Below are positions 1 to 64,000 of a DNA stretch of 64,000 nucleotides, one piece after another. Both the position numbers and the translations under genes were made by a program. Position 1 is the first letter of the stretch. Every line of letters starts with the position of its first letter. The stretch is taken from positions 3,374,501 through 3,438,500 of the forward strand of contig NZ_CP062253.1 of the NCBI RefSeq assembly GCF_014863585.1, read 5' to 3'. Origin of the DNA: Pseudomonas gozinkensis (GTDB lineage Bacteria > Pseudomonadota > Gammaproteobacteria > Pseudomonadales > Pseudomonadaceae). Under the pieces are notes generated by a model, which saw only the letters and a program-made list of their open reading frames with translations, was not told the DNA's origin and did no database searches.

Positions 1-2
1 TC

Positions 3-326
3 GACAACGCCGGCCTGTATGACCCGGAAGGCGTCGGCGGCACCCACGTCATGTACGTGCTGCACCACGCCGACACCCCGAAAATCTACGCTGGCCTGCC
101 GGACAACCCGGCCATCAGCCCGTTGGTGGGCCTGTGGAAAGGCATCAGCAAACCCCTGGGCCTGCTGGCCATGGGCGCGGCGGTGCTGGCCGGGTTCTTC
201 CATTACGTGCGGATCGGCCCGAACCGGGTCGAGGAAGATGAACATCCCGATCCGCCCGATACCTCGGTGCATGTCGTTGATCCGGCGGTGCACACCTTCG
301 ACCCACGCGGGGAGGGCCGGCCATGA
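3..326 (+). CDS. fdoH: Formate dehydrogenase-O iron-sulfur (beta) subunit, C-terminal part
   Basis: Only the last ~107 codons are inside the window; the reading frame is open to the left edge. The visible protein runs from a stretch containing [19 protein letters not shown], typical of the end of the four-[4Fe-4S] beta subunit. It then has one membrane helix (around [17 protein letters not shown]) that anchors the subunit beside the cytochrome b, and a polar tail. The family passes electrons from the periplasmic selenomolybdenum alpha subunit to cytochrome b556. The stop overlaps the ATG of the gamma subunit gene (ATGA), so the two are translationally coupled. The cysteine clusters and the alpha subunit gene lie outside the window. 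Confidence 0.9.
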
Positions 327-976
327 GCAACAAGACGATCCTGCGCTACACCGCCAACCAGCGCACCAATCACTGGCTGGTGGCGATTCTGTTCTTCATG
401 GCCGGGCTGTCGGGGCTGGCGTTGTTTCATCCGTCGATGTTCTGGCTGACCAATTTCTTTGGAGGCGGGCCGTGGACGCGGATCCTGCACCCGTTCATGG
501 GCGTGCTGATGTTCGTGTTCTTCCTGGGCCTGGTGTTTCGCTTCTGGCGCTCGAACTTCTTTATCGACAACGACTGGAAATGGCTGCGGCGCATTGACCG
601 GGTACTGGTCAACGATGAAGAGACTGTGCCGGCGGTGGGCAAGTACAACGCCGGGCAAAAACTGCTGTTCTGGACTTTACTGCTGTGCATGCTCGGGCTG
701 TTGTTCACGGGGCTGGTGATCTGGCGCGCGTACTTCAGTCATTACTTCGGCATCACCACGATTCGCTGGGCGATGTTGTTGCACGCACTGGCGGGGTTTG
801 TGCTGATCCTGAGCATCATCGTGCACATCTACGCCGGGATCTGGATCAAGGGTTCGGTGGACGCGATGATGCACGGCTGGGTCAGCCGCGCCTGGGCCAG
901 GAAACACCATGCACTCTGGTATCGCGAGGTGGAAAGCAAGGATCCGCCAGAGCGACCGGTCACGAAAAAGGGCTGA
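323..976 (+). CDS. fdoI: Formate dehydrogenase-O cytochrome b556 (gamma) subunit
   Basis: A 217-residue, four-helix inner-membrane cytochrome b that takes electrons from the beta subunit and reduces quinone. It opens with [11 protein letters not shown], the usual first cytoplasmic segment. Membrane helices lie near residues 15-35, 50-75, 110-135 and 145-175. Candidate haem ligands are the histidines in TNHW, LHPFMG, LHALAG and VHIYAG. The length matches the FdnI/FdoI family. Its start overlaps the fdoH stop by 4 bases, and fdhE follows after 3 bases, so this is one operon. Confidence 0.95.
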
Positions 977-979
977 CAG

Positions 980-1906
980 TTGCCAACCATCCTCGAACCC
1001 GGAGAAATCGAAGCGGCGGCCAGTTCGCCGCCGTTTCTGCACCTGCCGCCGCACAACCTGTTCACGTTGCGGGCCCAGCGTCTTGAACGTTTGGCCGAAG
1101 GGCATCCGCTGGCCGACTACCTGTATTTGATTGCCGGTTTGTGCCGTGTCCAGCAGCAGGTCTTTGACGACCCGCCCTCGACCGCGCCGCTCGATGAACA
1201 GCGACTGGAAGTCTGCCGGCAACACGGCATGCCACCGTTCGCCGCCGACACTTTGATTCGCGAGGACGCCTGGCAGCTTTATCTTGAAGCCTTGCTCCAG
1301 CGTTATGTCGCCCCCGAGCAACCGGCGGTGGTCGAGGCCGTGACCACACTGCGCATCGCCAGTCCCGGACAGTTACGCGCCTGGGCCGTGGCGCTGGTCA
1401 GCGGCCAGTATTCGCTGGTGCCGGCGGCGCTGGTGCCGTTTCTCGGGGCGGCGCTGCAAGCAGCGTGGAGTCACTGGCTGCTCAGTGCGCGAAATCTGCA
1501 ACTGACGCCCGGCGACAGCCTCAGCCAGTGCCCGGCCTGTGGCTCGCCGGCCATGGCCGGGGTGATCCGCCATCGCGGCAAGCACAACGGCCTGCGGTAT
1601 CTGGTGTGTTCGCTGTGCGCCTGCGAATGGCATGTGGTGCGGGTCAAGTGCGTGTATTGCGAGCAGAGCAAAGGGCTTGAATACCTGAGCCTTGAGGATG
1701 ACCGCCACGCCGCCAATCAGGCGCCGTTGCGCGCCGAGGTCTGTCCGGGCTGCAACAGCTACCTGAAGTTGTTGTATCTGGAAAACGACGGGGAGGGCGA
1801 GGCGCTGTCGGCGGATCTGGGCAGTCTGCTGCTCGACATGCGCCTGGCTCAGGACGGTTATCAGCGCCTGGCGCCGAATCTGCTGCTGGCGCCCGGCGAC
1901 GAATAG
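980..1906 (+). CDS. fdhE: Formate dehydrogenase accessory protein FdhE
   Basis: A 308-residue cytoplasmic chaperone required for activity of respiratory formate dehydrogenases; E. coli FdhE is an iron-binding rubredoxin-like protein that interacts with the catalytic subunits. The C-terminal half shows the expected cysteine pairs: CPACGSP, CSLCACEW, CVYCEQ and CPGCNS. The start is a TTG three bases after the fdoI stop; no better ATG lies nearby and the N-terminus (ILEPGEIE) looks like the family. It is the last gene of the fdo operon visible here and converges on the histidine kinase gene, with only 3 bases between the two stops. Confidence 0.95.
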   Translation: MPTILEPGEIEAAASSPPFLHLPPHNLFTLRAQRLERLAEGHPLADYLYLIAGLCRVQQQVFDDPPSTAPLDEQRLEVCRQHGMPPFAADTLIREDAWQLYLEALLQRYVAPEQPAVVEAVTTLRIASPGQLRAWAVALVSGQYSLVPAALVPFLGAALQAAWSHWLLSARNLQLTPGDSLSQCPACGSPAMAGVIRHRGKHNGLRYLVCSLCACEWHVVRVKCVYCEQSKGLEYLSLEDDRHAANQAPLRAEVCPGCNSYLKLLYLENDGEGEALSADLGSLLLDMRLAQDGYQRLAPNLLLAPGDE

Positions 1907-1909
1907 GCC

Positions 1910-3241
1910 TCAGCGATGAGGCAGTTCAACCCGTGCGCGTAAGCCGCCGCTGCGGCGATTGCGCAAACTCAACTCGCCACCCTGTTCACGAATGATCCCC
2001 CGTGCCGCCGACAGACCGAGCCCGACACCGCCGGTGTCACGGTTGCGCGAGGTTTCGAGACGGAAGAACGGATCGAACACCCGCTCCAGCGCGTCCTCGG
2101 GAATCCCCGGCCCCTCGTCAATCACCTCGATGCGGATCGACGCATCATCGCAACTCAGCGCCACGCTGGGTCGCTGTCCGTATTTCACCGCGTTATCCAG
2201 CAGATTGACGATGACCCGTTTGATGCCCAGCGGCCGGCCGTCGTACACCACATGCGCCGGGCCGGTGAAACCGATGTCGAGGTGCTGATCGCGGTAGTCA
2301 TCGACGATGGTTTGCAGCAACTCCGACAGATCGAACGCGGTGGATTGCTCCAGGTGGGTGTCTTCCCGGAAGAACGCCAGGGCGGCGTTGATCATCGACT
2401 GCATTTCCTCGATGTCGCGGATCAGTTTGCCCTGATGGTCGAGGTCTTCCATGAACTCGCTGCGCAGGCGCATCCGGGTCAGCGGGGCGCGCAAGTCGTG
2501 GGAGATGGCGGCCAGCATGTGGGTGCGTTCGCCAATGAAATGCTGGATCTGCGCCTGCATCGTGTTGAAGGCAACGATGGCCTGACGGATTTCATGAGGG
2601 CCTTCGAGGTGGATCGGCGGCGCTTTCAGATCCCCGCCGAAACGCCGCGCGGCATGGGCAAAGCGCTGCAACGGCTGGGCCAATTGCCGTGTGGCCAGCC
2701 AGGCGACCAGCAGGGTGGCGACCAGCCCCAGGGCAACGATCACGGCGATCCGTACGTTCAGGCTCAAGCCCCAACTGCGCTCCGGCGGCGTGAACGACAA
2801 CCAGCTGTCATCAGCCAGCCGTATCAGCGCCACGTAGTGCGCCCGAGGGCTGCCGGCGGGCCAGTCGTCAGGGTTGAACACGTCGATCTGTCGGTCATCG
2901 CCGAGCAATTGCCGCAGCGCCGGCACTTTTCCGGCCTCAACCTGTTCGCCGTCCCCCGGCAGACCGAAGTCGACTCGACGGGGTTGCCACACCACTTCGA
3001 GCATCGGGCTGCTGGCGGCACTGGCCAGTTGCGGGCGCAGGGTTGCCGGCGCAGCTTCGATCACTCGGGTGGTGGCGGCGATCTGTTCCAGCAGACCGGT
3101 GCGTTCGATCGGCGGTCGGGCCCAGATGCCGGCGACCTGAACGAACAGCGCATTGAGCAGGAGCGACGCGAGCATGGCCGCGACGATTGTCAGGGCAATC
3201 CGCCGGCTGAGGGTGTCGCGCCGCAGCATCCGGCCAATCAT
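1910..3241 (-). CDS. Sensor histidine kinase, EnvZ/RstB-like
   Basis: A 443-residue inner-membrane sensor kinase. An N-terminal helix (ALTIVAAMLASLLLNALFV) and a second near residues 165-185 flank a ~130-residue periplasmic domain. A HAMP linker follows, then the HisKA box with the phosphorylatable histidine in AAISHDLRAPLTRMR. The HATPase domain has an N box (LLDNAVKYG), a G1 box (DEGPGIP), an F box (VFDPFF) and a G2 box (GVGLGLS). It overlaps the upstream response regulator by 4 bases (ATGA), so the two form a coupled pair. The stimulus is unknown; the position next to formate dehydrogenase genes is no proof of a link. Confidence 0.9.
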   Translation of the reverse strand: MIGRMLRRDTLSRRIALTIVAAMLASLLLNALFVQVAGIWARPPIERTGLLEQIAATTRVIEAAPATLRPQLASAASSPMLEVVWQPRRVDFGLPGDGEQVEAGKVPALRQLLGDDRQIDVFNPDDWPAGSPRAHYVALIRLADDSWLSFTPPERSWGLSLNVRIAVIVALGLVATLLVAWLATRQLAQPLQRFAHAARRFGGDLKAPPIHLEGPHEIRQAIVAFNTMQAQIQHFIGERTHMLAAISHDLRAPLTRMRLRSEFMEDLDHQGKLIRDIEEMQSMINAALAFFREDTHLEQSTAFDLSELLQTIVDDYRDQHLDIGFTGPAHVVYDGRPLGIKRVIVNLLDNAVKYGQRPSVALSCDDASIRIEVIDEGPGIPEDALERVFDPFFRLETSRNRDTGGVGLGLSAARGIIREQGGELSLRNRRSGGLRARVELPHR

Positions 3242-3963
3242 GAGCGGCTGACCTTGGCAGTGAACATGTAACCGCCGTTGCGCACGGTGCGGATCAGGTC
3301 CGGGCGTTTGCTGTCCGGTTCGATCTTGCGCCGCAGCCGACTGATCTGCACATCGATGCTGCGGTCATAGGCGTCGTGGCCCTGGCCGTGGGTCAGGTCG
3401 ATCAGTTGTTCGCGGGTCAGGATGCGTTGCGGGTGTTCGAGCAACACCAGCAGCAGATCGAATTCGCCGGCGGACATCGGGATCATCACGCCTTCGGGCG
3501 AGCGCAGTTCGCGGCAGGTGATGTCCAGATGCCAACCGGCGAAGGCCATGACTGGCCGTGAAGGCTCGGCGCCGGACGGCGTATTCTCGCCGACCCGACG
3601 TTGCAGGGCGCGCACCCGGGCCAGCAGTTCCTGCGGGGCGAAAGGTTTGGTCAGGTAGTCGTCGGCGCCCAGTTCCAGGCCGACGATCCGGTCGCTCAGC
3701 TCGGCCATGGCCGTGAGCATGATGATCGGGATGCCCATCTGCGCCCGAACCTTCTGGCACAGGCTCAGGCCACCCTCGCCGGGCAGCATCAGGTCGAGGA
3801 TGATCGTGTCCGGCCGTGCCTGCGCAATGGCCGCCCACATGGCCTCGCCATGGGCGGCGACATCGACCTGATAGCCGTGCTGAACGAAGAACTTCTTCAG
3901 CAAGGACAGAATTTCCCCGTCGTCATCGACGATCAGCAATCTGCTCACGTTTGCGCAATCCAT
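3238..3963 (-). CDS. OmpR-family response regulator
   Basis: A 241-residue two-domain regulator. The receiver has the acidic pocket (LLIVDDDGEI), the phospho-acceptor aspartate in IILDLMLPGEGG and the lysine in DDYLTKPF. The C-terminal winged helix contains SIDVQISRLRRKIE and ends RTVRNGGYMF. The frame stays open far upstream, but homology begins at SRLLIVDDD, so I place the start at the ATG at 3963; a GTG at 3948 is the alternative. It is the first gene of the pair with the histidine kinase and is transcribed away from the 4114 gene. Confidence 0.9.
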   Translation of the reverse strand: MDCANVSRLLIVDDDGEILSLLKKFFVQHGYQVDVAAHGEAMWAAIAQARPDTIILDLMLPGEGGLSLCQKVRAQMGIPIIMLTAMAELSDRIVGLELGADDYLTKPFAPQELLARVRALQRRVGENTPSGAEPSRPVMAFAGWHLDITCRELRSPEGVMIPMSAGEFDLLLVLLEHPQRILTREQLIDLTHGQGHDAYDRSIDVQISRLRRKIEPDSKRPDLIRTVRNGGYMFTAKVSRS

Positions 3964-4113
3964 GAACCCCAAAAGAAGCGCATCTAAAACCATTTCGATG
4001 CGCCGGTCATATATTTCAATCCTGCAACATTCCTTCAGCGTGGACATCAGCCGGACATCGTCGGGCAAAAATCCGCTGGCAGTCTGCACGCCTTCCAACC
4101 AAGGGGGCTCAAC

Positions 4114-4425
4114 ATGAAGGACATGAACAGCGGCTACATCACTCGGGACCATGGCGCCGTGCGCCCGTTGATCCTGACCCAGCGCACCACCGCACCGGGC
4201 CCGGACACGCCGATCCTGTTCCAGGAGACGTGCCTGGGGCTGGCCAACGATCAGAGTCAGTTGATCCTGCGCCGCTATTTCGAACGGTTCAGCCCGACCG
4301 AGGCCCATTGGGTCGAATACCTGCACACGATTCCTACCGCCGAATTCATCCAATGGATCATGACCCACGGCCAGTTGCGCATCGAATGCTCCGACAACAC
4401 CCCGCACAGCCACGTCCACGCCTGA
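4114..4425 (+). CDS. Hypothetical protein, 103 aa
   Basis: A small soluble protein with no signal peptide or membrane segment. It is rich in Thr, His and aromatic residues and ends in a His-rich tail (HSHVHA). A good ribosome site (AAGGGGG) precedes the ATG. The DUF3313 lipoprotein gene begins 17 bases downstream on the same strand, so the two are probably co-transcribed, reading away from the two-component pair. I do not recognise the family; the function is unknown. Confidence 0.6.
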   Translation: MKDMNSGYITRDHGAVRPLILTQRTTAPGPDTPILFQETCLGLANDQSQLILRRYFERFSPTEAHWVEYLHTIPTAEFIQWIMTHGQLRIECSDNTPHSHVHA

Positions 4426-4442
4426 ACAAGGAAACACCACCG

Positions 4443-5123
4443 ATGAATAGCCATCGCTCACTGGCCGTGCTGTTTGCCGCCACCCTCAGCCTGTCGGCGT
4501 GCAGCAGCAAGAAGCTTCCGACCGAGCCGCAGGCCGGTTTTCTACGGGATTACAGCGTGCTCAAGGAAGGGCAGACCGCTTCGGGACAAACGATCTTGAG
4601 CTGGGTCAGCCCGACACTGGCGAGGGGCCGTTACACCCAGGTTTACCTGGCGCCGAGCCAGTTCTACCCGCAGCCCCAGCCTTCGCCGCGCATTCCCCAA
4701 AGCACCTTGTCGGGCGTGACCCACTACTACGACGCAGCCCTCAGGCTGGAGCTGGGCAAGGTGCTGCCGCTGGCGTCGAAACCCGGCCCGAACACGCTGA
4801 TCGTCAAACCGGCCATCACCCAGGTCGCCGCCAGTACTCAGGGCCTGCGCTTTTATGAATGGCTGCCGGTGACGCTGGTCGCGGCCGGGGTGAGCACCGC
4901 TACCGGCATTCGTGACCGGGACAGTGAGATCGCCACGGAAGTGTCCTTCGAGGACGGTTCGACCGGGGAGGTCGTGGCCGAGGTGGTGCGCAAGGGCAAG
5001 GGCGTGCCGCTGGAAAACGATAAACAGGTCATGACTGCCAATAACGTCAAAGCCGTACTCGATGGCTGGGCCACAGACCTGAGTCAAACCTATGTGCCGA
5101 TGCAGAGGGCCGCGCTGCGCTAG
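4443..5123 (+). CDS. DUF3313-family lipoprotein
   Basis: A 226-residue lipoprotein. The signal peptide ends in a lipobox (SLSAC) and is followed by a Ser/Lys linker. The body resembles the DUF3313 family, with conserved patches such as GFLRDYS near the N-terminus, a middle stretch ending LRLELGKVLP, and VVAEVVRKGKG near the end. The residue after the lipobox Cys is Ser, which does not suggest inner-membrane retention, so an outer-membrane lipoprotein is likely. The molecular role of the family is unknown. The open frame extends further 5', but the signal peptide fixes the ATG at 4443. Confidence 0.75.
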   Translation: MNSHRSLAVLFAATLSLSACSSKKLPTEPQAGFLRDYSVLKEGQTASGQTILSWVSPTLARGRYTQVYLAPSQFYPQPQPSPRIPQSTLSGVTHYYDAALRLELGKVLPLASKPGPNTLIVKPAITQVAASTQGLRFYEWLPVTLVAAGVSTATGIRDRDSEIATEVSFEDGSTGEVVAEVVRKGKGVPLENDKQVMTANNVKAVLDGWATDLSQTYVPMQRAALR

Positions 5124-5174
5124 AAGCAGGGTGGTCTAACATCATCAGGCGTAGTTCGATTTCGGGAGTGCCTG

Positions 5175-6581
5175 ATGTCCGTGAGTGTTGCCCTGCGGTT
5201 ACCGTCGATTGACAGCCTGTTGCGCCACCCCGCGTGCCAGCCTTTGGCCGAGCGTTACGGGCGCGGGGCCCTGTTGACGGGGTTTCGCCAGTTGCTGGAT
5301 GACTTGCGCGAAGCGGTGGTGGCGGGGCAACTGACCACCCTTGAAATCAGTCCCGAAGCGCTGGCCGGAAGGGTCGCCGAACGTCTGGCGCTGAAGCAGC
5401 GCAGTCAGGTGCGCCGGGTGTTCAACCTGACCGGCACCGTGCTGCACACCAACCTTGGGCGCGCCTTGTTGCCCGAAGAAGCCATTGAAGCCGTGCAACT
5501 GGCGGCGCGCTATCCCTTGAATCTGGAATTCGATCTGGCCAGCGGCAAGCGCGGTGACCGCGACGACCTGATCGAAGGCCTGATCCGCGAACTGACCGGC
5601 GCCGAAGCCGTCACGGTGGTCAACAACAATGCCGCCGCCGTGCTGCTGACCCTCAACAGCCTCGGCGCGCGCAAGGAAGGCATCATTTCCCGGGGCGAGC
5701 TGATCGAAATCGGCGGCGCGTTCCGCATCCCCGACATCATGAGCCGCGCCGGCGTGCGCCTGCACGAGGTCGGCACCACCAACCGCACCCATGCCCGCGA
5801 TTACGAAGCGGCGATCGGCCCACGCAGCGGCCTGATCATGCGCGTGCACGCGAGCAACTACAGCATTGAAGGTTTCACGGCCCGGGTGTCGACCTCCGAA
5901 CTGGCCGCACTGGCCCATCGGCATGATCTGCCGCTGCTCGAAGACCTCGGCAGCGGCAGTCTGCTGGATCTGACCCGCTGGGGCCTGCCGGCGGAACCGA
6001 CGGTGCGTCAGGCGCTGCTCGATGGCGCCGACATCGTCACCTTCAGTGGCGACAAACTGCTTGGCGGGCCGCAGGCGGGGGTGATTGTCGGGCGCAAGGA
6101 CTTGATCGCGAAGATCAAGAAAAACCCGCTGAAACGCGCATTGCGGGTCGACAAACTGACCTTGGCCGCACTGGAAGCGGTACTCGGACTCTATCGCGAC
6201 CCGGATCGTCTGGCCGAGCGTTTGCCGAGCCTGCGCCTGTTGTCCCGGCCGCAAGCCGACATTCTGACCCAGGCCGAACGCCTGCAACCGGCGTTGTCCC
6301 AAGTGCTGGGCAAGGACTGGACCGTCACGGCGATGCCGGCGCTGGGCATGATCGGCAGCGGCAGCCAACCGGTGGCGCGCCTGCCAAGCGCAGCGCTGTG
6401 CCTGCGCCCGCAAGTATCGAAACGCCTGCGCGGACGTTGCCTGCTGAATCTTGAAGCGGCGCTGCGCGCGTTGCCGATCCCGGTGCTCGGGCGTATCGAT
6501 GACGACGCGTTGTGGCTGGATCTGCGGCAACTCGACGATGAACCGGCGTGGCAGGCGCAACTCGGGCAGTTGCAAACGTGA
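5175..6581 (+). CDS. selA: L-seryl-tRNA(Sec) selenium transferase
   Basis: A 468-residue PLP enzyme that converts seryl-tRNA(Sec) to selenocysteinyl-tRNA(Sec) using selenophosphate. The family N-terminus ([11 protein letters not shown]) is present. A central PLP-binding region ([13 protein letters not shown]) is followed by the lysine-containing [14 protein letters not shown], where Lys forms the Schiff base. The length matches bacterial SelA. Its TGA overlaps the GTG start of selB. selD, which supplies selenophosphate, is not in this window. Confidence 0.97.
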
Positions 6582-8488
6582 TCGTCGGCACGGCAGGGCA
6601 CATCGACCACGGCAAGACGTCTCTGCTCGAAGCGCTGACCGGGCAAACCGGCGACCGCCGCCCGCAGGAACGCGAGCGCGGGATGACCATCGACCTCGGT
6701 TATCTGTACGCAGAACTGGCGCCCGGCGCCGGGCTGACCGGTTTCATCGACGTGCCGGGCCACGAGAAATTCACCCACAACATGCTCGCCGGCGCGCAGG
6801 GCATCGATCTGGTGTTGCTGGTGGTGGCGGCGGATGACGGCGTGATGCCGCAGACCCGCGAGCATCTGGCGATAGTCGAGCTGCTGGGCATTCCACGGGC
6901 ATTGGTGGCGATCACCAAGTGCGACCGGGTCGAGGCGGGCAGGGTAGACGAGGTTCGCCGACAGATTGAAAGCCTGCTGGCACCCGGGCCCTATGCCGAA
7001 GCACCGTTGCTGACGGTTTCCTGCGTGACGGGCGAGGGCGTCGATGCGCTGCGCCAGACATTGCTGCAGATAGAAGGCGAGGAGCGCAGTCGCTCAGGCG
7101 GATTTCGCCTGGCCATCGACCGGGCGTTCAGTGTCGCCGGCGCCGGGATCGTGGTGACGGGGACGGCGCTTTCGGGTTCGGTCGCCGTGGGCGACAAACT
7201 CAGCCTCGGCCCGGCGGGCAGAACCGTGCGGGTCAGGGGCCTGCACGCGCAGAATCAAGCCGCCGAACAAGCCTTCGCTGGCCAGCGCGTGGCCCTGAAC
7301 ATCAGCGCCGATCGCCTGGAACTCGGGCAGATCCATCGCGGCCAATGGCTGCTCGCCGAATGGCTGCATGCGCCGACCCAGCGGCTGGACATCGAATTTC
7401 GGTTGTTGCCGGGCGAACGGGTTTTCGAGCACTTCCAGCCGGTGCATCTGCATCTGGGCACGCAGGACGTGATCGCCCGCGTCGCCTTGCTGGAGGGGGC
7501 GAGCCTGGCACCCGGCGAGCGCATGTTTGCGCAACTGCTGACCAACGTCCCGGTGCACGGCGTCCACAGTGACCCGCTGATCCTGCGTGATGCCAGCGCT
7601 CAGCGAACGCTCGGCGGCGGGCGCGTGCTCGATCCCTTTGCTCCGGCCCGCCAACGCCGCAGCCCGGAACGGCTGGCGCAGTTGCGTGTGCTGGCGATCA
7701 GCTCCGAGCTGGAGCAGGCCTTGCCGACGCTGCTGGAATACAGCGAAAGCGGCCTCGATCCACAGCGTCTGGAGCGTCAGTTCAATCGCCCGCGTGACAG
7801 TTGGTCACTGCCGGACAACGTCCGCCTGATCGAAACCCGTCAAGGCCCGGTGCTGTTCAATGCGCAGCGCTGGGGGATGCTCAAGTTCACCCTGCTGGAG
7901 CAATTGGCGCGCTTTCATGAGCTGGAGCCCGATCAGATGGGCCCGGATCGCGACCGTCTGCGGCGCTTCAGCGGATTGAGCCTTGAGCGCGCGACCTTTA
8001 TCAGCCTGCTGGAAGAACTGCTCGGCGCCGGTTCACTGGTCACCAGCGGCCCGTGGCTGCATTTGCCCGACCATCAAGTGCGCCTGAGTGCCGACGACGA
8101 AACTCTGTGGCAGGCGTTGCAACCGTTGTTCGAACAGGCCGGTTTCGATCCGCCGTGGGTACGTGACGTGGCAAAAATCGTCGACCAAGAGGACGCCACC
8201 GTCCGCTTGCTGCTGCGCAAACTGGCGCGCCTTGGCGTGATGCACCAGGTGGTCCGCGATCTGTTTGTCACCGACATCACGCTGCGGCAAATGGCGGCAG
8301 TGCTGCTGCGCCTCGCCGAAGAAAATCCGCAGATCGAAGTCACGGCTTTCCGCGATGCGCTAGGCTTGGGACGCAAGCGCAGTATTCAGATCCTCGAATA
8401 CTTCGATCGGCTGGGCCTGACCCGGCGCGTCGGTGAAGGCCGGCAAATCCGCTCCGACAGTGCGCTGGCCAACCCCGGCGCGGACTGA
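6578..8488 (+). CDS. selB: Selenocysteine-specific translation elongation factor
   Basis: A 636-residue GTPase that delivers selenocysteinyl-tRNA to UGA codons marked by a SECIS element. G motifs: [13 protein letters not shown] (P loop), DVPGHEKF (switch II) and TKCD (base recognition). EF-Tu-like domains II and III follow, then a C-terminal half of winged-helix modules that bind the SECIS hairpin. I chose the GTG at 6578 because it gives the conserved MIVGTAGH N-terminus and couples to selA through a GTGA overlap. A longer frame from 6548 adds ten unlikely residues. Confidence 0.96.
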
Positions 8489-8495
8489 GTTCAAG

Positions 8496-8590
8496 GAAGG
8501 CAATCGCGCCCGGTGGCGCGGCCGGGCTTCAAACCCGGTTGGGGACGGCATCCGTTCCCGGGCAGGTTCGACTCCGGCTGCCTTCCGCCA
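8496..8590 (+). tRNA. selC: tRNA-Sec (anticodon UCA)
   Basis: A 95-nt tRNA with an eight-base acceptor stem (GGAAGGCA paired with TGCCTTCC), the anticodon TCA at 8529-8531 in loop CTTCAAA on a GC-rich stem, and a very long extra arm (GGGGACGGCATCCGTTCCC region). It has a TTCGACT T-loop and an encoded 3' CCA. The long extra arm and the UCA anticodon are diagnostic for selenocysteine tRNA. It begins 7 bases after selB and is probably cotranscribed with it. Confidence 0.97.
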
Positions 8591-8599
8591 TTTATCCCT

Positions 8600-9895
8600 T
8601 CAAAAGCCCAGCGGGTACTGGATCACCACGTAGATCCGGTCGATGTCATCGCCCGCCTGGGCGCTGTTGGCCCGGTGCGAAACGTGGGACAGCTGCACCG
8701 ACAGATCCTTGGCCGCGCCGGACTGGACGATGTAGCGCAGATCGATGTCGCGTTCCCAATGTTTGCCACCGTCCCCTTGCTGCGGCTGGTATTGACCACT
8801 GTCCGCGTCGAACGGGTTATAGGCGCCGCCCTTGGGCGCGTGGGTGCCGTCGATTTGGCTGCCGGAAACGTAACGGGTCATGAAGTTCAGCCCCGGAATG
8901 CCGAAGGCGCCGAGATCGAGGTCGTAACGCGCTTGCCAGGAACGCTCGTGGGCGCCGTTGAAGTCGGCGTACTTGATCGAGTTGGCCAGGTAGATCGAGT
9001 CGCCGCCGACGAAATCGAACGGCGTGTCGCCATTGATGCGTTGCCAGCCGAGCATCACCGCGTGGGCGCCGAAAGTGTATTTGCCCGAGAGGCTGAACGC
9101 GGTGTTGTCGATGTCGCCCGCCAATGCCTGCCCGGTGTCGCGGGTGTGGTAGACGTTGGCGTCGAGCAACAGTCCGGACTGTTTGAAATGCAGGTTGGCG
9201 TAGTACTGGCGCCAGGTGTCGCTCAGGTCGGACGCATACAGGGCGCCGCCCACCGGGCTGTCACTGAACAGGTCGGTGCCGATAAAACTGATGCTTTCGC
9301 CTTGGGTACTGGCGCCATAGCCCTGAAAGTCGCCTTTGCCGGAGGAGCTGTCCTGGTTCCTGAACGCCGTGAAACGCCCGGCCACAACGCGCGCGTTTTC
9401 GATCTCGCGGCTGTCGAGCAGAAACCCCGTAGCGTATTCCGGTTGCAGGCGTTTGTCCGAAGTGTCGAACACCGGCGTTTCCACGGTCATTTCACCGAAG
9501 GCGAGGGTGGTTCTCGAGGCCTTGAGCTTCAATGCACCGCCGGCGCTGGAATAATCGCTTTCGCTACGACCGTCACTGTCCACCGGCAACAGTCCCGTGC
9601 CGGAATGGCCCTTGCCTCCATCAAGTTTCAGTCCATAAAAGGCGTGGGCATCGAGGCCGAATCCGACAGTTCCATCCGTGAAACCGGATGCAAAAGTGCC
9701 GATAAACCCTTGAGCCCATTCCTGTTTGTAGTTTTTCCCGGAAGGTGAGGGCGAGCGGTAGTCGTTGCTCAGGTAGAAGTTGCGGCTGAGCACTTCGGTC
9801 TTGGCGTCGTCGAGAAAACCACTGGCAATTGCCGAGTCGGCCATTGCGCAAAACAAGAGTGCCAGGGCGAAACGCGGTTGCAAGAAACCTTTCAT
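8600..9895 (-). CDS. OprD-family outer-membrane porin
   Basis: A 431-residue porin with a signal peptide (cleavage near DSAIAS). The mature start (GFLDDAKTEVLSRNFYLSND) and the following GKNYKQEWAQGF are hallmarks of the OprD family. It ends in the aromatic C-terminal residue (YPLGF) needed for insertion into the outer membrane by the BAM complex. Family members admit small substrates such as basic amino acids, carboxylates or aromatics; the specific substrate cannot be read here. It stands alone, converging on the tRNA-Sec gene. Confidence 0.92.
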   Translation of the reverse strand: MKGFLQPRFALALLFCAMADSAIASGFLDDAKTEVLSRNFYLSNDYRSPSPSGKNYKQEWAQGFIGTFASGFTDGTVGFGLDAHAFYGLKLDGGKGHSGTGLLPVDSDGRSESDYSSAGGALKLKASRTTLAFGEMTVETPVFDTSDKRLQPEYATGFLLDSREIENARVVAGRFTAFRNQDSSSGKGDFQGYGASTQGESISFIGTDLFSDSPVGGALYASDLSDTWRQYYANLHFKQSGLLLDANVYHTRDTGQALAGDIDNTAFSLSGKYTFGAHAVMLGWQRINGDTPFDFVGGDSIYLANSIKYADFNGAHERSWQARYDLDLGAFGIPGLNFMTRYVSGSQIDGTHAPKGGAYNPFDADSGQYQPQQGDGGKHWERDIDLRYIVQSGAAKDLSVQLSHVSHRANSAQAGDDIDRIYVVIQYPLGF

Positions 9896-9982
9896 GTGTC
9901 AGTGACCGGCCGTGAAGGAAGTCGCCGGATACTGAAGCAAACCGTCGTGCTGCGATTGAGCGGATGTGCTGCGTCAGCGTCC

Positions 9983-12604
9983 TCAGGTCACCCGGCCTTT
10001 TTGCTGCCCGGAAGGATCGACAGCGGCGGCTCTTGATGTGTGCAGAAGACGCGAGAAAGCCGCTTTGTCGATCGGACGACTCATGTAATAACCCTGCACT
10101 TCGTTGCATTGATCCTTGCCCAGGATGTCCAGTTGCTCTTCGGTTTCAACGCCTTCGGCGGTCACGGTCAGCCCCATCGCTTTACCCAGTCCGATGATGG
10201 CCTGCACGACCGCCCGATCATTGGCGCCGGTGCTGATGGACGCAATGAAACGTTTGTCGATCTTGATGCCGTCGAACGGGTAGGCACGCAGATAGCCAAG
10301 GGAGGAATAACCGGTGCCGAAGTCGTCCATGTTCAGCCGCACACCCAGTTCCTTGAGCGCGGTCATGGTGGTCAACGCGCCGTCGGTGTCGTTGAGCATC
10401 ACGTTCTCGGTGATTTCCAGTTCCAGTCGGGTGGCCGGGAAGCGAGTGCCGACCAGCACCTGGCGTACATCTTCGACCACATCGCTGATTGCAAACTGCG
10501 CAGGTGACAGGTTGACCGACAGGAGAATGTCCGTCGGCCAGGTCAGTGCCGTTTCACAGGCCTCACGCAGGACCCAACGGCCCAGTGGAACAATCAGGTC
10601 TGTCTGTTCGGCCAGCGGAATGAACACATCCGGGCCGAGCAACCCTTTTGCAGGATGCTGCCAGCGCACCAGTGCCTCGACCGAGACGATTTCCTTGCCA
10701 TCGACCTTGTATCGGGGTTGATAGTGCAGCAAGAACTCATTGTTCGTCAGGGCGCTGCGCAGTTCATCCTCCATCTGCCGGCGGGTCTGGATCTGATCGC
10801 TCATGTGCGCTTCGAAATAGCACCAGGTGTTCTTGCCTTCGGATTTGGCCTGATACAGCGCAATGTCCGCACAACGGATCAGCTCGCTGGCGACGTACCC
10901 GTGACGCCGGCTCAGGGCGATTCCGACACTGGCGCCGATATGCAACGGTTGCTGTTCGAAGAGGATGGGCTGATGCAGGCTGCCGATCAGGCGTGTGCAG
11001 AATTTGTCGATCTCCTGATGCGTATCCATGCCGCAGAGCACAACAACGAACTCGTCACCGCCCAGACGGGCGACGATATCGTGGTCGCGCGTGCATTCAC
11101 GCAGGCGGCCGGCAACCTCTTGCAACACAGCATCGCCAGCCGGGTGCCCGAGCGAATCGTTGATCGGCTTGAAATTGTCCAGGTCAATCATCAGCACCGA
11201 TAAAGGCGGGGCGTGCTCCTTGAGTAACAGGGCGTCATCCAGATAACGCGACAGTTTGTTGCGATTGGGCAGGCCCGTCAGCGCATCATGCAAGGACAGG
11301 TGCTGAATCTGGGCATGTGCAGCGACTTCATCGGTGATATCGCTGGCCGTGCCGCGATAACCGACAACTGCCGCACTGTTCACGATAGGCCTGGCCGAGA
11401 GCCGGCAATGGCGCTGTTGATCCTTGCGGTCACGGTAGGTGCAGCGCAGATCGCTGGCGTTGCTCTCCTCATCGAGTTTTTTCAGCCACAGATCCAGTGG
11501 AGTGGTGTCGCAGGCCAGCAAATGCCCGATGTGTTTCCCGATCCACTGAGCCTGCGGGTAGCCGGTGACCGCACTGAACCGGGTCGACAGATAGGTGATG
11601 GACAACGCTTCATCCACTTCCCAGATCCAATCGGACGCCGCTTCGGCCACCGCCCGGAAGCGCTCTTCACTGGCTTCCAGTGCGCGGTTGGACGCCAGCA
11701 GTGCCTGATTCGAGGCCTGCATCGCTTCAAAGCTGTTGTCGACATAGCGCGAGGAACGCAACGCATGGCGAAAGAACCAGGCCGTCAGCGCCATCAACAC
11801 GATCAAAGCGGAGCCGAGGGTGGGCAACAACGACCACAGCAGATGCAGGCCCGGTCGCTCCAGATCCGCAACGAGGCTGTATCCGGTGCTGTCCAGCGCG
11901 ACGCGGGGCTGGCCCGGGTCGATACTATCGTCCGGTGCCAGCGACAGATTGTTCAGCCCGTACCCGCTGCCGATCTTGCGCAACTTGGTGGGCGTCAGCT
12001 TGTCGACGAATACCAGCACCGAGGTCCTTTGTGGATCGCCCACCGGACGCTCATCATTGGGAAGGATCGCCGCTGCGGTGACCAGCGCCGGCCAGTCTTC
12101 GAACAATGAATAAGTACTGACGGGTTTGGTCAGGTCGGGCTGGTTCTGCACTTGCTCCACCAGACTGTTCGCCGAAAGCTGAAGGAACTGGGGCATTTGC
12201 GCATCGAGCATTTGCCCGCGAACGACGGCGTATTTGGTGCGTTCCCGATCCAGCACGAACAGACCGTCATAGCCGTCGCTGGTAAACAGGGTCTTGCCCA
12301 TGTTCTGCTCGGTGTACGCCCAGTTCGTGTCGACCGTACCGCTCAAACGTTCATACGCTGTCGTCCAGTAGGCGTAACTGGTGATGTAGTTCTTGGATGC
12401 GGTAATCCGGTTTTCCAGCGCCCGGGTCGAATAGAACCGCACGTCATTGACGTCATCCTCATCCAGTTGAGTGGCAATGCCGAGCAACGCAGCGGTCGCC
12501 GCCATCACCCCGGCAATGAACAGCGCGCCCACCGCAATGGCCAGACGCCGGGTAACAGAGCCCTGCAGGGTGGGTAACGACGTCGCACGGCTGGAGATGT
12601 CCAT
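9983..12604 (-). CDS. CHASE4-PAS-GGDEF-EAL cyclic-di-GMP enzyme
   Basis: An 873-residue membrane protein. An N-terminal helix precedes a periplasmic CHASE4 sensor domain (ALENRITASKNYITSYAYW region), and a second helix lies near residue 270. A PAS domain (ERFRAVAEAASDWIWEVDE) follows, then GGDEF with an intact RLGGDEFVVVL motif, and EAL with VEALVRWQHP, the Asn in ITENVML, and the Asp pair in MDDFGTGYS. Both catalytic halves look intact. Regulators of this layout often act mainly as phosphodiesterases with GGDEF as a GTP-binding modulator (inference). The frame can start at a TTG at 12634, but the ATG at 12604 has an AAGGA site at proper spacing. It lies 89 bases downstream of the giant-adhesin export operon on the same strand. 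Confidence 0.88.
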   Translation of the reverse strand: MDISSRATSLPTLQGSVTRRLAIAVGALFIAGVMAATAALLGIATQLDEDDVNDVRFYSTRALENRITASKNYITSYAYWTTAYERLSGTVDTNWAYTEQNMGKTLFTSDGYDGLFVLDRERTKYAVVRGQMLDAQMPQFLQLSANSLVEQVQNQPDLTKPVSTYSLFEDWPALVTAAAILPNDERPVGDPQRTSVLVFVDKLTPTKLRKIGSGYGLNNLSLAPDDSIDPGQPRVALDSTGYSLVADLERPGLHLLWSLLPTLGSALIVLMALTAWFFRHALRSSRYVDNSFEAMQASNQALLASNRALEASEERFRAVAEAASDWIWEVDEALSITYLSTRFSAVTGYPQAQWIGKHIGHLLACDTTPLDLWLKKLDEESNASDLRCTYRDRKDQQRHCRLSARPIVNSAAVVGYRGTASDITDEVAAHAQIQHLSLHDALTGLPNRNKLSRYLDDALLLKEHAPPLSVLMIDLDNFKPINDSLGHPAGDAVLQEVAGRLRECTRDHDIVARLGGDEFVVVLCGMDTHQEIDKFCTRLIGSLHQPILFEQQPLHIGASVGIALSRRHGYVASELIRCADIALYQAKSEGKNTWCYFEAHMSDQIQTRRQMEDELRSALTNNEFLLHYQPRYKVDGKEIVSVEALVRWQHPAKGLLGPDVFIPLAEQTDLIVPLGRWVLREACETALTWPTDILLSVNLSPAQFAISDVVEDVRQVLVGTRFPATRLELEITENVMLNDTDGALTTMTALKELGVRLNMDDFGTGYSSLGYLRAYPFDGIKIDKRFIASISTGANDRAVVQAIIGLGKAMGLTVTAEGVETEEQLDILGKDQCNEVQGYYMSRPIDKAAFSRLLHTSRAAAVDPSGQQKGRVT

Positions 12605-12693
12605 TTGCTCGTCCTTGATCCGGTACTTCTTCAATCTAGAACATCGCCAGCCTCGGGATGTTCAGAAGATGTGCGAAACGTATGTCGAACAGG

Positions 12694-14805
12694 TCAAAAC
12701 CCACTCTCGCGCATCAACACCGCCAACACATACGTGGCCCCGTCCCCGAGCAGGCTACGGCGTTCACCCTCGATTTTCAGATGGCCACGGGTCTCGCGCA
12801 GGCTCGGCGTGGCCTGATCCAGCTGGATCAGCACCTGAAACAGCGCAGCCGCAGGGGCCAGCGAATGTTCCTTTGACGTGGTCTGCACCGGCCCGCCAAA
12901 CTGCGACGAGAGCATGCGGTGGGACAGCTGACTGGCTCGGGTGCTGCCGATCGCCAGTACCCGGCCGCTGATCGGGGTGACCTGGCCGTCCGGGTAAAAG
13001 CGCACGTGATCGCCCACGCTCATACGGTGCACCTGATCCTGCGCGACATAGGCGTCGACCTGCCAACTGCGGGGATCGATCAGGATGCCCAGCGGTTCTT
13101 GCCGGCCGATCCATTGACCGGGTTTCCAGTCCGGATTGACGTCCAGCCACACACCGGCAAACGGCGTTTGCAGGTTGAGCCGGGCGATTTCCGAGCGGGC
13201 CGCCCGGGCTTCTTCGAATTGCACATTCAGCCGCTCGCGGGTGGCGGCGTCCTCAGCTAGTCCGCCGGGGTCGGCAATCAGCCCGGACAACCGCGCCTCG
13301 TAGCTGCGGGCGTTGGCTTCGCTGCTTTGCAGGCGCGAGGCAATGTCCGGTTCATCCAGCACGGCCAGCGTCTGGCCGGCCTGTACCGGCCCCGCCGGGT
13401 GAATCGATTGCAGCCGCGCCGGGTAGGGCGCGTACACCCGCAATTGATGCTCGGCGCGCGCCACGCCGACGGCGCCGATCTGCGTGCGCCAAGGGATCGC
13501 CAGCCCGACCAGAATCAAACCGAGCACGGCATAAAACACGACCTTGCGCAGGCGCGGGATGGCGGCACGACGGGTCCACCAATGGCCGAGCTCGCGCACC
13601 ACCGGCAGGGCAATGAACCAGGACAGTTCGACCATGAACAGGATGATCCCCAGCAATTTGAAAAAGAACAGGTAGACCGCCAGCGCGATCCCCAGAAACA
13701 GCACCAGCCGATACAGCCAGGTGACGATGGCAAAGGTCACCAGCAACCGCCGCTGGCCGGTCGGGAAAGACTCTGGCCAGTCTTCCTGCAAGCCGAGCAG
13801 ATTGCGCCGCAGCGCCACCCGCGCCAATGCCGAGGAGCGCTCGTGCAGATTGGGGAAGTCGAGCAGGTCCGAGAGGATGAAATAGCCATCGAAACGCATG
13901 AACGGGCTGGCGTTCAGCGCCAGTGACAGCAACCAGCTGGTGGTCGCCAGATACAGCAAGGCATTACGCAGGGCGCCCGGATCGCACAGCGCCCAGCCCA
14001 GGGTCGAGAGCCCGGCCAGGGACAACTCGGTCACGATCCCCGCCGAAGCGATGGCCAGCCGCTGGCGGGAGCGGCTGAGTTTCCAGCTCTCGCCGGTATC
14101 GGTGTAAAGCATCGGCCACAACACCACGAAGGCAATGCCCATGTGTCCGACGCGCAGGCCAAGGCGCGTGGCCACCAGCGCATGCCCCAATTCATGCAGG
14201 GTTTTGGCGACGATCAAGGCCAGGGCAAAGCTGAACAGGCCCTCGGTGGAGAACGACTCCACGACTGCATGGGTAAAGACGTCCCACTGTTGCAGCACCA
14301 GCACGATGCCCAGCAGGCTCAAGCCGAACACCAGCAGGCCGGTGATCGGGTGAAACAGCCAGCCCAGTGCCCGCGCAAGTCGCTGCAACGGCACTTGCGG
14401 GCGTAACAACGGAATGCGGAAAAACAGGTAATGGTGCAGCCACCAGTTCCAGCTCAGCCAGGTGCTTTCTTCACTTTTGGCCTGCAGACGCTCCAGCGCG
14501 GCGGGGCCGGCCCGCAGTAACTGGTGTTGTTCGAGAAACTGGCGAAAGTCCAGAACCTGTTCGACATCCGGCTTGAGCGCGGTGCGTTCGGCGATTTGCG
14601 TGCAGATCTGCCGCGCCGATAGCCCCCAGCGCAGCAGGCATTCGAATTCCAGCCAGCCGATCCGGTAGAAGCGGTTGATGACGGTGTCCTGAATCACCCA
14701 AGCCGGTTCGCCATCACTGCCATGGGCGGCTTCGCTCAGACGCAAGTCCTCACGCAGCGGGGGCAGGGGCATGTCGGCCGGTTCGAGCATTACCAGCCAC
14801 TCCAC
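12694..14805 (-). CDS. PqqD-like / M50 metallopeptidase / HlyD fusion membrane protein (putative export component)
   Basis: A 703-residue protein. Residues ~30-100 (EPAWVIQDTVINRFYRIG onward) resemble the PqqD-like winged-helix peptide-binding module found before M50 domains. Several membrane helices follow. Zinc-protease motif HELGHA is at 204-209, and the second family motif, PFMRFDGYF, lies near 315. After the last helices a HlyD-type half begins (lipoyl-like repeats, a coiled coil near 500-560, a beta-barrel). The family is often annotated as a peptide zinc metalloprotease or HlyD secretion protein. It overlaps the GAF-adaptor gene by 16 bases and is the last gene of the giant-protein operon. 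Its role as an inner-membrane export or processing partner is inferred from context. Confidence 0.8.
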   Translation of the reverse strand: MEWLVMLEPADMPLPPLREDLRLSEAAHGSDGEPAWVIQDTVINRFYRIGWLEFECLLRWGLSARQICTQIAERTALKPDVEQVLDFRQFLEQHQLLRAGPAALERLQAKSEESTWLSWNWWLHHYLFFRIPLLRPQVPLQRLARALGWLFHPITGLLVFGLSLLGIVLVLQQWDVFTHAVVESFSTEGLFSFALALIVAKTLHELGHALVATRLGLRVGHMGIAFVVLWPMLYTDTGESWKLSRSRQRLAIASAGIVTELSLAGLSTLGWALCDPGALRNALLYLATTSWLLSLALNASPFMRFDGYFILSDLLDFPNLHERSSALARVALRRNLLGLQEDWPESFPTGQRRLLVTFAIVTWLYRLVLFLGIALAVYLFFFKLLGIILFMVELSWFIALPVVRELGHWWTRRAAIPRLRKVVFYAVLGLILVGLAIPWRTQIGAVGVARAEHQLRVYAPYPARLQSIHPAGPVQAGQTLAVLDEPDIASRLQSSEANARSYEARLSGLIADPGGLAEDAATRERLNVQFEEARAARSEIARLNLQTPFAGVWLDVNPDWKPGQWIGRQEPLGILIDPRSWQVDAYVAQDQVHRMSVGDHVRFYPDGQVTPISGRVLAIGSTRASQLSHRMLSSQFGGPVQTTSKEHSLAPAAALFQVLIQLDQATPSLRETRGHLKIEGERRSLLGDGATYVLAVLMRESGF

Positions 14806-16148
14806 GCTCGCAGCGTCGCCAGCGGTCGGCGCAGCAGGTAATAACCGAGCATCACCCGGCCACCGTACAGTTTGGCGGTGCCATGCAAACCGAGGCGGGC
14901 GTGTTCCGGTTTGTCCTCAATACTGGCCAGCAAGCGATAGGCGACCACACCTTCGTCGCTGGGGCGTGCCTGATAACTGGTTTCAAGGATCTTGCCCTTG
15001 AGCGGTGCCAGCGGGTACGCCGTCAGGAACAACGTGACTTCTGCGCCTGGCTCAAGCGCAATCGCGTCGGCCACGGCCAACTGGATCTGCATGGCCGGCT
15101 GTGCGGGGTCGGCCACTTGCAGGATGCGCTCACCGGTCACTACCGGTTTGCCGAGCCAGTCGTTGGGGTCGCTGAAAACGGCGACGCCGGCGCGGGGCGA
15201 AAGTACCTGGGTGCGTTTCAGTTGAGCCTGCACGGCCGCGAGTTCCGCTCGACGCTGTTGCGCGCGGCCGTTGAGCAAGGTGAGTTCGCCTTTGCTTTGC
15301 GGGTTGTCGAACGCCCGCTGACTGGCCGCCAGCAACTCGGCCTCGGCCACAGCGACCTCCTTGCCCAGCACGTCGGCGCGACTGCGCAGGGTGGTTTCGT
15401 CCAGTGAAAACAGCGGTGTGCCTGCCTCGACCGGCTGATTGGGGCGCACCTGAATCTGCGCGATCACACCATCAATCGGCGAGCTGATGATCTGTGCCTG
15501 GCGCGAGACGATTTCCGTCGGCGCCAACGCGGTCTGCCGTACTGGCACCAGCAGCAGGGCAGCCAGCACTACCAGGCCGAGCAACAGTTGCCGGCGACTG
15601 AGTCGCCAGCGGCCGAAGTGTTTTTTTCGGGTCAGGGCGGACCAACAGTAAGCCCAGGTCTGCACCAGCCCGCCGAGGTGCTGGCGCAGCACCACGGGCG
15701 GTTCCTGTTCGAGCAACAGCAGCAACAGGCCCAGACGCCGGTCGTCGCGGTCATGCAAGGGCACGCACCACACGCCGGTTGGCCACCATTCGCCCCAGCC
15801 TTCGCTGATGTCGTCAGGTACGACGGCGGTGTCCTGCGTCACCCAGACCGGGTTGCCCTCCGGAACCTGAGAAGCCACCCAGCGACTGGCCCGTCGCAGC
15901 CAGACCAGATAGGGCGAGTCTTCACTGGGCCGCGACAGGCCGGACACGCTCAGCAGCTCCAGCGACGAATCGTGTCGGGCAAAAACCAGCGCCTGATGAA
16001 ATGCCAGCAGCGGATACAGGTCGTTGGCCATGCTGAACGCCAGGGCATTCAGCGAATCGGCGGCCATCGCCTTGTCACGCAGGGCATCGAGTTCCAGCAG
16101 CAGCTGCGGATGGGGGAGGGAGTGAGGCAGCGGTTCATTCATGGTCAT
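14790..16148 (-). CDS. GAF-like domain plus HlyD-type membrane-fusion adaptor
   Basis: A 452-residue protein. The N-terminal ~170 residues look like a cytoplasmic GAF-type sensor domain. A single membrane helix follows (LLLGLVVLAALLLV, near 190-205). Then comes a periplasmic adaptor: a lipoyl-like half (SSPIDGVIAQIQVRPNQPV), a coiled-coil hairpin (~260-330), the second lipoyl half (VLSPRAGVAVFSDPNDWLG) and a beta-barrel. Ordinary HlyD adaptors lack the cytoplasmic GAF part. The gene overlaps its upstream neighbour (ATGA) and its downstream neighbour (16 bases). It probably bridges the M50-HlyD protein and the TolC-like channel. Confidence 0.78.
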   Translation of the reverse strand: MTMNEPLPHSLPHPQLLLELDALRDKAMAADSLNALAFSMANDLYPLLAFHQALVFARHDSSLELLSVSGLSRPSEDSPYLVWLRRASRWVASQVPEGNPVWVTQDTAVVPDDISEGWGEWWPTGVWCVPLHDRDDRRLGLLLLLLEQEPPVVLRQHLGGLVQTWAYCWSALTRKKHFGRWRLSRRQLLLGLVVLAALLLVPVRQTALAPTEIVSRQAQIISSPIDGVIAQIQVRPNQPVEAGTPLFSLDETTLRSRADVLGKEVAVAEAELLAASQRAFDNPQSKGELTLLNGRAQQRRAELAAVQAQLKRTQVLSPRAGVAVFSDPNDWLGKPVVTGERILQVADPAQPAMQIQLAVADAIALEPGAEVTLFLTAYPLAPLKGKILETSYQARPSDEGVVAYRLLASIEDKPEHARLGLHGTAKLYGGRVMLGYYLLRRPLATLRAWSGW

Positions 16149-16903
16149 GGCTGAACATCTGGGCTCAGGCGAGCCGTGCCACTCATGCCGGCCATCAGAT
16201 CGGGGGACTTTTCATCCAGACGCGCTTCCAGTTCCACCGTCTGCGCCACCGCATCAACCCGCGAGTTGATCGCACTGACATGGGCCGGGTAGGTCTTGCC
16301 GGTTTCATGAATGCTCACTTGTAACGGCAGGCCGGGCTTGAGGTTTTTCAGCAGATTGGAGGGCACGTTGAGGCGCACCTTCAAGGCACCATCGCTCACC
16401 AGATCGAACAATGGCGTACCGGCCGTTACGGTCTGGTAGGGCTTGACGTAGACCTTGGCCACACGCCCGGCAAACGGCGCCTGCACCTGGCAGTAGCCAC
16501 TCTGGGCCACGCCCATGGCGCGGGCACCGTCGGCCTTTTGCACTTCGGTATTGGCCATCGACACCTCGATGTCACCCACCGCGTTGAGTTGACGCAGTTG
16601 CTTTTTCGCCTCCAGGTTCTGTTTGGCCATGGCCAGCTCTGCGGCCGCGACTTTGCTGCGGGCTTCGGCTTCGCTGCAGTTGAAGCGCGCCAGCAGCTCG
16701 GATTTCGCCACGTGTTCGCCGAATCCGGTCTTGAGCTCACCCAGCGTCCCGTTCATCTGGCTGGACAAGGTGGTTTCCAGTTCGGCGGCCAGCAACACGC
16801 GAATCGCCGTGGCGCTTTCCACCGGTGCGTCCTCGGCCTGAGCGCCCAGGCTGACCGCCAACATCAACAACAACCATCGCGAATCAAGGGCGGGTCTGGA
16901 CAT
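16145..16903 (-). CDS. Periplasmic adaptor (HlyD/RND type), short
   Basis: A 252-residue secreted protein with a signal peptide (LLLMLAVSLGAQAE, cleavage after AQA). A split lipoyl-like domain is interrupted by a short coiled coil: first half near residues 40-70, second near 135-170 (QVQAPFAGRVAKVYVKPYQ). A barrel domain ends PDLMAGMSGTARLSP. It has no membrane helix or lipobox and is shorter than typical RND adaptors, which usually exceed 350 residues. The start overlaps the TolC-like gene by 20 bases and the stop overlaps the next gene by 4, so it belongs to the same translationally coupled operon. Confidence 0.82.
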   Translation of the reverse strand: MSRPALDSRWLLLMLAVSLGAQAEDAPVESATAIRVLLAAELETTLSSQMNGTLGELKTGFGEHVAKSELLARFNCSEAEARSKVAAAELAMAKQNLEAKKQLRQLNAVGDIEVSMANTEVQKADGARAMGVAQSGYCQVQAPFAGRVAKVYVKPYQTVTAGTPLFDLVSDGALKVRLNVPSNLLKNLKPGLPLQVSIHETGKTYPAHVSAINSRVDAVAQTVELEARLDEKSPDLMAGMSGTARLSPDVQP

Positions 16904-18419
16904 TCGGCATTCCTTGCTGGGTGACGAGCAGGCGTTGCTGCTCCTGTTCGTTCAACGTGCGCTGGATTTCCCGGGCCAGGGTTTTCACGTCATGTTTTTC
17001 GATTTCTTCGGGCAGCACGTCCAGGCCCACCGAGTTGTACAGTCGCCCCCAGGCGGCCTGAGCGCTGGAAAATGCCGCTTCACGTTGATAACGCGAGAGC
17101 AGATAGCGGCCTTCGGCACGGATCACTTCCAGCTCCGAACCCAGCGCACCGGTCCGGGCCGCTGTCGCGTAGTCCAGCAGGCTGCGGTCGACCCGCAGGC
17201 TGTCCTCGGTGAACGCAACTTCCTGGCGCGCCAGTTGATAGCGCAGGGTGCCGACGCGCACTTGCGTGAGGATCGCCATGGACAACGCCACACGCCGGGT
17301 GTCATCGGTTTCGCTCTGGGATTTCTCGGCCGCATTGAGCGCTGGCAGTTGCAGCAGGCGCAGCAGGTTCATCGAGACCTGCAGGCCGGTGCCCATCCAG
17401 TCGTTGTTGTAGAGGTATTTGTTGGAGTCGTACTTGTAGCCGAAATCGACACTGACGTTCGGCCACAGCTGCGCCTTGGCGATGTCCAGGTCTTTCTGGT
17501 TGACCCGTTTGCGATACCACTCTTCCATGATTTCCGGGCGGTGCTCGAGGGACAACTGCTCAAGCTGCGCCATGCTCTGGCGAACTTCCGGCAAGACCGG
17601 TTCGGCACCGTCGGCGAGGATCATTTTCGAACCCGGCGGCAGCGACATCAGCGCCGCCAGTTCAGCCTGGGCAAACTCCAGATCCTGACGGCGCACGGTC
17701 AGCAGATAGATCGAATCGAGCAACGCGCGTTGATAGGCGAGGATTTCCTGGCGCGGCAACAGCCCACGGTTCTCCGCTTCCCGGGCCGATGTCAGTGCGG
17801 TATTGGTGCGCATCAGCAACTTGTCCACTTCAGGCATCAGCCGCTGCGCGCCGAGGGCTCGCCAGTAGGCGTTGCGCACGTCCTGCAGGACGTTCTGCGC
17901 GACTTTGCGCCGACGCTCTTCGGCCATCAGGATCTGATCGGACTTTTGCTGGGTCCGGTAATAGGCCACGCCAAAGTCCAGCAGGCTCCAGCTCAGGCCC
18001 AGGCCATACAGCTCGCGATAACGCTCTTCGGAGGTCGATGAACGCAAGCTGACCTGACGATCCTCGATGCCGATGGAGGTACCGCCGGAGTCGTTGTTAC
18101 GCCCGGCGTACCCGGCCGAAGCCACCAGCCGGGGGAGCATTTCGTGGCTCGACACATCGCGCAGGTCCGACGCCAGCGCGCTTTCCATCAGTTTGAGGCG
18201 ATAGTCGAGGTTGTATTTCAGCGCCCGGGCCGCGGCATCGTAAAAAGTGATGGGCGCGGTGACCGGTTCCTGTCCCGAGTACATCCGCGACTGATCGGCC
18301 AGAATGCGCTGGCGGTTTTCTTCGTCGGTGGAGGGCTTGGGCTCCAGGGACGAGCAGGCACTGAGCAACAGTGCGGAAGCGATGGCAGTACCGAGAAACC
18401 TGGTCGCGGTTTTAGGCAT
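16884..18419 (-). CDS. TolC-family outer-membrane lipoprotein
   Basis: A 511-residue outer-membrane efflux protein. A lipobox (ALLLSAC) marks it as a lipoprotein, as in OprM. The body has the two repeated long coiled-coil halves of the family (around ALKYNLDYRLKLMESALASD and near VEFTEDSL in the second repeat). I use the ATG at 18419, which has AAAGGA seven bases upstream; a longer frame to 18449 overlaps the giant gene's end and lacks a ribosome site. It lies 30 bases after the giant surface-protein gene and is the obvious outer-membrane exit channel for the operon. Confidence 0.88.
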   Translation of the reverse strand: MPKTATRFLGTAIASALLLSACSSLEPKPSTDEENRQRILADQSRMYSGQEPVTAPITFYDAAARALKYNLDYRLKLMESALASDLRDVSSHEMLPRLVASAGYAGRNNDSGGTSIGIEDRQVSLRSSTSEERYRELYGLGLSWSLLDFGVAYYRTQQKSDQILMAEERRRKVAQNVLQDVRNAYWRALGAQRLMPEVDKLLMRTNTALTSAREAENRGLLPRQEILAYQRALLDSIYLLTVRRQDLEFAQAELAALMSLPPGSKMILADGAEPVLPEVRQSMAQLEQLSLEHRPEIMEEWYRKRVNQKDLDIAKAQLWPNVSVDFGYKYDSNKYLYNNDWMGTGLQVSMNLLRLLQLPALNAAEKSQSETDDTRRVALSMAILTQVRVGTLRYQLARQEVAFTEDSLRVDRSLLDYATAARTGALGSELEVIRAEGRYLLSRYQREAAFSSAQAAWGRLYNSVGLDVLPEEIEKHDVKTLAREIQRTLNEQEQQRLLVTQQGMPNVQTRP

Positions 18420-18449
18420 GTTCAATCCTTTGTATTTTTTTGCGTTCAT

Positions 18450-21400
18450 TCATTCGGTCCGGCCGTCGTCACCGCCGCGCTGGGCGGGGTGCAGCCGCTG
18501 GGCGGCGTTGCGCAACTGGGCGCTGAAACCTCTTGCCGGGCGCTGTTCCTGATGAGTTTCAGTGTTTGCCTGGCCTCGGGTCATTTGCGCCGGGTCAATG
18601 GTGAACAGCGACGGATCGCTGAGCAGCCCGTCGGCGCTGAGGCTGGTGCGCCCCTGACGCCCGAGAATCCACGCCAGGTCGAGGTCACTTTCAGCACGGC
18701 TGGCGCGCACGGCCTGAGACACAAACTGCCCTGGCACCAGGCCGAGCCCTGCACCTTTGGATTCGCTGGAAAACTCGCCGACGCTGGCAATGCGCAGATT
18801 CGCGCCGCCCGCGCCCCAGGTCGAGACCTCGAGCAGTTGCGCCTCGCGCTCGACCACCGGGGTGATGAAAACCGCCGGAGTGGGGTCTGGCAGCAGCAGA
18901 TTGCGGTGGCGACTGCTCGGGTCGTTGTCGAAAAAGTTGCCTTGCGGCGCGGCGATGAAAGGCGTGGCGATGTCCAGATTGATCACCAGTTCGGCCTGGT
19001 CGCTGGCGCCCGCGCGATCATTGATGGTGTAGGTGAAGATGTCGCGTAACACCTGGCCCAGTCCGGCAGCTGCCAGCACCTGCGGGTTGTTCTGGTCGAT
19101 GGTGTAGGTGTAGCTGCCGTCGGCGTTGATCACCAGGGTGCCGTACAGCCCGACGATTGGCTGGCCGATGACTCCGAAGGTTCCACTGCCGGACTCGGCA
19201 CCGGTACGGATCGCGACTACTTGCAGCGCATCGTTGCCGTCCACGTCGCTGTCGTTGGGCAACACATTGCCGGTGACTTGCGGCGCAGGCGTCTGGTCGG
19301 TGGCGATCGCGCTGTCGTTCTGCGCCACCGGTGCGTCGTTGGCCCCTTGAATGACCACGGTCAGGCGCGCGTCCGACGTGGCACCGGCGGTATCGCGCAT
19401 GCGGTAGGTGAACGTCTCGCTGAGGGTTTCGCCGGCCGTGCGCAAGGCCTGCACCAAAGGATTGCCGTTGTCGATCACGTAGGTGTAGCTGCCGTCGGCG
19501 TTGAGCGTCAGTTGGCCGTAAAGGCCGATCAACACCTGACCCGCTGCGCTCGACTGGCCGCCGGCGTTGCTGACACTCACCACTTGCCGGCTTTCGCCGT
19601 TGGCGACGCTGTCGACGTCGGTGTCGTTATCCAGCAAGTTGCCCGTGGCATTGCTGCCGGGAGTGCCATTAGCGACGCCACCCGCTTCCACGGCGACTGC
19701 GCTATCGTCTCGCGCCACTGGCGTGTCGTTGCGTCCTTCGATGGTAATGCGCAGCTCGGCAATGTCGGTTGCCCCGAACCCGTCACGCAGGGTGTAGCTG
19801 AACACGTCGGTGAGGGTCTGGCCACTCAGACGCAGGGCCTGGACTTCGGCCAGGTTGTTGTCGAGTTCGTAGTGCCATGTGCCGTCGGCGTTCAGTGTCA
19901 GGTCGCCATAACGACCGCGCAGAACGGTGCCCAACGTACCGGCAGTGCCGTTTTCGTTCAGACCACCGGTGCGCAGCGCAGAGACGGTGAGGGTGTCGCC
20001 CTCCAGATCCGTGTCATTGCCGATCACGTTGCCGCTCGGGTTGATGCCGCTCTGGCTGTTGTTTAGTCCGCCGGCCTCGACCGCAGTGGCATTGTCGGTG
20101 TTGGCCACCGGCGCATCGTTGCGGCCACGGATGATGATGTGGATTTCCGCCAGATCGCTTTGCCCGCCATTGTCGGTAACGCGATAGGTGAAGCGTTCGT
20201 TGAGAAACTGCAACGGGCCCAGCGCCTGAATGGCCGGGTTGCTGGAGTCGATGATGTAGGTGTAATTGCCGTCGGATCCGATGATCAATTGGCCGTAGAG
20301 GCCGTTGATCAGGGTGCCATTGGTGTTGTCGGTGCCCGGACTGACAGCATCCAGCGCGCCGCCGGCCGCTTCGGTGCCGAAACGGATGCCGGTCACGGTC
20401 TTGCCGTCGCCGGCATCGACGTCGGTATCGTTGGGCAGCACGTTGCGGGTCGGATTGACGCTGTTGCCTGCGCCGTTGTCGGCCACGGCCACCGCGACAT
20501 CGTTGGTGGCCACCGGCGCATCCCAGGCACCGTCGACACGGATGCTCAGTTGCGCGGTGTCCGTAGCCCCGACAGTGTCACGCATGCGGTAGGTGAAGGT
20601 TTCCACCAGTGATTCGCCGAGTTTCAAGGCCTGTACGGCCGCCAGATTGTTGTTGACCACGTAGCTGTAGCTGCCGTCGGCGTTGATCGTCAGCGTGCCA
20701 TAGAGCCCGACGATCGACTGGCCGGAACCCAGCGTGGTGAAGGCGCCGCCGGCCGCTTCGCTGCCGGTACGTACGCCGGTGACGGTTTTGCTGTCGCCGG
20801 CATCCACATCCGTGTCATTGCTCAGCACATTGCCCGTCGGGTTGATACCCGGTGTGCCATTGAGATTGCCACCGGCCTCGGCAGCCACCGCGCTGTCGTC
20901 GACCGCACGCGGATTATCGTTGGCCCCGCGAACAATGATGGTCAGCGTGGCGCTGCTGGTGGCGCCGGCCAGATCGCGGATCTGATAGGTGAAGATTTCC
21001 GTCAACGTATCGCCACTGGTGCGCAACGCCTGCACTTGTGGGTTGCCGTTGTCGACGATGTAGCTGTAACTGCCGTCGGCATTGAGCGTAAGGGTGCCAA
21101 AAGCGCCGGTAAAAGCCGTGCCGATCACGCCCGTCGAAAGCCCCTGGCGAACGCCGATGACGCTGAGTCGTTCACCGTTGCCATCCACGTCAGTGTCGTT
21201 GGAGAGCACATTGCCTGTCGGGTTGATGCCCGCCGTGGTGTTGTTCAGACCGCCGGCTTCGATGGCGGTGTTGCTGTCATTCTGTGCGACCGGCGTGTCG
21301 TTGCTGCCCTGGATGGTGATCGTCAGGGTCGCGGAATCCTGCGCCCCCAAGGCGTCGGCCACGCTGTAGGTGAAGTTGTCCGCCAAGGTGTTGCCGGCTC

Positions 21401-24400
21401 GCAAGGCCTGGACGGCCGCCATGCTGTTGTCCAGGCGATAGCTGTAACTGCCGTCGGCATTGAGGGTCAGCCAGCCATAAGTGCCGCGCAGTTCAGTGCC
21501 CAACGTGCCGGCAGTGCCTGTGCCAGCCTCGGTGCCGGTGCGCACGGACGACACGGCGCGGGTTTCGCCGTAATCATGGGCGGGAAGGTCGCCGGGGATT
21601 TCACCGCCGTCGACATCGCTGTCGTTGGTCAGCACATTACCGGTCGGATCCAGTCCCGGCTGGTTGTTGTTCAATCCTCCGGCCTCAACCGCCGTGGCGT
21701 TGTCATCGGCCGCCACCGGGTTGTCGTTCTGGCCGCGAATCAGCACGATGATTTCGGCGCTGTCGATTTCCGGTGTCGGACCCACGCCGTCGCTGACGGT
21801 GAAGGTGAAACGCTCGAGCAATAGCTGACTGCCCAGGCGCAACGCCTGGACATCCGGGTTGTTGTTGTCGAGCGCGTAGCTGTAGGTGCCGTCGGGGCGA
21901 ATGGTCAGTGTGCCGTACAGGCCGTTGATCACCGTACCGCCGGCCGCTACTGCGACTGGCGTTCCGGGATCGCCTTCGGCACCGGCCTTGATGAACGTCA
22001 CGGTCAGCGGATCGCCGTCCGGGTCGAAAGCGTTGGCGGTGGCATCGCCGATCGGATCGACACCCGCAGTGCCGTTGTTGACGCCGCCACGCTCGGTGGC
22101 GATAGATATGACGTTCTGCGCCACCGGCGGGTCGTTGACACCATGGACGGTAATGACCAGCTGGGCGGTATCGGTCAGCCCGGCAGTGTCGATAACGCGA
22201 TAAGTGAAGAATTCGGTCAGTGTCTGCCCCGGTGCCAAAGCCTGGACCGCCGCATTGGTGCTGTCGACATCGTAGAAGAAAGAGCCGTCGGCACCGATTC
22301 GCAGCGTGCCATACAGGCCAGCCACCACCGTGCCATTGGCCGATGTGGTGCCTGCCGTGACGCCGCTCAAGGTGTCGTTGAGCGGGTCGTAAGTGGCTTC
22401 GCTCTTGTTGATGACGCCATTGACTTTCAGTTGCTCGCTGGGGCGGTCGACCTGATCGACATCCTGGTCCACGCCATTGCCGCCCGGCTGATCAATGCTG
22501 CCCGGACGGCTCGGGAACAGGATCACGTTACCGCTCGGGTTGCTTTCCGTGGCATTACCGTTGGTGGACGCTGCCTGAGCCTGGGCCGCGTCGTCGCTGG
22601 CCACCGGGTTGTCGTTGGCGCCCTGAATCGTGATGCGCAACTGCGCCACGTCGTTCAGGCCGCCGGCATCGGTGACCCGATAGCTGAACACTTCGACCAG
22701 TTGCTGCCCGACACTCAGGCGCTGCACCGTGGTATTGGCGTTGTTGATCACGTAGCGGTAGGTGCCATCGGGGTTGATGGTCAAGGTGCCGTAAAGCCCG
22801 GCGATAGAGGTGCCGACTGCCACCGGACTGAAAGCGCCGGGTTGCGATTCCGCTACCGCACGAATGCCGGTGACGGTTTTGGTTTCGCCGTTGGCAAGGC
22901 TGTCGACGTCGGTGTCGTTGTCCAGCACATTACCGGTGGCATCGCTGCCCGGTGTGCCGTTGAGTACACCACCGGCCTCGACCGCCGTGCCTTGATCGTC
23001 GACGCCGACCGGGGTGTCGTTGGCGCCCTGAATAGTCACGGTCAGAGTGGCGGTGGCCGTTGCGCCGGCCAGGTCGGTGAGCACGTAGTCGAAGCGGTCG
23101 ATCAGGGTCTGCCCGGCCAGGCGCAAGGCCTGGACCGCCGGATTGTTGTTGTCGACGATGTACTGGTACGCACCGTTGCTGCCGACGATCAACCGCCCGT
23201 ACTGGCCAGTGATCGCCACCACGCCCTGCACGGGCGTCTGGATGCCGGAGCCGTTGCTCGGGCCGACCGAGGCGACGTGCAGTTGATCGGCATTGGTGGC
23301 GATGTCGACATCACTGTCGTTGGCCAGCAGGTTCCCGGTCGGATCGACACCGATCGCCGCATTGTTGGTGCCCCCGGCTTCGACGGCCGTCGCACTGTCG
23401 TTGACCGCCACCGGGGTGTCGTTGACCGGGTCGAGGATGATTTGCAGGGTGTCGGTATCGGTCAGTGAATCGCCGGCAGTGCCAGGCAGGCCATCGCCGT
23501 CGGCATCGCCATAGTTACCCTGATCGTTGCTGATCACGGTCAGGGTGTCGGTGCCATTGAAATTCGGATTGCCCAGATAGCGCAGGCTGGCCAGCGCGGT
23601 GTTGATATCCGCCAGGGTGCCGGTCAGGGTCAGGGTGGCGGTGTTGGCGCCGCCGACCGTGACGCCCGGCACCGTTGCCCCGAGAAACAGGGTGCCGTTG
23701 ACCACCTTCAGAATCACGCTGACCGTACGATCGTTGACGTTCGGGTCTCGGTTGGCGTCGATGTCCGCGACACTGATGCCACCGATGTTGAGCACCACGT
23801 CTTCCTGGCCGTGCTGAGTGCCGGGCAGGGTGTTGACCGGTGCATCGTTCTGCTCGACGTAACCGGCGTTGGCGGCCTGGGTATCGGCATCGCCCAGTGT
23901 GATGGTGATCTGACCGAGGGTGCCGCCATCGCTGTCGATCCGCACTCGCAGGTCGCCCACCGGTTGCGGATAACTGACCAGCCCGGCGGGCACATCAATG
24001 CGGAACACACCGAGCGGAAGTACGCCGAAGTGATACTGGCCATTGCTGTCGGTGACAGTGGTGAATTGCAGATTGTCGGCAGTGGTTTCCAGCAGACCGT
24101 CGGCGCCGGCCCAGGTCAGGGTCACGGTTTGCCCGGCGAGTCCGGCGCCATCGGGTACGCTGCTGCCGGTGGCCGACGCGGTATCGTTCCACAAGGTACC
24201 GGTGATGACGCCGAGTCCTGCATTGTCGCGCAGGATGTACTGGTTCGGACCGACGGTGCTGCCGGTCCGCTCACCGTCGATGGCTCCGTCTGTACCGACG
24301 CTGTTGCCGCCCCAACCAGTGAAGTCTTCGGGCAGGCTGCTCCAGGTCAGGGTCGCGTTGCTGCTGGCGATGATCGAGGCGTTGGGTAGCGTGACCTGAT

Positions 24401-27400
24401 AGACCACTTTGACCTGCGCACCGACATCCAGCTGATCGAAATTGACGCTGATCCCGCCTGCAGCACTGAAGCTGACACCGGCAGGCAGATTGCCCGGGCC
24501 GTAGAGCACGCCATTGATACTGACGCTGATCAGACTGTAATTGCTGCCGCCGGCAAAACTGTCGCTGACCCGTGTGTCGAAGGCCGGCAAGCCGCCGTTC
24601 TGGGTGAAACTCAGCTGGATCGTGGCAGTACCGGTGGTTCCGGACGGGTTGGGGTTGAAACCGGTGACTTGTTTGTCGAAGTTGCTGAAGCTCGGCTCGA
24701 CGATTTTTTCGAAGACCGTGTCGCTGTTGGCGCGGCCGACCCCGTTGACGATTTCATGGGCACTGGCTCCGAGCAGGGCTCCGGCGGCGTTGCTGGCCTG
24801 GTTGGTGACGCGGACGTTGAACTCGATCACCACACCTTCGAGGTCGTCGTCGGAACCACCGCCATTGACCACATTGCCGAGGTTGAACGTGATCACCTGA
24901 CTGCCGTCGGGATTGGTGACGATGGTCAGGCGGCTCGGATCAAACACGCCGTTGGGGCCCAGCCCCAGCAGATCGGGAGTAATCGGCAAGGCCTGCGGGC
25001 TGTTTTCATTGCCGTTGATGTTCAGCGTGCCGCCGACGATAAGGTTGGCATCGGTGGTCAGGCCGCCATCGGAAATGAAACCGATCCGCAAGGCATTCAC
25101 CAGCGCATCCGGGGAGATGAACTGCAAGCCATTGGCCAGGGTGATCTGAACTTGATAATTGGGGTTGTTGCCTTCCGGAACCAGTACCACCACCCGATAG
25201 CGGATGACTTCGCCGATGGTCACGGCTTCCTGCGCAGCGGTGGTCGGTGACGGGGCAGGGCTGTCCGGCAGGCCGCCGACACGGGAAATCTGGATGGCCT
25301 GGGCCACGGGTATCACCAGCACCGAGCTGTTGCGGTAGTCATTGAGGGAGCCGCCGTTGATCGGCCCGTCGACCCCGGTACGCTCGCCACTCTGGGTGCC
25401 ATCGAGGCTGGTCCATTGCACCACCGCAACGTTGGGAATCGTCGACTGCGCTGCGGCCGACGCGTTGACCACACCCGACAGGCTCAACACGATGCTGCCG
25501 CCCTTGGCGATGTCGATGTTGGCGCCGCTGGCGGTGCGTAACTGGCCGTTGACCAGTTCGAAGTCGATGCCACCGTTGTTGGTCGCGCCATTGAGGTACA
25601 GCACCCCGGTCAGGGTGATGTTGCTGAGCTGGGTCGGCAGGCTGTCGAAGAAACTGATGTCGAAGGCGCTGAAATCGTTGCCGCCATTGCCGTTGGACAG
25701 GGTGATGGTGAACGTCACAGTGTCGCCCTGATCGTAGCCTCCCAGGCCTGAGGTCGATGTCAGATTCTGAATCACCGTCAACGTCGGTTCGCGCACGGTC
25801 ACGGTCGGTTGGCCACCACTCAGGGCAACATTGCGGTCCACTGCGACATTGCCGTTGGGCGTGTCACCGTCAGGATCGCTGAACACCATTTGCGCATTGT
25901 TCTGCAGGGACTTGCTGGCCTGGTTGGCAATCACGTTGTTGGCCACCAGTTGCAAACGGATGACGAAGGTGTTGTTGCCGGTCAGGTTGTCGGCGGTTGC
26001 GCCGGAGATGCTGAACGTCCAGCGCGCATCCACGCCATCAGCGCCCAGTGCGCCACCCACACCGGTGAAACTGCTGACCACAATGCTGCCAGCGAAATCG
26101 GCCCCGAGGGCGCCACTGCCGGCACGGGTGGTGATGATCTGGTAACCGAGGCCGCCGTTGAAGCTGGTGTCCAGACGCATGCCCGGCGGAATCAGGTCTT
26201 CGATGCGCAGAGTTTGCGTGTTGCCTTCGGGCAGGGTGACGACGATGTCGTAGCGCATGCTTTCGCCGATCACCAGATCGCTGCCGGTGGTGTGCGAGGC
26301 GCTGGAATCGCCGTTGTCCAGCGTGCCGCCGGCGAAGACCTTAGTGATCGTCGGCGCCGCCACCTGCTGGCTCGACAGATCGGTGAGGTCGACGGGCGTG
26401 AAGTCGGTGCCGCCGTCGACACTGGCGTAATTGCTCAAGGTTGCCGTGCTTTGCAGACTGCGGCTGGCCTCGATGGTCGAGCTGACCACCACGTCGTAGC
26501 TGATCACGACCACATTGGCGCCGCTGTTATCGGCCGCCGTGCCGCTACGGCCGGCGAGCAGGGTGGCCTGGCCGCCGGCATCAAGGAAGGTGATCTGATT
26601 GCCTGACACGCTGTAGTCGACGCCGAGCACCAACGCCGTGCCGTCGCCGCGATAAATCTGCAGATTGGCCGCCGCCAGACTGCCGCCGACAAAACTCAGG
26701 CCGGAGGGCAGGGTGATGCTGGTTCTGACGTCAAAGGCGCCGCCGCCCCCCGAGTTCTCGATAGCGGTGACCAGGCGCAACCGGTCGCCACCGTCGATGC
26801 CGGTGATATTGCCGTCCACCGCCGCCAGATCGGTTACCCGCCCGTTGAACGGAGAACCCGCGCTGCCTGGCGGATTCCAGCTGCCGGTGGTGTTGCTGAC
26901 GGTGCCATTGGAGCCGGAGACCACACCATGCTTGATCGACAGCACCGGTTCGGCCACGGAAACAATGGCCACCACATCGGAGGAAATCAGCGTGCGGTCG
27001 GTGAGGGTGGTTTGCTGGCTCGATTGCGCCAGTACGTCCAGCGAACGCTGGTCGGCGAATGGTTGGTCGCCCACGCGCACGGTAAATCGCACGACAATAC
27101 GACTGCCCGTAGTGGTGGCGGTGACGAAGCTGCCAAAGTCGAAAGTCACCGAGTTGCCGACGCCACTGGTGACGGTCAGTACGCCACCGACGTTGGTATT
27201 GCCGGGGCCGATTTGCCATTGGCCGGGATCGCCGCCGGTTCCCCAGGTCACGCCGGAGACGTCGAACAACGGCAGCGGCAGGTAGGCCGTGAGTTTGAAC
27301 TGCTCGTAATCGCCAGTGACCAGGTCGTAGCTCAGTTCGAAGGTGACTTCATCGCCGGGCCGCAGCTCACCGTTGCCCGGAGGGGTGCCGTTATTGACCT

Positions 27401-29795
27401 CCACCAGTTTGATGTCGACCGTACTGGTCGGGATCACGCTGGTAGTGGTCGAGCCGTCGGTTTCGCTTTGCCCGGTCAGGTTGAAGATGTCCTGAAGAAT
27501 CGTGCCATCGACCACGGCGCTGTTGCCCAGCTCATCGCCTTCATTGATTTCGCTGTGGGGGTTGCCCGAGGGCGGTTTGTAGCTCTGGCCGACGACTGCC
27601 GAGTAACTGAGTACCGCCAGCACCGCGCCTTGCAGCGTGTCATCGAACGCCAGGTCGCCATTGAGCCAGCCCCGGATGTTGGAAAACGCATTGCGCAGTG
27701 ATTGGGCAATGTCGAAGACCATCGACGTGCTGCCGTCGGCGTTGGTGACCACACTGGTCACAAGCGTGATGGTCTGGGCCACGCCATTGAGGGTGACGGT
27801 CAGCGTCGGTGTCCCTGTGAGGATCTGACCGTCGCTGAGCTGATCGCGAATGAGTAACTGACCTTCGTTGAAGAAGTCCTTGCCGAACGCGAAGTAGTCG
27901 GAAATGGCCAGGTTCAAGGTGTACCTGAGGGTGTCGCCGGGGCTGATGCCGGTCTGGCCGATGTCAGTTTGCAACGTCACCTGCTTGAGCAAAGTGATGG
28001 ACTTGGCAACAAAGTCGGTAGGCCGCCCGGTGCCGGAAAAGTCGATGGTCGTGTTGGGCGCGACCACGTCACGCGGATCCAGCGGCGCCCACTGGCCGGA
28101 CGCGGTAGGCGCACCGATGTTGATGGTCACGGCGTCCCCGGTGACCGGATTGATGATCGGCTGACCATTGGCGTCGACCTCCGGCACATAGAACGCGACC
28201 TGGGTGCCGGTGGCGGCAGAAAGCGTGTCGTACTCGACGGTGAAGGCGTTAATGAACACCGTATCGGACGCTATCAGCGTGGCGATTTGTGCCGGATCGG
28301 TGACGACGGTGCCGTCGTGCAGCGTGATCGACGTCAGGCGACCGCCCGCACCCGGGGTAATTGCAGTGACCTGGACGTTATCCGGCAACGGTTGGGTGAC
28401 GATGACATGGGTCAGGGTCTGGCCTGGTGCCGGGGTGACCGTCACCGTCAAGGTGCGGCCGTAGTTGGGGCCGGTCGCGGTTTCACCTTCGGGCGTGGAC
28501 AGCGTCTGATCGAAACGGATCACCGTCGGATGCACGACAAACGCGACTGTGCCGGCTTGAATCAGCGCCGGGTCGCTGGTGGGGTTGTCCAGCGCATCGT
28601 TGCCGAACTGAAAGCCGCCACTGGCTCGAATCGTCAGGTCCGGCGTGCCATTGGAGAATGCCGTGTCAGCCAGATTGCTCAGACTGGCCGAGACCTGCAC
28701 GGAAATGACCGGCTGATCTTTGGAAACGCTGGCGAACGGTAACTCGATCACCACCAGTTGGTCGCCAACCCGCATGCCGAAAGCGGCGGCGCTGATTCGC
28801 AGCAGATTGCCGCTGGCGTCCCGGGCCAACGGGTGCGTGGCAAAACCGCTGGCGTCGAAGTTCACGACATGGGTGACGAGGTTCTGCCCCAGGTAACTGG
28901 CGGAAATGAAACTCGCACCATCGTTGCCGTCCTTGCCGCTGGCGGGCATGAACAGCGTCAGGAACGGCGCGTAGCCTTCCTGGCCCGAGGTGTTGCTGAA
29001 GTCGACATTGAAGGTGAAACGGTCACCCAGCAATACATCGCTGCCGGTGGCCGGCAACGTGACGGTCGGCGCCGCGTCGGCCAATAACCCGTCGAAACTC
29101 GCCATGGCGGCGCTGCTGATGGCGATCGCCTTGTCGATGTCGCCGACCCGGGTTTCCAGCGCCCAGTCACCACCGGCCTTGCTGCTGCCGGTGTCATTGC
29201 TGGAAGCTGCGACGTCGGCACCGGTCCAGCGGGCAAGTTCGGTGACCAGGGTTTTGCCGGCGGCGCCGGCACCGACATCGCATCCGTAGAGTTGAATGTC
29301 GGCGCCCTGGGTCAGGTTGTTGCGCCACTGTTCGAGGGTCTGGCCGAGCTGGTCGATATTGTCGGAAGTGACCGTTCGATTGCCCAGCGTGAACTGACCG
29401 GCTGCGCCGTGGGACATGACCTGGATCGAGTCGACCTTGCCGAGTTTTGCCAGTGCTGCCGAAATCGCGGCCAGACCGTCTTCTCCGTTGTTCACTACAA
29501 TCGCCGTGACGTTGGCCGGGAGCTGCGCGAGCAGTTGCTCGCGATTTTCGACGCGGCTGTCGAGTACCAGCAACGTGCGCGCCGCCGAAGGCGCCTGCTC
29601 TGTGGCGGGGCGGCCCTCGACGGGGCTGGCGGGGTGGGGCGCTGCGGCATCGGCCGGGGCGGCGGGATCGGCGTGATGTTGATCGGCGGCGGCAGAGGCG
29701 GCAGCGCCGTCAAACAGGATGCGCGGTTCCAGAGCCAGTGACTGGCGATGCGGGCGCAGGTGAGCCTTTGACGACTGAGCAATCGGGTCTTGCAT
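18450..29795 (-). CDS. Giant repeat surface protein with LEPR-XLL and DUF4347 start and 11 VCBS-type repeats
   Basis: About 3,781 residues. The N-terminus lacks a classical signal peptide but has LEPRILFDGAA, the LEPR-XLL motif of giant exported proteins. A DUF4347 domain (~residues 75-235) follows, with MSHGAAGQF and LYGCDVGAG. Next come DUF11-like repeats (DNA ~29050-24200), an SdrD-B-like domain (GTLWNDTASATG, ~24200-23850), a cadherin-like segment, then eleven ~110-150-residue VCBS-type repeats (~23440-18990). Each repeat has NDxPVAxxDxA, GNVLxNDTDVD, YGTLTINADGSYSY and TFTYRxxDxxGA signatures. The C-terminal ~200 residues carry PFIAAPQG and no RTX nonapeptides. The ATG at 29795 (after GAGG) is preferred over a GTG at 29846. 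It is the first gene of the export operon and probably a secreted or cell-surface adhesin. Confidence 0.85.
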   Translation of the reverse strand: MQDPIAQSSKAHLRPHRQSLALEPRILFDGAAASAAADQHHADPAAPADAAAPHPASPVEGRPATEQAPSAARTLLVLDSRVENREQLLAQLPANVTAIVVNNGEDGLAAISAALAKLGKVDSIQVMSHGAAGQFTLGNRTVTSDNIDQLGQTLEQWRNNLTQGADIQLYGCDVGAGAAGKTLVTELARWTGADVAASSNDTGSSKAGGDWALETRVGDIDKAIAISSAAMASFDGLLADAAPTVTLPATGSDVLLGDRFTFNVDFSNTSGQEGYAPFLTLFMPASGKDGNDGASFISASYLGQNLVTHVVNFDASGFATHPLARDASGNLLRISAAAFGMRVGDQLVVIELPFASVSKDQPVISVQVSASLSNLADTAFSNGTPDLTIRASGGFQFGNDALDNPTSDPALIQAGTVAFVVHPTVIRFDQTLSTPEGETATGPNYGRTLTVTVTPAPGQTLTHVIVTQPLPDNVQVTAITPGAGGRLTSITLHDGTVVTDPAQIATLIASDTVFINAFTVEYDTLSAATGTQVAFYVPEVDANGQPIINPVTGDAVTINIGAPTASGQWAPLDPRDVVAPNTTIDFSGTGRPTDFVAKSITLLKQVTLQTDIGQTGISPGDTLRYTLNLAISDYFAFGKDFFNEGQLLIRDQLSDGQILTGTPTLTVTLNGVAQTITLVTSVVTNADGSTSMVFDIAQSLRNAFSNIRGWLNGDLAFDDTLQGAVLAVLSYSAVVGQSYKPPSGNPHSEINEGDELGNSAVVDGTILQDIFNLTGQSETDGSTTTSVIPTSTVDIKLVEVNNGTPPGNGELRPGDEVTFELSYDLVTGDYEQFKLTAYLPLPLFDVSGVTWGTGGDPGQWQIGPGNTNVGGVLTVTSGVGNSVTFDFGSFVTATTTGSRIVVRFTVRVGDQPFADQRSLDVLAQSSQQTTLTDRTLISSDVVAIVSVAEPVLSIKHGVVSGSNGTVSNTTGSWNPPGSAGSPFNGRVTDLAAVDGNITGIDGGDRLRLVTAIENSGGGGAFDVRTSITLPSGLSFVGGSLAAANLQIYRGDGTALVLGVDYSVSGNQITFLDAGGQATLLAGRSGTAADNSGANVVVISYDVVVSSTIEASRSLQSTATLSNYASVDGGTDFTPVDLTDLSSQQVAAPTITKVFAGGTLDNGDSSASHTTGSDLVIGESMRYDIVVTLPEGNTQTLRIEDLIPPGMRLDTSFNGGLGYQIITTRAGSGALGADFAGSIVVSSFTGVGGALGADGVDARWTFSISGATADNLTGNNTFVIRLQLVANNVIANQASKSLQNNAQMVFSDPDGDTPNGNVAVDRNVALSGGQPTVTVREPTLTVIQNLTSTSGLGGYDQGDTVTFTITLSNGNGGNDFSAFDISFFDSLPTQLSNITLTGVLYLNGATNNGGIDFELVNGQLRTASGANIDIAKGGSIVLSLSGVVNASAAAQSTIPNVAVVQWTSLDGTQSGERTGVDGPINGGSLNDYRNSSVLVIPVAQAIQISRVGGLPDSPAPSPTTAAQEAVTIGEVIRYRVVVLVPEGNNPNYQVQITLANGLQFISPDALVNALRIGFISDGGLTTDANLIVGGTLNINGNENSPQALPITPDLLGLGPNGVFDPSRLTIVTNPDGSQVITFNLGNVVNGGGSDDDLEGVVIEFNVRVTNQASNAAGALLGASAHEIVNGVGRANSDTVFEKIVEPSFSNFDKQVTGFNPNPSGTTGTATIQLSFTQNGGLPAFDTRVSDSFAGGSNYSLISVSINGVLYGPGNLPAGVSFSAAGGISVNFDQLDVGAQVKVVYQVTLPNASIIASSNATLTWSSLPEDFTGWGGNSVGTDGAIDGERTGSTVGPNQYILRDNAGLGVITGTLWNDTASATGSSVPDGAGLAGQTVTLTWAGADGLLETTADNLQFTTVTDSNGQYHFGVLPLGVFRIDVPAGLVSYPQPVGDLRVRIDSDGGTLGQITITLGDADTQAANAGYVEQNDAPVNTLPGTQHGQEDVVLNIGGISVADIDANRDPNVNDRTVSVILKVVNGTLFLGATVPGVTVGGANTATLTLTGTLADINTALASLRYLGNPNFNGTDTLTVISNDQGNYGDADGDGLPGTAGDSLTDTDTLQIILDPVNDTPVAVNDSATAVEAGGTNNAAIGVDPTGNLLANDSDVDIATNADQLHVASVGPSNGSGIQTPVQGVVAITGQYGRLIVGSNGAYQYIVDNNNPAVQALRLAGQTLIDRFDYVLTDLAGATATATLTVTIQGANDTPVGVDDQGTAVEAGGVLNGTPGSDATGNVLDNDTDVDSLANGETKTVTGIRAVAESQPGAFSPVAVGTSIAGLYGTLTINPDGTYRYVINNANTTVQRLSVGQQLVEVFSYRVTDAGGLNDVAQLRITIQGANDNPVASDDAAQAQAASTNGNATESNPSGNVILFPSRPGSIDQPGGNGVDQDVDQVDRPSEQLKVNGVINKSEATYDPLNDTLSGVTAGTTSANGTVVAGLYGTLRIGADGSFFYDVDSTNAAVQALAPGQTLTEFFTYRVIDTAGLTDTAQLVITVHGVNDPPVAQNVISIATERGGVNNGTAGVDPIGDATANAFDPDGDPLTVTFIKAGAEGDPGTPVAVAAGGTVINGLYGTLTIRPDGTYSYALDNNNPDVQALRLGSQLLLERFTFTVSDGVGPTPEIDSAEIIVLIRGQNDNPVAADDNATAVEAGGLNNNQPGLDPTGNVLTNDSDVDGGEIPGDLPAHDYGETRAVSSVRTGTEAGTGTAGTLGTELRGTYGWLTLNADGSYSYRLDNSMAAVQALRAGNTLADNFTYSVADALGAQDSATLTITIQGSNDTPVAQNDSNTAIEAGGLNNTTAGINPTGNVLSNDTDVDGNGERLSVIGVRQGLSTGVIGTAFTGAFGTLTLNADGSYSYIVDNGNPQVQALRTSGDTLTEIFTYQIRDLAGATSSATLTIIVRGANDNPRAVDDSAVAAEAGGNLNGTPGINPTGNVLSNDTDVDAGDSKTVTGVRTGSEAAGGAFTTLGSGQSIVGLYGTLTINADGSYSYVVNNNLAAVQALKLGESLVETFTYRMRDTVGATDTAQLSIRVDGAWDAPVATNDVAVAVADNGAGNSVNPTRNVLPNDTDVDAGDGKTVTGIRFGTEAAGGALDAVSPGTDNTNGTLINGLYGQLIIGSDGNYTYIIDSSNPAIQALGPLQFLNERFTYRVTDNGGQSDLAEIHIIIRGRNDAPVANTDNATAVEAGGLNNSQSGINPSGNVIGNDTDLEGDTLTVSALRTGGLNENGTAGTLGTVLRGRYGDLTLNADGTWHYELDNNLAEVQALRLSGQTLTDVFSYTLRDGFGATDIAELRITIEGRNDTPVARDDSAVAVEAGGVANGTPGSNATGNLLDNDTDVDSVANGESRQVVSVSNAGGQSSAAGQVLIGLYGQLTLNADGSYTYVIDNGNPLVQALRTAGETLSETFTYRMRDTAGATSDARLTVVIQGANDAPVAQNDSAIATDQTPAPQVTGNVLPNDSDVDGNDALQVVAIRTGAESGSGTFGVIGQPIVGLYGTLVINADGSYTYTIDQNNPQVLAAAGLGQVLRDIFTYTINDRAGASDQAELVINLDIATPFIAAPQGNFFDNDPSSRHRNLLLPDPTPAVFITPVVEREAQLLEVSTWGAGGANLRIASVGEFSSESKGAGLGLVPGQFVSQAVRASRAESDLDLAWILGRQGRTSLSADGLLSDPSLFTIDPAQMTRGQANTETHQEQRPARGFSAQLRNAAQRLHPAQRGGDDGRTE
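18990..23440 (-). repeat. Tandem array of 11 diverged VCBS-type coding repeats
   Basis: Eleven in-frame units inside the giant gene, each beginning near a GxNDxPVAxxD coding segment. Most carry the linker ATAVEAGGLNN or a variant, followed by TGNVLxNDTDVD. Units differ in spacing and sequence, so this is an old protein-repeat array rather than a recent DNA duplication. Unit 3 departs from the pattern with an insertion (NVILFPSRPGSIDQPGG), and unit 8 has lost the EAGG linker. Such arrays are prone to recombination and assembly collapse. Confidence 0.85.
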
Positions 29796-30088
29796 TTGAT
29801 AGGCCCTCAAACTGCGTGGTAAATCATTCCGTTGAAACCAGCCCACTTCAGGACAGGTTTAGCGTAGGAGTTTTTTGAAGATTTGCCAGAACAGGAACCG
29901 CCGTTTAGACGGACGAAATGACACACCAGGGCACGGCTTTTGGCCAGCATGGCTGAGGGTCGGGAAGGGCTCGTCGATTTTTGAAACGCAGGACCAGTCG
30001 GCGTCCTTGACCCGAAAGCACAAGACTTCACGCTCAAAAACCGGATAATGGCGGCCAATTTGTTTAGCCCGCTATTCTGGTAACCCGC
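29796..30088. promoter_or_regulatory. Divergent intergenic region between giant-adhesin operon and ycaO gene
   Basis: About 290 bases that must hold promoters for both the minus-strand surface-protein operon and the plus-strand OsmC/YcaO gene. It is A/T-richer than its surroundings. I see no clear sigma-54, Fur or dyad operator site and no small ORF worth calling. Confidence 0.5.
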
Positions 30089-32284
30089 ATGGAAATCAAG
30101 GTCAATTTTCTCGACAACCTCCGACTCGAAGCCAAGTTCGATGACTTCACGGTGGTGGCCGACCAACCGATCCGTTACAAGGGCGATGGCTCTGCACCGG
30201 GTCCGTTCGACTATTTCCTGGCGTCGTCGGCCTTGTGCGCGGCTTACTTCGTAAAGTTGTACTGCAGTACCCGCAACATCCCGACCGAAAACATTCGTCT
30301 GTCGCAGAACAACATTGTCGATCCGGAAAACCGCTACAACCAGATCTTCAAGATCCAGGTCGAGCTGCCGTCAGACATCTCCGAAAAGGATCGCCAGGGC
30401 ATCCTGCGCTCGATCGACCGTTGCACGGTGAAGAAGGTGGTGCAGGCCGGGCCGGAGTTCGTGATCGAGGAAGTCGAGAACCTCGACGCGGATGCCCAGG
30501 CCCTGCTGATGCCGGCTTCCACCTCCGGCGCGGGCACCTCCATTGCCGGCAAGGACCTGCCGCTGGAACAGACCATCGCCAACATGTCGGGGATTCTGGC
30601 CGACCTGGGCATGAAGATCGAAATCGCTTCGTGGCGCAACATCGTGCCCAACGTCTGGTCGCTGCACATCCGCGATGCCCAGTCGCCGATGTGCTTCACC
30701 AACGGCAAGGGTGCGACCAAAGAGGGCGCGCTGGCCTCGGCGCTGGGCGAGTTCATCGAGCGGTTGAACTGCAACTTCTTCTACAACGATCAGTTCTGGG
30801 GCGAAGACATCGCCAATGCCGAATTCGTGCATTACCCGGACGAGCGCTGGTTCAAGCCCGGCGCCAAGGATGAGCTGCCTGCGGAAATCCTCGACGAGTA
30901 TTGCCTGGGCATCTACAACCGCGATGGCGAACTGCGCGGCTCGCACCTGTACGACACCAACTCCGGCAATACTCAGCGCGGCATCTGCTCGCTGCCGTTC
31001 GTGCGCCAGTCGGACAACGAAGTCATTTACTTCCCGTCCAACCTGATCGAAAACCTGTTTCTCAGCAACGGCATGAGCGCCGGCAACACCCTGGCCGAAG
31101 CACAGGTGCAGTGCCTGTCGGAAATCTTCGAACGGGCGGTCAAGCGCGAAATCCTCGAAGGCGAAATGGCTCTGCCGGATGTGCCGCAAGAGGTGCTGGC
31201 GAAATACCCGGGCATCCTCGCCGGCATCCAGGCACTGGAAGAGCAGGGCTTCCCGGTGCTGGTCAAGGACGCGTCGCTGGGCGGTGAATTCCCGGTGATG
31301 TGCGTGACCTTGATGAACCCGCGCACCGGCGGCGTGTTCGCCTCGTTCGGCGCGCACCCGAGCTTCGAAGTGGCGCTGGAGCGCAGCCTCACCGAGTTGC
31401 TGCAGGGCCGCAGCTTTGAAGGCCTCAACGATCTGCCACAACCGACCTTCTCGGGCCAGGCCGTGACCGAACCGAACAATTTCGTCGAGCACTTCATCGA
31501 TTCCAGCGGCGTGGTGTCGTGGCGTTTCTTCAGCGCCAAGGCCGACTTCGAATTCGTCGAGTGGGACTTCTCCGGCAATGGCGAAAACTCCAACGCCGAA
31601 GAGGCCGCTACGCTGTTCGGCATCCTCGAAGACATGGGCAAGGAAGTCTACATGGCGGTCTACGAGCACATCGGCGCCAAGGCTTGCCGCATTCTGGTGC
31701 CGGACTATTCGGAGATTTATCCGGTAGAAGACCTGATCTGGGACAACACCAACAAAGCGCTGCAATTCCGTGCCGACATCCTCAACCTGCACAACCTGAG
31801 CAAAGTCGGCCTGCGCAATCTCGCCAAAGGCCTGGAACACAGCGAGCTGGACGATTACACCGACATCACCACGCTGATCGGCATCGAGTTCGACGACAAC
31901 ACGCCATGGGGCAAGTTGACCATCCTTGAACTGCGCCTGCAGATCTACCTCGCCTTGCAGAAGTACGAGCAGGCCAAGGATCTGGTCGAGGCCTTCCTGC
32001 AATACAACGACAACACCGTCGAGCGCGGCTTGTTCTATCAAGCGGTCAACGTCGTGCTGGAAATGGAGCTGGACGAGGATCTGGAGCTGGAAGACTACGA
32101 AGCCAACTTCCGTCGCATGTTCGGCGACGAGCGCATGGATGCGGCGATCGGCTCGGTCAACGGCAGCGTGCGCTTCTACGGCCTGACGCCGACCAGCATG
32201 AAGCTGGAAGGGCTGGATCGACACCTGCGCCTGATCGAGAGCTACAAGAAACTGCACGCGGCGCGGTCCAACTTCGCGGGTTGA
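30089..32284 (+). CDS. OsmC domain / YcaO domain fusion protein
   Basis: A 731-residue cytoplasmic protein. An N-terminal OsmC/Ohr-like fold covers roughly residues 1-140 (FDYFLASSALCAAYFVKLYC, CTVKKVV). A YcaO domain covers ~170-560 (NGKGATKEGALASALGEFIERL; AEAQVQCLSEIFERAVKRE, with its ATP-binding glutamates). A C-terminal TPR-like helical part follows (LRLQIYLALQKYEQAKDLVEAFL). E. coli YcaO (YcaO plus TPR) supports RimO-dependent beta-methylthiolation of ribosomal protein S12; this fused form is the usual Pseudomonas version. No RiPP genes adjoin it, so a housekeeping role is likelier than azoline synthesis. A clear terminator follows. Confidence 0.9.
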   Translation: MEIKVNFLDNLRLEAKFDDFTVVADQPIRYKGDGSAPGPFDYFLASSALCAAYFVKLYCSTRNIPTENIRLSQNNIVDPENRYNQIFKIQVELPSDISEKDRQGILRSIDRCTVKKVVQAGPEFVIEEVENLDADAQALLMPASTSGAGTSIAGKDLPLEQTIANMSGILADLGMKIEIASWRNIVPNVWSLHIRDAQSPMCFTNGKGATKEGALASALGEFIERLNCNFFYNDQFWGEDIANAEFVHYPDERWFKPGAKDELPAEILDEYCLGIYNRDGELRGSHLYDTNSGNTQRGICSLPFVRQSDNEVIYFPSNLIENLFLSNGMSAGNTLAEAQVQCLSEIFERAVKREILEGEMALPDVPQEVLAKYPGILAGIQALEEQGFPVLVKDASLGGEFPVMCVTLMNPRTGGVFASFGAHPSFEVALERSLTELLQGRSFEGLNDLPQPTFSGQAVTEPNNFVEHFIDSSGVVSWRFFSAKADFEFVEWDFSGNGENSNAEEAATLFGILEDMGKEVYMAVYEHIGAKACRILVPDYSEIYPVEDLIWDNTNKALQFRADILNLHNLSKVGLRNLAKGLEHSELDDYTDITTLIGIEFDDNTPWGKLTILELRLQIYLALQKYEQAKDLVEAFLQYNDNTVERGLFYQAVNVVLEMELDEDLELEDYEANFRRMFGDERMDAAIGSVNGSVRFYGLTPTSMKLEGLDRHLRLIESYKKLHAARSNFAG

Positions 32285-32303
32285 TTCCGCTGGCGGCACG
32301 GAC

Positions 32304-32331
32304 AAAAAAAGCACCTTCGGGTGCTTTTTTT
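32304..32331 (+). terminator. Rho-independent terminator after the OsmC/YcaO gene
   Basis: Inverted repeat AAGCACC-TTCG-GGTGCTT flanked by A7 and T7. The UUCG tetraloop and T tract make a strong terminator 20 bases past the stop. The A tract lets it also work for the converging oprB gene, whose stop is 20 bases away (bidirectional). Confidence 0.92.
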
Positions 32332-32351
32332 GTGGTCGACAATCGTCGGCT

Positions 32352-33647
32352 TCAGAGCGCGGCTTTCACCTGCAATCCAAACACCAACGCATTGTCGATG
32401 TCCTGCCCGGAAAACGCACCCGGCTCGATGATGTATTGCACATTCGGACGCAGCGTCAGCCATGGGGTGGCTTGATAGCCGTAGCCGAGTTCGATCAATT
32501 GCTCGGCGCTGTCCAGATCGGGAAACGCTGCGCCATTGGCCATGGCTGCGTCCTGTTGCACATCGCGGCTGCGCGGGTTCGGTACTGCGCGGCCGTAGCC
32601 CAGCGCCACGGTGTCGCGCGGGCGGCCTTCGAACGGTTTGTACAGCACCAGACCGGTGCCGTACCACTTGCTGAACGGCGAAGCCGCTTCGCTGGCCGCC
32701 GAGTATTGGCCGAAAGCGTGCAGGCTGCGGCCTTCGGAGGCGTCAGAGGCCCACACAGCCTGGTCAATCAGGACGTAATGGCCGCCGCGTCCGGACACTT
32801 CCTTGTCACTGCCGATGCGTTTGACGTCGGAGCTGTCGTAGTAATAACCGACCTTGTACTCGCCTGGCAGTTTGCCTGCCTGCTTGTAGACCAGCTCGAT
32901 CGGCACCACGGTGCCGGTGGTGTGTTTCGGGCCAAGGTGCCAGGCACGACTGGAATTGCCGTTGCTTTGCGGGTCGACATTGAACGCCGCCACTCGCAGT
33001 TGCCAGGCAGGGGAGAGGTCGTATTTCACCCGGACACCCAGGTGGGCGTTGGGATAGTTGGTCCAGCCGCTGCCACCAGACATGTTCAGCGGATGGCCGC
33101 AGAAGCCGGCGTTCATGAAGTTGCAGAGAATGCCGCTGTCGAGACCGCCGAGGTCATTGCCCATGGCCATGTAGCCGAGTTTGACGTTCAGCGCCGGGGT
33201 AAACATGCGCTCGTAGCTGAGTTCGGTGAGGCGCGTGTAGAGGCCGCCGTAGTTTTCCTGGATCGGCAGACGGTTGCCGACCAGATCTTCCGAGGCGCTG
33301 TTGCCGCGCCGGTCGTTGATGCTCAGTTGGATCTTGCCGGCGTTGTCCACGCCGTACAGTTTGCTCAGATCAAACTGCGCGCCGAGCTTGATGTTCTGCG
33401 AGTAACGGGCGGAGCGGTGCAGGCCGCCGTCGGCGTTGTAGGCGGTTTCGCCGGTGTAATCGCCGGTAAACTTGATGCCGTCTTCGTCGAGTTGGTGGCG
33501 CAGGCCGCCCCAGTCGCCGGTCAGGGTATTGCGGGTGAACACGTTCGAATCGGTGTCGGCGAGGGCGGGCAGGGCAGCGCCGCAGGTGAGACCGAACAGC
33601 ATGCCGGTAAAGACCCCGGCGTGAGAAAAGCGAACAGCCAATGACAT
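32352..33647 (-). CDS. oprB: OprB-family carbohydrate-selective porin
   Basis: A 431-residue outer-membrane porin with a signal peptide (cleavage near ALPALAD). The OprB start (FTRNTLTGDWGGLRHQLDEDGI) and the conserved FTGDYTGE are present. It admits glucose and related sugars. The frame runs further 5', but the ATG at 33647 gives a normal signal peptide. It lies 84 bases downstream of gcd on the same strand, with a hairpin between, which fits supply of glucose to the periplasmic dehydrogenase. The C-terminus (GLQVKAAL) does not end in Phe, as is common in OprB. Confidence 0.9.
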   Translation of the reverse strand: MSLAVRFSHAGVFTGMLFGLTCGAALPALADTDSNVFTRNTLTGDWGGLRHQLDEDGIKFTGDYTGETAYNADGGLHRSARYSQNIKLGAQFDLSKLYGVDNAGKIQLSINDRRGNSASEDLVGNRLPIQENYGGLYTRLTELSYERMFTPALNVKLGYMAMGNDLGGLDSGILCNFMNAGFCGHPLNMSGGSGWTNYPNAHLGVRVKYDLSPAWQLRVAAFNVDPQSNGNSSRAWHLGPKHTTGTVVPIELVYKQAGKLPGEYKVGYYYDSSDVKRIGSDKEVSGRGGHYVLIDQAVWASDASEGRSLHAFGQYSAASEAASPFSKWYGTGLVLYKPFEGRPRDTVALGYGRAVPNPRSRDVQQDAAMANGAAFPDLDSAEQLIELGYGYQATPWLTLRPNVQYIIEPGAFSGQDIDNALVFGLQVKAAL

Positions 33648-33679
33648 TGCGCAAATCCAGAGCGAAAGATATGAAACGA

Positions 33680-33701
33680 CGCGGCACCCGAAGGTGCCGC
33701 G
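33680..33701 (-). terminator. Hairpin between gcd and oprB
   Basis: Perfect 9-bp stem CGCGGCACC / GGTGCCGCG with a TTCG loop (read on the minus strand), located 31 bases after the gcd stop and 33 bases before the oprB ATG. The downstream T run is weak (GTCGTTTC), so it may attenuate or stabilise the mRNA rather than stop transcription fully. Confidence 0.55.
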
Positions 33702-33731
33702 CACAAGTGAAGTGAAGGAGGGCGCCGCGGT

Positions 33732-36137
33732 TTACGGCAGGGCGTACGCCATCACGTAGTCGCCGCGATCGGTCGACTGGCGAGCACCGCCGGCGGTGAT
33801 GACTACGTATTGCTTGCCGGTTTTCGGCGACACATAGGTCATCGGGCCGCCCTGGCTGCCGACCGGCAGACGTGCTTTCCAGACTTCTTCACCGTTGCCG
33901 CTGTTGAACGCGCGCAGGTAAAAGTCCTGGGTGCCGGCGATGAAGATCAGGCCGCCCTGGGTCGACAGCGTGCCGCCGAGGGTCGGCAGACCGATCTTGA
34001 TCGGCAGGTGCATGCGGATGCCGAGCGGGCCAGTGTCTTCAACGGTGCCGACCGGAACCTGCCAGGCGACTTTCTGGGTCTTCATGTCGATGGCGGTCAG
34101 GGTGCCGAACGGCGGCGCCTGACACGGAATACCGGCCACCGACAGGAAGCGGTTTTTGTTCACGGCATAAGGCGTGCCTTTCAGCGGCACGGCGCCCATG
34201 CCGGTGTTCAGCGCTTCGCCACCGGAGGTTGCCTGACCTTTGTTCTGCGACGGGATCATCTGAATCCACAGGCCCAGGCGCATGTCATTGACGAAGATGA
34301 AACCGTGCACCGGGTCAGTCGAGATGCTGCCCCAGTTCATGCCGCCCAGCGAACCCGGGAAACTCAGGGATTTGTCAGTGCCCGGCGCGGTGTACAGACC
34401 GTCGTAGCGCATCGACTTGAAATCGATCCGGCACAGCAACTGGTCGTACGGCGTGGCGCCCCACATGTCGGACTCGGTCAGGTGTTGAGCACCGATTTGC
34501 GGCATGCCGACCGATTTCGGCTGGGTTGGCGAGTAAGGTTCGTTTGGAATGTTCGACGCCTTGACCGGCACTTCTTTAACTTCGGTCAACGGTTTGCCAG
34601 TGGCGCGGTCGAGCACGTAAATCTGTCCGGCCTTGGTGCCGATCACCAGCGCCGGCACGGTTTTACCGTCCTTGGTGAAGTCGATCAGGCTTGGCTGCAT
34701 CGGCAGGTCGAAGTCCCAGAGGTCGTTGTGCACGGTCTGGTAGACCCACTTTTCTTCGCCGCTGTTGGCGTCCAGGGCCAGGATCGAGGCGCCGTAGGTA
34801 TGATCCAGCTTGCTGCGCTCGACACCATAGATATCAGTGGACGAACTGCCCATCGGCAGGAAAACGGTATTGGTCGCCGGGTCGTAGGACATCGGCGCCC
34901 AGCTGTTTGGGGTGCTGCGCACGTAGGTGCTGCCGTCTGCCGGTGCCTTTTTATCCTGCGGATTGCCCGGGTCGAATGCCCAGCGCATGGCGCCGGTCAT
35001 CACGTCGAAACCACGGATCACACCGCCCGGCATGTCGGTCTGCACGTTGTCGGCAACGCGACCGCCAACCACCACGGTGGTGCCGGCCATCAGCGGCGCG
35101 GAGGACAGTTGATAGTAGCTGTCCGGGACATCACCCAGACCGGCCTTCAGATCGACCTGGCCGTTGGTGCCGAAACCCTGGCAGAACTCGCCGGTGTCGG
35201 CATCGACCGCGATCAGGCGGGCGTCGATGGTGTTGGTCAGCAGACGGCGCGTGCAGTTGGCGACCGGTGCGACCGGGGTCTCGGCCACTGGCGAGTCAGC
35301 CGGTTTGGCGACGGCGGCGCTGGCGTCGAAATACGCCATGCCACGGCAACGCTGCCAGACTTTCGACTGGGCATTGATCGCGTTTTTCCAGAGTTCTTTA
35401 CCGGTGTCGGCATCCAGCGCGATCAGGTTGTTGTGCGGGGTGCAGATGAACACTTTGTTGCCGATCTGCAGTGGAGTCAGCTGGTCTTCCGCACCGTTGC
35501 CGTCACTCTCGGCGATGTCGCCGGTGTGGTAGGTCCAGGCGACTTTCAGCTTGTCGACGTTGCTGCGGTTGATCTGATCCAGCGCGGCGAAGCGGCTGCC
35601 ACCCTCGGTATTACCGTAGTGCGCCCAGTCTTTCTGCGCCTTTTCCGGCTCGACCGGCGTCAGGCCCGGACCAGTGCCGGTAGGGGCGACCGTCGGGTGC
35701 GCAACGAACATGTTGCCGGCAGCCACGGCCAGTCCAACCGCCAGAACAGCCGCAACGCCGTAAGCACCGCGACCTGCAACGTCACCATTGGCACGTTTGA
35801 GCAGCGGGTAGACCAGCGCGACAACCAGACCCACGGCGCTGAACATGAACAGGCGCGAGAACACCGGCCAGAACACCAGGCCCGCATCGCTCACGGCCCA
35901 GATGGCGGTCCCGACCAGAAACGCCGCAAACAGCCACGCACCGGCAACCTTGCGACAAACGATCAGCAGACCGGAAATGGCCATCGCCAGACCACCCACC
36001 AGGAAGTACCAGGAGCCTCCCAGGCTGACCAATTTCACACCGCCAGCGGCCAGTGCCAGGCCGAGGAGGGCGATGATCACGCCCAGCCCGACCAGAATGA
36101 ATGTTGATATGCCCGAGAGGCGTTGACTCTGCTTCAC
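33732..36137 (-). CDS. gcd: Membrane-bound PQQ-dependent glucose dehydrogenase
   Basis: An 801-residue quinoprotein that oxidises glucose to gluconolactone in the periplasm and reduces ubiquinone. Five N-terminal membrane helices (residues ~10-150) precede an eight-bladed propeller with family motifs WAHYGNTEGGSRFA, WTYHTGDIAE, the tryptophan-docking repeats, and a C-terminal GGPMTYVSPKTGKQYVV. The start is a GTG with GGGA eight bases upstream. It requires PQQ, whose genes are not here. It is transcribed before oprB, and a palindromic site lies upstream. Confidence 0.96.
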   Translation of the reverse strand: MKQSQRLSGISTFILVGLGVIIALLGLALAAGGVKLVSLGGSWYFLVGGLAMAISGLLIVCRKVAGAWLFAAFLVGTAIWAVSDAGLVFWPVFSRLFMFSAVGLVVALVYPLLKRANGDVAGRGAYGVAAVLAVGLAVAAGNMFVAHPTVAPTGTGPGLTPVEPEKAQKDWAHYGNTEGGSRFAALDQINRSNVDKLKVAWTYHTGDIAESDGNGAEDQLTPLQIGNKVFICTPHNNLIALDADTGKELWKNAINAQSKVWQRCRGMAYFDASAAVAKPADSPVAETPVAPVANCTRRLLTNTIDARLIAVDADTGEFCQGFGTNGQVDLKAGLGDVPDSYYQLSSAPLMAGTTVVVGGRVADNVQTDMPGGVIRGFDVMTGAMRWAFDPGNPQDKKAPADGSTYVRSTPNSWAPMSYDPATNTVFLPMGSSSTDIYGVERSKLDHTYGASILALDANSGEEKWVYQTVHNDLWDFDLPMQPSLIDFTKDGKTVPALVIGTKAGQIYVLDRATGKPLTEVKEVPVKASNIPNEPYSPTQPKSVGMPQIGAQHLTESDMWGATPYDQLLCRIDFKSMRYDGLYTAPGTDKSLSFPGSLGGMNWGSISTDPVHGFIFVNDMRLGLWIQMIPSQNKGQATSGGEALNTGMGAVPLKGTPYAVNKNRFLSVAGIPCQAPPFGTLTAIDMKTQKVAWQVPVGTVEDTGPLGIRMHLPIKIGLPTLGGTLSTQGGLIFIAGTQDFYLRAFNSGNGEEVWKARLPVGSQGGPMTYVSPKTGKQYVVITAGGARQSTDRGDYVMAYALP

Positions 36138-36171
36138 GTTGAATGTCCCGTTGAAATGAGGGGGGCATTAT

Positions 36172-36187
36172 ATAGTTAGGTAACTAT
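36172..36187. promoter_or_regulatory. Palindromic operator-like site upstream of gcd
   Basis: Perfect dyad ATAGTTA-GG-TAACTAT located 35 bases upstream of the gcd start, followed by another half-site TAGTTA at 36189-36194. The size and symmetry fit a MarR- or GntR-type repressor site, and the position would overlap the gcd promoter. No regulator gene for it is in the window. Confidence 0.4.
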
Positions 36188-36381
36188 CTAGTTAAATCAC
36201 TAAATCAGAATGAAGTGTAGTTTGCTGCTCAATGGCGCACCAGAACGAGGTCAGGCAACGCCAGTAGGCTTGGGAAGCGTGTTGAAACGTGAGCGAAAGT
36301 GTTTTTTTTTGCCAGGGAGGTCGGGATTTTTGACAGGTATGATCGGCGCAGGGACATAGGGAGTAGCGCCCCGGCGCCGCC
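36188..36381. other. Spacer between the gcd promoter and the RiPP-operon terminator
   Basis: The stretch upstream of gcd as far as the RiPP-operon terminator holds a run of ten T/G-rich bases and short open frames with no protein-like features. No RNA gene or repeat is recognised. It marks the left edge of the A/T-richer accessory region. Confidence 0.4.
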
Positions 36382-36421
36382 AAAAAAGACGAAGCCTCCT
36401 GTCCACGGACAGATGGCTTCG
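36382..36421 (-). terminator. Rho-independent terminator of the RiPP-like operon
   Basis: Read on the minus strand: a two-part stem CGAAGCC / GGCTTCG enclosing CTGTCC-GT-GGACAG, followed by TCTTTTTT. It lies about 90 bases after the stop of the PqqD-like gene and closes the minus-strand operon. Confidence 0.85.
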
Positions 36422-36511
36422 AGGCATTTCAGTGACTCATAAATGGGAAGAGATGCGCTTTGATGTTGCTACAAAACGTAGTCAGGTCGGATTTCGATGC
36501 AAGAAGGGTAT

Positions 36512-36772
36512 TCACACCTTCCAGGCCTGCTCGGATGGCACCAGTAGCTTGCAATCTATGCAGAGTGTCCAGAATGACTCTACTTCCGCGTCGAGAAAAC
36601 CTTCGCTACTGCACATATTCTGGAATGCCGTCAGGTCAACCGGATCGCTTGGTGATAGCTTCGAAATTATTTCGTAGCCAGAGTGGTTCAATTTGTAGAT
36701 TTTGAAATTGATCGGATCCAGAAAGCAGCGATCGTTATGGCGGGGGATCAGGTTTGTATTGATCTGGTACAC
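36512..36772 (-). CDS. PqqD-like RiPP recognition protein (86 aa)
   Basis: A small protein with the PqqD/RRE winged-helix pattern: an N-terminal beta-strand region (NDRCFLDPINFKIYKLNHSG), then helices (YEIISKLSP; LTAFQNMCSSEGF; VESFWTLCIDCKLLVP). PqqD-family proteins bind the leader of a precursor peptide and present it to a radical SAM enzyme. The gene lies 12 bases after the second radical SAM gene and is last in the operon. Standalone RREs of this size are typical of PQQ- and mycofactocin-like pathways. The assignment rests on pattern and context only. Confidence 0.68.
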   Translation of the reverse strand: MYQINTNLIPRHNDRCFLDPINFKIYKLNHSGYEIISKLSPSDPVDLTAFQNMCSSEGFLDAEVESFWTLCIDCKLLVPSEQAWKV

Positions 36773-36784
36773 GTGATAATCCTT

Positions 36785-38017
36785 CTAGAAGAAATTAACA
36801 AGGTCGCGAGACAGGTTGTTATTGATGAGTCTGTATAACGCATCCTCGGAATCCAGCAGCGCATTTTCGTATTGGTAAAACACATCGGGATGAATATTGT
36901 TTTTTAGCTGAAAAAGTGCCCATTCATTTGCAACAAACTCCTTCTCGTGATCATTGCTCTTGCGAGGGTCGATTTCCAGTGTGTCAGTGGCGATATGACC
37001 TATTTCATGCAAGGTAGTAAAAAAGCGTACAACCTCCGGAGTTTTTTCATCCAGGACAATGTGAAACTTCTCATTGAATTTGTAGACGATAGCGTTTGCC
37101 CCAAGTTCTGAGGAGGTCGTTTCGATCGTCGAAATTCCATAAACCTGCGAGAGACTGGATATCGTTTTCTGAAAAAAAGACCTGATTAACTTGTTCGTGT
37201 GACGCGTATAAATATCAGAGATACCTTCCTGGTAAATATTACCGATTTTCGGCTTCGCTTCATCCGTTGAAACACCACCATCCGCAGATATCACAATGTC
37301 CGGACTGACGCGTACCTTTTCGAGTGGTGCAGTTGAACCGAGGTCGTAGCCAGGGCAGATTATCCAATCGGTCTTATCGTATCGAACATTAAAGTCATGA
37401 GCTTTCTTCAAGACTGATTTGATTTCATCCGCATTCAAAGGCGTGCAGCTTTTTACAGGTGAGAACTCCAGATAAAATGTCAGCTTTACGGAAAAGGCAT
37501 TCAATTCAAGACAGAGTTTGAATAGCTCACTTATCTCACCCGCATTGGCACTATGAATACACAAGGCAACGTTAAGATTAAGCCCGGCCGAGACTATGCG
37601 CTTGGCTGCGTCGCACACTTCTTCAAAGTTTCCGGGACGCCTGATACGGTCGTGCGTTGCGGAAGTAGCACCATCCAGACTTACCTGAATGGTCGGAATG
37701 CCGGCAGCCAAAATATCCTGAATGATTGCATCGTTCAGATTTACTCCCGTGCAGGCAACCAACGGCAGCATGTTCTTTGATTTGATGAGCTGTAATATTT
37801 TCAAGAATTCCGGATGCAGGACTGGATCACCACCCGCGATGATTATTGTATACACCCCATGGAATTGTGCTTCGCTGATAATGGCTTCAATTTTTTCGTA
37901 AGCCAGACGAAATTTATTGATTTCACCTTTCTGCACAATAAAACAATGAGGACACTTGAGATAACAGTCATATGTAATGTAGAGACTGAGAGAATAGGGG
38001 AGGTAATTTTTTCTCAT
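36785..38017 (-). CDS. Radical SAM enzyme fused to an ImmA/IrrE-like metallopeptidase
   Basis: A 410-residue protein. The radical SAM cluster CYLKCPHC has cysteines at 18, 22 and 25 (CX3CX2C), and AGGDPVLH serves as the SAM-binding glycine motif. A short twitch/SPASM-like segment lacking cysteines follows near 240-275 (ISADGGVSTDEAKPKIGNIY). The C-terminal ~110 residues carry a zinc-peptidase motif HEIGH at 337-341, then EKEFVANEWALFQL near 358-371, which matches the ExEAN helix of ImmA/IrrE peptidases. Such a fusion could both modify and cut a precursor peptide. The start overlaps the MFS gene stop (ATGA). Confidence 0.8.
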   Translation of the reverse strand: MRKNYLPYSLSLYITYDCYLKCPHCFIVQKGEINKFRLAYEKIEAIISEAQFHGVYTIIIAGGDPVLHPEFLKILQLIKSKNMLPLVACTGVNLNDAIIQDILAAGIPTIQVSLDGATSATHDRIRRPGNFEEVCDAAKRIVSAGLNLNVALCIHSANAGEISELFKLCLELNAFSVKLTFYLEFSPVKSCTPLNADEIKSVLKKAHDFNVRYDKTDWIICPGYDLGSTAPLEKVRVSPDIVISADGGVSTDEAKPKIGNIYQEGISDIYTRHTNKLIRSFFQKTISSLSQVYGISTIETTSSELGANAIVYKFNEKFHIVLDEKTPEVVRFFTTLHEIGHIATDTLEIDPRKSNDHEKEFVANEWALFQLKNNIHPDVFYQYENALLDSEDALYRLINNNLSRDLVNFF

Positions 38018-39249
38018 CCCATGATCTCTTTGCTTGCGTAGCGGAATGCCAGAAGGGAAATCAGTGACAAGGCAGAAGCTATGCTCAGTATCGAGAAAAT
38101 TGTATTTGAACCAAGAGATTCGGAAAACAATCCCGAAAGATAGGTTGCGACGCCTGTGATGGATGCTCGAAAAAAAGACGCTGTCGCCAAGGTAGTTGTT
38201 CGATCAGCACGACCGTTCTCGATATTGATATTGTAGATGTAAGAAGTCAGCGAAGGGTACATTCCCCGAACCATCTGATGGAAACAAATGGCCGCGACAA
38301 TCGAGAACACATTCTTATCATCCAGAATCAATAGTGATGCTGCGAGGAAGAGCGAGAAAAATATCAGCTCAGGAAGACCAGTGGTAAGCAATCGCTTTTT
38401 AATATGGCTAAACACATATGCGCTTGCGGCGGAGAGGAGAAAAAGAGCTGAAAAAATCCCACCTACTTGATAGTACGGGACTTGAGCGGCCAATAGCAGC
38501 GGCTGGTAAAAATTGAACGCCACCCTGAGTGTCGCAAAAATGACGGCAGCGCAAAGAATAAAGTTGATCATGTACCACGATGAAAATGCATTCAGGAAGC
38601 CAGACTTCATAATGTTCAGGTACGATCGGCGGTCAGGCGCTCCCTCATGATGAAGATTTGTTGGCTTGGGCTCCTCGACATAAAGGGTGATGATGATGGT
38701 TGCCAGGCTCAGCAATATGATGTCCACGACCATGGGAAGGGCCAGATCTATCTCTGCCAATACGCCGCCAAGGATCGCAGCCACTGCCGCAGCGAACAGG
38801 GAAATGCTCGTCGACCTGGCCATTGCTTCGTGAAATTTATCTTCGGCTTCTCTTGATGCGTAGACATCGAACATCATCGACTGGAAGGAACTACCGGTAA
38901 CAGCCGTGCCCACAGAAAACAACAGAGCAACAACAACGATAGGGATTTCATTTTTCCATAACAGCACTGACAACATAGCCAGGATGTAGACCACGTTGCC
39001 GACTACCAATGCTGTTTTTCTTCCTATTTTATCCGCTAACGCCCCGGCGGGAATTTCAATCAGCCAAAGAAAAAGAAAGCACAGCGCAAGCATCGTACTG
39101 TATTGTGCAAAAGTGTACCCTGCATAGGACAAATAAAAGATGGTAAGTACCGGCGCCAAAACCGATTCGACTCCGAAGAGCGATTGCAGATAGCTGAGGC
39201 GTCGCCATTTGTTTAGTACTGGATTATTATTCAAAGATATTTTTCCCAT
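38014..39249 (-). CDS. MFS transporter, putative peptide-product exporter
   Basis: A 411-residue membrane protein with about 12 hydrophobic helices and the MFS signature between helices 2 and 3 (GALADKIGRKTALVVG). The frame extends upstream into the radical SAM gene; the ATG at 39249 is chosen, overlapping that gene by 23 bases. Sitting between the two modification enzymes and ending with a 4-base overlap to the next gene, it most likely exports the mature product or gives self-protection. The substrate is unknown. Confidence 0.8.
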   Translation of the reverse strand: MGKISLNNNPVLNKWRRLSYLQSLFGVESVLAPVLTIFYLSYAGYTFAQYSTMLALCFLFLWLIEIPAGALADKIGRKTALVVGNVVYILAMLSVLLWKNEIPIVVVALLFSVGTAVTGSSFQSMMFDVYASREAEDKFHEAMARSTSISLFAAAVAAILGGVLAEIDLALPMVVDIILLSLATIIITLYVEEPKPTNLHHEGAPDRRSYLNIMKSGFLNAFSSWYMINFILCAAVIFATLRVAFNFYQPLLLAAQVPYYQVGGIFSALFLLSAASAYVFSHIKKRLLTTGLPELIFFSLFLAASLLILDDKNVFSIVAAICFHQMVRGMYPSLTSYIYNINIENGRADRTTTLATASFFRASITGVATYLSGLFSESLGSNTIFSILSIASALSLISLLAFRYASKEIMG

Positions 39250-40225
39250 AGACGTTGTATGCCAGGTGACACCCATGCCGATGCACTTCCGAGAAGTTCT
39301 TTGCATCCTCGTAATTACTCGAAGCTAGTAGTTGACCGCGCCACTTGAGAAAAATTGGATCTTCGTTCCACACCCTTTGGATACTTTCAGAATCGACCAT
39401 CGGCCGTGTTCGATCCTTCTCGGTGAGCATGTCGCACGCCGATAAAGAAAAATCGCTATTGATTACAATCGACGTCGTTGCTGCGCCACATCCAAAAGTA
39501 GAAGTGGCTGCGGTTTTTTTGTTATGCCATTTCACTTCATTGAAGAAAGGGCCGGCGACTATTTTTATGGAAGGATATTCTTGATGAAGATTCCAGAGTT
39601 CCGAACTGACCAAGCTACTGATCTGTGGGGTAAGACTATGACTATCGTCCAGGCCAGCGCCTGTTCCTGTTGGGACGAAAGCGCTGAACTTGATTTCTTG
39701 TACGCCAAGTCCATATGCGAGCTCAAAAATTTTCCGAGCGCTTTGATGGTTTTTCTTTGTTATCGTGATGGACAGGGTGACATTCATACCTGCCTCAACA
39801 AGTAAACCCACGCCGGTCATAGCCTTGGAAAAGTTTCCATCCCCCCTGACGCCGTCATTCAGTTGAGCAGTGTGCCCTTCAATACTGACTTGATAATTCA
39901 CAGCACCAGAGGCTTTCAATTTAGCAACGAGGGCGGGGGTAATAAGGGTGCCATTGGTCACAATCAACAAGATCATCCCTTTTTCGGTAATGCGCTTGGC
40001 GATAATGGACAAATCTTTACGCACCATAGGTTCGCCACCAAGCAGAGTAATACTTCGAACCTGGTTGGCGGCGAGAAAGTCAATGGTGTCGAATATGCGC
40101 GGCAAATCGTTCTCTTGATAGGTGTAGTCTTCAAGATAACAGTGTGTGCAACGGATATTACACTTACTGGTGATGTACCATTTTACAAAAATGGGAAAGC
40201 CCAACGAGCAGACTTGGCTGGTCAT
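39227..40225 (-). CDS. Radical SAM/SPASM peptide-maturase
   Basis: A 332-residue enzyme. The radical SAM cluster is CNIRCTHC with cysteines at 22, 26 and 29; the GGEP motif is at 63-66. The C-terminal SPASM/twitch part has CGA near 245, SACDML near 260 and a late cysteine in HRHGCHLAY, giving ligands for an auxiliary cluster. SPASM enzymes commonly install thioether or C-C crosslinks or oxidise residues in ribosomal peptides. It is the first enzyme gene after the 55-residue precursor, 80 bases downstream across a strong hairpin. The family is clear; the exact reaction is unknown. Confidence 0.85.
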   Translation of the reverse strand: MTSQVCSLGFPIFVKWYITSKCNIRCTHCYLEDYTYQENDLPRIFDTIDFLAANQVRSITLLGGEPMVRKDLSIIAKRITEKGMILLIVTNGTLITPALVAKLKASGAVNYQVSIEGHTAQLNDGVRGDGNFSKAMTGVGLLVEAGMNVTLSITITKKNHQSARKIFELAYGLGVQEIKFSAFVPTGTGAGLDDSHSLTPQISSLVSSELWNLHQEYPSIKIVAGPFFNEVKWHNKKTAATSTFGCGAATTSIVINSDFSLSACDMLTEKDRTRPMVDSESIQRVWNEDPIFLKWRGQLLASSNYEDAKNFSEVHRHGCHLAYNVYGKNIFE

Positions 40226-40255
40226 TACGAATCCTTGTGATGAGGCATGTCTGAT

Positions 40256-40290
40256 GATGCGAGCGACATGGGTTCCATATCGCTCGCATC
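40256..40290 (-). terminator. Strong hairpin between precursor and first radical SAM gene
   Basis: An 11-bp perfect stem GATGCGAGCGA / TCGCTCGCATC with a 13-base loop that itself contains ATGG/CCAT. No T tract follows on the minus strand. In peptide-modification operons such a stem often lets the precursor be expressed more strongly than the enzymes, by partial termination or mRNA protection (inference). Confidence 0.6.
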
Positions 40291-40305
40291 ATTTGATGCA
40301 AAGCG

Positions 40306-40473
40306 TTACATCAAGATCGCCTTGGTAGTACTTAGGCAACCCTCAATATTGATCATCTCCAGCGTTGGTGCAGGAAGTTTTTTCTTCCTCGCGTCAGGCT
40401 GAACTTGATCAATTTTTTGCTCCAGATGCTTCTTCTCGGCACTAACAGAGGAGGCACGATTTTCCATAGCCAT
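40306..40473 (-). CDS. Putative RiPP precursor peptide, 55 aa
   Basis: A short, hydrophilic, Lys/Glu/Gln-rich leader (from AMENRASSVS to DARKKK) is followed by LPAPTLEM and a C-terminal candidate core INIEGCLSTTKAILM with a single cysteine. The ATG at 40473 has GGAG five bases upstream; an upstream frame to 40512 lacks a ribosome site. It is the first gene of the operon, behind a sigma-54-type promoter and before the radical SAM genes. I recognise no known precursor class (no PqqA E-x3-Y, no mycofactocin IDGxCGVY ending). The call rests on size, composition and context. Confidence 0.72.
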   Translation of the reverse strand: MAMENRASSVSAEKKHLEQKIDQVQPDARKKKLPAPTLEMINIEGCLSTTKAILM

Positions 40474-40526
40474 ACTATCTCCAATCTTGATGTATGCATG
40501 CTCAAGCGACATGCGCCAATGACATT

Positions 40527-40542
40527 AGCAATGCATGTGCCA
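40527..40542 (-). promoter_or_regulatory. Sigma-54 (-24/-12) promoter for the RiPP-like operon
   Basis: Read on the minus strand: TGGCACATGCATTGCT. This matches the RpoN consensus TGGCACG-N4-TTGCW at all defined positions except one (A for G at position 7), with the correct GG-to-GC spacing. It would start transcription near 40516, leaving a ~43-base leader before the precursor ATG. Sigma-54 promoters need an activator AAA+ protein; none is encoded in this window. Confidence 0.7.
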
Positions 40543-41063
40543 ATTCAAACAAATTTAGTAAGTTGTTGTTTTTTAATGGACGACAAAAAAAATAGAGCGG
40601 GTCAATCCATACTGAATTTCATTTGTTTATGTGCACATTCTGGAGCAAGTGGATCCAATTTGGTGCGATAAGTATTCGGGATTGTCCTGCACCAAGGGCG
40701 CCGGCGACCAAGTCCTGGGCCGACATCACGATGCCCGGATCCAGATGCTCATGCGAGGGTTTGGCGTTGCGCCGCAGGCGATTCGAAGAGATGCCAGGCG
40801 GATCGTTCCCCAATCACAGACTTGACGGTATTCACGCGAGCCAGCGCGATGCGCTTCAATGCCCAAATGGTTGCCTGCTCCATCGCCAACGAGAATCCCA
40901 CAATGCGCAGCTTATGGAAGACCCTCGAGGGAGCCTCCCGTAATCTCCAAAAGCATCATAGATAGCGCCCGATGTCGAAGAGGGGGGAAGGGCAAGATAC
41001 TTTGTCAAAAGCTGCGGCTTACGCTTTAATTTCAACTTGCCACTCACCCTATCGGCGATCTTG
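40543..41063. other. Intergenic stretch between the RiPP-operon promoter and the GAF kinase
   Basis: About 520 bases with no gene I can support. The part next to the promoter is A/T-rich. A short plus-strand frame at 40849-40965 (38 codons, MRFNAQMVACSIANENP start) looks mildly protein-like and continues open upstream, so it may be a relic 3' end or a small gene. Other short frames on both strands lack ribosome sites and family resemblance. Activator sites for the sigma-54 promoter would be expected here but cannot be identified by eye. Confidence 0.4.
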
Positions 41064-42281
41064 ATGCCTTATCCGTCTGACTTTTCACACGACATCAGTG
41101 CGGTTGCCAGGATCGAGGCCGTCCCGCTTATTCTCAATATGGTGAAGCATGTTACCGGCATGCGCTTTGCGGCAATTGCGCGTGTCACCGAGACGAAATG
41201 GGTGGCCTGCGCAGTCGATGATTCTATTGATTTTGGGCTGATACCTGGCGGCGAGTTGGTGCTGGAAACGACGATTTGTCACGAAATTCGTCAGCACCGT
41301 CAGCCCGTTGTATTTCAGAATGCCAGTGAACATCCGGTGTACTCAACCCACCACACCCCTCGGGCATACGGCCTGGAAAGCTACGTCTCCATTCCTATCA
41401 CCAGGACAAACGGAGATTTTTTCGGAACGCTCTGTGCTATCGATGAGGTTCCGGCACATTTTGATGAAGATGCGGTGTGCAAAACGCTAACGCTCTTTGC
41501 CCAGCTAATAGCAGTGCAACTAGACGTTTTGGCGGATCTTGATACCAAGACGATTGAACTGGCCGATGCAACCGAGACAGGCATTGTCCGGGAACAATTC
41601 ATTGCCGTACTGGGACATGATCTCCGTTCGCCACTGAGCGCTATCAGAATGAGCGCCGATCTGCTGGAGGCCAAGCTTCCCGCCGGTCGCGAGCAGAAGC
41701 TTGCCACTGCAATACGACAAAGCTCGCAGCGGATGAATATCTTGATTGAAGATGTCCTGGATTTTTCTCGAGGAAAGCTGGGGGGAGGCATTCCGGTCAA
41801 ACGAACTCTAGTAGATAACCTGGGTGACATTTTTATTGCCGTCATAAATGAAATCAGGACGAGTCATCCCCACGTCAAAATCCTTCAAGACGTGATCATT
41901 TCACCTGGGATCTTCTGTGATGCCGGGAGAATGGGACAATTGCTTTCAAACCTATTGGGTAATGCAGTGGCTCATGGAGCGCGTGATCACCCGATAGAGG
42001 TGATCGCGTGCATGCAAGAAAATCATATAGTCCTGTCAGTGAAGAACCATGGCCCGGAAATCCCCGACGTTTTGTTACCGTTACTGTTCCAGCCGTTTAA
42101 AAGGTCTGCAGGCGGTGGTCGAGGAGAGGGGCTGGGACTCGGTTTGTATATCGCATCTCAGATCGTAACGGGTCATAACGGGACGCTATCGGTAACCTCT
42201 ACGTCAGATGCCGGCACGTGTTTCGTAGCAAGGTTCCCTGGCACCCTGGAGTGGACGCAAGCGGACCTGAATGTCCTTTAA
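41064..42281 (+). CDS. GAF-domain sensor histidine kinase
   Basis: A 405-residue cytoplasmic kinase. The N-terminal GAF domain spans ~10-165 (GMRFAAIARVTETKWVACAV through FFGTLCAIDEVPAHF). The HisKA box is FIAVLGHDLRSPLSAIR, with the phospho-histidine in GHD. The HATPase has LLSNLLGNAVAHG, a slightly unusual G1 region (NHGPEIPDVLLP) and GEGLGLGLYI. No membrane segment or receiver is present, so it senses an internal signal and needs a partner regulator elsewhere. The ATG at 41064 is preferred to an upstream TTG at 41037. It is divergent from the RiPP-like operon; a regulatory link is possible but unproven. Confidence 0.85.
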   Translation: MPYPSDFSHDISAVARIEAVPLILNMVKHVTGMRFAAIARVTETKWVACAVDDSIDFGLIPGGELVLETTICHEIRQHRQPVVFQNASEHPVYSTHHTPRAYGLESYVSIPITRTNGDFFGTLCAIDEVPAHFDEDAVCKTLTLFAQLIAVQLDVLADLDTKTIELADATETGIVREQFIAVLGHDLRSPLSAIRMSADLLEAKLPAGREQKLATAIRQSSQRMNILIEDVLDFSRGKLGGGIPVKRTLVDNLGDIFIAVINEIRTSHPHVKILQDVIISPGIFCDAGRMGQLLSNLLGNAVAHGARDHPIEVIACMQENHIVLSVKNHGPEIPDVLLPLLFQPFKRSAGGGRGEGLGLGLYIASQIVTGHNGTLSVTSTSDAGTCFVARFPGTLEWTQADLNVL

Positions 42282-42353
42282 ATGATCTTATTGCCCGACT
42301 ATTTCATGGCCGCCTCGGGCAATCGATTACCTGCAATCCGGTGAAATTCCAGC

Positions 42354-42385
42354 TAACTCGACTAAATGGTCGTTTAGTTGAGTTA
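42354..42385. promoter_or_regulatory. Inverted repeat upstream of the cupin gene
   Basis: Arms TAACTCGACTAAA and TTTAGTTGAGTTA (13 bp, one mismatch) around a 6-base centre TGGTCG, ending 34 bases before the cupin ATG. The inner ACTAAA-N6-TTTAGT resembles TetR-family operators. It could also form an RNA hairpin near the 5' end. Confidence 0.45.
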
Positions 42386-42419
42386 TTACAGACTGTATTT
42401 AGAATCAATGGAGCAGGTC

Positions 42420-42935
42420 ATGAATTCACGTCCGATGACTGCGTCGAGCCTCATTGCAACACTAGCGCTTGAGCCTCACATCGAAGGCGGATTCTTTCGC
42501 AGAACGTACCAGGCCGATCATCGGGACAGGATCGGAACTGAAGGTGGTCAACGATTTCTGATGACGTCGATCTACTACTTGCTCACCGAGGAATCGCCGG
42601 TGGGACAGTTCCATTTCAACCAGTCTGACATCCTGCATTATTTCCATTTGGGCGACGCGATCGAGTACAACCTGATTCATGCCGACGGCTCACTGCAGAC
42701 TTTGGTGATGGGCAGCGATGTTTTGGCCGGACAGCATCTGCAATTGCACGTACCGGGCGGAATCTGGAAAGCATCCAGATTGCTGAGCGGTTCGAACAGT
42801 TTTGGTTTGATCAGCGAAGCGGTTTCACCGGGTTTTGATTTCGCGGACATGGAAATGGGTAACCGGCAGAAACTCACAGCACAGTATCCGCAGCATCGAG
42901 CTCTGATTGAAAAGTTGACGCGTGACGAAGGTTGA
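42420..42935 (+). CDS. Cupin-domain protein, DUF985 family
   Basis: A 171-residue single-cupin protein. Family features are LEPHIEGGFFRRTYQ near the N-terminus, TSIYYLLTEESPVGQFHFNQSD with a metal-type histidine, the second strand WHY-like ILHYFHLGDAIEYNLIHADG, and VPGGIWKASRL. DUF985 proteins are RmlC-like beta-barrels of unsettled function. The ATG at 42420 has GGAG six bases upstream; in-frame ATGs further upstream lack such a site. A palindromic site precedes it. Confidence 0.85.
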   Translation: MNSRPMTASSLIATLALEPHIEGGFFRRTYQADHRDRIGTEGGQRFLMTSIYYLLTEESPVGQFHFNQSDILHYFHLGDAIEYNLIHADGSLQTLVMGSDVLAGQHLQLHVPGGIWKASRLLSGSNSFGLISEAVSPGFDFADMEMGNRQKLTAQYPQHRALIEKLTRDEG

Positions 42936-43148
42936 AAGCTGCGCATTTCAAATGGATGGATCAGGAGGTACCAAGGATCAGGTCCTTTGAGAACGATGCT
43001 GTAGATTGAAACGGCGTACGCAACCGGGCTGGCTTTGTAATATTTTGTTACGTGTAATGTATATTATGTTAAACGACATGTCGTAGATTTTCACGAGCTG
43101 CCTAAGACGCTGATTCGACAAACCCTCTTCTGGCGGCCACATCATTAA
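42936..43148. other. Gap between cupin gene and integrase remnant
   Basis: A/T-rich non-coding stretch; it contains the imperfect element ttacgtgtaatgtatattatgtt and no protein-like frame. No tRNA or clear attachment site is visible. Confidence 0.3.
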
Positions 43149-43325
43149 TACTCGGCCCGACCGCCCCCCCGGTACCGCAGCCTGACAGATGCGCAACTAC
43201 AGGTCATTCGTGCACTGATTCGCTCAGGCGCCGTGGAGAATCCATTTCCGGAACGACTGCAGTTGCGCAACTGGCTGATGATTGAATTGCTACTGGAGAC
43301 TGGTATTCGTCGTGAGAGCTTTTGA
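43149..43325 (+). pseudogene. Tyrosine recombinase (phage-type integrase) fragment
   Basis: A short open stretch encodes LTDAQLQVIRALI followed by RNWLMIELLLETGIRRES, which matches the segment of tyrosine recombinases up to and including the first catalytic arginine (TGIRRGE). The frame begins after a stop, lacks a start codon and ends at TGA right after GIRRESF; the HxxR and Tyr parts of the enzyme are absent. It is therefore an internal scrap of a decayed integrase and supports past insertion of mobile DNA in this region. Confidence 0.7.
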
Positions 43326-43515
43326 GACTCTCAGCATAAATGATCGCGAACATGATCCTAGCGACCGCGCACTGAAGAGACTGCGCTCAAAACATCTGGC
43401 TCAACCGGAGTTATTGCCTTCACTTTTGAAATCTCGCGAGGTAAAAGCATCAAAGAAAATTAAGACAGCGAGATCCAACTCTAAGTCAGAACTCGCTAGC
43501 ACTTACCAACGGCGG

Positions 43516-44421
43516 TCAATCCCCAAAAATCTTGGTACATACGTCGGAAGAAGACTCAATAGCGTTCTGTGTTAAATATTTCTCTTCTCTTCGATATACT
43601 ATATCGCTCAGATTCGATACTTCACCCGAATCCTTATCGTACGACCACAACAGCAAGGACCTTAGCGGGTGATTGGCAATTGCTTGCTTCGAGTTCGGCA
43701 GCATATTCGAATTGGCTTCAAATTCCTTTCCAAGATAATGGTTCACGCTGTTAGCCAATACGTCTGAGAGGAGAGTCATGGACGAATTCTCGCATACGAT
43801 CTCAACTTTTAGGCCTGGATGGCTTGGTAAGTTATCTGCCGTTGCCTTCGATGAGCAATGAAGAAGCTCGCCGGTTGCTTTGTCGTAGACTTTGAACTCA
43901 CGCTTCAATTCACCACTTTTCAGCAAGGACAGGTAGTCATCGAGCTCAATGAAGAGCTTTTTAATCACACCTTGATCCAGATTATCAGAGACCACCACCA
44001 ACTCTACGCCCTTCTCTCTGAATTTGTGGACGGACGCAAGAACTTTAAGCATCAGTCCAATAAACAGCTTTGCATGCAGCAGCTCTTTGCTCGAACGATT
44101 GCCTCCCCTCCCATCGCAGAACTCAGACTGGTATAGCCCCTCGACATATATAGCTTCATACATCCATGGAATTTTCAGGTCAGTGAAAGCTTGGAAAATC
44201 ACCCTTCGGGCTTGCTCTTGATTCGGCAGTTCGGTTATGTGAACTTTACCGGGCCCTTCAATATCAGAAAGTCTCTTTTCGATTTCCGTCTTGAATATTT
44301 CCAGGTACATGTCTGGAATGAGATATCCTGCAATGACTCCAAGTTCGCCAAGATAGCGCTCTCGCTTATCAGCATACCCCTTCCCGCCAGACTCATCGAT
44401 GAATATGTAATGCCTTTTCAT
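43516..44421 (-). CDS. DUF3800 domain protein
   Basis: A 301-residue protein opening with YIFIDESGGKG, the acidic signature of DUF3800 proteins (RNase H-like fold, putative metal-dependent nuclease). Conserved later parts include VVVSDNLDQG, with a second acidic residue, and SMTLLSDVLANSVNHYLG. The ATG at 44421 has GGAG six bases upstream; the frame could run to 44484. DUF3800 genes are frequent in mobile and defence-rich regions, which fits the integrase scrap next door. Activity is inferred from the family only. Confidence 0.78.
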   Translation of the reverse strand: MKRHYIFIDESGGKGYADKRERYLGELGVIAGYLIPDMYLEIFKTEIEKRLSDIEGPGKVHITELPNQEQARRVIFQAFTDLKIPWMYEAIYVEGLYQSEFCDGRGGNRSSKELLHAKLFIGLMLKVLASVHKFREKGVELVVVSDNLDQGVIKKLFIELDDYLSLLKSGELKREFKVYDKATGELLHCSSKATADNLPSHPGLKVEIVCENSSMTLLSDVLANSVNHYLGKEFEANSNMLPNSKQAIANHPLRSLLLWSYDKDSGEVSNLSDIVYRREEKYLTQNAIESSSDVCTKIFGD

Positions 44422-44582
44422 AATTTTCTCCATGAAAGCATGCATGCAGGCTGCTCGGGAAATCCCACGATAACTTCGGAACATGCCCAGTAGAAGGCAC
44501 TAATGGGCTGATTGGTCCAGCCACCACAGGCTCAAGAAGGTCTGTCAGCGTAGCTGTACGGCAACCTCTCGTTGGTGTCGGC

Positions 44583-45692
44583 TTAGCCCCCCTTTCCCAT
44601 CACCTTCATGATCCATTCATATGCCGCCACCGCCTTGCCCACAACATCGCCCGAGGTATTCACGAATTCCAGGGTCGATTTGATGAGGGTTAGCTGATTT
44701 CGGTTGATGCTGGTAGTGGCCACCTCTTTCCCTGGCAATAGGCCTTCAAGGTCCTTGAACAACTTGTCGCGGCTTTGAACCCAATGCTTGGCCTGTTCCG
44801 TGACGGATGGGATAAAGAGTCCACCTCGTTGAAGCTCAATCAGTGGTGCTCGACGGGTGTCTAGCTCTTCCGCAAGCTTCAACAAGCGTGTGATCTGCTC
44901 GTCTCTGAGAAATCTCTCAGACTCTTTGAAGGAGAACCGCGCGAGGACATTCTCCAGTATCTGTCGGCCCTGGCAGCCTTGAGCCACGTAGGACACCACC
45001 ATCCGATGGTCATCGTCGTTACCACTATGCCGCCGAAGCACCTGATCCAATATTCTGGATATCTGACTCGTCTTTGCACTGATGCTGTTGACGAGATCTT
45101 GTATTCGTTCCAAGGCAGGGGGCAGCAAGTCTGCCATGCTCGAAATTTGTTTTTTGAAATTCGGGGTGCCGTCCACAATTATGCGAATTTTCTGAAGGAG
45201 CTCTATGAGATGCTCCATTGCCCAGTCCTTTTCCAATGAAAGGACGATGGATTCGTCAACCCCGTGCACGACGAGGCACAGGCAAGGCAGCTCGTCAGGT
45301 TTTACCTGAAAGATATCCATAAACTCCGGAACGAAACGGGCCGTCCCTCGTGCCGAAGTCTTTGCTACATGAGAGCGGTGGTGTTTCCATTCATCAGTCA
45401 GGTCTCGAAAACTTGTAGTGTCACGTAAAGGGAACGCGACGCCTGAAAAAGCCCCCACCTCACCAAGTCCCCGGTCGAGTCCCACAGCTGAGCTTCCAGT
45501 AGGGTCAAGCAAGATGAAGGCTACTTCGGTACCAAGCACCGCGTCCGCTGCTGAAAATTCTAGGATTAAGTCCTCCACCTTTTGCTGGTTTTGCAATTCC
45601 GGCGCCAGCATGATGCACATGATGCGTTGGCTTTCTTGTTTGACATGGAACCAGTCAACGAGCTCCTGGGGCGACGCGGCGGTGATCAGCAT
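44583..45692 (-). CDS. Hypothetical protein, 369 aa
   Basis: A soluble protein I do not recognise. The N-terminal ~180 residues look alpha/beta (MLITAASPQELVDWF; VAFILLDPTGSSAVG; LPCLCLVVHGVDESIVL). The C-terminal half is largely helical with coiled-coil-like stretches (PPALERIQDLVNSISAKTS; EQITRLLKLAEELDTRR), ending VVGKAVAAYEWIMKVMGKGG. The start has AAAGGA at good spacing. It lies upstream of the DUF3800 gene on the same strand, 161 bases away. It may belong to a stress or defence cassette, but this is only context. Confidence 0.65.
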   Translation of the reverse strand: MLITAASPQELVDWFHVKQESQRIMCIMLAPELQNQQKVEDLILEFSAADAVLGTEVAFILLDPTGSSAVGLDRGLGEVGAFSGVAFPLRDTTSFRDLTDEWKHHRSHVAKTSARGTARFVPEFMDIFQVKPDELPCLCLVVHGVDESIVLSLEKDWAMEHLIELLQKIRIIVDGTPNFKKQISSMADLLPPALERIQDLVNSISAKTSQISRILDQVLRRHSGNDDDHRMVVSYVAQGCQGRQILENVLARFSFKESERFLRDEQITRLLKLAEELDTRRAPLIELQRGGLFIPSVTEQAKHWVQSRDKLFKDLEGLLPGKEVATTSINRNQLTLIKSTLEFVNTSGDVVGKAVAAYEWIMKVMGKGG

Positions 45693-46073
45693 TGGTTTTC
45701 CTTTCTAATGCACAGTCAAATTTATAGTGTTTGATTCAAGGTGGTCAGGGCCACGCATTCGTTGAACTGGATGTTCAACACATGATCGCCATGGGCCGAA
45801 CTGGCGGAAGTTTTCGATTTTCAATGCCGAGCGCTGTCCCCATCCTGGTTCAGTGGCAGGGAGCGAGCTTTTGCAGCGCAATCCTGGCAGGCATCCTCCT
45901 TGGGCATGCTAGCTATATGCCACGAAACACTGCAGAAGGCTACTCGATCACACCGATCGCTTGCGGGGAGTCAAATGCCATTTGATCTTTAAGTATTTGA
46001 AGATACCGTCGATATCGTTTGTGTTGATCCTTTTACTTAGGCCCCGAACACCGAGAAATAAGGCCCTGCAAAA
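45693..46073. other. Intergenic region between hypothetical genes
   Basis: About 380 bases between two divergently transcribed genes. A plus-strand 84-codon frame (45731-45985) lacks a convincing ribosome site and any family resemblance, so I do not call it. The region presumably carries both promoters. Confidence 0.35.
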
Positions 46074-46667
46074 ATGGCAAGAAAAAAATCGAAGACGAGC
46101 ACATCGTCGACAATGAAGCCAGCGTCTCTCACTCCCATAGAAAAAGCCAAGCTACAAAATTATCGCAACAAAATGGCAGCTGTGTGGCTCGCTATTACTT
46201 TCGTGTGGTTCGCGGGTGCCTTGCTTACCTTGGTAAACGCATCTGAAATTTTTGCTCGAGCCAACAAGCTCGATAACGCTTTTCAGATTGGATATGCAGC
46301 CATCACTATTGCGTTTATGGCTTATAGAGTGCGCTCCAGAAAGCTAATAGTCTCGTCCCCCACATTCACTCAGGACATGGACACTAGCATCCATAAAGCA
46401 AAGAAATTCAATAATATAGAGCTACTGAAAGGCACAATTGCCTTCGGCCTGATCTGGATTCCGGCGTTGCATTTTTCAGGCTTGCTAGATCCAGTGTTTA
46501 TCTACTTCGGTATCTCCGCTTCCTCCGTCACAAATACTGCAGTTCAATGGCTAACCAGCGCGTTTGCATATCTGGCGAGCAACGCCCTGGCGGGCATCAT
46601 CGGCGGTATCGCTTATGACCGCTTTAAGCGCAAACCCGAATCATCCAGCATTGATGGTTACGAATAA
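46074..46667 (+). CDS. Hypothetical membrane protein, 197 aa
   Basis: A basic, Ser/Thr/Lys-rich N-terminus (~35 residues) precedes four predicted membrane helices: two near 35-60 and 68-85, two near 118-140 and 150-180 (AVQWLTSAFAYLASNALAGIIGG). The ATG follows CCCTGCAAAA with no strong ribosome site. I do not recognise the family. It stands alone in the accessory region. Confidence 0.6.
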   Translation: MARKKSKTSTSSTMKPASLTPIEKAKLQNYRNKMAAVWLAITFVWFAGALLTLVNASEIFARANKLDNAFQIGYAAITIAFMAYRVRSRKLIVSSPTFTQDMDTSIHKAKKFNNIELLKGTIAFGLIWIPALHFSGLLDPVFIYFGISASSVTNTAVQWLTSAFAYLASNALAGIIGGIAYDRFKRKPESSSIDGYE

Positions 46668-46733
46668 GCGTTGCTTATTATTCTGTTCGCCCGCCGCACT
46701 GCTGATTTCGCCAATCCCAGCAGCGTCCACTGC

Positions 46734-46943
46734 TCATGCACAGGAGCGGTGGACGACTCCAGATTGTGTAGAAAAAATTAATGGATTCCTGAGAAAGCGC
46801 CACTCCTGCTCCAGCATGTTCTGAACCAAAGGGAGGCTCCCCCTACCCTTCAGCCACTCCAGGACTACATGTTGTCTCTCATACTCGTTGAGTTTGTCCC
46901 ATTCCTTTGCGACCGTCTCCTCGATTGCAATTACTGAGGAACG
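46734..46943 (-). pseudogene. Possible coding relic (~65 codons, no start)
   Basis: A minus-strand frame ending at TGA (46734-46736) reads protein-like: VIAIEETVAKEWDKLNEYE then RQHVVLEWLKGRGSLPLVQN. It has amphipathic, charged, helical character. No ATG, GTG or TTG with a ribosome site precedes it, and a stop lies upstream near 46985. It could be the 3' end of a truncated gene at the island's right boundary. The rest of 46668-47021 shows no other gene. Confidence 0.35.
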
Positions 46944-47021
46944 ACGATGCCTTGGGCTACTGATCGCTGGATTTACACCATACCTCTATCCGCCGCGGCG
47001 TACGATTCATCACCCCCTTCC

Positions 47022-48404
47022 CTACAGCGCCCTGTCGAAACGAAACGAAGCCCCATAGGCCGAAGCAGGCAGGTGACTGGACTGATCTGCCCGCAACCGC
47101 GAGCGGAAAGTGCCACTCTGCGGTTGAGTACGGTACAGCCCACGCTTTTGCAATTCGGGAATAACCAGTTCGACAAAGTCCTCAAGGCTGCCTGGGCTGA
47201 TCAATGGGTTGAGCATATAGCCGCTGGTGCCGGAAATACGCGCGTGCTCTTCGATGCGATCGGCGACTTGCTGCGGTGTACCGACGAGAATCAGGTCGCT
47301 GCCACGGGTAACGCTGGCGAAGCGCTTTTTCACATCCCCCGCCGTCAGCGGCTTACCACTGCCATCGGGGCGCATCACGTAAGAGGTCAGGCCCTCGGTG
47401 TGCGTCGAGAGCGCATCGCTGTCGGCGTAGCGGCTGATGTCGATGCCGGTGTCGCCGGCGTAACTGACCAGTTGTGCCTGCAAGTGATAGTTGCTTTGCA
47501 GCTCGTCGTATTTACGCTGGGCTTCGATTTCGGTTTTGGCCGTGACGATGCGCAACACCGTCAACGATTTCACGTCTTCACGTTGACGCCCCCGCGCCTG
47601 CGCCTTGGCCCAGATGTCTTCCAGGCCCTGACGAATTTCCTGCGGGTTGGACTTGGCGATGAAGATCAGTTCCGCATGTTTGGCGGCGAACTCTCGACCG
47701 CGTCCCGACCAGCCCGCCTGGATCAACAACGGTGTGCGCTGCGGGGACGGAGCGGTCAGATGCGGCCCGGCCACGCGATAGTGCGCACCCTCGTGATTGA
47801 TCGGTCGCACCCGGTCGCCTCTGGCATACAGCTGGCGGGCCTTGTCGGCAACCACGGCGTCGTCGGCCCAACTGCCTTCCCACAGTTTGTACACCACGTC
47901 GAGAAACTCCTCGGCGCGCTCATAGCGATCGTCATGCTTGATCATTTCCTCCAGCCCGAAATTGCGGGCGGCGCTGGATAAGTAAGAGGTGACGATGTTC
48001 CACCCCACTCGCCCGTTGGTGAGGTGATCAAGCGTGCTGAAACGCCGGGCATGCGTAAACGGGTGCTCATAACTGGTGGTCACCGTGACACCAAACGCGA
48101 GGTTTTCCGTCACGGCCGCCAATGCCGGAATGATCATCAACGGATCGTTGGCCGGTGCTTCCACCGCCCATTTCATGGCCGCATCGGCATTGCCACCGAA
48201 CACATCGTAGAAACCCAGCACATCACCAAAGAACAGCATGTCGAGGTGAGCCTGATCGGCAATCCGGGCCAGGTTTGACCAATAGCCCAGCGAGTTGATC
48301 GCCAGGCGTTCGTCCGCCGGGTGCGTCCAGAGGCTCGGCGCACCGCCGCACCCGACACTGGCTTGTTCATAGAGTGCAAACAACAGAGGTTTAGGATCGG
48401 ACAT
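47022..48404 (-). CDS. LLM-class flavin-dependent monooxygenase (NtaA/SnaA/DszA type)
   Basis: A 460-residue FMNH2-dependent oxygenase of the NtaA/SnaA/DszA branch. Typical segments are ADQAHLDMLFFGDVLGFY, EPxxxxxALAAVTENLAFGVTVTTSYEHPF, GRVGWNIVTSYL and PLLIQAGWSGRGREFAAKHAE. Members break down sulfur- or nitrogen-containing small molecules and need a flavin reductase partner, not seen here. The ATG at 48404 has AGGA seven bases upstream; longer in-frame starts run toward the permease gene. It follows an ABC permease by 35 bases on the same strand, suggesting it acts on the imported compound. Confidence 0.9.
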   Translation of the reverse strand: MSDPKPLLFALYEQASVGCGGAPSLWTHPADERLAINSLGYWSNLARIADQAHLDMLFFGDVLGFYDVFGGNADAAMKWAVEAPANDPLMIIPALAAVTENLAFGVTVTTSYEHPFTHARRFSTLDHLTNGRVGWNIVTSYLSSAARNFGLEEMIKHDDRYERAEEFLDVVYKLWEGSWADDAVVADKARQLYARGDRVRPINHEGAHYRVAGPHLTAPSPQRTPLLIQAGWSGRGREFAAKHAELIFIAKSNPQEIRQGLEDIWAKAQARGRQREDVKSLTVLRIVTAKTEIEAQRKYDELQSNYHLQAQLVSYAGDTGIDISRYADSDALSTHTEGLTSYVMRPDGSGKPLTAGDVKKRFASVTRGSDLILVGTPQQVADRIEEHARISGTSGYMLNPLISPGSLEDFVELVIPELQKRGLYRTQPQSGTFRSRLRADQSSHLPASAYGASFRFDRAL

Positions 48405-48439
48405 CTTGGTTCCTGCAAGAAAATCATTGAACGGGCGAG

Positions 48440-49285
48440 TCATCGCTGATGCTTGAAGCCTCTGCCGTAATGGCGTTCGAGACGATGCTGGATCAGTTCG
48501 AGACCGATGGACAACAGCCAATAAATGACCGCTGCGGTGGTGAGCATTTCGATGTAGCGGTAGGACGAACGCCCGTACGACTGCGCCAGGAACATCACTT
48601 CCCAGACGCCCATGACCGAGATCAGCGATGAATCCTTGAGCATCGAAATGAACTGGCTGGTGGTCGGCGGAATGATCGTGCGCATGGCTTGCGGCAGGAT
48701 GATATGGATGAACGTCGCGGCCGGTCTCAGGCCCAGTGCGGCAGCCGCTTCGCGCTGACCAGGGGCAACAGCAAGAATGCCGGCACGAAAAATTTCACTG
48801 AGATAAGCCCCATAGTTGAGCGACAGCGCGATGATCCCGGCGCTGATTGCGCCTGGCACCACGCCCAGCTGCGGCAGCCCCAGATAGATCAACAGGATCT
48901 GGATCAGCAGCGGCGTGCCGCGAAAGAACGAGGCGTAGAAGCTCGCGATGCCAAACGCCACGGCGCTGCTCGACAACCTGGCCAGCGCTGTGACAAAGCC
49001 CAGCAATAACGAAAACCAGATCGAGCAGAAACACAGGAATATCGTCAGCGCGGCGCCCTGCAAGAACCCGTTCGGCCCCAGATGCAGGCCGACCAGGTTC
49101 GGCCACTTTTCCAGAATGATCGAAAACTTCAGATCGAAGCGCATGAAAAACAGCACGCACAAGCCGAATAACGCCGCCCACGTCAGATACAGACGAGTGC
49201 GAAAGCCGAACAGCTGACGTGTCAGTTGCGGCTGCTTTTGCGGGGTGACAGTGGCTTTGGCCGGATGCGGGTTGATGGCTGTCAT
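48440..49285 (-). CDS. Amino-acid/cystine-type ABC transporter permease
   Basis: A 281-residue polar-amino-acid family permease. A cytoplasmic lead precedes the helices; the EAA loop reads EAAAALGLRPAATFIHIILPQAMR. The typical segments FFRGTPLLIQILLIYLGLPQ and NYGAYLSEIFRAGI are intact. It couples to the binding-protein gene by an ATGA overlap. Its partner ATPase is missing from the operon. Confidence 0.92.
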   Translation of the reverse strand: MTAINPHPAKATVTPQKQPQLTRQLFGFRTRLYLTWAALFGLCVLFFMRFDLKFSIILEKWPNLVGLHLGPNGFLQGAALTIFLCFCSIWFSLLLGFVTALARLSSSAVAFGIASFYASFFRGTPLLIQILLIYLGLPQLGVVPGAISAGIIALSLNYGAYLSEIFRAGILAVAPGQREAAAALGLRPAATFIHIILPQAMRTIIPPTTSQFISMLKDSSLISVMGVWEVMFLAQSYGRSSYRYIEMLTTAAVIYWLLSIGLELIQHRLERHYGRGFKHQR

Positions 49286-50103
49286 TGGCTGATATCAGAA
49301 CCGATCCACTTGCGGGATATTTTGCTCAGCGTGCCGTCAGACTTGAGTTGCGCAATGACCTCGGTGACTTTCGCATTCCACTGCGGATCGCCCTTCTCTA
49401 CCGCCACTACGTTCGGTTCGGCATACAGTGAATCTCCGGCAATCTTGAAGCGCGGATCCTGAGCGATGCGTTCACGCGCGGTGATGAGGTTGGTGACCAT
49501 GGCATCCAGGCGCACGCCGGTGCCCAGTGCCAGATCCTGGAAGGCGACCGTTTCGTTGTCGTAAGGCGCGATCTGGACATTGTCGAACGGATAGCTCAAC
49601 GGCTTGTCCTCGGCGCCTTCAATGACCAGATCCTTGTTCAGATAGGCCTCATAAGTCGACGCACTGATCACGCCGACCTTTTTGCCGGACAAGTCCTTTC
49701 CCGCGACGATGTCTTTGTCCTTTGCATTGACCACGATCACTGCCGGTGACTGGTAATACTCCACGGGGAAGTCGAACACTTCGGCCCGCGCCTTGCTCGG
49801 TGTCATCGAGCACACGCAGATGTCGTAGCGACCGTTCCAGTGCCCGGCGGCAATCACGTCCCAGGACGGCGTTTCGAGTTTCAGCTTGACCCCAAGGCGC
49901 TCGGCGACAGCTTTAGCAACATCCACATCGAAGCCGTCGAGTTGGTTCTGGTCGTTGAGAAAAGAGAACGGCGGGTAACTCTCCATCAGGACACCGGTGA
50001 GTTCACCTTTTTGCGTCACGCGATCAAGCGTCGGCCCGGCGAATGCTGCGGCGCAACTGGCGGCGAGCGCCAGGCCAAGTGTCAAATGTGTCGGGATCTT
50101 CAA
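49282..50103 (-). CDS. ABC transporter substrate-binding protein (polar amino acid/cystine type)
   Basis: A 273-residue periplasmic binding protein with a signal peptide (THLTLGLALAASCAAAFAG). Family signature: GVLMESYPPFSFLNDQNQLDGFDVDVAKAVAERLG; also GKKVGVISASTYEAYL. I place the start at a TTG (50103) giving MKIPTHL, with GGAG nine bases upstream; the longer TTG at 50118 has no ribosome site. It is first in the operon with the permease and the monooxygenase. By context the ligand may be a sulfur compound (inference). The upstream ~150 bases are A/T-rich and presumably hold the promoter. Confidence 0.88.
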   Translation of the reverse strand: MKIPTHLTLGLALAASCAAAFAGPTLDRVTQKGELTGVLMESYPPFSFLNDQNQLDGFDVDVAKAVAERLGVKLKLETPSWDVIAAGHWNGRYDICVCSMTPSKARAEVFDFPVEYYQSPAVIVVNAKDKDIVAGKDLSGKKVGVISASTYEAYLNKDLVIEGAEDKPLSYPFDNVQIAPYDNETVAFQDLALGTGVRLDAMVTNLITARERIAQDPRFKIAGDSLYAEPNVVAVEKGDPQWNAKVTEVIAQLKSDGTLSKISRKWIGSDISQ

Positions 50104-50212
50104 GTGCGAATGCTCCAATCAGGAAAGCCTGATTAGATTAAAACGCACTATAAAATTAATATGTACTTCGTTTTAGGAATAAAAAGCTACGCTTAGGCTA
50201 TATGGAATTCAG

Positions 50213-50246
50213 CCGTCAGCATTGACGGTGCCCGCTAGCGGGCACC
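50213..50246. terminator. Double hairpin downstream of TonB receptor gene
   Basis: Two adjoining inverted repeats: CCGTCA-GCAT-TGACGG (50213-50228) and the perfect 20-bp palindrome GGTGCCCGCTAGCGGGCACC (50227-50246), sharing two bases so that only one can form fully. They lie 31 bases past the receptor stop. No T tract follows on the minus strand, so termination efficiency is uncertain. Confidence 0.5.
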
Positions 50247-50276
50247 ACTTCCTATGGGAAAAAGCTACGCCCCGGC

Positions 50277-52667
50277 TTACCAGTTGTAACTCAATTTGGC
50301 GGTAATCTCGCGACCCGGATTGTAGAAGTTCGCCGTGCCGGAACCCACCACGTGCTGCTCATCCAGCAGGTTACTGAGGTTCACAGCAAGGTCGGTGCCC
50401 TTGGCGATCTTGTAGTTGAAAGCGGCGTCGAACAAGGTGGAGCCATCACTTTTGCCGGAGTTGGCTGCATCAAAGTAATAAGAGCCGACGTAGCGCGCAC
50501 CCAAACCAACGCTCACATCAGTGCCCGGCACGTCGTAGTAGCTCCAAAGCGAAGCAGAATGCTTAGGTGCCGTGCTGAATTCATTACCCTTGAGGGAGCT
50601 ACCGTCGTACAACGAACCGCGCACTACCTCGGACTCCATGTAGGAATAGCCGCCGATCAGGCTGAGGTTCTGCGTCACTTGCGCCTTGGCCTCCAGGTCG
50701 AGGCCTCGCGCCCGCGATTCGCCCACCGTCTGTTGCTCAATGATGCCGCTCGGCAGCACCACGGCGATGGTGACGTTTTCCTGGGTCAGGTCATAAACGG
50801 CTGCGGAGAACAGTGCGTCCATACCCATCGGCGCATACTTCACGCCCACTTCGTACTGCCTGCCCGTCTGCGGTGTTACGCCTACCTGCGGCGGCGAGAC
50901 GGACTCCACCATGCTCACGTAGGTGGACACTTCATCGTTGACGATGTAAGTCAGCGCACCGCGATAGGAGGTTTCGGAGAAGTTGTCTTTCTCACTGGAC
51001 TGCAAGCCTTTGCTGGTCAGATCCATCGAGTCGTTGCGCACACCACCGGTGACGATGAAACGCTCGTAGAACGACAGGTTCTGCTGAAGAAATACGGCTT
51101 TGGTTTTCGCGTCCCGCTTGTTGACGGCATACGGCGTGATTGAGCGTGAAACACCAGTGAACACGGGATTGGCAATGTCAATTGAGGTAGTCGGGGCGTA
51201 GACCGAGCTTTCCCTGGTGGTCGAATCGAGGTACTCCACGCCCACCAGGCTGCTGCTGTCGATGTTCTCGAAGCGGGCATCGTATTGCAGCATCAGATTG
51301 CCGTTGAACTGATCGGCTTCACTGTCCGTTCCAAACAGATACCGGTCAACCGTAGTGCCGACACGTGCGGCGCTGTCGCTGAGGTACACGTAGCCAAAAT
51401 CATCGGTCAACTTGCTGTAACGCAGGTTGCTGCGCAGCACGAAGCCGTTGTCGAAGTCATGGGTGACGTTGCCGCTGAGGCTGGTGCGTTCGACGTTGTG
51501 AAAGTTGTAGCTGGGCTCACCATAAAACTTGCTGCGGTCGTATTCCTTGTCCAGCGGATAACCGCCGCTGTTGGGCGAACTGTCGGTTTTCAGATAGTCC
51601 AGAATCATGGTGGCCGACGTGTAATCCGTCGGTGCCCAGGTGAGGCCACCCATCACCAAACGGTTGTCGTCCTGCGAGTGGTCGTACTCGCGGTCGCTGT
51701 TTTGGCCTTTGGCAGTGAAGCGGCCAGCCAGGGTTTTTTCGTCGTTCAGAGCATCGCCCACATCGATGCCAGTCTCGACATGGTCAAAGGAACCGTAGGT
51801 CACATAGCCCTGGCCGAACTGCTCGAAGCGCGGCTGTTTCGTCACGAAGTTCACCGAACCGCCCGGGTCGGCCGGGCCAAACAGCGTGGAGTTGGCGCCA
51901 CGCAGAATCTCGATACGTTCATAGGCGAAAGGATCTTCGCGTACTCCGCGCATCGAACTCAGGGTCAAGCCATCACGGTAGGTGGTGGCCTGGAAACCGC
52001 GGATCTGGAAATAGTCGTTGCGGTCGTCCGTGCCATAGAAGTCCGTGACCACACCAGGCGTGTATTGCAGCGCCTCTTCCGTGGTACTGACGCTGCGTTG
52101 CTCCATTTCCTTGTTGGTGACAACCGACACCGATGCCGGTGTGTTGAGAATGCTGGTTGCCACCTTGCCGCCAACCCAGAGCTCCTTGGCGACCACCGAG
52201 TTGGCGTCGTCGTCGGCACTGACCCTGACCTTGGCATTGATGATGAGGGGCGCAAGGCGGTAGTCCTCGACATCCGTTGCGTCGAGCTCCAGAGGGCCAG
52301 CGGGCTTTTGTTGAGGAACCAGCAGATAGGCATTCGGGCCTTGCTGTTCGATTTGCAATTCGCTCCCCTGCAGCAACGACGCCAGTGCGGCCGATGTCTC
52401 GAGCGTGCTGTTCACGCCCGAGGTGGTGCGATTGGCCACGCTCGGCGCATCGAACGAAAGACTGATACCCGCCTCGCGCGCAAAGCGATCGAGCGCTGGC
52501 GCCAGTGGGCCGGCAGCGATGTTCCACTGTTTGACTTGATGGGGGTGGTCGGCGCTCGACGTTTGCGCCAGCGACGGCAACGCGTAACTGCTCACGATCA
52601 AACCAAACATCGCACCCTGTATGGCACGATTCAGTGGATGGCGCTGTGAAACCGGGGACGAACTCAT
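50277..52667 (-). CDS. TonB-dependent receptor with signalling (STN) domain, siderophore type
   Basis: A 796-residue outer-membrane receptor. The signal peptide ends near ALPSLAQ. An STN/secretin-like signalling domain spans ~45-125 (AGPLAPALDRFAREAGISLSF). The plug has QRSVSTTEEALQYTPGVV and LRGANSTLFGPADPGGSVNFVTK. The beta-barrel ends in an aromatic residue (ITAKLSYNW). The STN domain signals ligand binding to the FecR-type regulator encoded just upstream. The ATG at 52667 has GGAG eight bases upstream. The ligand cannot be read from sequence; a ferric siderophore is the family default. Confidence 0.94.
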   Translation of the reverse strand: MSSSPVSQRHPLNRAIQGAMFGLIVSSYALPSLAQTSSADHPHQVKQWNIAAGPLAPALDRFAREAGISLSFDAPSVANRTTSGVNSTLETSAALASLLQGSELQIEQQGPNAYLLVPQQKPAGPLELDATDVEDYRLAPLIINAKVRVSADDDANSVVAKELWVGGKVATSILNTPASVSVVTNKEMEQRSVSTTEEALQYTPGVVTDFYGTDDRNDYFQIRGFQATTYRDGLTLSSMRGVREDPFAYERIEILRGANSTLFGPADPGGSVNFVTKQPRFEQFGQGYVTYGSFDHVETGIDVGDALNDEKTLAGRFTAKGQNSDREYDHSQDDNRLVMGGLTWAPTDYTSATMILDYLKTDSSPNSGGYPLDKEYDRSKFYGEPSYNFHNVERTSLSGNVTHDFDNGFVLRSNLRYSKLTDDFGYVYLSDSAARVGTTVDRYLFGTDSEADQFNGNLMLQYDARFENIDSSSLVGVEYLDSTTRESSVYAPTTSIDIANPVFTGVSRSITPYAVNKRDAKTKAVFLQQNLSFYERFIVTGGVRNDSMDLTSKGLQSSEKDNFSETSYRGALTYIVNDEVSTYVSMVESVSPPQVGVTPQTGRQYEVGVKYAPMGMDALFSAAVYDLTQENVTIAVVLPSGIIEQQTVGESRARGLDLEAKAQVTQNLSLIGGYSYMESEVVRGSLYDGSSLKGNEFSTAPKHSASLWSYYDVPGTDVSVGLGARYVGSYYFDAANSGKSDGSTLFDAAFNYKIAKGTDLAVNLSNLLDEQHVVGSGTANFYNPGREITAKLSYNW

Positions 52668-52785
52668 TTTCTCGCTCCAAGAAAGGACATCGGCAAACTG
52701 GCCTGTATTCCGGCCTTCCTTAGAGGTCGAACGAGAATGAGAAACCACCTCATTATTTTTTATAGTGTGAAAAGTCTGGATGGAC

Positions 52786-53766
52786 TCAACTGGCAGCGGT
52801 CACGGTCACCCAATACCGGGTCCGATAATCAACGTGCACGCGCAGTGATTGCGCGACCAACGCCAGGACCTGATCGTTGTCGGCGAGCTGGAAGGTGCCG
52901 GAAACGCGCCGATCAGCCACCTCCTCGGCGCAGCGCAGTACCCCGGGGCGATAACGCGACAACTCCACGATGAAATCACCCAGGCGCATATTGCGCGCGC
53001 TGATCACCCCGTCCCCCCAGCTCCATGGATCAAGGCCGTTGTCCGTCAACGCACGAACACCACTTGATGTAAACAAAAGCTGATTTCCTGCCTGGACAAC
53101 GCGGCTACCAGCAATTTGACTGGAGCCGGGGAAAGCCGTGACTGAGCCTCCCTGAGCCGCGACCAGAGTGCCATCGTCACGCTCGCGTGCAAGAAAGCGG
53201 GGACTCTGAGCGCGTATGATCCCGTCGCGGGTTTGTACCCAGAACGGTCGCGCTTGAGGCGAGTGTGGATCCGCGCCGACATTCACGATGATCTCACCAC
53301 GCCGCAGGATGATCACGCGTCGCTGGGCGTCGAAATCGCTGTCGACGGCGCTGTCGCTATTGAGCTGGATAAGACTCCCATCATCGAGCTGGAAGCGTCG
53401 TTGCTCGCCGGTGCTACTGCGCTGCTGCGCAAGCATGGCCGGCAAGGGCGTGTAGTCCCGACCGAGCCAGGCCGCAGTGCCAACAGATGCCAATATGCCC
53501 AGTAGCTTAAGGCTTTCTCGCCGACGCATTCCCCGATCAGCGCCATTCAGGGTTTGCCGGGCCAATTGAGCTGGAACGCCAACCAACTCTTCCCCAAGCG
53601 TTTGCACACGCTGCCACGCCAACACATGCTCTGGGCGCTGCTGCAGCCAGTCCTCAAAGTTGCGCTGTGTTTGTTCATTGGCCTGATTGAAGCGAAGGCG
53701 CACCAACCATTGGATTGCCTGATCGACAATGGCCGGATCCAGCGCCTGCGGCTCACGCCTCGACAT
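52786..53766 (-). CDS. FecR-family transmembrane sigma-factor regulator
   Basis: A 326-residue anti-/pro-sigma protein. The N-terminal DUF4880-type cytoplasmic part (AIQWLVRLRFNQANEQTQRNF, WQRVQTLGEEL) precedes one membrane helix near 85-105. The periplasmic FecR domain has RRFQLDDGSLIQLNSDSAV and WSWGDGVISARNMRLGDFI. The C-terminal STN-like part ends DYRTRYWVTVTAAS. It overlaps the sigma-factor gene by 14 bases. It relays receptor occupancy to the sigma factor. Confidence 0.92.
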   Translation of the reverse strand: MSRREPQALDPAIVDQAIQWLVRLRFNQANEQTQRNFEDWLQQRPEHVLAWQRVQTLGEELVGVPAQLARQTLNGADRGMRRRESLKLLGILASVGTAAWLGRDYTPLPAMLAQQRSSTGEQRRFQLDDGSLIQLNSDSAVDSDFDAQRRVIILRRGEIIVNVGADPHSPQARPFWVQTRDGIIRAQSPRFLARERDDGTLVAAQGGSVTAFPGSSQIAGSRVVQAGNQLLFTSSGVRALTDNGLDPWSWGDGVISARNMRLGDFIVELSRYRPGVLRCAEEVADRRVSGTFQLADNDQVLALVAQSLRVHVDYRTRYWVTVTAAS

Positions 53767-54268
53767 AACGCAATCGATAGCAGTGTTGCAGGGCCGTGGC
53801 CAGGTCGCGTTCCACCGTAGCGCAGGAAACACTCAGTTTTTCGGCTATTTGCGCGCAGGTCAGACCGTCGAGCCGGGCATATAAAAACGCCTGGCGAACT
53901 CTCGGTTTGAGCCTGTCGAGCATGCGGTCTATGCGCTCGAGCGAATCAAGAATCATCAGCCGGCTTTCTTCCGAGGGAACCTCGTGTGGCGGCAGTAACG
54001 CGACGCTTTCCAGGTAAGCACGTTCGAGTTCGCGACGACGATACTGATCAATCATCAGTCCGCGGGCGATGCTGCTCAGATAGGCGCGGGGTTCGCGCAA
54101 GGGGCTGGATTGACGGGATTTGAGCAGACGCACGAAGGTGTCTTGCACCAGATCTGCTGCGTTATCGCGACATCCAGTGCGTCGAAGTAGCCAGCCGTTC
54201 AACCAAGAGTGGTGGGTACGATAGAGCAGCCCTAGATCTGCAATACCTAGTGTTTCGTCGCTGCGCAT
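53753..54268 (-). CDS. ECF sigma factor, FecI type
   Basis: A 171-residue sigma factor. Region 2: DNAADLVQDTFVRLLKSRQ and YLSSIARGLMIDQYRRR. Region 4: LDRLKPRVRQAFLYARLDGLTCAQIAEKLSVS. The frame runs to 54355, but the ATG at 54268 with GGGA upstream fits family length. A Fur-type box lies 25 bases upstream. It is first in the sigma-FecR-receptor cassette and should direct transcription of the receptor gene. Confidence 0.92.
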   Translation of the reverse strand: MRSDETLGIADLGLLYRTHHSWLNGWLLRRTGCRDNAADLVQDTFVRLLKSRQSSPLREPRAYLSSIARGLMIDQYRRRELERAYLESVALLPPHEVPSEESRLMILDSLERIDRMLDRLKPRVRQAFLYARLDGLTCAQIAEKLSVSCATVERDLATALQHCYRLRYVEA

Positions 54269-54292
54269 CGGCATCCCGGTAGGTACATAATT

Positions 54293-54310
54293 GATAATGA
54301 CTCGCATTCT
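54293..54310 (-). promoter_or_regulatory. Fur box upstream of the FecI-type sigma gene
   Basis: GATAATGACTCGCATTCT (plus-strand reading) resembles the Fur consensus GATAATGATTCTCATT with two mismatches in its 16 positions. Its location right before the sigma-factor gene fits iron repression of the cassette. Confidence 0.65.
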
Positions 54311-54654
54311 ACCCAGCCAGCAGGCCTGGGGCAAATACGAGGTGAGGTTCTTCACCGCTAGACAAAAAGATCGCCGTTTTATTGTCAGGTGGCTTCTTTG
54401 AGCCTATCTTGAGGAAACCTATACAGATACTTTGTTTTAGTACAAGTTTTAGCGATTTGGCCTTCGTCAGTTTTCCTGCCACTAGTGTGCTGAGTGTGCC
54501 CACTGTCAGCCGGTCATCACCGCGAAATCGAGGATTGTACGACGAAACACCCTGCAATCCTTGGACGGCAAAACCCTCTACAGCAGCTACCCTTCGTACA
54601 AGTAAATATTTCGAACCTTCCCCCTCAAAACCTGTGCAATCAGGGAGTAAGTCA
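54311..54654. other. Divergent intergenic region before the DUF3833 gene
   Basis: About 340 bases containing two copies of GTACAAGT (54440-54447 and 54596-54603), the second ~50 bases before the DUF3833 start. These may be operator or promoter elements for the DUF3833/photolyase operon; the regulator is unknown. No further gene is supported. Confidence 0.35.
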
Positions 54655-55197
54655 ATGACTCGATTCCTGCTGTTAATGGCACTGACGCTCAGCATTGCAA
54701 GCTGCACCAGCGTGGATGTCACGCGCTATGCCGATCAACAACCGGCACTCGATCTGGAGCGCTTTTTCAGCCAGCCCGTCAAGGCCTGGGGAATGTTCCA
54801 GAAGCGCAGCGGTGAAGTGACCAAGCGTTTTGAAGTCAGCATCGTCAGCCGTCGCGAAGGCAACAACCTGATTCTCGACGAGCGCTTCCTGTACAGCGAC
54901 GGTACCCGCCAACAACGCGTCTGGACATTGACGCCACAGGGCCAGGGACGCTGGAGCGGTCGCGCCGGCGATGTAGTCGGCGTTGCCAACGGCCAGGTGG
55001 CTGGCAACACGTTGCACTGGCGTTATCGTCTCAACGTGTCGGTCGACGATTCGACCTATGAAATGAGCATGGACGACTGGATGTATCTGATGGACGAGGA
55101 CACGTTGATCAACCGCACCCGCATGTCCAAATTCGGGGTTGAAGTCGGTCAGGTGACGTTGTTCTTCCGCCGCCAGGGCGCCGAATCAAGCCAATGA
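54655..55197 (+). CDS. DUF3833-family lipoprotein
   Basis: A 180-residue lipoprotein with signal peptide and lipobox (LSIASC). The body matches DUF3833: LDLERFFSQPVKAWGMFQKRSGEV, VWTLTPQGQGRWSGRAGDVVG and MSMDDWMYLMDEDTLINRTRMSKFGV. The function is unknown. A GGGAG ribosome site lies eight bases before the ATG at 54655. It is followed after 25 bases by the photolyase gene, a pairing often seen in light-responsive clusters of pseudomonads (recollection, not checked here). Confidence 0.85.
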   Translation: MTRFLLLMALTLSIASCTSVDVTRYADQQPALDLERFFSQPVKAWGMFQKRSGEVTKRFEVSIVSRREGNNLILDERFLYSDGTRQQRVWTLTPQGQGRWSGRAGDVVGVANGQVAGNTLHWRYRLNVSVDDSTYEMSMDDWMYLMDEDTLINRTRMSKFGVEVGQVTLFFRRQGAESSQ

Positions 55198-55222
55198 AAC
55201 CGACAACGCAGAGCTCGACCGA

Positions 55223-56761
55223 ATGAACGTTACCCGCCGCTTGTGCCTGGTACTGGGCGACCAGTTGTCCTTTGACCTGGCTTCATTACAGGCACTCGAT
55301 GTCGAGCGCGACACGGTGCTGTTGGTCGAAGTCATGGAGGAAGCCAGCCATGTGCCCCACCATCCACAAAAGATTGCCCTGATCTTCAGTGCCATGCGCC
55401 ATTTCGCCCAGGCCCTGCGAGAACAGGGTGTACATGTTGAATACGTCACCCTGGATGATCCCGAGAACAGCGGTTCAGTACCGGGTGAGCTACATCGCTG
55501 GCAAGCGCTGTTGCAGTCCGAGGAATTGCATGTCACCGAGTGTGGGGACTGGCGGCTGGAGCACTCGATCAAAGAATGCGGCTTGCCCATCCACTGGCAC
55601 GCCGACACGCGTTTTCTGTGCAGTCGCGAAGAGTTCGCCGCATGGGCCGAAGGCAAAAAACAGCTGCGCATGGAGTTTTTCTACCGGGAGATGCGCCGCA
55701 AGAGCCGCCTGCTGCTCAATGGCGACGGCTCACCGGTGGGTGGCACGTGGAATTTCGATGCCGAGAATCGCAAAGCCCTGCCCAAAGGCGTGAAAGCGCC
55801 CTACCCGGCACGCTTCAATAACGACGCCATCACCTGCGAAGTACTGGCTCTGGTCAAGGCGCGTTTCAGCCAGCATTACGGTGCTCTCGATGACTTCAAC
55901 TATCCCGTCACCCATGCCGATGCACAGGCACTTTGGGCGTACTTTCTCGATTACGGTCTGGCCGGGTTTGGCGATTACCAGGACGCCATGGCCAGTGATG
56001 AGCCGTTCCTGTTTCATGCGCGCATCAGCGCAGCGCTCAACATCGGCCTGCTGGATCTGCGGCAGCTGTGCAGCGACGTCGAGTCGGCGTACTGGTCCGG
56101 CAGCGTTGCGCTTAACGCCGCCGAAGGCTTCATTCGGCAATTGATTGGCTGGCGTGAATATGTGCGGGGCGTGTACTGGCTGAAAATGCCGGATTACGCG
56201 CTGGGCAATTCTTTTGGCAACAGCCGGCCGCTGCCCGAATTCTACTGGACCGGCGATACGCAGATGAACTGCATGCGCCACGCCATCGGGCAAAGCTTGC
56301 AGCACGCCTACGCGCATCACATTCAGCGGCTGATGGTCACCGGCAATTTCGCTCTGCTTGCCGGCATCGTGCCGAGTCAGATCTGCGAGTGGTATCTGGC
56401 AATTTACATGGACGCCTTTGACTGGGTCGAACTCCCCAACACGCTGGGCATGGTCATGCACGCCGATGGCGGCTTTCTCGGTTCCAAGCCCTATTGCGCC
56501 AGTGGCCAATACATCAATCGCATGTCGGATTACTGCCGAGGTTGCGCTTACAAGGTCAGCGAAAGCACGGCGGACAATGCCTGTCCGTTCAATGCGCTGT
56601 ATTGGCATTTCCTGATGCGCCACGGTGAACTGCTGCGCGGCAATCAGCGCATGGCCATGATGTACAAGAACCTCGACCGCATGCCGGAAACGAAGCAACA
56701 GGCACTCTGGCAGCGCGGCGAGACGCTGTTGGCCCGCCTGGATAACGGGGAGACGATCTGA
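55223..56761 (+). CDS. Iron-sulfur cryptochrome/photolyase (FeS-BCP family)
   Basis: A 512-residue FAD-binding photolyase-like protein. N-terminal DPRP-type Rossmann start: RRLCLVLGDQLSFDL. FAD/DNA-binding part: FIRQLIGWREYVRGVYWLKMP, and YAHHIQRLMVTGNFALLAG. Four cysteines fitting the [4Fe-4S] ligands of this family are visible: in SKPYCASGQY, DYCRGCAYK and NACPFN. Relatives such as Agrobacterium PhrB repair (6-4) photoproducts. It is co-directional with the DUF3833 gene (25-base gap). Confidence 0.92.
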   Translation: MNVTRRLCLVLGDQLSFDLASLQALDVERDTVLLVEVMEEASHVPHHPQKIALIFSAMRHFAQALREQGVHVEYVTLDDPENSGSVPGELHRWQALLQSEELHVTECGDWRLEHSIKECGLPIHWHADTRFLCSREEFAAWAEGKKQLRMEFFYREMRRKSRLLLNGDGSPVGGTWNFDAENRKALPKGVKAPYPARFNNDAITCEVLALVKARFSQHYGALDDFNYPVTHADAQALWAYFLDYGLAGFGDYQDAMASDEPFLFHARISAALNIGLLDLRQLCSDVESAYWSGSVALNAAEGFIRQLIGWREYVRGVYWLKMPDYALGNSFGNSRPLPEFYWTGDTQMNCMRHAIGQSLQHAYAHHIQRLMVTGNFALLAGIVPSQICEWYLAIYMDAFDWVELPNTLGMVMHADGGFLGSKPYCASGQYINRMSDYCRGCAYKVSESTADNACPFNALYWHFLMRHGELLRGNQRMAMMYKNLDRMPETKQQALWQRGETLLARLDNGETI

Positions 56762-56932
56762 AATCAGCGTCCGCCCGCAGCGACCGTGGTCTATCGGTGA
56801 AACTTAACGATGACGCTACCTGTCAACGGATGAACAGTCATCAAGCCACACCGCTACGCGTTACTGACTGCACCTGTCGGGCATAGCCGCCCCCTGAAAC
56901 CGGCCCTTTAACAACTTAACAAAGCAGGTGAG

Positions 56933-59134
56933 ATGGATACCCTCAAACACCTTGATCGCGAAGCGCTTGAGTCCGAGGTAATGCGTTTGCGCGCCGCGCT
57001 GCTGAGCAATCAAGTCGACACTGAACAAAACGTGGCGACCCAACTGCAGGCCAGCCAGGCTGCACTCGCCCGCAGTGAGGAACGCTTCAGCACCATTCTG
57101 GAAACCATCGAGTCGGCGTTCGCCATCGTCAAAGTCAAATACGACGCCAACGACGAGCCTGTCGACTACTACTTCGTCGAGGCCAACCCGGCGTTCGAGC
57201 GTCAGTGCGGAGTCAACCTGCGCGGTAAATGGGTGACCGAGTTCGCACCCAATCTGGAACGCTTCTGGTTCGAAACCTACGGCCACGTGGCCAAGACAGG
57301 GGAACCGGCGAACTTCGAGAACTACGCCAATACTTTTGAGCGCTGGTTCGATGTGCGCGCCGTGCGTGTCGGCGATCCGGCCGACCGGCAGATCGCAATC
57401 CTGTTCAACGACGTCACCGAGCGGCGCGACGCAGAAGAACGCTTGCGCGCCAGTGAGGCCATCGCGCGGGAAAACGTCGAGCGGGTACAACTGGCACTCG
57501 CCGCCGGCGCCATCATCGGCACCTGGCACTGGGACCTGTTGACCAATCGCTTTGCCATTGACGACGGCTTCGCCCAGGTGTTCAACCTCGATCCGGCACT
57601 GGGGCGTGAAGGCCTCAGCCTCGAACAAGTGATCACCAGCGTGCACCCCGATGACCGGGGCGGCCTGACCACAGCGATCGACGAAGCCATTGGCCGCGGA
57701 GGCGCCTATTCCCATCAGTACCGTGTGCGCCGCGCGGACGGCAGATACCAGTGGATCGAGGCAAACGGCCGCGTTGAGTGTGCAGATGACGGAATTCCCC
57801 TGCGCTTTCCCGGCGTGCTGATCGACGTCGAGGAACGGCGCACCGTCGAGGCGGAGCGCGACCGGGCCATCGCCGCGTTGCGGGCACTTAACGACACACT
57901 TGAACAACGGGTGTCATCGCGCACCGCCGAGCTGATGCAAGCGGAGGAAAAACTGCGGCAGTCGCAGAAGATGGAAGCGGTCGGCCAATTGACCGGTGGC
58001 CTCGCGCACGATTTCAACAACTTGCTCGCGGGCGTCTCCGGCGCGCTGGAATTGATGGGCACGCGAATCAAACAGGGCCGATTGAGCGAAGTCGACAAGT
58101 ACATGGTGACCGCACAGGGCGCGGTCAAGCGTGCCGCCGCCCTCACCCACCGCCTGCTGGCGTTCTCCAGACGCCAGACCCTCGATCCGCGGCCCACCGA
58201 TGTCAACACGCTGATGACAGGCATGACCGAATTGATCCAGCGCACGGTGGGGCCGAGCATCCTTCTGGAAACGATCGGCTCGCCGGTGCTCTGGCCAACA
58301 CTGGTCGATGCCAGTCAACTGGAAAACGCGCTGCTCAATCTGTGCATCAACGCCCGCGATGCGATGCCCGATGGCGGTCGCATTACCATCGAGACGGCCA
58401 ATCGCACCCTGAACGCCGGGATCGCCAGCGCCCTGGACATGCCCGAGGGTGAGTATGTGTGCCTGTGCGTCACCGATACCGGCACCGGTATGTCGGCCGA
58501 TGTCATCGCCAAGGCCTTCGACCCGTTCTTTACCACCAAACCGCTGGGCCAGGGCACGGGGCTGGGGTTGTCGATGATCTACGGGTTCGCCAAGCAGTCC
58601 GGCGGCCAGGTGCGCGTGCGCTCGCAGGTCGACCGGGGCACCACGATGTGCATCTATCTGCCTCGTCACAGTGGCGATCCCGTGCAGAGTCACGATGACA
58701 AGCACATCGCACCGGCGGTGGTGCCCAAGGCCAGCGAGACCATTCTGGTGGTGGACGATGAACCCACGGTGCGCGCGTTGTTGACCGAGGTGCTCGGCGA
58801 GCTCGGATTTAACTTGCTCGAGGCGGGCGACAGCGTTGCAGGACTGAGGCTATTGCAATCGAACGTGCATATCGACTTGCTGATTACCGACGTCGGCCTT
58901 CCGGGTGGCATGAACGGTCGGCAGCTGGCCGACGCCGGACGGGAAATCCGCCCGAACCTGACGACACTTTTCATTACCGGATACGCAGAAAACGCAGTGA
59001 TCGGCTCGGGTCAACTGGGCCCCGGTATGCAGGTGCTGACCAAGCCCTTCGCGGTCGACACGCTGGTGGCGCGGGTCAGTGACCTGATGTCGTCAAGAAC
59101 CGACCCCTCTTGCCCGGTCAGAAATCCACCGTAG
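56933..59134 (+). CDS. Hybrid PAS-PAS histidine kinase with receiver domain
   Basis: A 733-residue soluble hybrid kinase. A short coiled coil precedes PAS-1 (ERFSTILETIESAFAIVKV to FNDVTERRDAEERL). PAS-2 (GTWHWDLLTNRFAIDDGF) and a PAC end (VDVEERRTVE) follow. The HisKA box is AVGQLTGGLAHDFNNLLAG, with the His in AHDFNN. The HATPase carries LLNLCINARDAM, DTGTGM and GQGTGLGLSMIYGF. The C-terminal receiver has ILVVDDEPTVR, the Asp in LLITDVGLPGGMNG, and TKPF. PAS-1 has no NCRF flavin motif, so it is not evidently a LOV domain. The stop region overlaps the converging TonB receptor by 17 bases. Confidence 0.9.
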   Translation: MDTLKHLDREALESEVMRLRAALLSNQVDTEQNVATQLQASQAALARSEERFSTILETIESAFAIVKVKYDANDEPVDYYFVEANPAFERQCGVNLRGKWVTEFAPNLERFWFETYGHVAKTGEPANFENYANTFERWFDVRAVRVGDPADRQIAILFNDVTERRDAEERLRASEAIARENVERVQLALAAGAIIGTWHWDLLTNRFAIDDGFAQVFNLDPALGREGLSLEQVITSVHPDDRGGLTTAIDEAIGRGGAYSHQYRVRRADGRYQWIEANGRVECADDGIPLRFPGVLIDVEERRTVEAERDRAIAALRALNDTLEQRVSSRTAELMQAEEKLRQSQKMEAVGQLTGGLAHDFNNLLAGVSGALELMGTRIKQGRLSEVDKYMVTAQGAVKRAAALTHRLLAFSRRQTLDPRPTDVNTLMTGMTELIQRTVGPSILLETIGSPVLWPTLVDASQLENALLNLCINARDAMPDGGRITIETANRTLNAGIASALDMPEGEYVCLCVTDTGTGMSADVIAKAFDPFFTTKPLGQGTGLGLSMIYGFAKQSGGQVRVRSQVDRGTTMCIYLPRHSGDPVQSHDDKHIAPAVVPKASETILVVDDEPTVRALLTEVLGELGFNLLEAGDSVAGLRLLQSNVHIDLLITDVGLPGGMNGRQLADAGREIRPNLTTLFITGYAENAVIGSGQLGPGMQVLTKPFAVDTLVARVSDLMSSRTDPSCPVRNPP

Positions 59135-61517
59135 CCGACAGCAGATAAGTTCTTGGCGTCGCCAGCGTCAAACCCGGTTCGCTGTCATCCGAAGCCCCGG
59201 CGGAGCTCCAGTAACGCTTGTCCGCCACGTTCTCCACATTGGCCCGCAGCGTGATGGTCTTTTCGTCGACTTTGAATGCGTAGCGTGCGCCCACATCAAA
59301 GCGTTCCCAGGCGTCTATTTCCTTGTCGTTGGACTGATCCAGATACTGCGAGCCGGAGTAGATCCCCCGCCCGGTCAAGGTCAGCCCCTGCACGTTCGGC
59401 ACGTCCCATTCGGCGCCCAGGTTGACGTTGTATTTGGGCGTCGCCGGTGCACGATTGCCGTCGAACGTGCCGTTGGTGGTGTGGGTCAGTTCGCTGTCGA
59501 TGTACATGACGCCACCCAGCAAACGGAAGCCTTTTAGCGGCTCGCCGAACACAGACAGTTCCACACCGTCGTTCTGGCGTTTGCCGTTGGGGCCGAACAC
59601 CCGGGTAACGGCGTTGGTTTCGTACGCCGGCTGTTTGATCCGGAACACGGCAGCGGTCAGGCCGAACGAGCCGGCGTCGTACTTGGCACCCACCTCGACC
59701 TGGCGACTGATGAACGGCGGGAAGATTTCGTCCTCGTTCACGGACGTCGATGGCGCGATCTTGCCCTGACTCAAGCCTTCCATGTAATTGGCGTACAGCG
59801 ACAACCTGTCGGTGGCCTTGAACAGCAGGCCACCCGACGGCGAAACCTTTTCCTCATCGTAGGCGGTGTCGCCCTTGACGTTGTCGGACCAGTCATCGAC
59901 CTTCACCCGTTGCCAGCGGGCACCGAGGGTCAGCAGTAGACGATCATCGAAGAAACCCAAGGTGTCGGCCAGCGCCACGCCACTGAAACGGTTTTCGGTG
60001 TAGACCTCGGCATCCTGTCGTGTAGGGCGCACGGGGGTTCGGGTTTCCACCGGGTTGTAGAGATTGCTGGGGGCTGCCGCGTAACGCGCGCCACCGTTCT
60101 CGAAATCCATATAGAAATAGCTGGCGGCCAGATTGATCTCGTGACTCACGGGCCCGGTGTGAAACCAGTTGCGCACACCGGCGGTTGCCGTGCGGACGTT
60201 TTCGTCGCGGGTGAAATCCCGGGGCTGGACGCTGAAATCCCCGGCGTTGTTAGTCACCGAAACCGCGTGCCGAAGAAAATCGTGATTGCTTTTGCGCGCG
60301 CCGACGCCGCCATACAGCATCGTCGAATCGTTGACATCGAACTCGGCGTTGACCGTGCCGAACGTGTCCTTGGTACGCGCCTTGCTCCAGGGCTGCGCGT
60401 AGTTATGGCGCACCTCACTGGCGCTCGGGACCCGCGCATTGGCGCCCACCTGGACACGCTCCTGCGGCGCATCGGTATCGCGTTCGGTGCGGCCGATATC
60501 GGTCGAGAGGCGCAGGCGCTCACCGCGAAAATCCAGGCCCAGCACCGCCATGTCACGATCGACACTTTGATGATCCCATTCGGTATCGCCGGACTGTTTC
60601 ACGCCGTTGAAGCGCAGGCCGAACTGGTTGTCTTCGCCAAAACGCCGGCCGACATCCACCGCGCCGCCGACCTGATTGTTCGATGCGTAGTTGGCGGTCA
60701 TTGAAGTGATCGGTTTGTCGGTCGCGCGTTTTGGCACGACGTTGATGCCGCCACCGACGCTGCCGCGCGGAGAGATACCGTTGATGAGCTGGCTCGGGCC
60801 TTTGAGGATGTCGACGCGATCGGCCATTTCCATGTCGATCGTGTAAGTCGGCAGCACGCCGTAGAGGCCGTTGTAAGCGACATCGCTGTTGAACAGGCTG
60901 AAACCGCGAATGGTGAATTGCTCGTAGCGGCCGCCCGCCGGGTTGGTCGCGCGGACGGAGGGATCGCTGGCGATCAGATCGCCCAGCGTTCGCGCCTGCT
61001 GATTCTTGACCGCCTCACTGGTGTAGGTGGTTATGCTGAACGGCGTTTCCATGAAATCCCGCGAGCCCAGCAAACCTTGTGAACCCCGTCGGGCCACCTG
61101 GCCGCCGGCGAATACATCCCCTCCACTTTCATCATTGGCCCCAAGAATCGAGGTCGGCGCCAGTTGCAGGCTGCCGCCCTCGGGCGCTGGCACCAGAATG
61201 TAGGCTTGCTCGCCCACCGGTTGCAGTTGCAGGCCGGAGCCGGACAGCAGTCGGGCGAACCCCTCCTCCACCCCGAAATCACCGGCCAGCCCCGCGCTGC
61301 TGCGCCCGCTGACCAGCGCCGGGTCCACCGACAGGTTGACGCCGGCAAGTCCCGCGAAGCGAGTCAGCGCAGCGCTCAGGCTGCCCGCCGGCACTTGATA
61401 ACTGCGGCGGGCGTCGTCGGCACGACTCTCTGACATCAACAACGGGCTGGCACTCAGGCTCAGCATCAGACTCAACTGCAACAACGGACGCAAACGGCTC
61501 GGGAAGACTGCGGACAT
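59118..61517 (-). CDS. TonB-dependent receptor with STN domain, siderophore type
   Basis: A 799-residue receptor. The signal peptide (LQLSLMLSLSASPLLMSESRA) is followed by an STN signalling domain (YQVPAGSLSAALTRFAGLAG). A TonB-box/plug region contains ETPFSITTYTSEAVKNQQA and ILKGPSQLINGISPRGSVGGG. The barrel ends with the aromatic LLSATVDF. The FhuE/FpvA-like plug suggests a ferric siderophore. The ATG at 61517 gives a normal signal peptide; a TTG at 61589 overlapping the FecR stop would add 24 residues. It is last in the second sigma-FecR cassette. Confidence 0.94.
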   Translation of the reverse strand: MSAVFPSRLRPLLQLSLMLSLSASPLLMSESRADDARRSYQVPAGSLSAALTRFAGLAGVNLSVDPALVSGRSSAGLAGDFGVEEGFARLLSGSGLQLQPVGEQAYILVPAPEGGSLQLAPTSILGANDESGGDVFAGGQVARRGSQGLLGSRDFMETPFSITTYTSEAVKNQQARTLGDLIASDPSVRATNPAGGRYEQFTIRGFSLFNSDVAYNGLYGVLPTYTIDMEMADRVDILKGPSQLINGISPRGSVGGGINVVPKRATDKPITSMTANYASNNQVGGAVDVGRRFGEDNQFGLRFNGVKQSGDTEWDHQSVDRDMAVLGLDFRGERLRLSTDIGRTERDTDAPQERVQVGANARVPSASEVRHNYAQPWSKARTKDTFGTVNAEFDVNDSTMLYGGVGARKSNHDFLRHAVSVTNNAGDFSVQPRDFTRDENVRTATAGVRNWFHTGPVSHEINLAASYFYMDFENGGARYAAAPSNLYNPVETRTPVRPTRQDAEVYTENRFSGVALADTLGFFDDRLLLTLGARWQRVKVDDWSDNVKGDTAYDEEKVSPSGGLLFKATDRLSLYANYMEGLSQGKIAPSTSVNEDEIFPPFISRQVEVGAKYDAGSFGLTAAVFRIKQPAYETNAVTRVFGPNGKRQNDGVELSVFGEPLKGFRLLGGVMYIDSELTHTTNGTFDGNRAPATPKYNVNLGAEWDVPNVQGLTLTGRGIYSGSQYLDQSNDKEIDAWERFDVGARYAFKVDEKTITLRANVENVADKRYWSSAGASDDSEPGLTLATPRTYLLSATVDF

Positions 61518-61585
61518 GGGGAGAAGCTCTCGTTTTCGGTTCACTTGACTGGAATGACCAGCGAGGCGAAAAAAAGGGACAGGCT

Positions 61586-62533
61586 TCAACCGATATTTTT
61601 CCGCGGCACCAGCGTGACCCAGTAACGCGTCCGCGAATGCACCTCCAGCGGCAGACTCGCGGCCAGCAGGGCCAGCACGCGGTCGGTGTTGTCGAGACGG
61701 AAACTGCCAGTGACACGCAGGTTTTCCAGCGCCGGATCCCAGCGCAGCATTCCGGATCGATAGCGACCCAGTTCACGCAAAAAATCCCCCAGTGGCTGGT
61801 TTTGCGCCATCAGCACACCGCTGCGCCAGTCCGGAAGCATGGCGTCGAAGGCGCCAATCGGGCCAGCACCACTGGCTTGCAGGCTGATCCGTTGTCCGGC
61901 GCGCAAGGTCAGTTCCGGGCCCTGCAGGGGTTGCAGATGCACGGCCCCGCTGACCACCGATACCTGACAAGCGCGCTCGTCGAGCCGCACGCAGACTTCA
62001 CTGCCGCTGACCGTGATGCGACCGAACGGTGCCCGGATCGTCAAAGGCGCGCTGCCCGACACCTTGAGCGCCATTTCACCGCGCACCAGGGTCAACTGAC
62101 GGGCCGCGAGATCGACGTTCACCGCACTGTCGGTATTGAGCTGCAACGAGCTGCCATCGGCCAGCGGCATCTTTTTTCGTTCGCCAGTCCCGGTGTGCAA
62201 ATCGGCGCGCCAGACATCCAGCGGCAGCTGGCGACTGACCAGCCAGGCCGCCGGCACCAGTGCGGCGACACCGAGCATGCGTTTGAGCGCTGCACGCCGC
62301 GCGGGGTCCGGTCGGTCCAGGGTGGCCATCGCCAGCGCCGGGGGCAGTTCGCAAAAACGTTGACGCAACAGTTGGGCTTTTTGCCAGGCATTTTCATGGC
62401 TGCCGTGACTGCTGCGCCACGTTTGCAATCGGGCGTGATCGGCGTCCGTCGCTTCTCCGGATTCAAGCAACGCCAACCAATGTGCGGCGGCCCGTGCGAC
62501 CTCGCGGGCCTCGCTCGACGGGGCCGTGCGCAT
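61586..62533 (-). CDS. FecR-family transmembrane sigma-factor regulator
   Basis: A 315-residue protein. The DUF4880 N-terminal region (AAAHWLALLESGEATDADH, WQKAQLLRQRF) precedes a membrane helix near 95-110 (LGVAALVPAAWLVS). The FecR domain carries KKMPLADGSSLQLNTDSAV and ITVSGSEVCVRLDERACQV. It ends HSRTRYWVTLVPRKN, the same RTRYWVT ending as in the other cassette's FecR. The start overlaps the sigma stop as TAATG. Confidence 0.92.
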   Translation of the reverse strand: MRTAPSSEAREVARAAAHWLALLESGEATDADHARLQTWRSSHGSHENAWQKAQLLRQRFCELPPALAMATLDRPDPARRAALKRMLGVAALVPAAWLVSRQLPLDVWRADLHTGTGERKKMPLADGSSLQLNTDSAVNVDLAARQLTLVRGEMALKVSGSAPLTIRAPFGRITVSGSEVCVRLDERACQVSVVSGAVHLQPLQGPELTLRAGQRISLQASGAGPIGAFDAMLPDWRSGVLMAQNQPLGDFLRELGRYRSGMLRWDPALENLRVTGSFRLDNTDRVLALLAASLPLEVHSRTRYWVTLVPRKNIG

Positions 62534-63042
62534 TACAGGTCCACCAGCAGGCAATGTTCGTAAGCCTGCGCCATGTAGCGCTTGATCGTGCGTTCGGAGA
62601 CTTGCAGGCGTTCGGCGATTTCGCGGTAGCCCAGGCCTTCGAGCTGACTCCACAGAAATGCACGGCGCACGGGACGTGGCAGCCCATCGAGCAATTCATC
62701 GAGGGCTTGCAGGGTTTCCAGCAGAATCCAGCGCTGCTCCGGTGACGGCACACAGTCTTCTGGAAGCTGCGCCAAGGCATTCAGATACGCCTGTTCCAGG
62801 CTGCGCCGGGTGTAGAAGTTGCTCAGCAGGCGCTTGCCGACTGTCAGCAAATAGGCACGGGGCTCACGCATGTCGACGAGCGCTTGCGAATTGCCGAGCA
62901 CCCGCAGGAACGTATCCTGACTCAGATCAGCGGCATCCCACGCATTGCCCATGCGGCGGCGCAGCCAGTTTTCCAGCCAGCCTCGATGGTCGCGATACAG
63001 GTCATGCAGGCTGTGTTCCGGTGGCTTCGCCGCTTCAATCAT
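62533..63042 (-). CDS. ECF sigma factor, FecI type
   Basis: A 169-residue sigma factor. Region 2: DAADLSQDTFLRVLGNSQ and YLLTVGKRLLSNFYTRR. Region 4: LPRPVRRAFLWSQLEGLGYREIAERLQVSERTIKRYMAQA. First in its cassette, with a Fur-like box upstream and an AAGGA-like site further up. It is predicted to drive the 59118-61517 receptor gene under iron limitation. Confidence 0.93.
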   Translation of the reverse strand: MIEAAKPPEHSLHDLYRDHRGWLENWLRRRMGNAWDAADLSQDTFLRVLGNSQALVDMREPRAYLLTVGKRLLSNFYTRRSLEQAYLNALAQLPEDCVPSPEQRWILLETLQALDELLDGLPRPVRRAFLWSQLEGLGYREIAERLQVSERTIKRYMAQAYEHCLLVDL

Positions 63043-63069
63043 CTCAACAGATCCTGCCCGAAGGATACA

Positions 63070-63090
63070 AATGAGAGTGATTCTAATTAA
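63070..63090 (-). promoter_or_regulatory. Fur-like box upstream of second sigma gene
   Basis: The plus-strand reading AATGAGAGTGATTCTAATT closely follows the reverse-complement Fur consensus (AATGAGAATCATTATC) with a few mismatches, 28 bases before the sigma ATG. Confidence 0.55.
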
Positions 63091-63141
63091 TATGCTGGCG
63101 TGAAACCACGTTCTTTTCGGGCGATTTCAAGCGTGTACCGG

Positions 63142-64000
63142 TCACGAAGACGACGAGCGCTTCAAGGTCTCGCTCGGCAACTCCTTGAACATCGCCCGGT
63201 AACTGCTTGAAAAACGGCCCAAATGCCAGAACGACCAGTTCATCGCGACCTCCGCCACCGTCGTATCTGCCGGCGAGCGCTTGAGCAATTCCCGCCGCGC
63301 GCTATTGAGCCTGCGCAAACGCAGCCAATGGCTCGGCGACATCCCCGTATAGGCCTTAAAGGTCTGCTGCAACTGACGCAGGGAAACCCCGGCGACCCGC
63401 GACAATTCCAGCAGATTGAGGGTTTCTTCCGGCGAATCCGCCGCCCACTCCCCTACGCGTTTGAGGGTGATCCGCTCTTCGGCGCGACGCTGCAAACCGC
63501 CGCCATCCAGGCACACGCTCGCGTTGTCGAGGATGAACAGGCAGTCCTCCAGCAACTGTTGGGTCAGTGCTTCTTTGCCCGGCTGATCAAGGGGTTGCGA
63601 CAACTTCGTGAGGGTCGAGCTTAACCAGCGGCTGAACAATCCGTTCTGCGCGCCATTGAGCGGCGCCATGAACAGACCTTCCAGCCTGGCCACGTCCAGT
63701 CCGTTGCGGCGCACGAAGTCCGGGCCGAACACCACGGCGATTTCCTGGTAATTCTCCGGGGTGATCCAGATGTTGCGACTCTCTTCATTGAGCAGGTAGA
63801 GCGCGTTGTCGCTGCGATCGAAACAGAACGCCAGCGAGCCTTCAGGCGCGCTGAAATTCTGCTCGACCCGGGTGTTCATCTGTTCTTCGTAAACCTCGAC
63901 ACCCTGCAAATCCAGATAGCGGATCTGCCCGGCGAAATGCCCCGGCGACATCTGCTGGTAATGCTGAACCCAACCCGGCGTGGCGCGGATCTGTTCGGTG
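63142..64000 (-). CDS. AraC-family transcriptional regulator, N-terminus beyond window
   Basis: About 285 residues visible; the frame remains open through the right edge (TPGWVQHYQQMSPGHFAGQ), so the true start is outside. The N-terminal part is a ligand-sensing region. The C-terminal AraC DNA-binding domain has two helix-turn-helices: NLLELSRVAGVSLRQLQQTF and TTVAEVAMNWSFWHLGRFSSSY, with MSPSHWLRLRRLNSARREL between. The target is unknown. It ends about 100 bases from the second iron cassette's sigma gene, on the same strand. Confidence 0.88.
   Translation of the reverse strand, partial: TEQIRATPGWVQHYQQMSPGHFAGQIRYLDLQGVEVYEEQMNTRVEQNFSAPEGSLAFCFDRSDNALYLLNEESRNIWITPENYQEIAVVFGPDFVRRNGLDVARLEGLFMAPLNGAQNGLFSRWLSSTLTKLSQPLDQPGKEALTQQLLEDCLFILDNASVCLDGGGLQRRAEERITLKRVGEWAADSPEETLNLLELSRVAGVSLRQLQQTFKAYTGMSPSHWLRLRRLNSARRELLKRSPADTTVAEVAMNWSFWHLGRFSSSYRAMFKELPSETLKRSSSS

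Follow-up and report, generated by a model that had tools for sequence, protein, structure and literature searches.

In RiPP pathways, modification of the precursor and cleavage of its leader are usually carried out by separate proteins. SPASM domains have seven C-terminal Cys that bind two auxiliary clusters, the twitch motif consists of CX9-15GX4C followed by a later C, and the precursor PqqA uses Tyr. The mycofactocin (mft) and PQQ (pqq) systems each combine a short precursor that is modified at its C-terminus with a standalone RiPP recognition element (RRE), a twitch/SPASM radical SAM enzyme and a dedicated peptidase (in part from PMC8326336). Passages of the same source state that the mycofactocin precursor MftA uses Tyr and that SkfB has a twitch domain, discussed together with sactisynthases, and a portion of PMC10885120 assigns the peptidase MftE to the creatininase type.

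The operon described here, which lies in a window of 64,000 nucleotides (the whole stretch of DNA analysed) from Pseudomonas gozinkensis, resembles mft and pqq in these parts but has two radical SAM enzymes (rSAM1 and rSAM2), includes an MFS transporter, and has no glycosyltransferase or dehydrogenase. Its precursor core contains a Cys and no Tyr, and, unlike MftE, its peptidase-like domain has an HExxH motif and is fused to rSAM2. The maturases of sporulation killing factor (SkfB) and streptide (SuiB) resemble rSAM1 by profile and rSAM2 by fold, but in the window the RRE is a separate protein, the precursors are unrelated, and rSAM2 has a zincin-like domain. The modelled fold of the 86-aa protein is like that of the lasso B1, MccB and TigE recognition elements, whereas its partner enzymes differ. 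With the ImmA/IrrE (M78) peptidases, rSAM2 shares HExxH and a downstream E..N.W, but here the domain is fused to a radical SAM part. As originally predicted, the operon, with its apparent two-radical-enzyme route to a single-Cys peptide, matches no named RiPP class found in the curated models or the literature searched, and the papers listed in those searches contained no description of it. We consider it, with a probability of roughly 85%, to be a self-contained RiPP pathway in which a five-gene cassette would yield a modified, leader-trimmed and exported single-Cys peptide.

Operon layout and the precursor peptide

The five minus-strand ORFs and the terminator of the original prediction are all present at window positions 36382-40542, in the order precursor, rSAM1, MFS transporter, rSAM2, RRE and terminator hairpin (Table 1), and the start of rSAM2 overlaps the MFS stop as ATGA. 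The terminator hairpin was equalled by 0/200 shuffles and is followed by U-rich sequence, UCUUUUUU; it is absent from the listing of a simple terminator scan. A search for riboswitches and other known RNAs in 36100-41100 gave no Rfam match at E <= 1. The region of the operon has low GC. Nearby genes for a quinoprotein dehydrogenase, a histidine kinase and a cupin were rejected as members of the system, as they were not seen beside the other cassettes whose context was read.

Table 1. Features of the operon, with positions in the window.
Feature	Position	Strand	Evidence
Precursor peptide gene, 55 aa, MAMENR...INIEGCLSTTKAILM	40306..40473	-	same-core ORF upstream of rSAM1 in 6/6 loci read
Codons of the core INIEGCLS (residues 41-48), where modification probably occurs	40330..40353	-	conservation
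Hairpin with an 18-bp stem and a 3-nt loop, separating the precursor gene from rSAM1	40254..40292	-	folding vs shuffles
rSAM1, 332 aa, radical SAM enzyme whose C-terminal site has three Cys and is twitch-like	39227..40225	-	profiles, alignment
MFS transporter, 430 aa if the longest ORF is taken (uncertain start)	38014..39306	-	PF07690
rSAM2, 410 aa, with a radical SAM core, a degenerate twitch region and a putative M78-like zincin domain at the C-terminus	36785..38017	-	
HEIGH zinc-binding motif of rSAM2, residues 337-341	36995..37009	-	alignment A6
Separate 86-aa RiPP recognition element that starts with GTG	36512..36772	-	model pLDDT 87.6, Foldseek
Intrinsic terminator hairpin closing the operon	36390-36421	-	-22 kcal/mol, z -4.1

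The precursor gene starts with ATG and has GGAG upstream. Across five loci the G, C, L and S of the core are invariant although each of the four is encoded by varying synonymous codons, and E, G, C, L and S are kept in 13/13 proteins of alignment A3 (13 precursor proteins, the window's own included). The core consensus [IV]x[IV][ED]GCLS is conserved and the leaders vary. This combination of a fixed core, synonymous codon changes and variable leaders marks the ORF, as judged from these comparisons, as a real peptide gene, and the in-frame conservation predicted for it is borne out. When the window and the fetched loci were translated in six frames (1,040,692 codons, overlapping loci being counted more than once), the motif [IV].[IV][ED]GCLS was found only at five precursor genes. 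Precursor starts are uncertain in L025 and L026, and the L027 precursor was recognised from its position and motif rather than through tblastn.

Distribution of the cassette among relatives

The five-gene set is shared by a few bacteria that are distantly related to one another. Its complete order is found in five of the six loci whose context was read (the window and, in four other genomes, L007, L025, L026 and L027), and the short ORF accompanies the homologous operon in all six, as had been expected of a true precursor. The sixth locus, L064, is a decayed copy in which the precursor and MFS genes are kept; because rSAM1 is broken, rSAM2 is shortened and an RRE is not detectable, the pathway is, on this sequence, dispensable there. 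These context counts cover the six loci and leave out L008-L016, L028-L039, P0014-P0017, P0042 and P0049-P0054.

In one genus, 8 of the 12 sister (lrp) loci read cleanly lack the cassette of about 4 kb, as judged within 1.5-kb flanks. L052 and L056 are intact carriers, L058 has an RRE remnant, and L062 lies inside the decayed copy L064. Because the cassette is present or absent as a unit among sister loci, the operon appears to be a RiPP pathway that either moves between genomes or has been lost repeatedly. A TonB-receptor gene adjoining L026 and L027 was rejected as a functional partner, since it also stands beside lrp in 9/10 of the other lrp loci fetched from the genus. Partial matches to the kinase-cupin flank of the window operon occur in 7/23 other genomes.

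By sequence match, relatives also occur in Bacillus, Paraburkholderia, a cyanobacterium and metagenomes (P0014-P0017, P0042 and P0049-P0054). The similarity of L008-L016 (9/10 loci of one search) and L028-L039 (12/12, viral contigs) amounts to 21-31% identity, mostly in the radical SAM core. In plasmid and phage collections, matches were either absent at the thresholds applied or fell short of 80% query coverage, and some searches scored only the best 4-5 candidates per genome.

The radical SAM enzymes and their partner proteins

Both rSAM1 and rSAM2 exceed the PF04055 cut-off of 29.5 (76.3 and 74.7 bits), and the Cys of CxxxCxxC are kept in 28/28 rows for rSAM1 and in 18/18 rows with letters for rSAM2. 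The first enzyme had been predicted to be a SPASM radical SAM protein; the radical SAM part of this assignment stands, but a full SPASM domain does not, as only three C-terminal Cys are conserved (246, 264 and 319, in 27/27, 27/27 and 26/27 rows). Their arrangement, C246-X12-F-X4-C264 ... C319, fits the twitch spacing, with Phe in place of the motif Gly in the window protein. A role for rSAM1 or rSAM2 as a defence viperin was rejected (rSAM1 reaches 56.2 bits against the viperin equivalog cut-off of 180); the PADLOC pVip matches of rSAM1 and rSAM2 span the radical SAM core only.

The model of rSAM2 is confident, and the fold matches listed for it all fall to the radical SAM part (rows span residues 1-336), which is predicted to be closest, among the matches listed, to SkfB/SuiB-type maturases. 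The twitch region has no conserved Cys set. Because CxxxCxxC is kept, rSAM2 is probably an active radical enzyme, and it has no conserved set of auxiliary Cys. The metallopeptidase predicted within this enzyme is supported by alignment A6, which left out the partial P0017: H337, E338, H341, E360 and N364 occur in 19/19 rows, so that the M78 ligands (HExxH and a downstream Glu) are present throughout, and Glu360 is the probable third zinc ligand. Matches to PF06114 (M78) are weak, with 16/19 members at E <= 1 (best 3.4e-4) and 12.6 bits for the window protein, under the gathering cut-off of 22. Alignment A1 left out P0018-P0022 (62-77 bits, 41-43% coverage).

Of the description of the 86-aa protein as PqqD-like, the fold was upheld and the family was not. 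Its model has a three-strand, three-helix winged-helix fold like that of known RREs; Foldseek ranks 1-10 were lasso B1 and MccB entries (E 0.04-0.6), and VIA-align placed TigE, NisB, MibB, MadB and McbB entries high among the matches listed. Pfam gave neither a PqqD nor another RRE match for this protein or its four relatives, the window protein matched no family at E <= 1 in NCBIfam or Pfam, and a PDB sequence-profile search had no RRE among the matches listed. Position and motif, rather than tblastn, identified the L026 RRE. The transporter scored 80.7 bits with PF07690 (cut-off 33.4), and its relatives in the other four intact loci are 34-42% identical; because these begin aligning at window residue 31, 11, 6 and 1 in L007, L025, L026 and L027, its true start is uncertain. 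The family cut-offs reached in the operon were those for generic radical SAM, Fer4_12 and MFS only.

The single invariant core Cys, the three-Cys auxiliary site of rSAM1 and the position of SkfB as its closest relative by sequence profile would all suit a pathway of sactipeptide or ranthipeptide type, in which rSAM1 makes one Cys thioether and rSAM2 is mainly the leader peptidase, its radical SAM part serving for docking or as a second-site enzyme. Known sactipeptides usually have several Cys, however, the NCBIfam maturases StsB (93 bits against 625) and PapB (80 against 340) are far under cut-off, and the retained CxxxCxxC of rSAM2 argues for an active radical enzyme, so we regard this version as possible but would bet against it. 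It is unlikely that the product is a small redox cofactor of the PQQ or mycofactocin kind, released from the C-terminal end of the precursor. Such a cofactor would be consistent with the mft-like list of parts, with a core Cys 6-9 residues from the C-terminus and with the mycofactocin maturase (MftC) as second-best NCBIfam model of rSAM1 (residues 8-322), but that match reaches 115 bits against a cut-off of 265, the PqqE model gave 59.7 and 72.3 bits against 381, the window precursor lacks the Tyr that PqqA and MftA use, and an MFS gene is found in all five intact cassettes with no dehydrogenase among the five genes. The MftA model was absent among the Pfam and NCBIfam matches of the 13 precursors.

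The hairpin after the precursor and the proposed pathway

In the window, the hairpin between precursor and rSAM1 has a z of -5.9, and 0/300 shuffles were as good. Each of the four further intact loci has a hairpin at the equivalent place, with z values of -1.1, -4.2, -2.0 and -4.4 and no conservation of sequence; the one in L007 is no better than shuffles (43/300 as good) and that in L026 is modestly better (10/300). A hairpin after the ORF in all five intact loci recalls attenuation, but it is highly improbable that the ORF has no role beyond that of a regulatory leader peptide, with the enzymes acting on another small molecule, given the selection on its C-terminal amino acids, the core kept by 13 proteins while hairpin sequences are unrelated, and a protein at the RRE position in all five intact cassettes. 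The hairpin probably sets the ratio of precursor to enzyme.

In the RiPP pathway that we favour, the precursor would be made in excess over the enzymes owing to this hairpin, and the RRE would bind the variable leader and present the C-terminal core (I-x-I/V-E/D-G-C-L-S) to rSAM1. This enzyme would use a SAM-cleaving cluster and an auxiliary cluster; because only three Cys hold the latter, the peptide Cys could bind its open iron site, and rSAM1 might then join that Cys to a nearby carbon or oxidise it otherwise. The core Cys is thus perhaps modified to a thioether; a Cys beside Leu and Ser does not define one. A second radical step would be performed by rSAM2 with its SAM-cleaving cluster only, its fused zincin domain would remove the leader once the core is modified, and the MFS protein would export the short single-Cys peptide. 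Tentatively, and at a little under even odds, we propose that this is a new class of RiPP, encoded by a mobile cassette of five genes and yielding a short secreted single-Cys peptide, in which a bifunctional rSAM-zincin physically couples a radical step to leader cleavage, so that the leader would stay in place until that step is done.

In this operon, a single conserved protein combines a radical SAM enzyme with a metallopeptidase-like domain. The pathway would escape the rules commonly used to find gene clusters, since none of the curated models for precursors, RREs or maturases reached its cut-off in these searches. Because it is small and its limits show in the comparison of sister species that naturally carry or lack it, it should be testable whole in E. 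coli. The product is probably a short one-Cys peptide made by the Pseudomonas host and by Burkholderia relatives, and it could be a signal, a metal binder or an antibiotic.

A five-gene minus-strand set and its likely product

Five closely packed genes run on the minus strand from 40473 down to 36512 in the ORF reading of the window, whose source genome is one 6.56-Mb contig. All five tightly coupled genes of the original prediction, together with their terminator, are present at 40473-36390; a simple terminator scan did not report the terminator hairpin.

Features of the operon and its two hairpins (window positions)
Feature	Position	Strand	Basis or measure
Precursor peptide, 55 aa	40306-40473	-	ORF
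Hairpin, 18-bp stem, between precursor and rSAM1	40254-40292	-	z -5.9, 0/300 shuffles
rSAM1, radical SAM protein, 332 aa	39227-40225	-	ORF
MFS transporter	38014-39306	-	longest ORF, true start uncertain
rSAM2, radical SAM protein with C-terminal HEIGH domain, 410 aa	36785-38017	-	ORF
RRE (RiPP recognition element), 86-aa protein	36512-36772	-	ORF
Terminator hairpin	36390-36421	-	-22 kcal/mol, z -4.1, 0/200 shuffles

Within the operon, only the radical SAM, Fer4_12 and MFS models of Pfam passed their curated cut-offs, and no cut-off was met among the NCBIfam families listed (best 25 of 82 and 25 of 65 for the two enzymes). We read the five-gene set as a RiPP pathway (probability about 0.9) in which the RRE would direct radical modification of the EGCLS core, rSAM2 would contribute a second radical step as well as leader cleavage, and the MFS transporter would export the product. 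The core is probably the modified site of the precursor, a Cys thioether being one possible but less likely than not form of the modification, and cleavage of the leader by the domain fused to rSAM2 is likely. Cys153 of rSAM2, outside the cluster and in the radical SAM core, is kept in 18 of 19 rows and is possibly an H-atom donor or a structural residue.

A rival is that the product is sacti- or ranthipeptide-like. Another is a cofactor like mycofactocin or PQQ, whose synthesis the five-gene set resembles in its logic. That part of the predicted likeness stood, whereas the set failed the NCBIfam and Pfam models of both systems, and its pair of radical SAM enzymes, its MFS transporter and the zincin-like domain fused to rSAM2 set it apart from them. 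The term M78 does not occur in a RiPP protease review (PMC10885120), and no such cluster appears in the passages covered of an RRE-discovery paper (PMC12710340) or a Pseudomonas pan-genome paper (PMC8719888). Among the papers listed by full-text literature searches, no title or abstract opening describes this cluster; a 2022 radical SAM RiPP atlas may include the family.

The precursor gene and the hairpin behind it

Burkholderia territorii carries, at locus L007, five genes identical in kind and order to those of the window, with a peptide ending in INVEGCLSSSSVLG compared with INIEGCLSTTKAILM in the window. The peptides of three further loci, L025, L026 and L027, end in VHVEGCLSSSNA, ISVEGCLSSSNVLGF and IPVDGCLSSLNAF. 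Co-occurrence of the short ORF, with an invariant core, in homologous operons, which the original prediction named as support, was found: rSAM1 occurs in 4/398 genomes of the L007 family, and the complete cassette surrounds it in all four (tblastn did not pick up the L027 precursor or the L026 RRE, which were recognised from their place and motifs). A query with the window and L007 peptides returned 13 proteins, the window's own counted, and in all 13 the core keeps E, G, C, L and S unchanged, while the leaders vary. The pattern [IV].[IV][ED]GCLS has no occurrence outside the precursor genes among 1,040,692 codons (overlapping loci counted repeatedly). Precursors P0031 and P0034 lie on contigs equal in size to those of rSAM2 relatives P0008 (3495354) and P0010 (567404), respectively. 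As a rival, the short ORF could be a regulatory leader peptide; across five loci G, C, L and S use two or three codons each, and because these invariant residues are encoded by differing codons, selection acts on the peptide. The 55-aa ORF is a real gene.

Hairpins at the position equivalent to that between precursor and rSAM1 were found in L007, L025, L026 and L027 (z -1.1, -4.2, -2.0 and -4.4) and are unrelated in sequence. That of L025 is terminator-like, with a T run following, and that of L007 is no better than shuffles (43/300 as good). Their equal position in every intact cassette despite unrelated sequences suggests that selection has kept the hairpin to set the ratio of precursor to enzyme; it would perhaps yield precursor in excess of enzyme, either as a stabiliser or as a leaky terminator.

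Genomic settings and distribution

GC per kb at 36-47 kb is 44-51%, against 59.5% for the whole window, and that of the operon is 45.8%; this low GC suggests acquisition, and 36000-47000 looks like an acquired region. A quinoprotein dehydrogenase adjoins the cassette in this setting. The same stretch holds a GAF histidine kinase (41037-42281), a DUF985 cupin (42378-42935) and three long ORFs (43516-44484, 44583-45692 and 46947-47981) without a Pfam match at 1e-5. Elsewhere in the window, a 3798-aa ORF at 18450-29846 with DUF4347, cadherin-like and Big_9 repeats is probably a giant adhesin, and a 731-aa YcaO protein at 30089-32284, which carries YcaO_C and has OsmC as its N-terminal domain, is what we take to be an ordinary conserved gene without link to the operon. 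A metK-like gene precedes the cassette in L007, and genes of flagellar type flank it in L025 (gene names judged from the translations).

The cassette is sparse in its distribution. rSAM2 was found in 1/95 relatives, 1/398 in the window's genus and 1/65 species of the L007 genus, and rSAM1 in 1/398 of the window's phylum, 1/399 of the L007 order and 1/58 of the genus of L025, in surveys where broken copies score below the limit; each single positive was an already known locus. Only the best 4-5 candidates per genome were scored in the rSAM2 window-genus survey and the rSAM1 surveys of L007 family, phylum and L007 order. Proteins from several other Burkholderia species indicate that the cassette varies between strains, and no close match was found in plasmid and phage collections. 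Further rSAM1 relatives (P0049-P0062, 39-46% identical) come from Bacillus, a cyanobacterium and metagenomes. Since P0049 and rSAM2 relative P0015 lie on contigs of equal size (119452), the rSAM1-rSAM2 pair extends beyond the window, L007, L025-L027 and the decayed locus L064.

Decay and loss in the genus of L026 and L027

In the genus of genome G670, the genus in which L026 and L027 lie, intact rSAM1 is present in 2/32 genomes and the cassette-adjoining lrp-like gene in 31/32. Loci around lrp were returned for 12 genomes, the two intact carriers and 10 others, and in 9/10 non-carrier loci lrp adjoins a TonB-receptor-like gene (names read from translations). Homology of the non-carrier sites to L026 breaks off immediately past lrp, no more than a few bases from 6433; the closest three (L053, L054 and L055) pick it up again at 10486, where the RRE gene ends (stop 10500), which leaves a difference of ~4.05 kb covering precursor through RRE.

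Eight of the 10 non-carrier loci were clean of cassette proteins within their flanks. L058, from a sister species of G670, retains an RRE gene remnant in two pieces at 1273-1460 (E 1e-7), and L062 is part of a decayed copy seen in L064 (3200-6030, also a sister species). There the precursor is kept, ending in EFEVIPVEGCLSSSNVLGF, and the MFS gene is open; rSAM1 is interrupted and shortened, the rSAM2 match covers only residues 1-233 of 423, and RRE was not found at E <= 0.01. The L064 decay and the L058 remnant are signs of repeated loss and, with the clean sites, indicate that the cassette behaves in this genus as a unit, whether present, decayed or gone; an older gain followed by loss fits this no less well than a recent insertion would.
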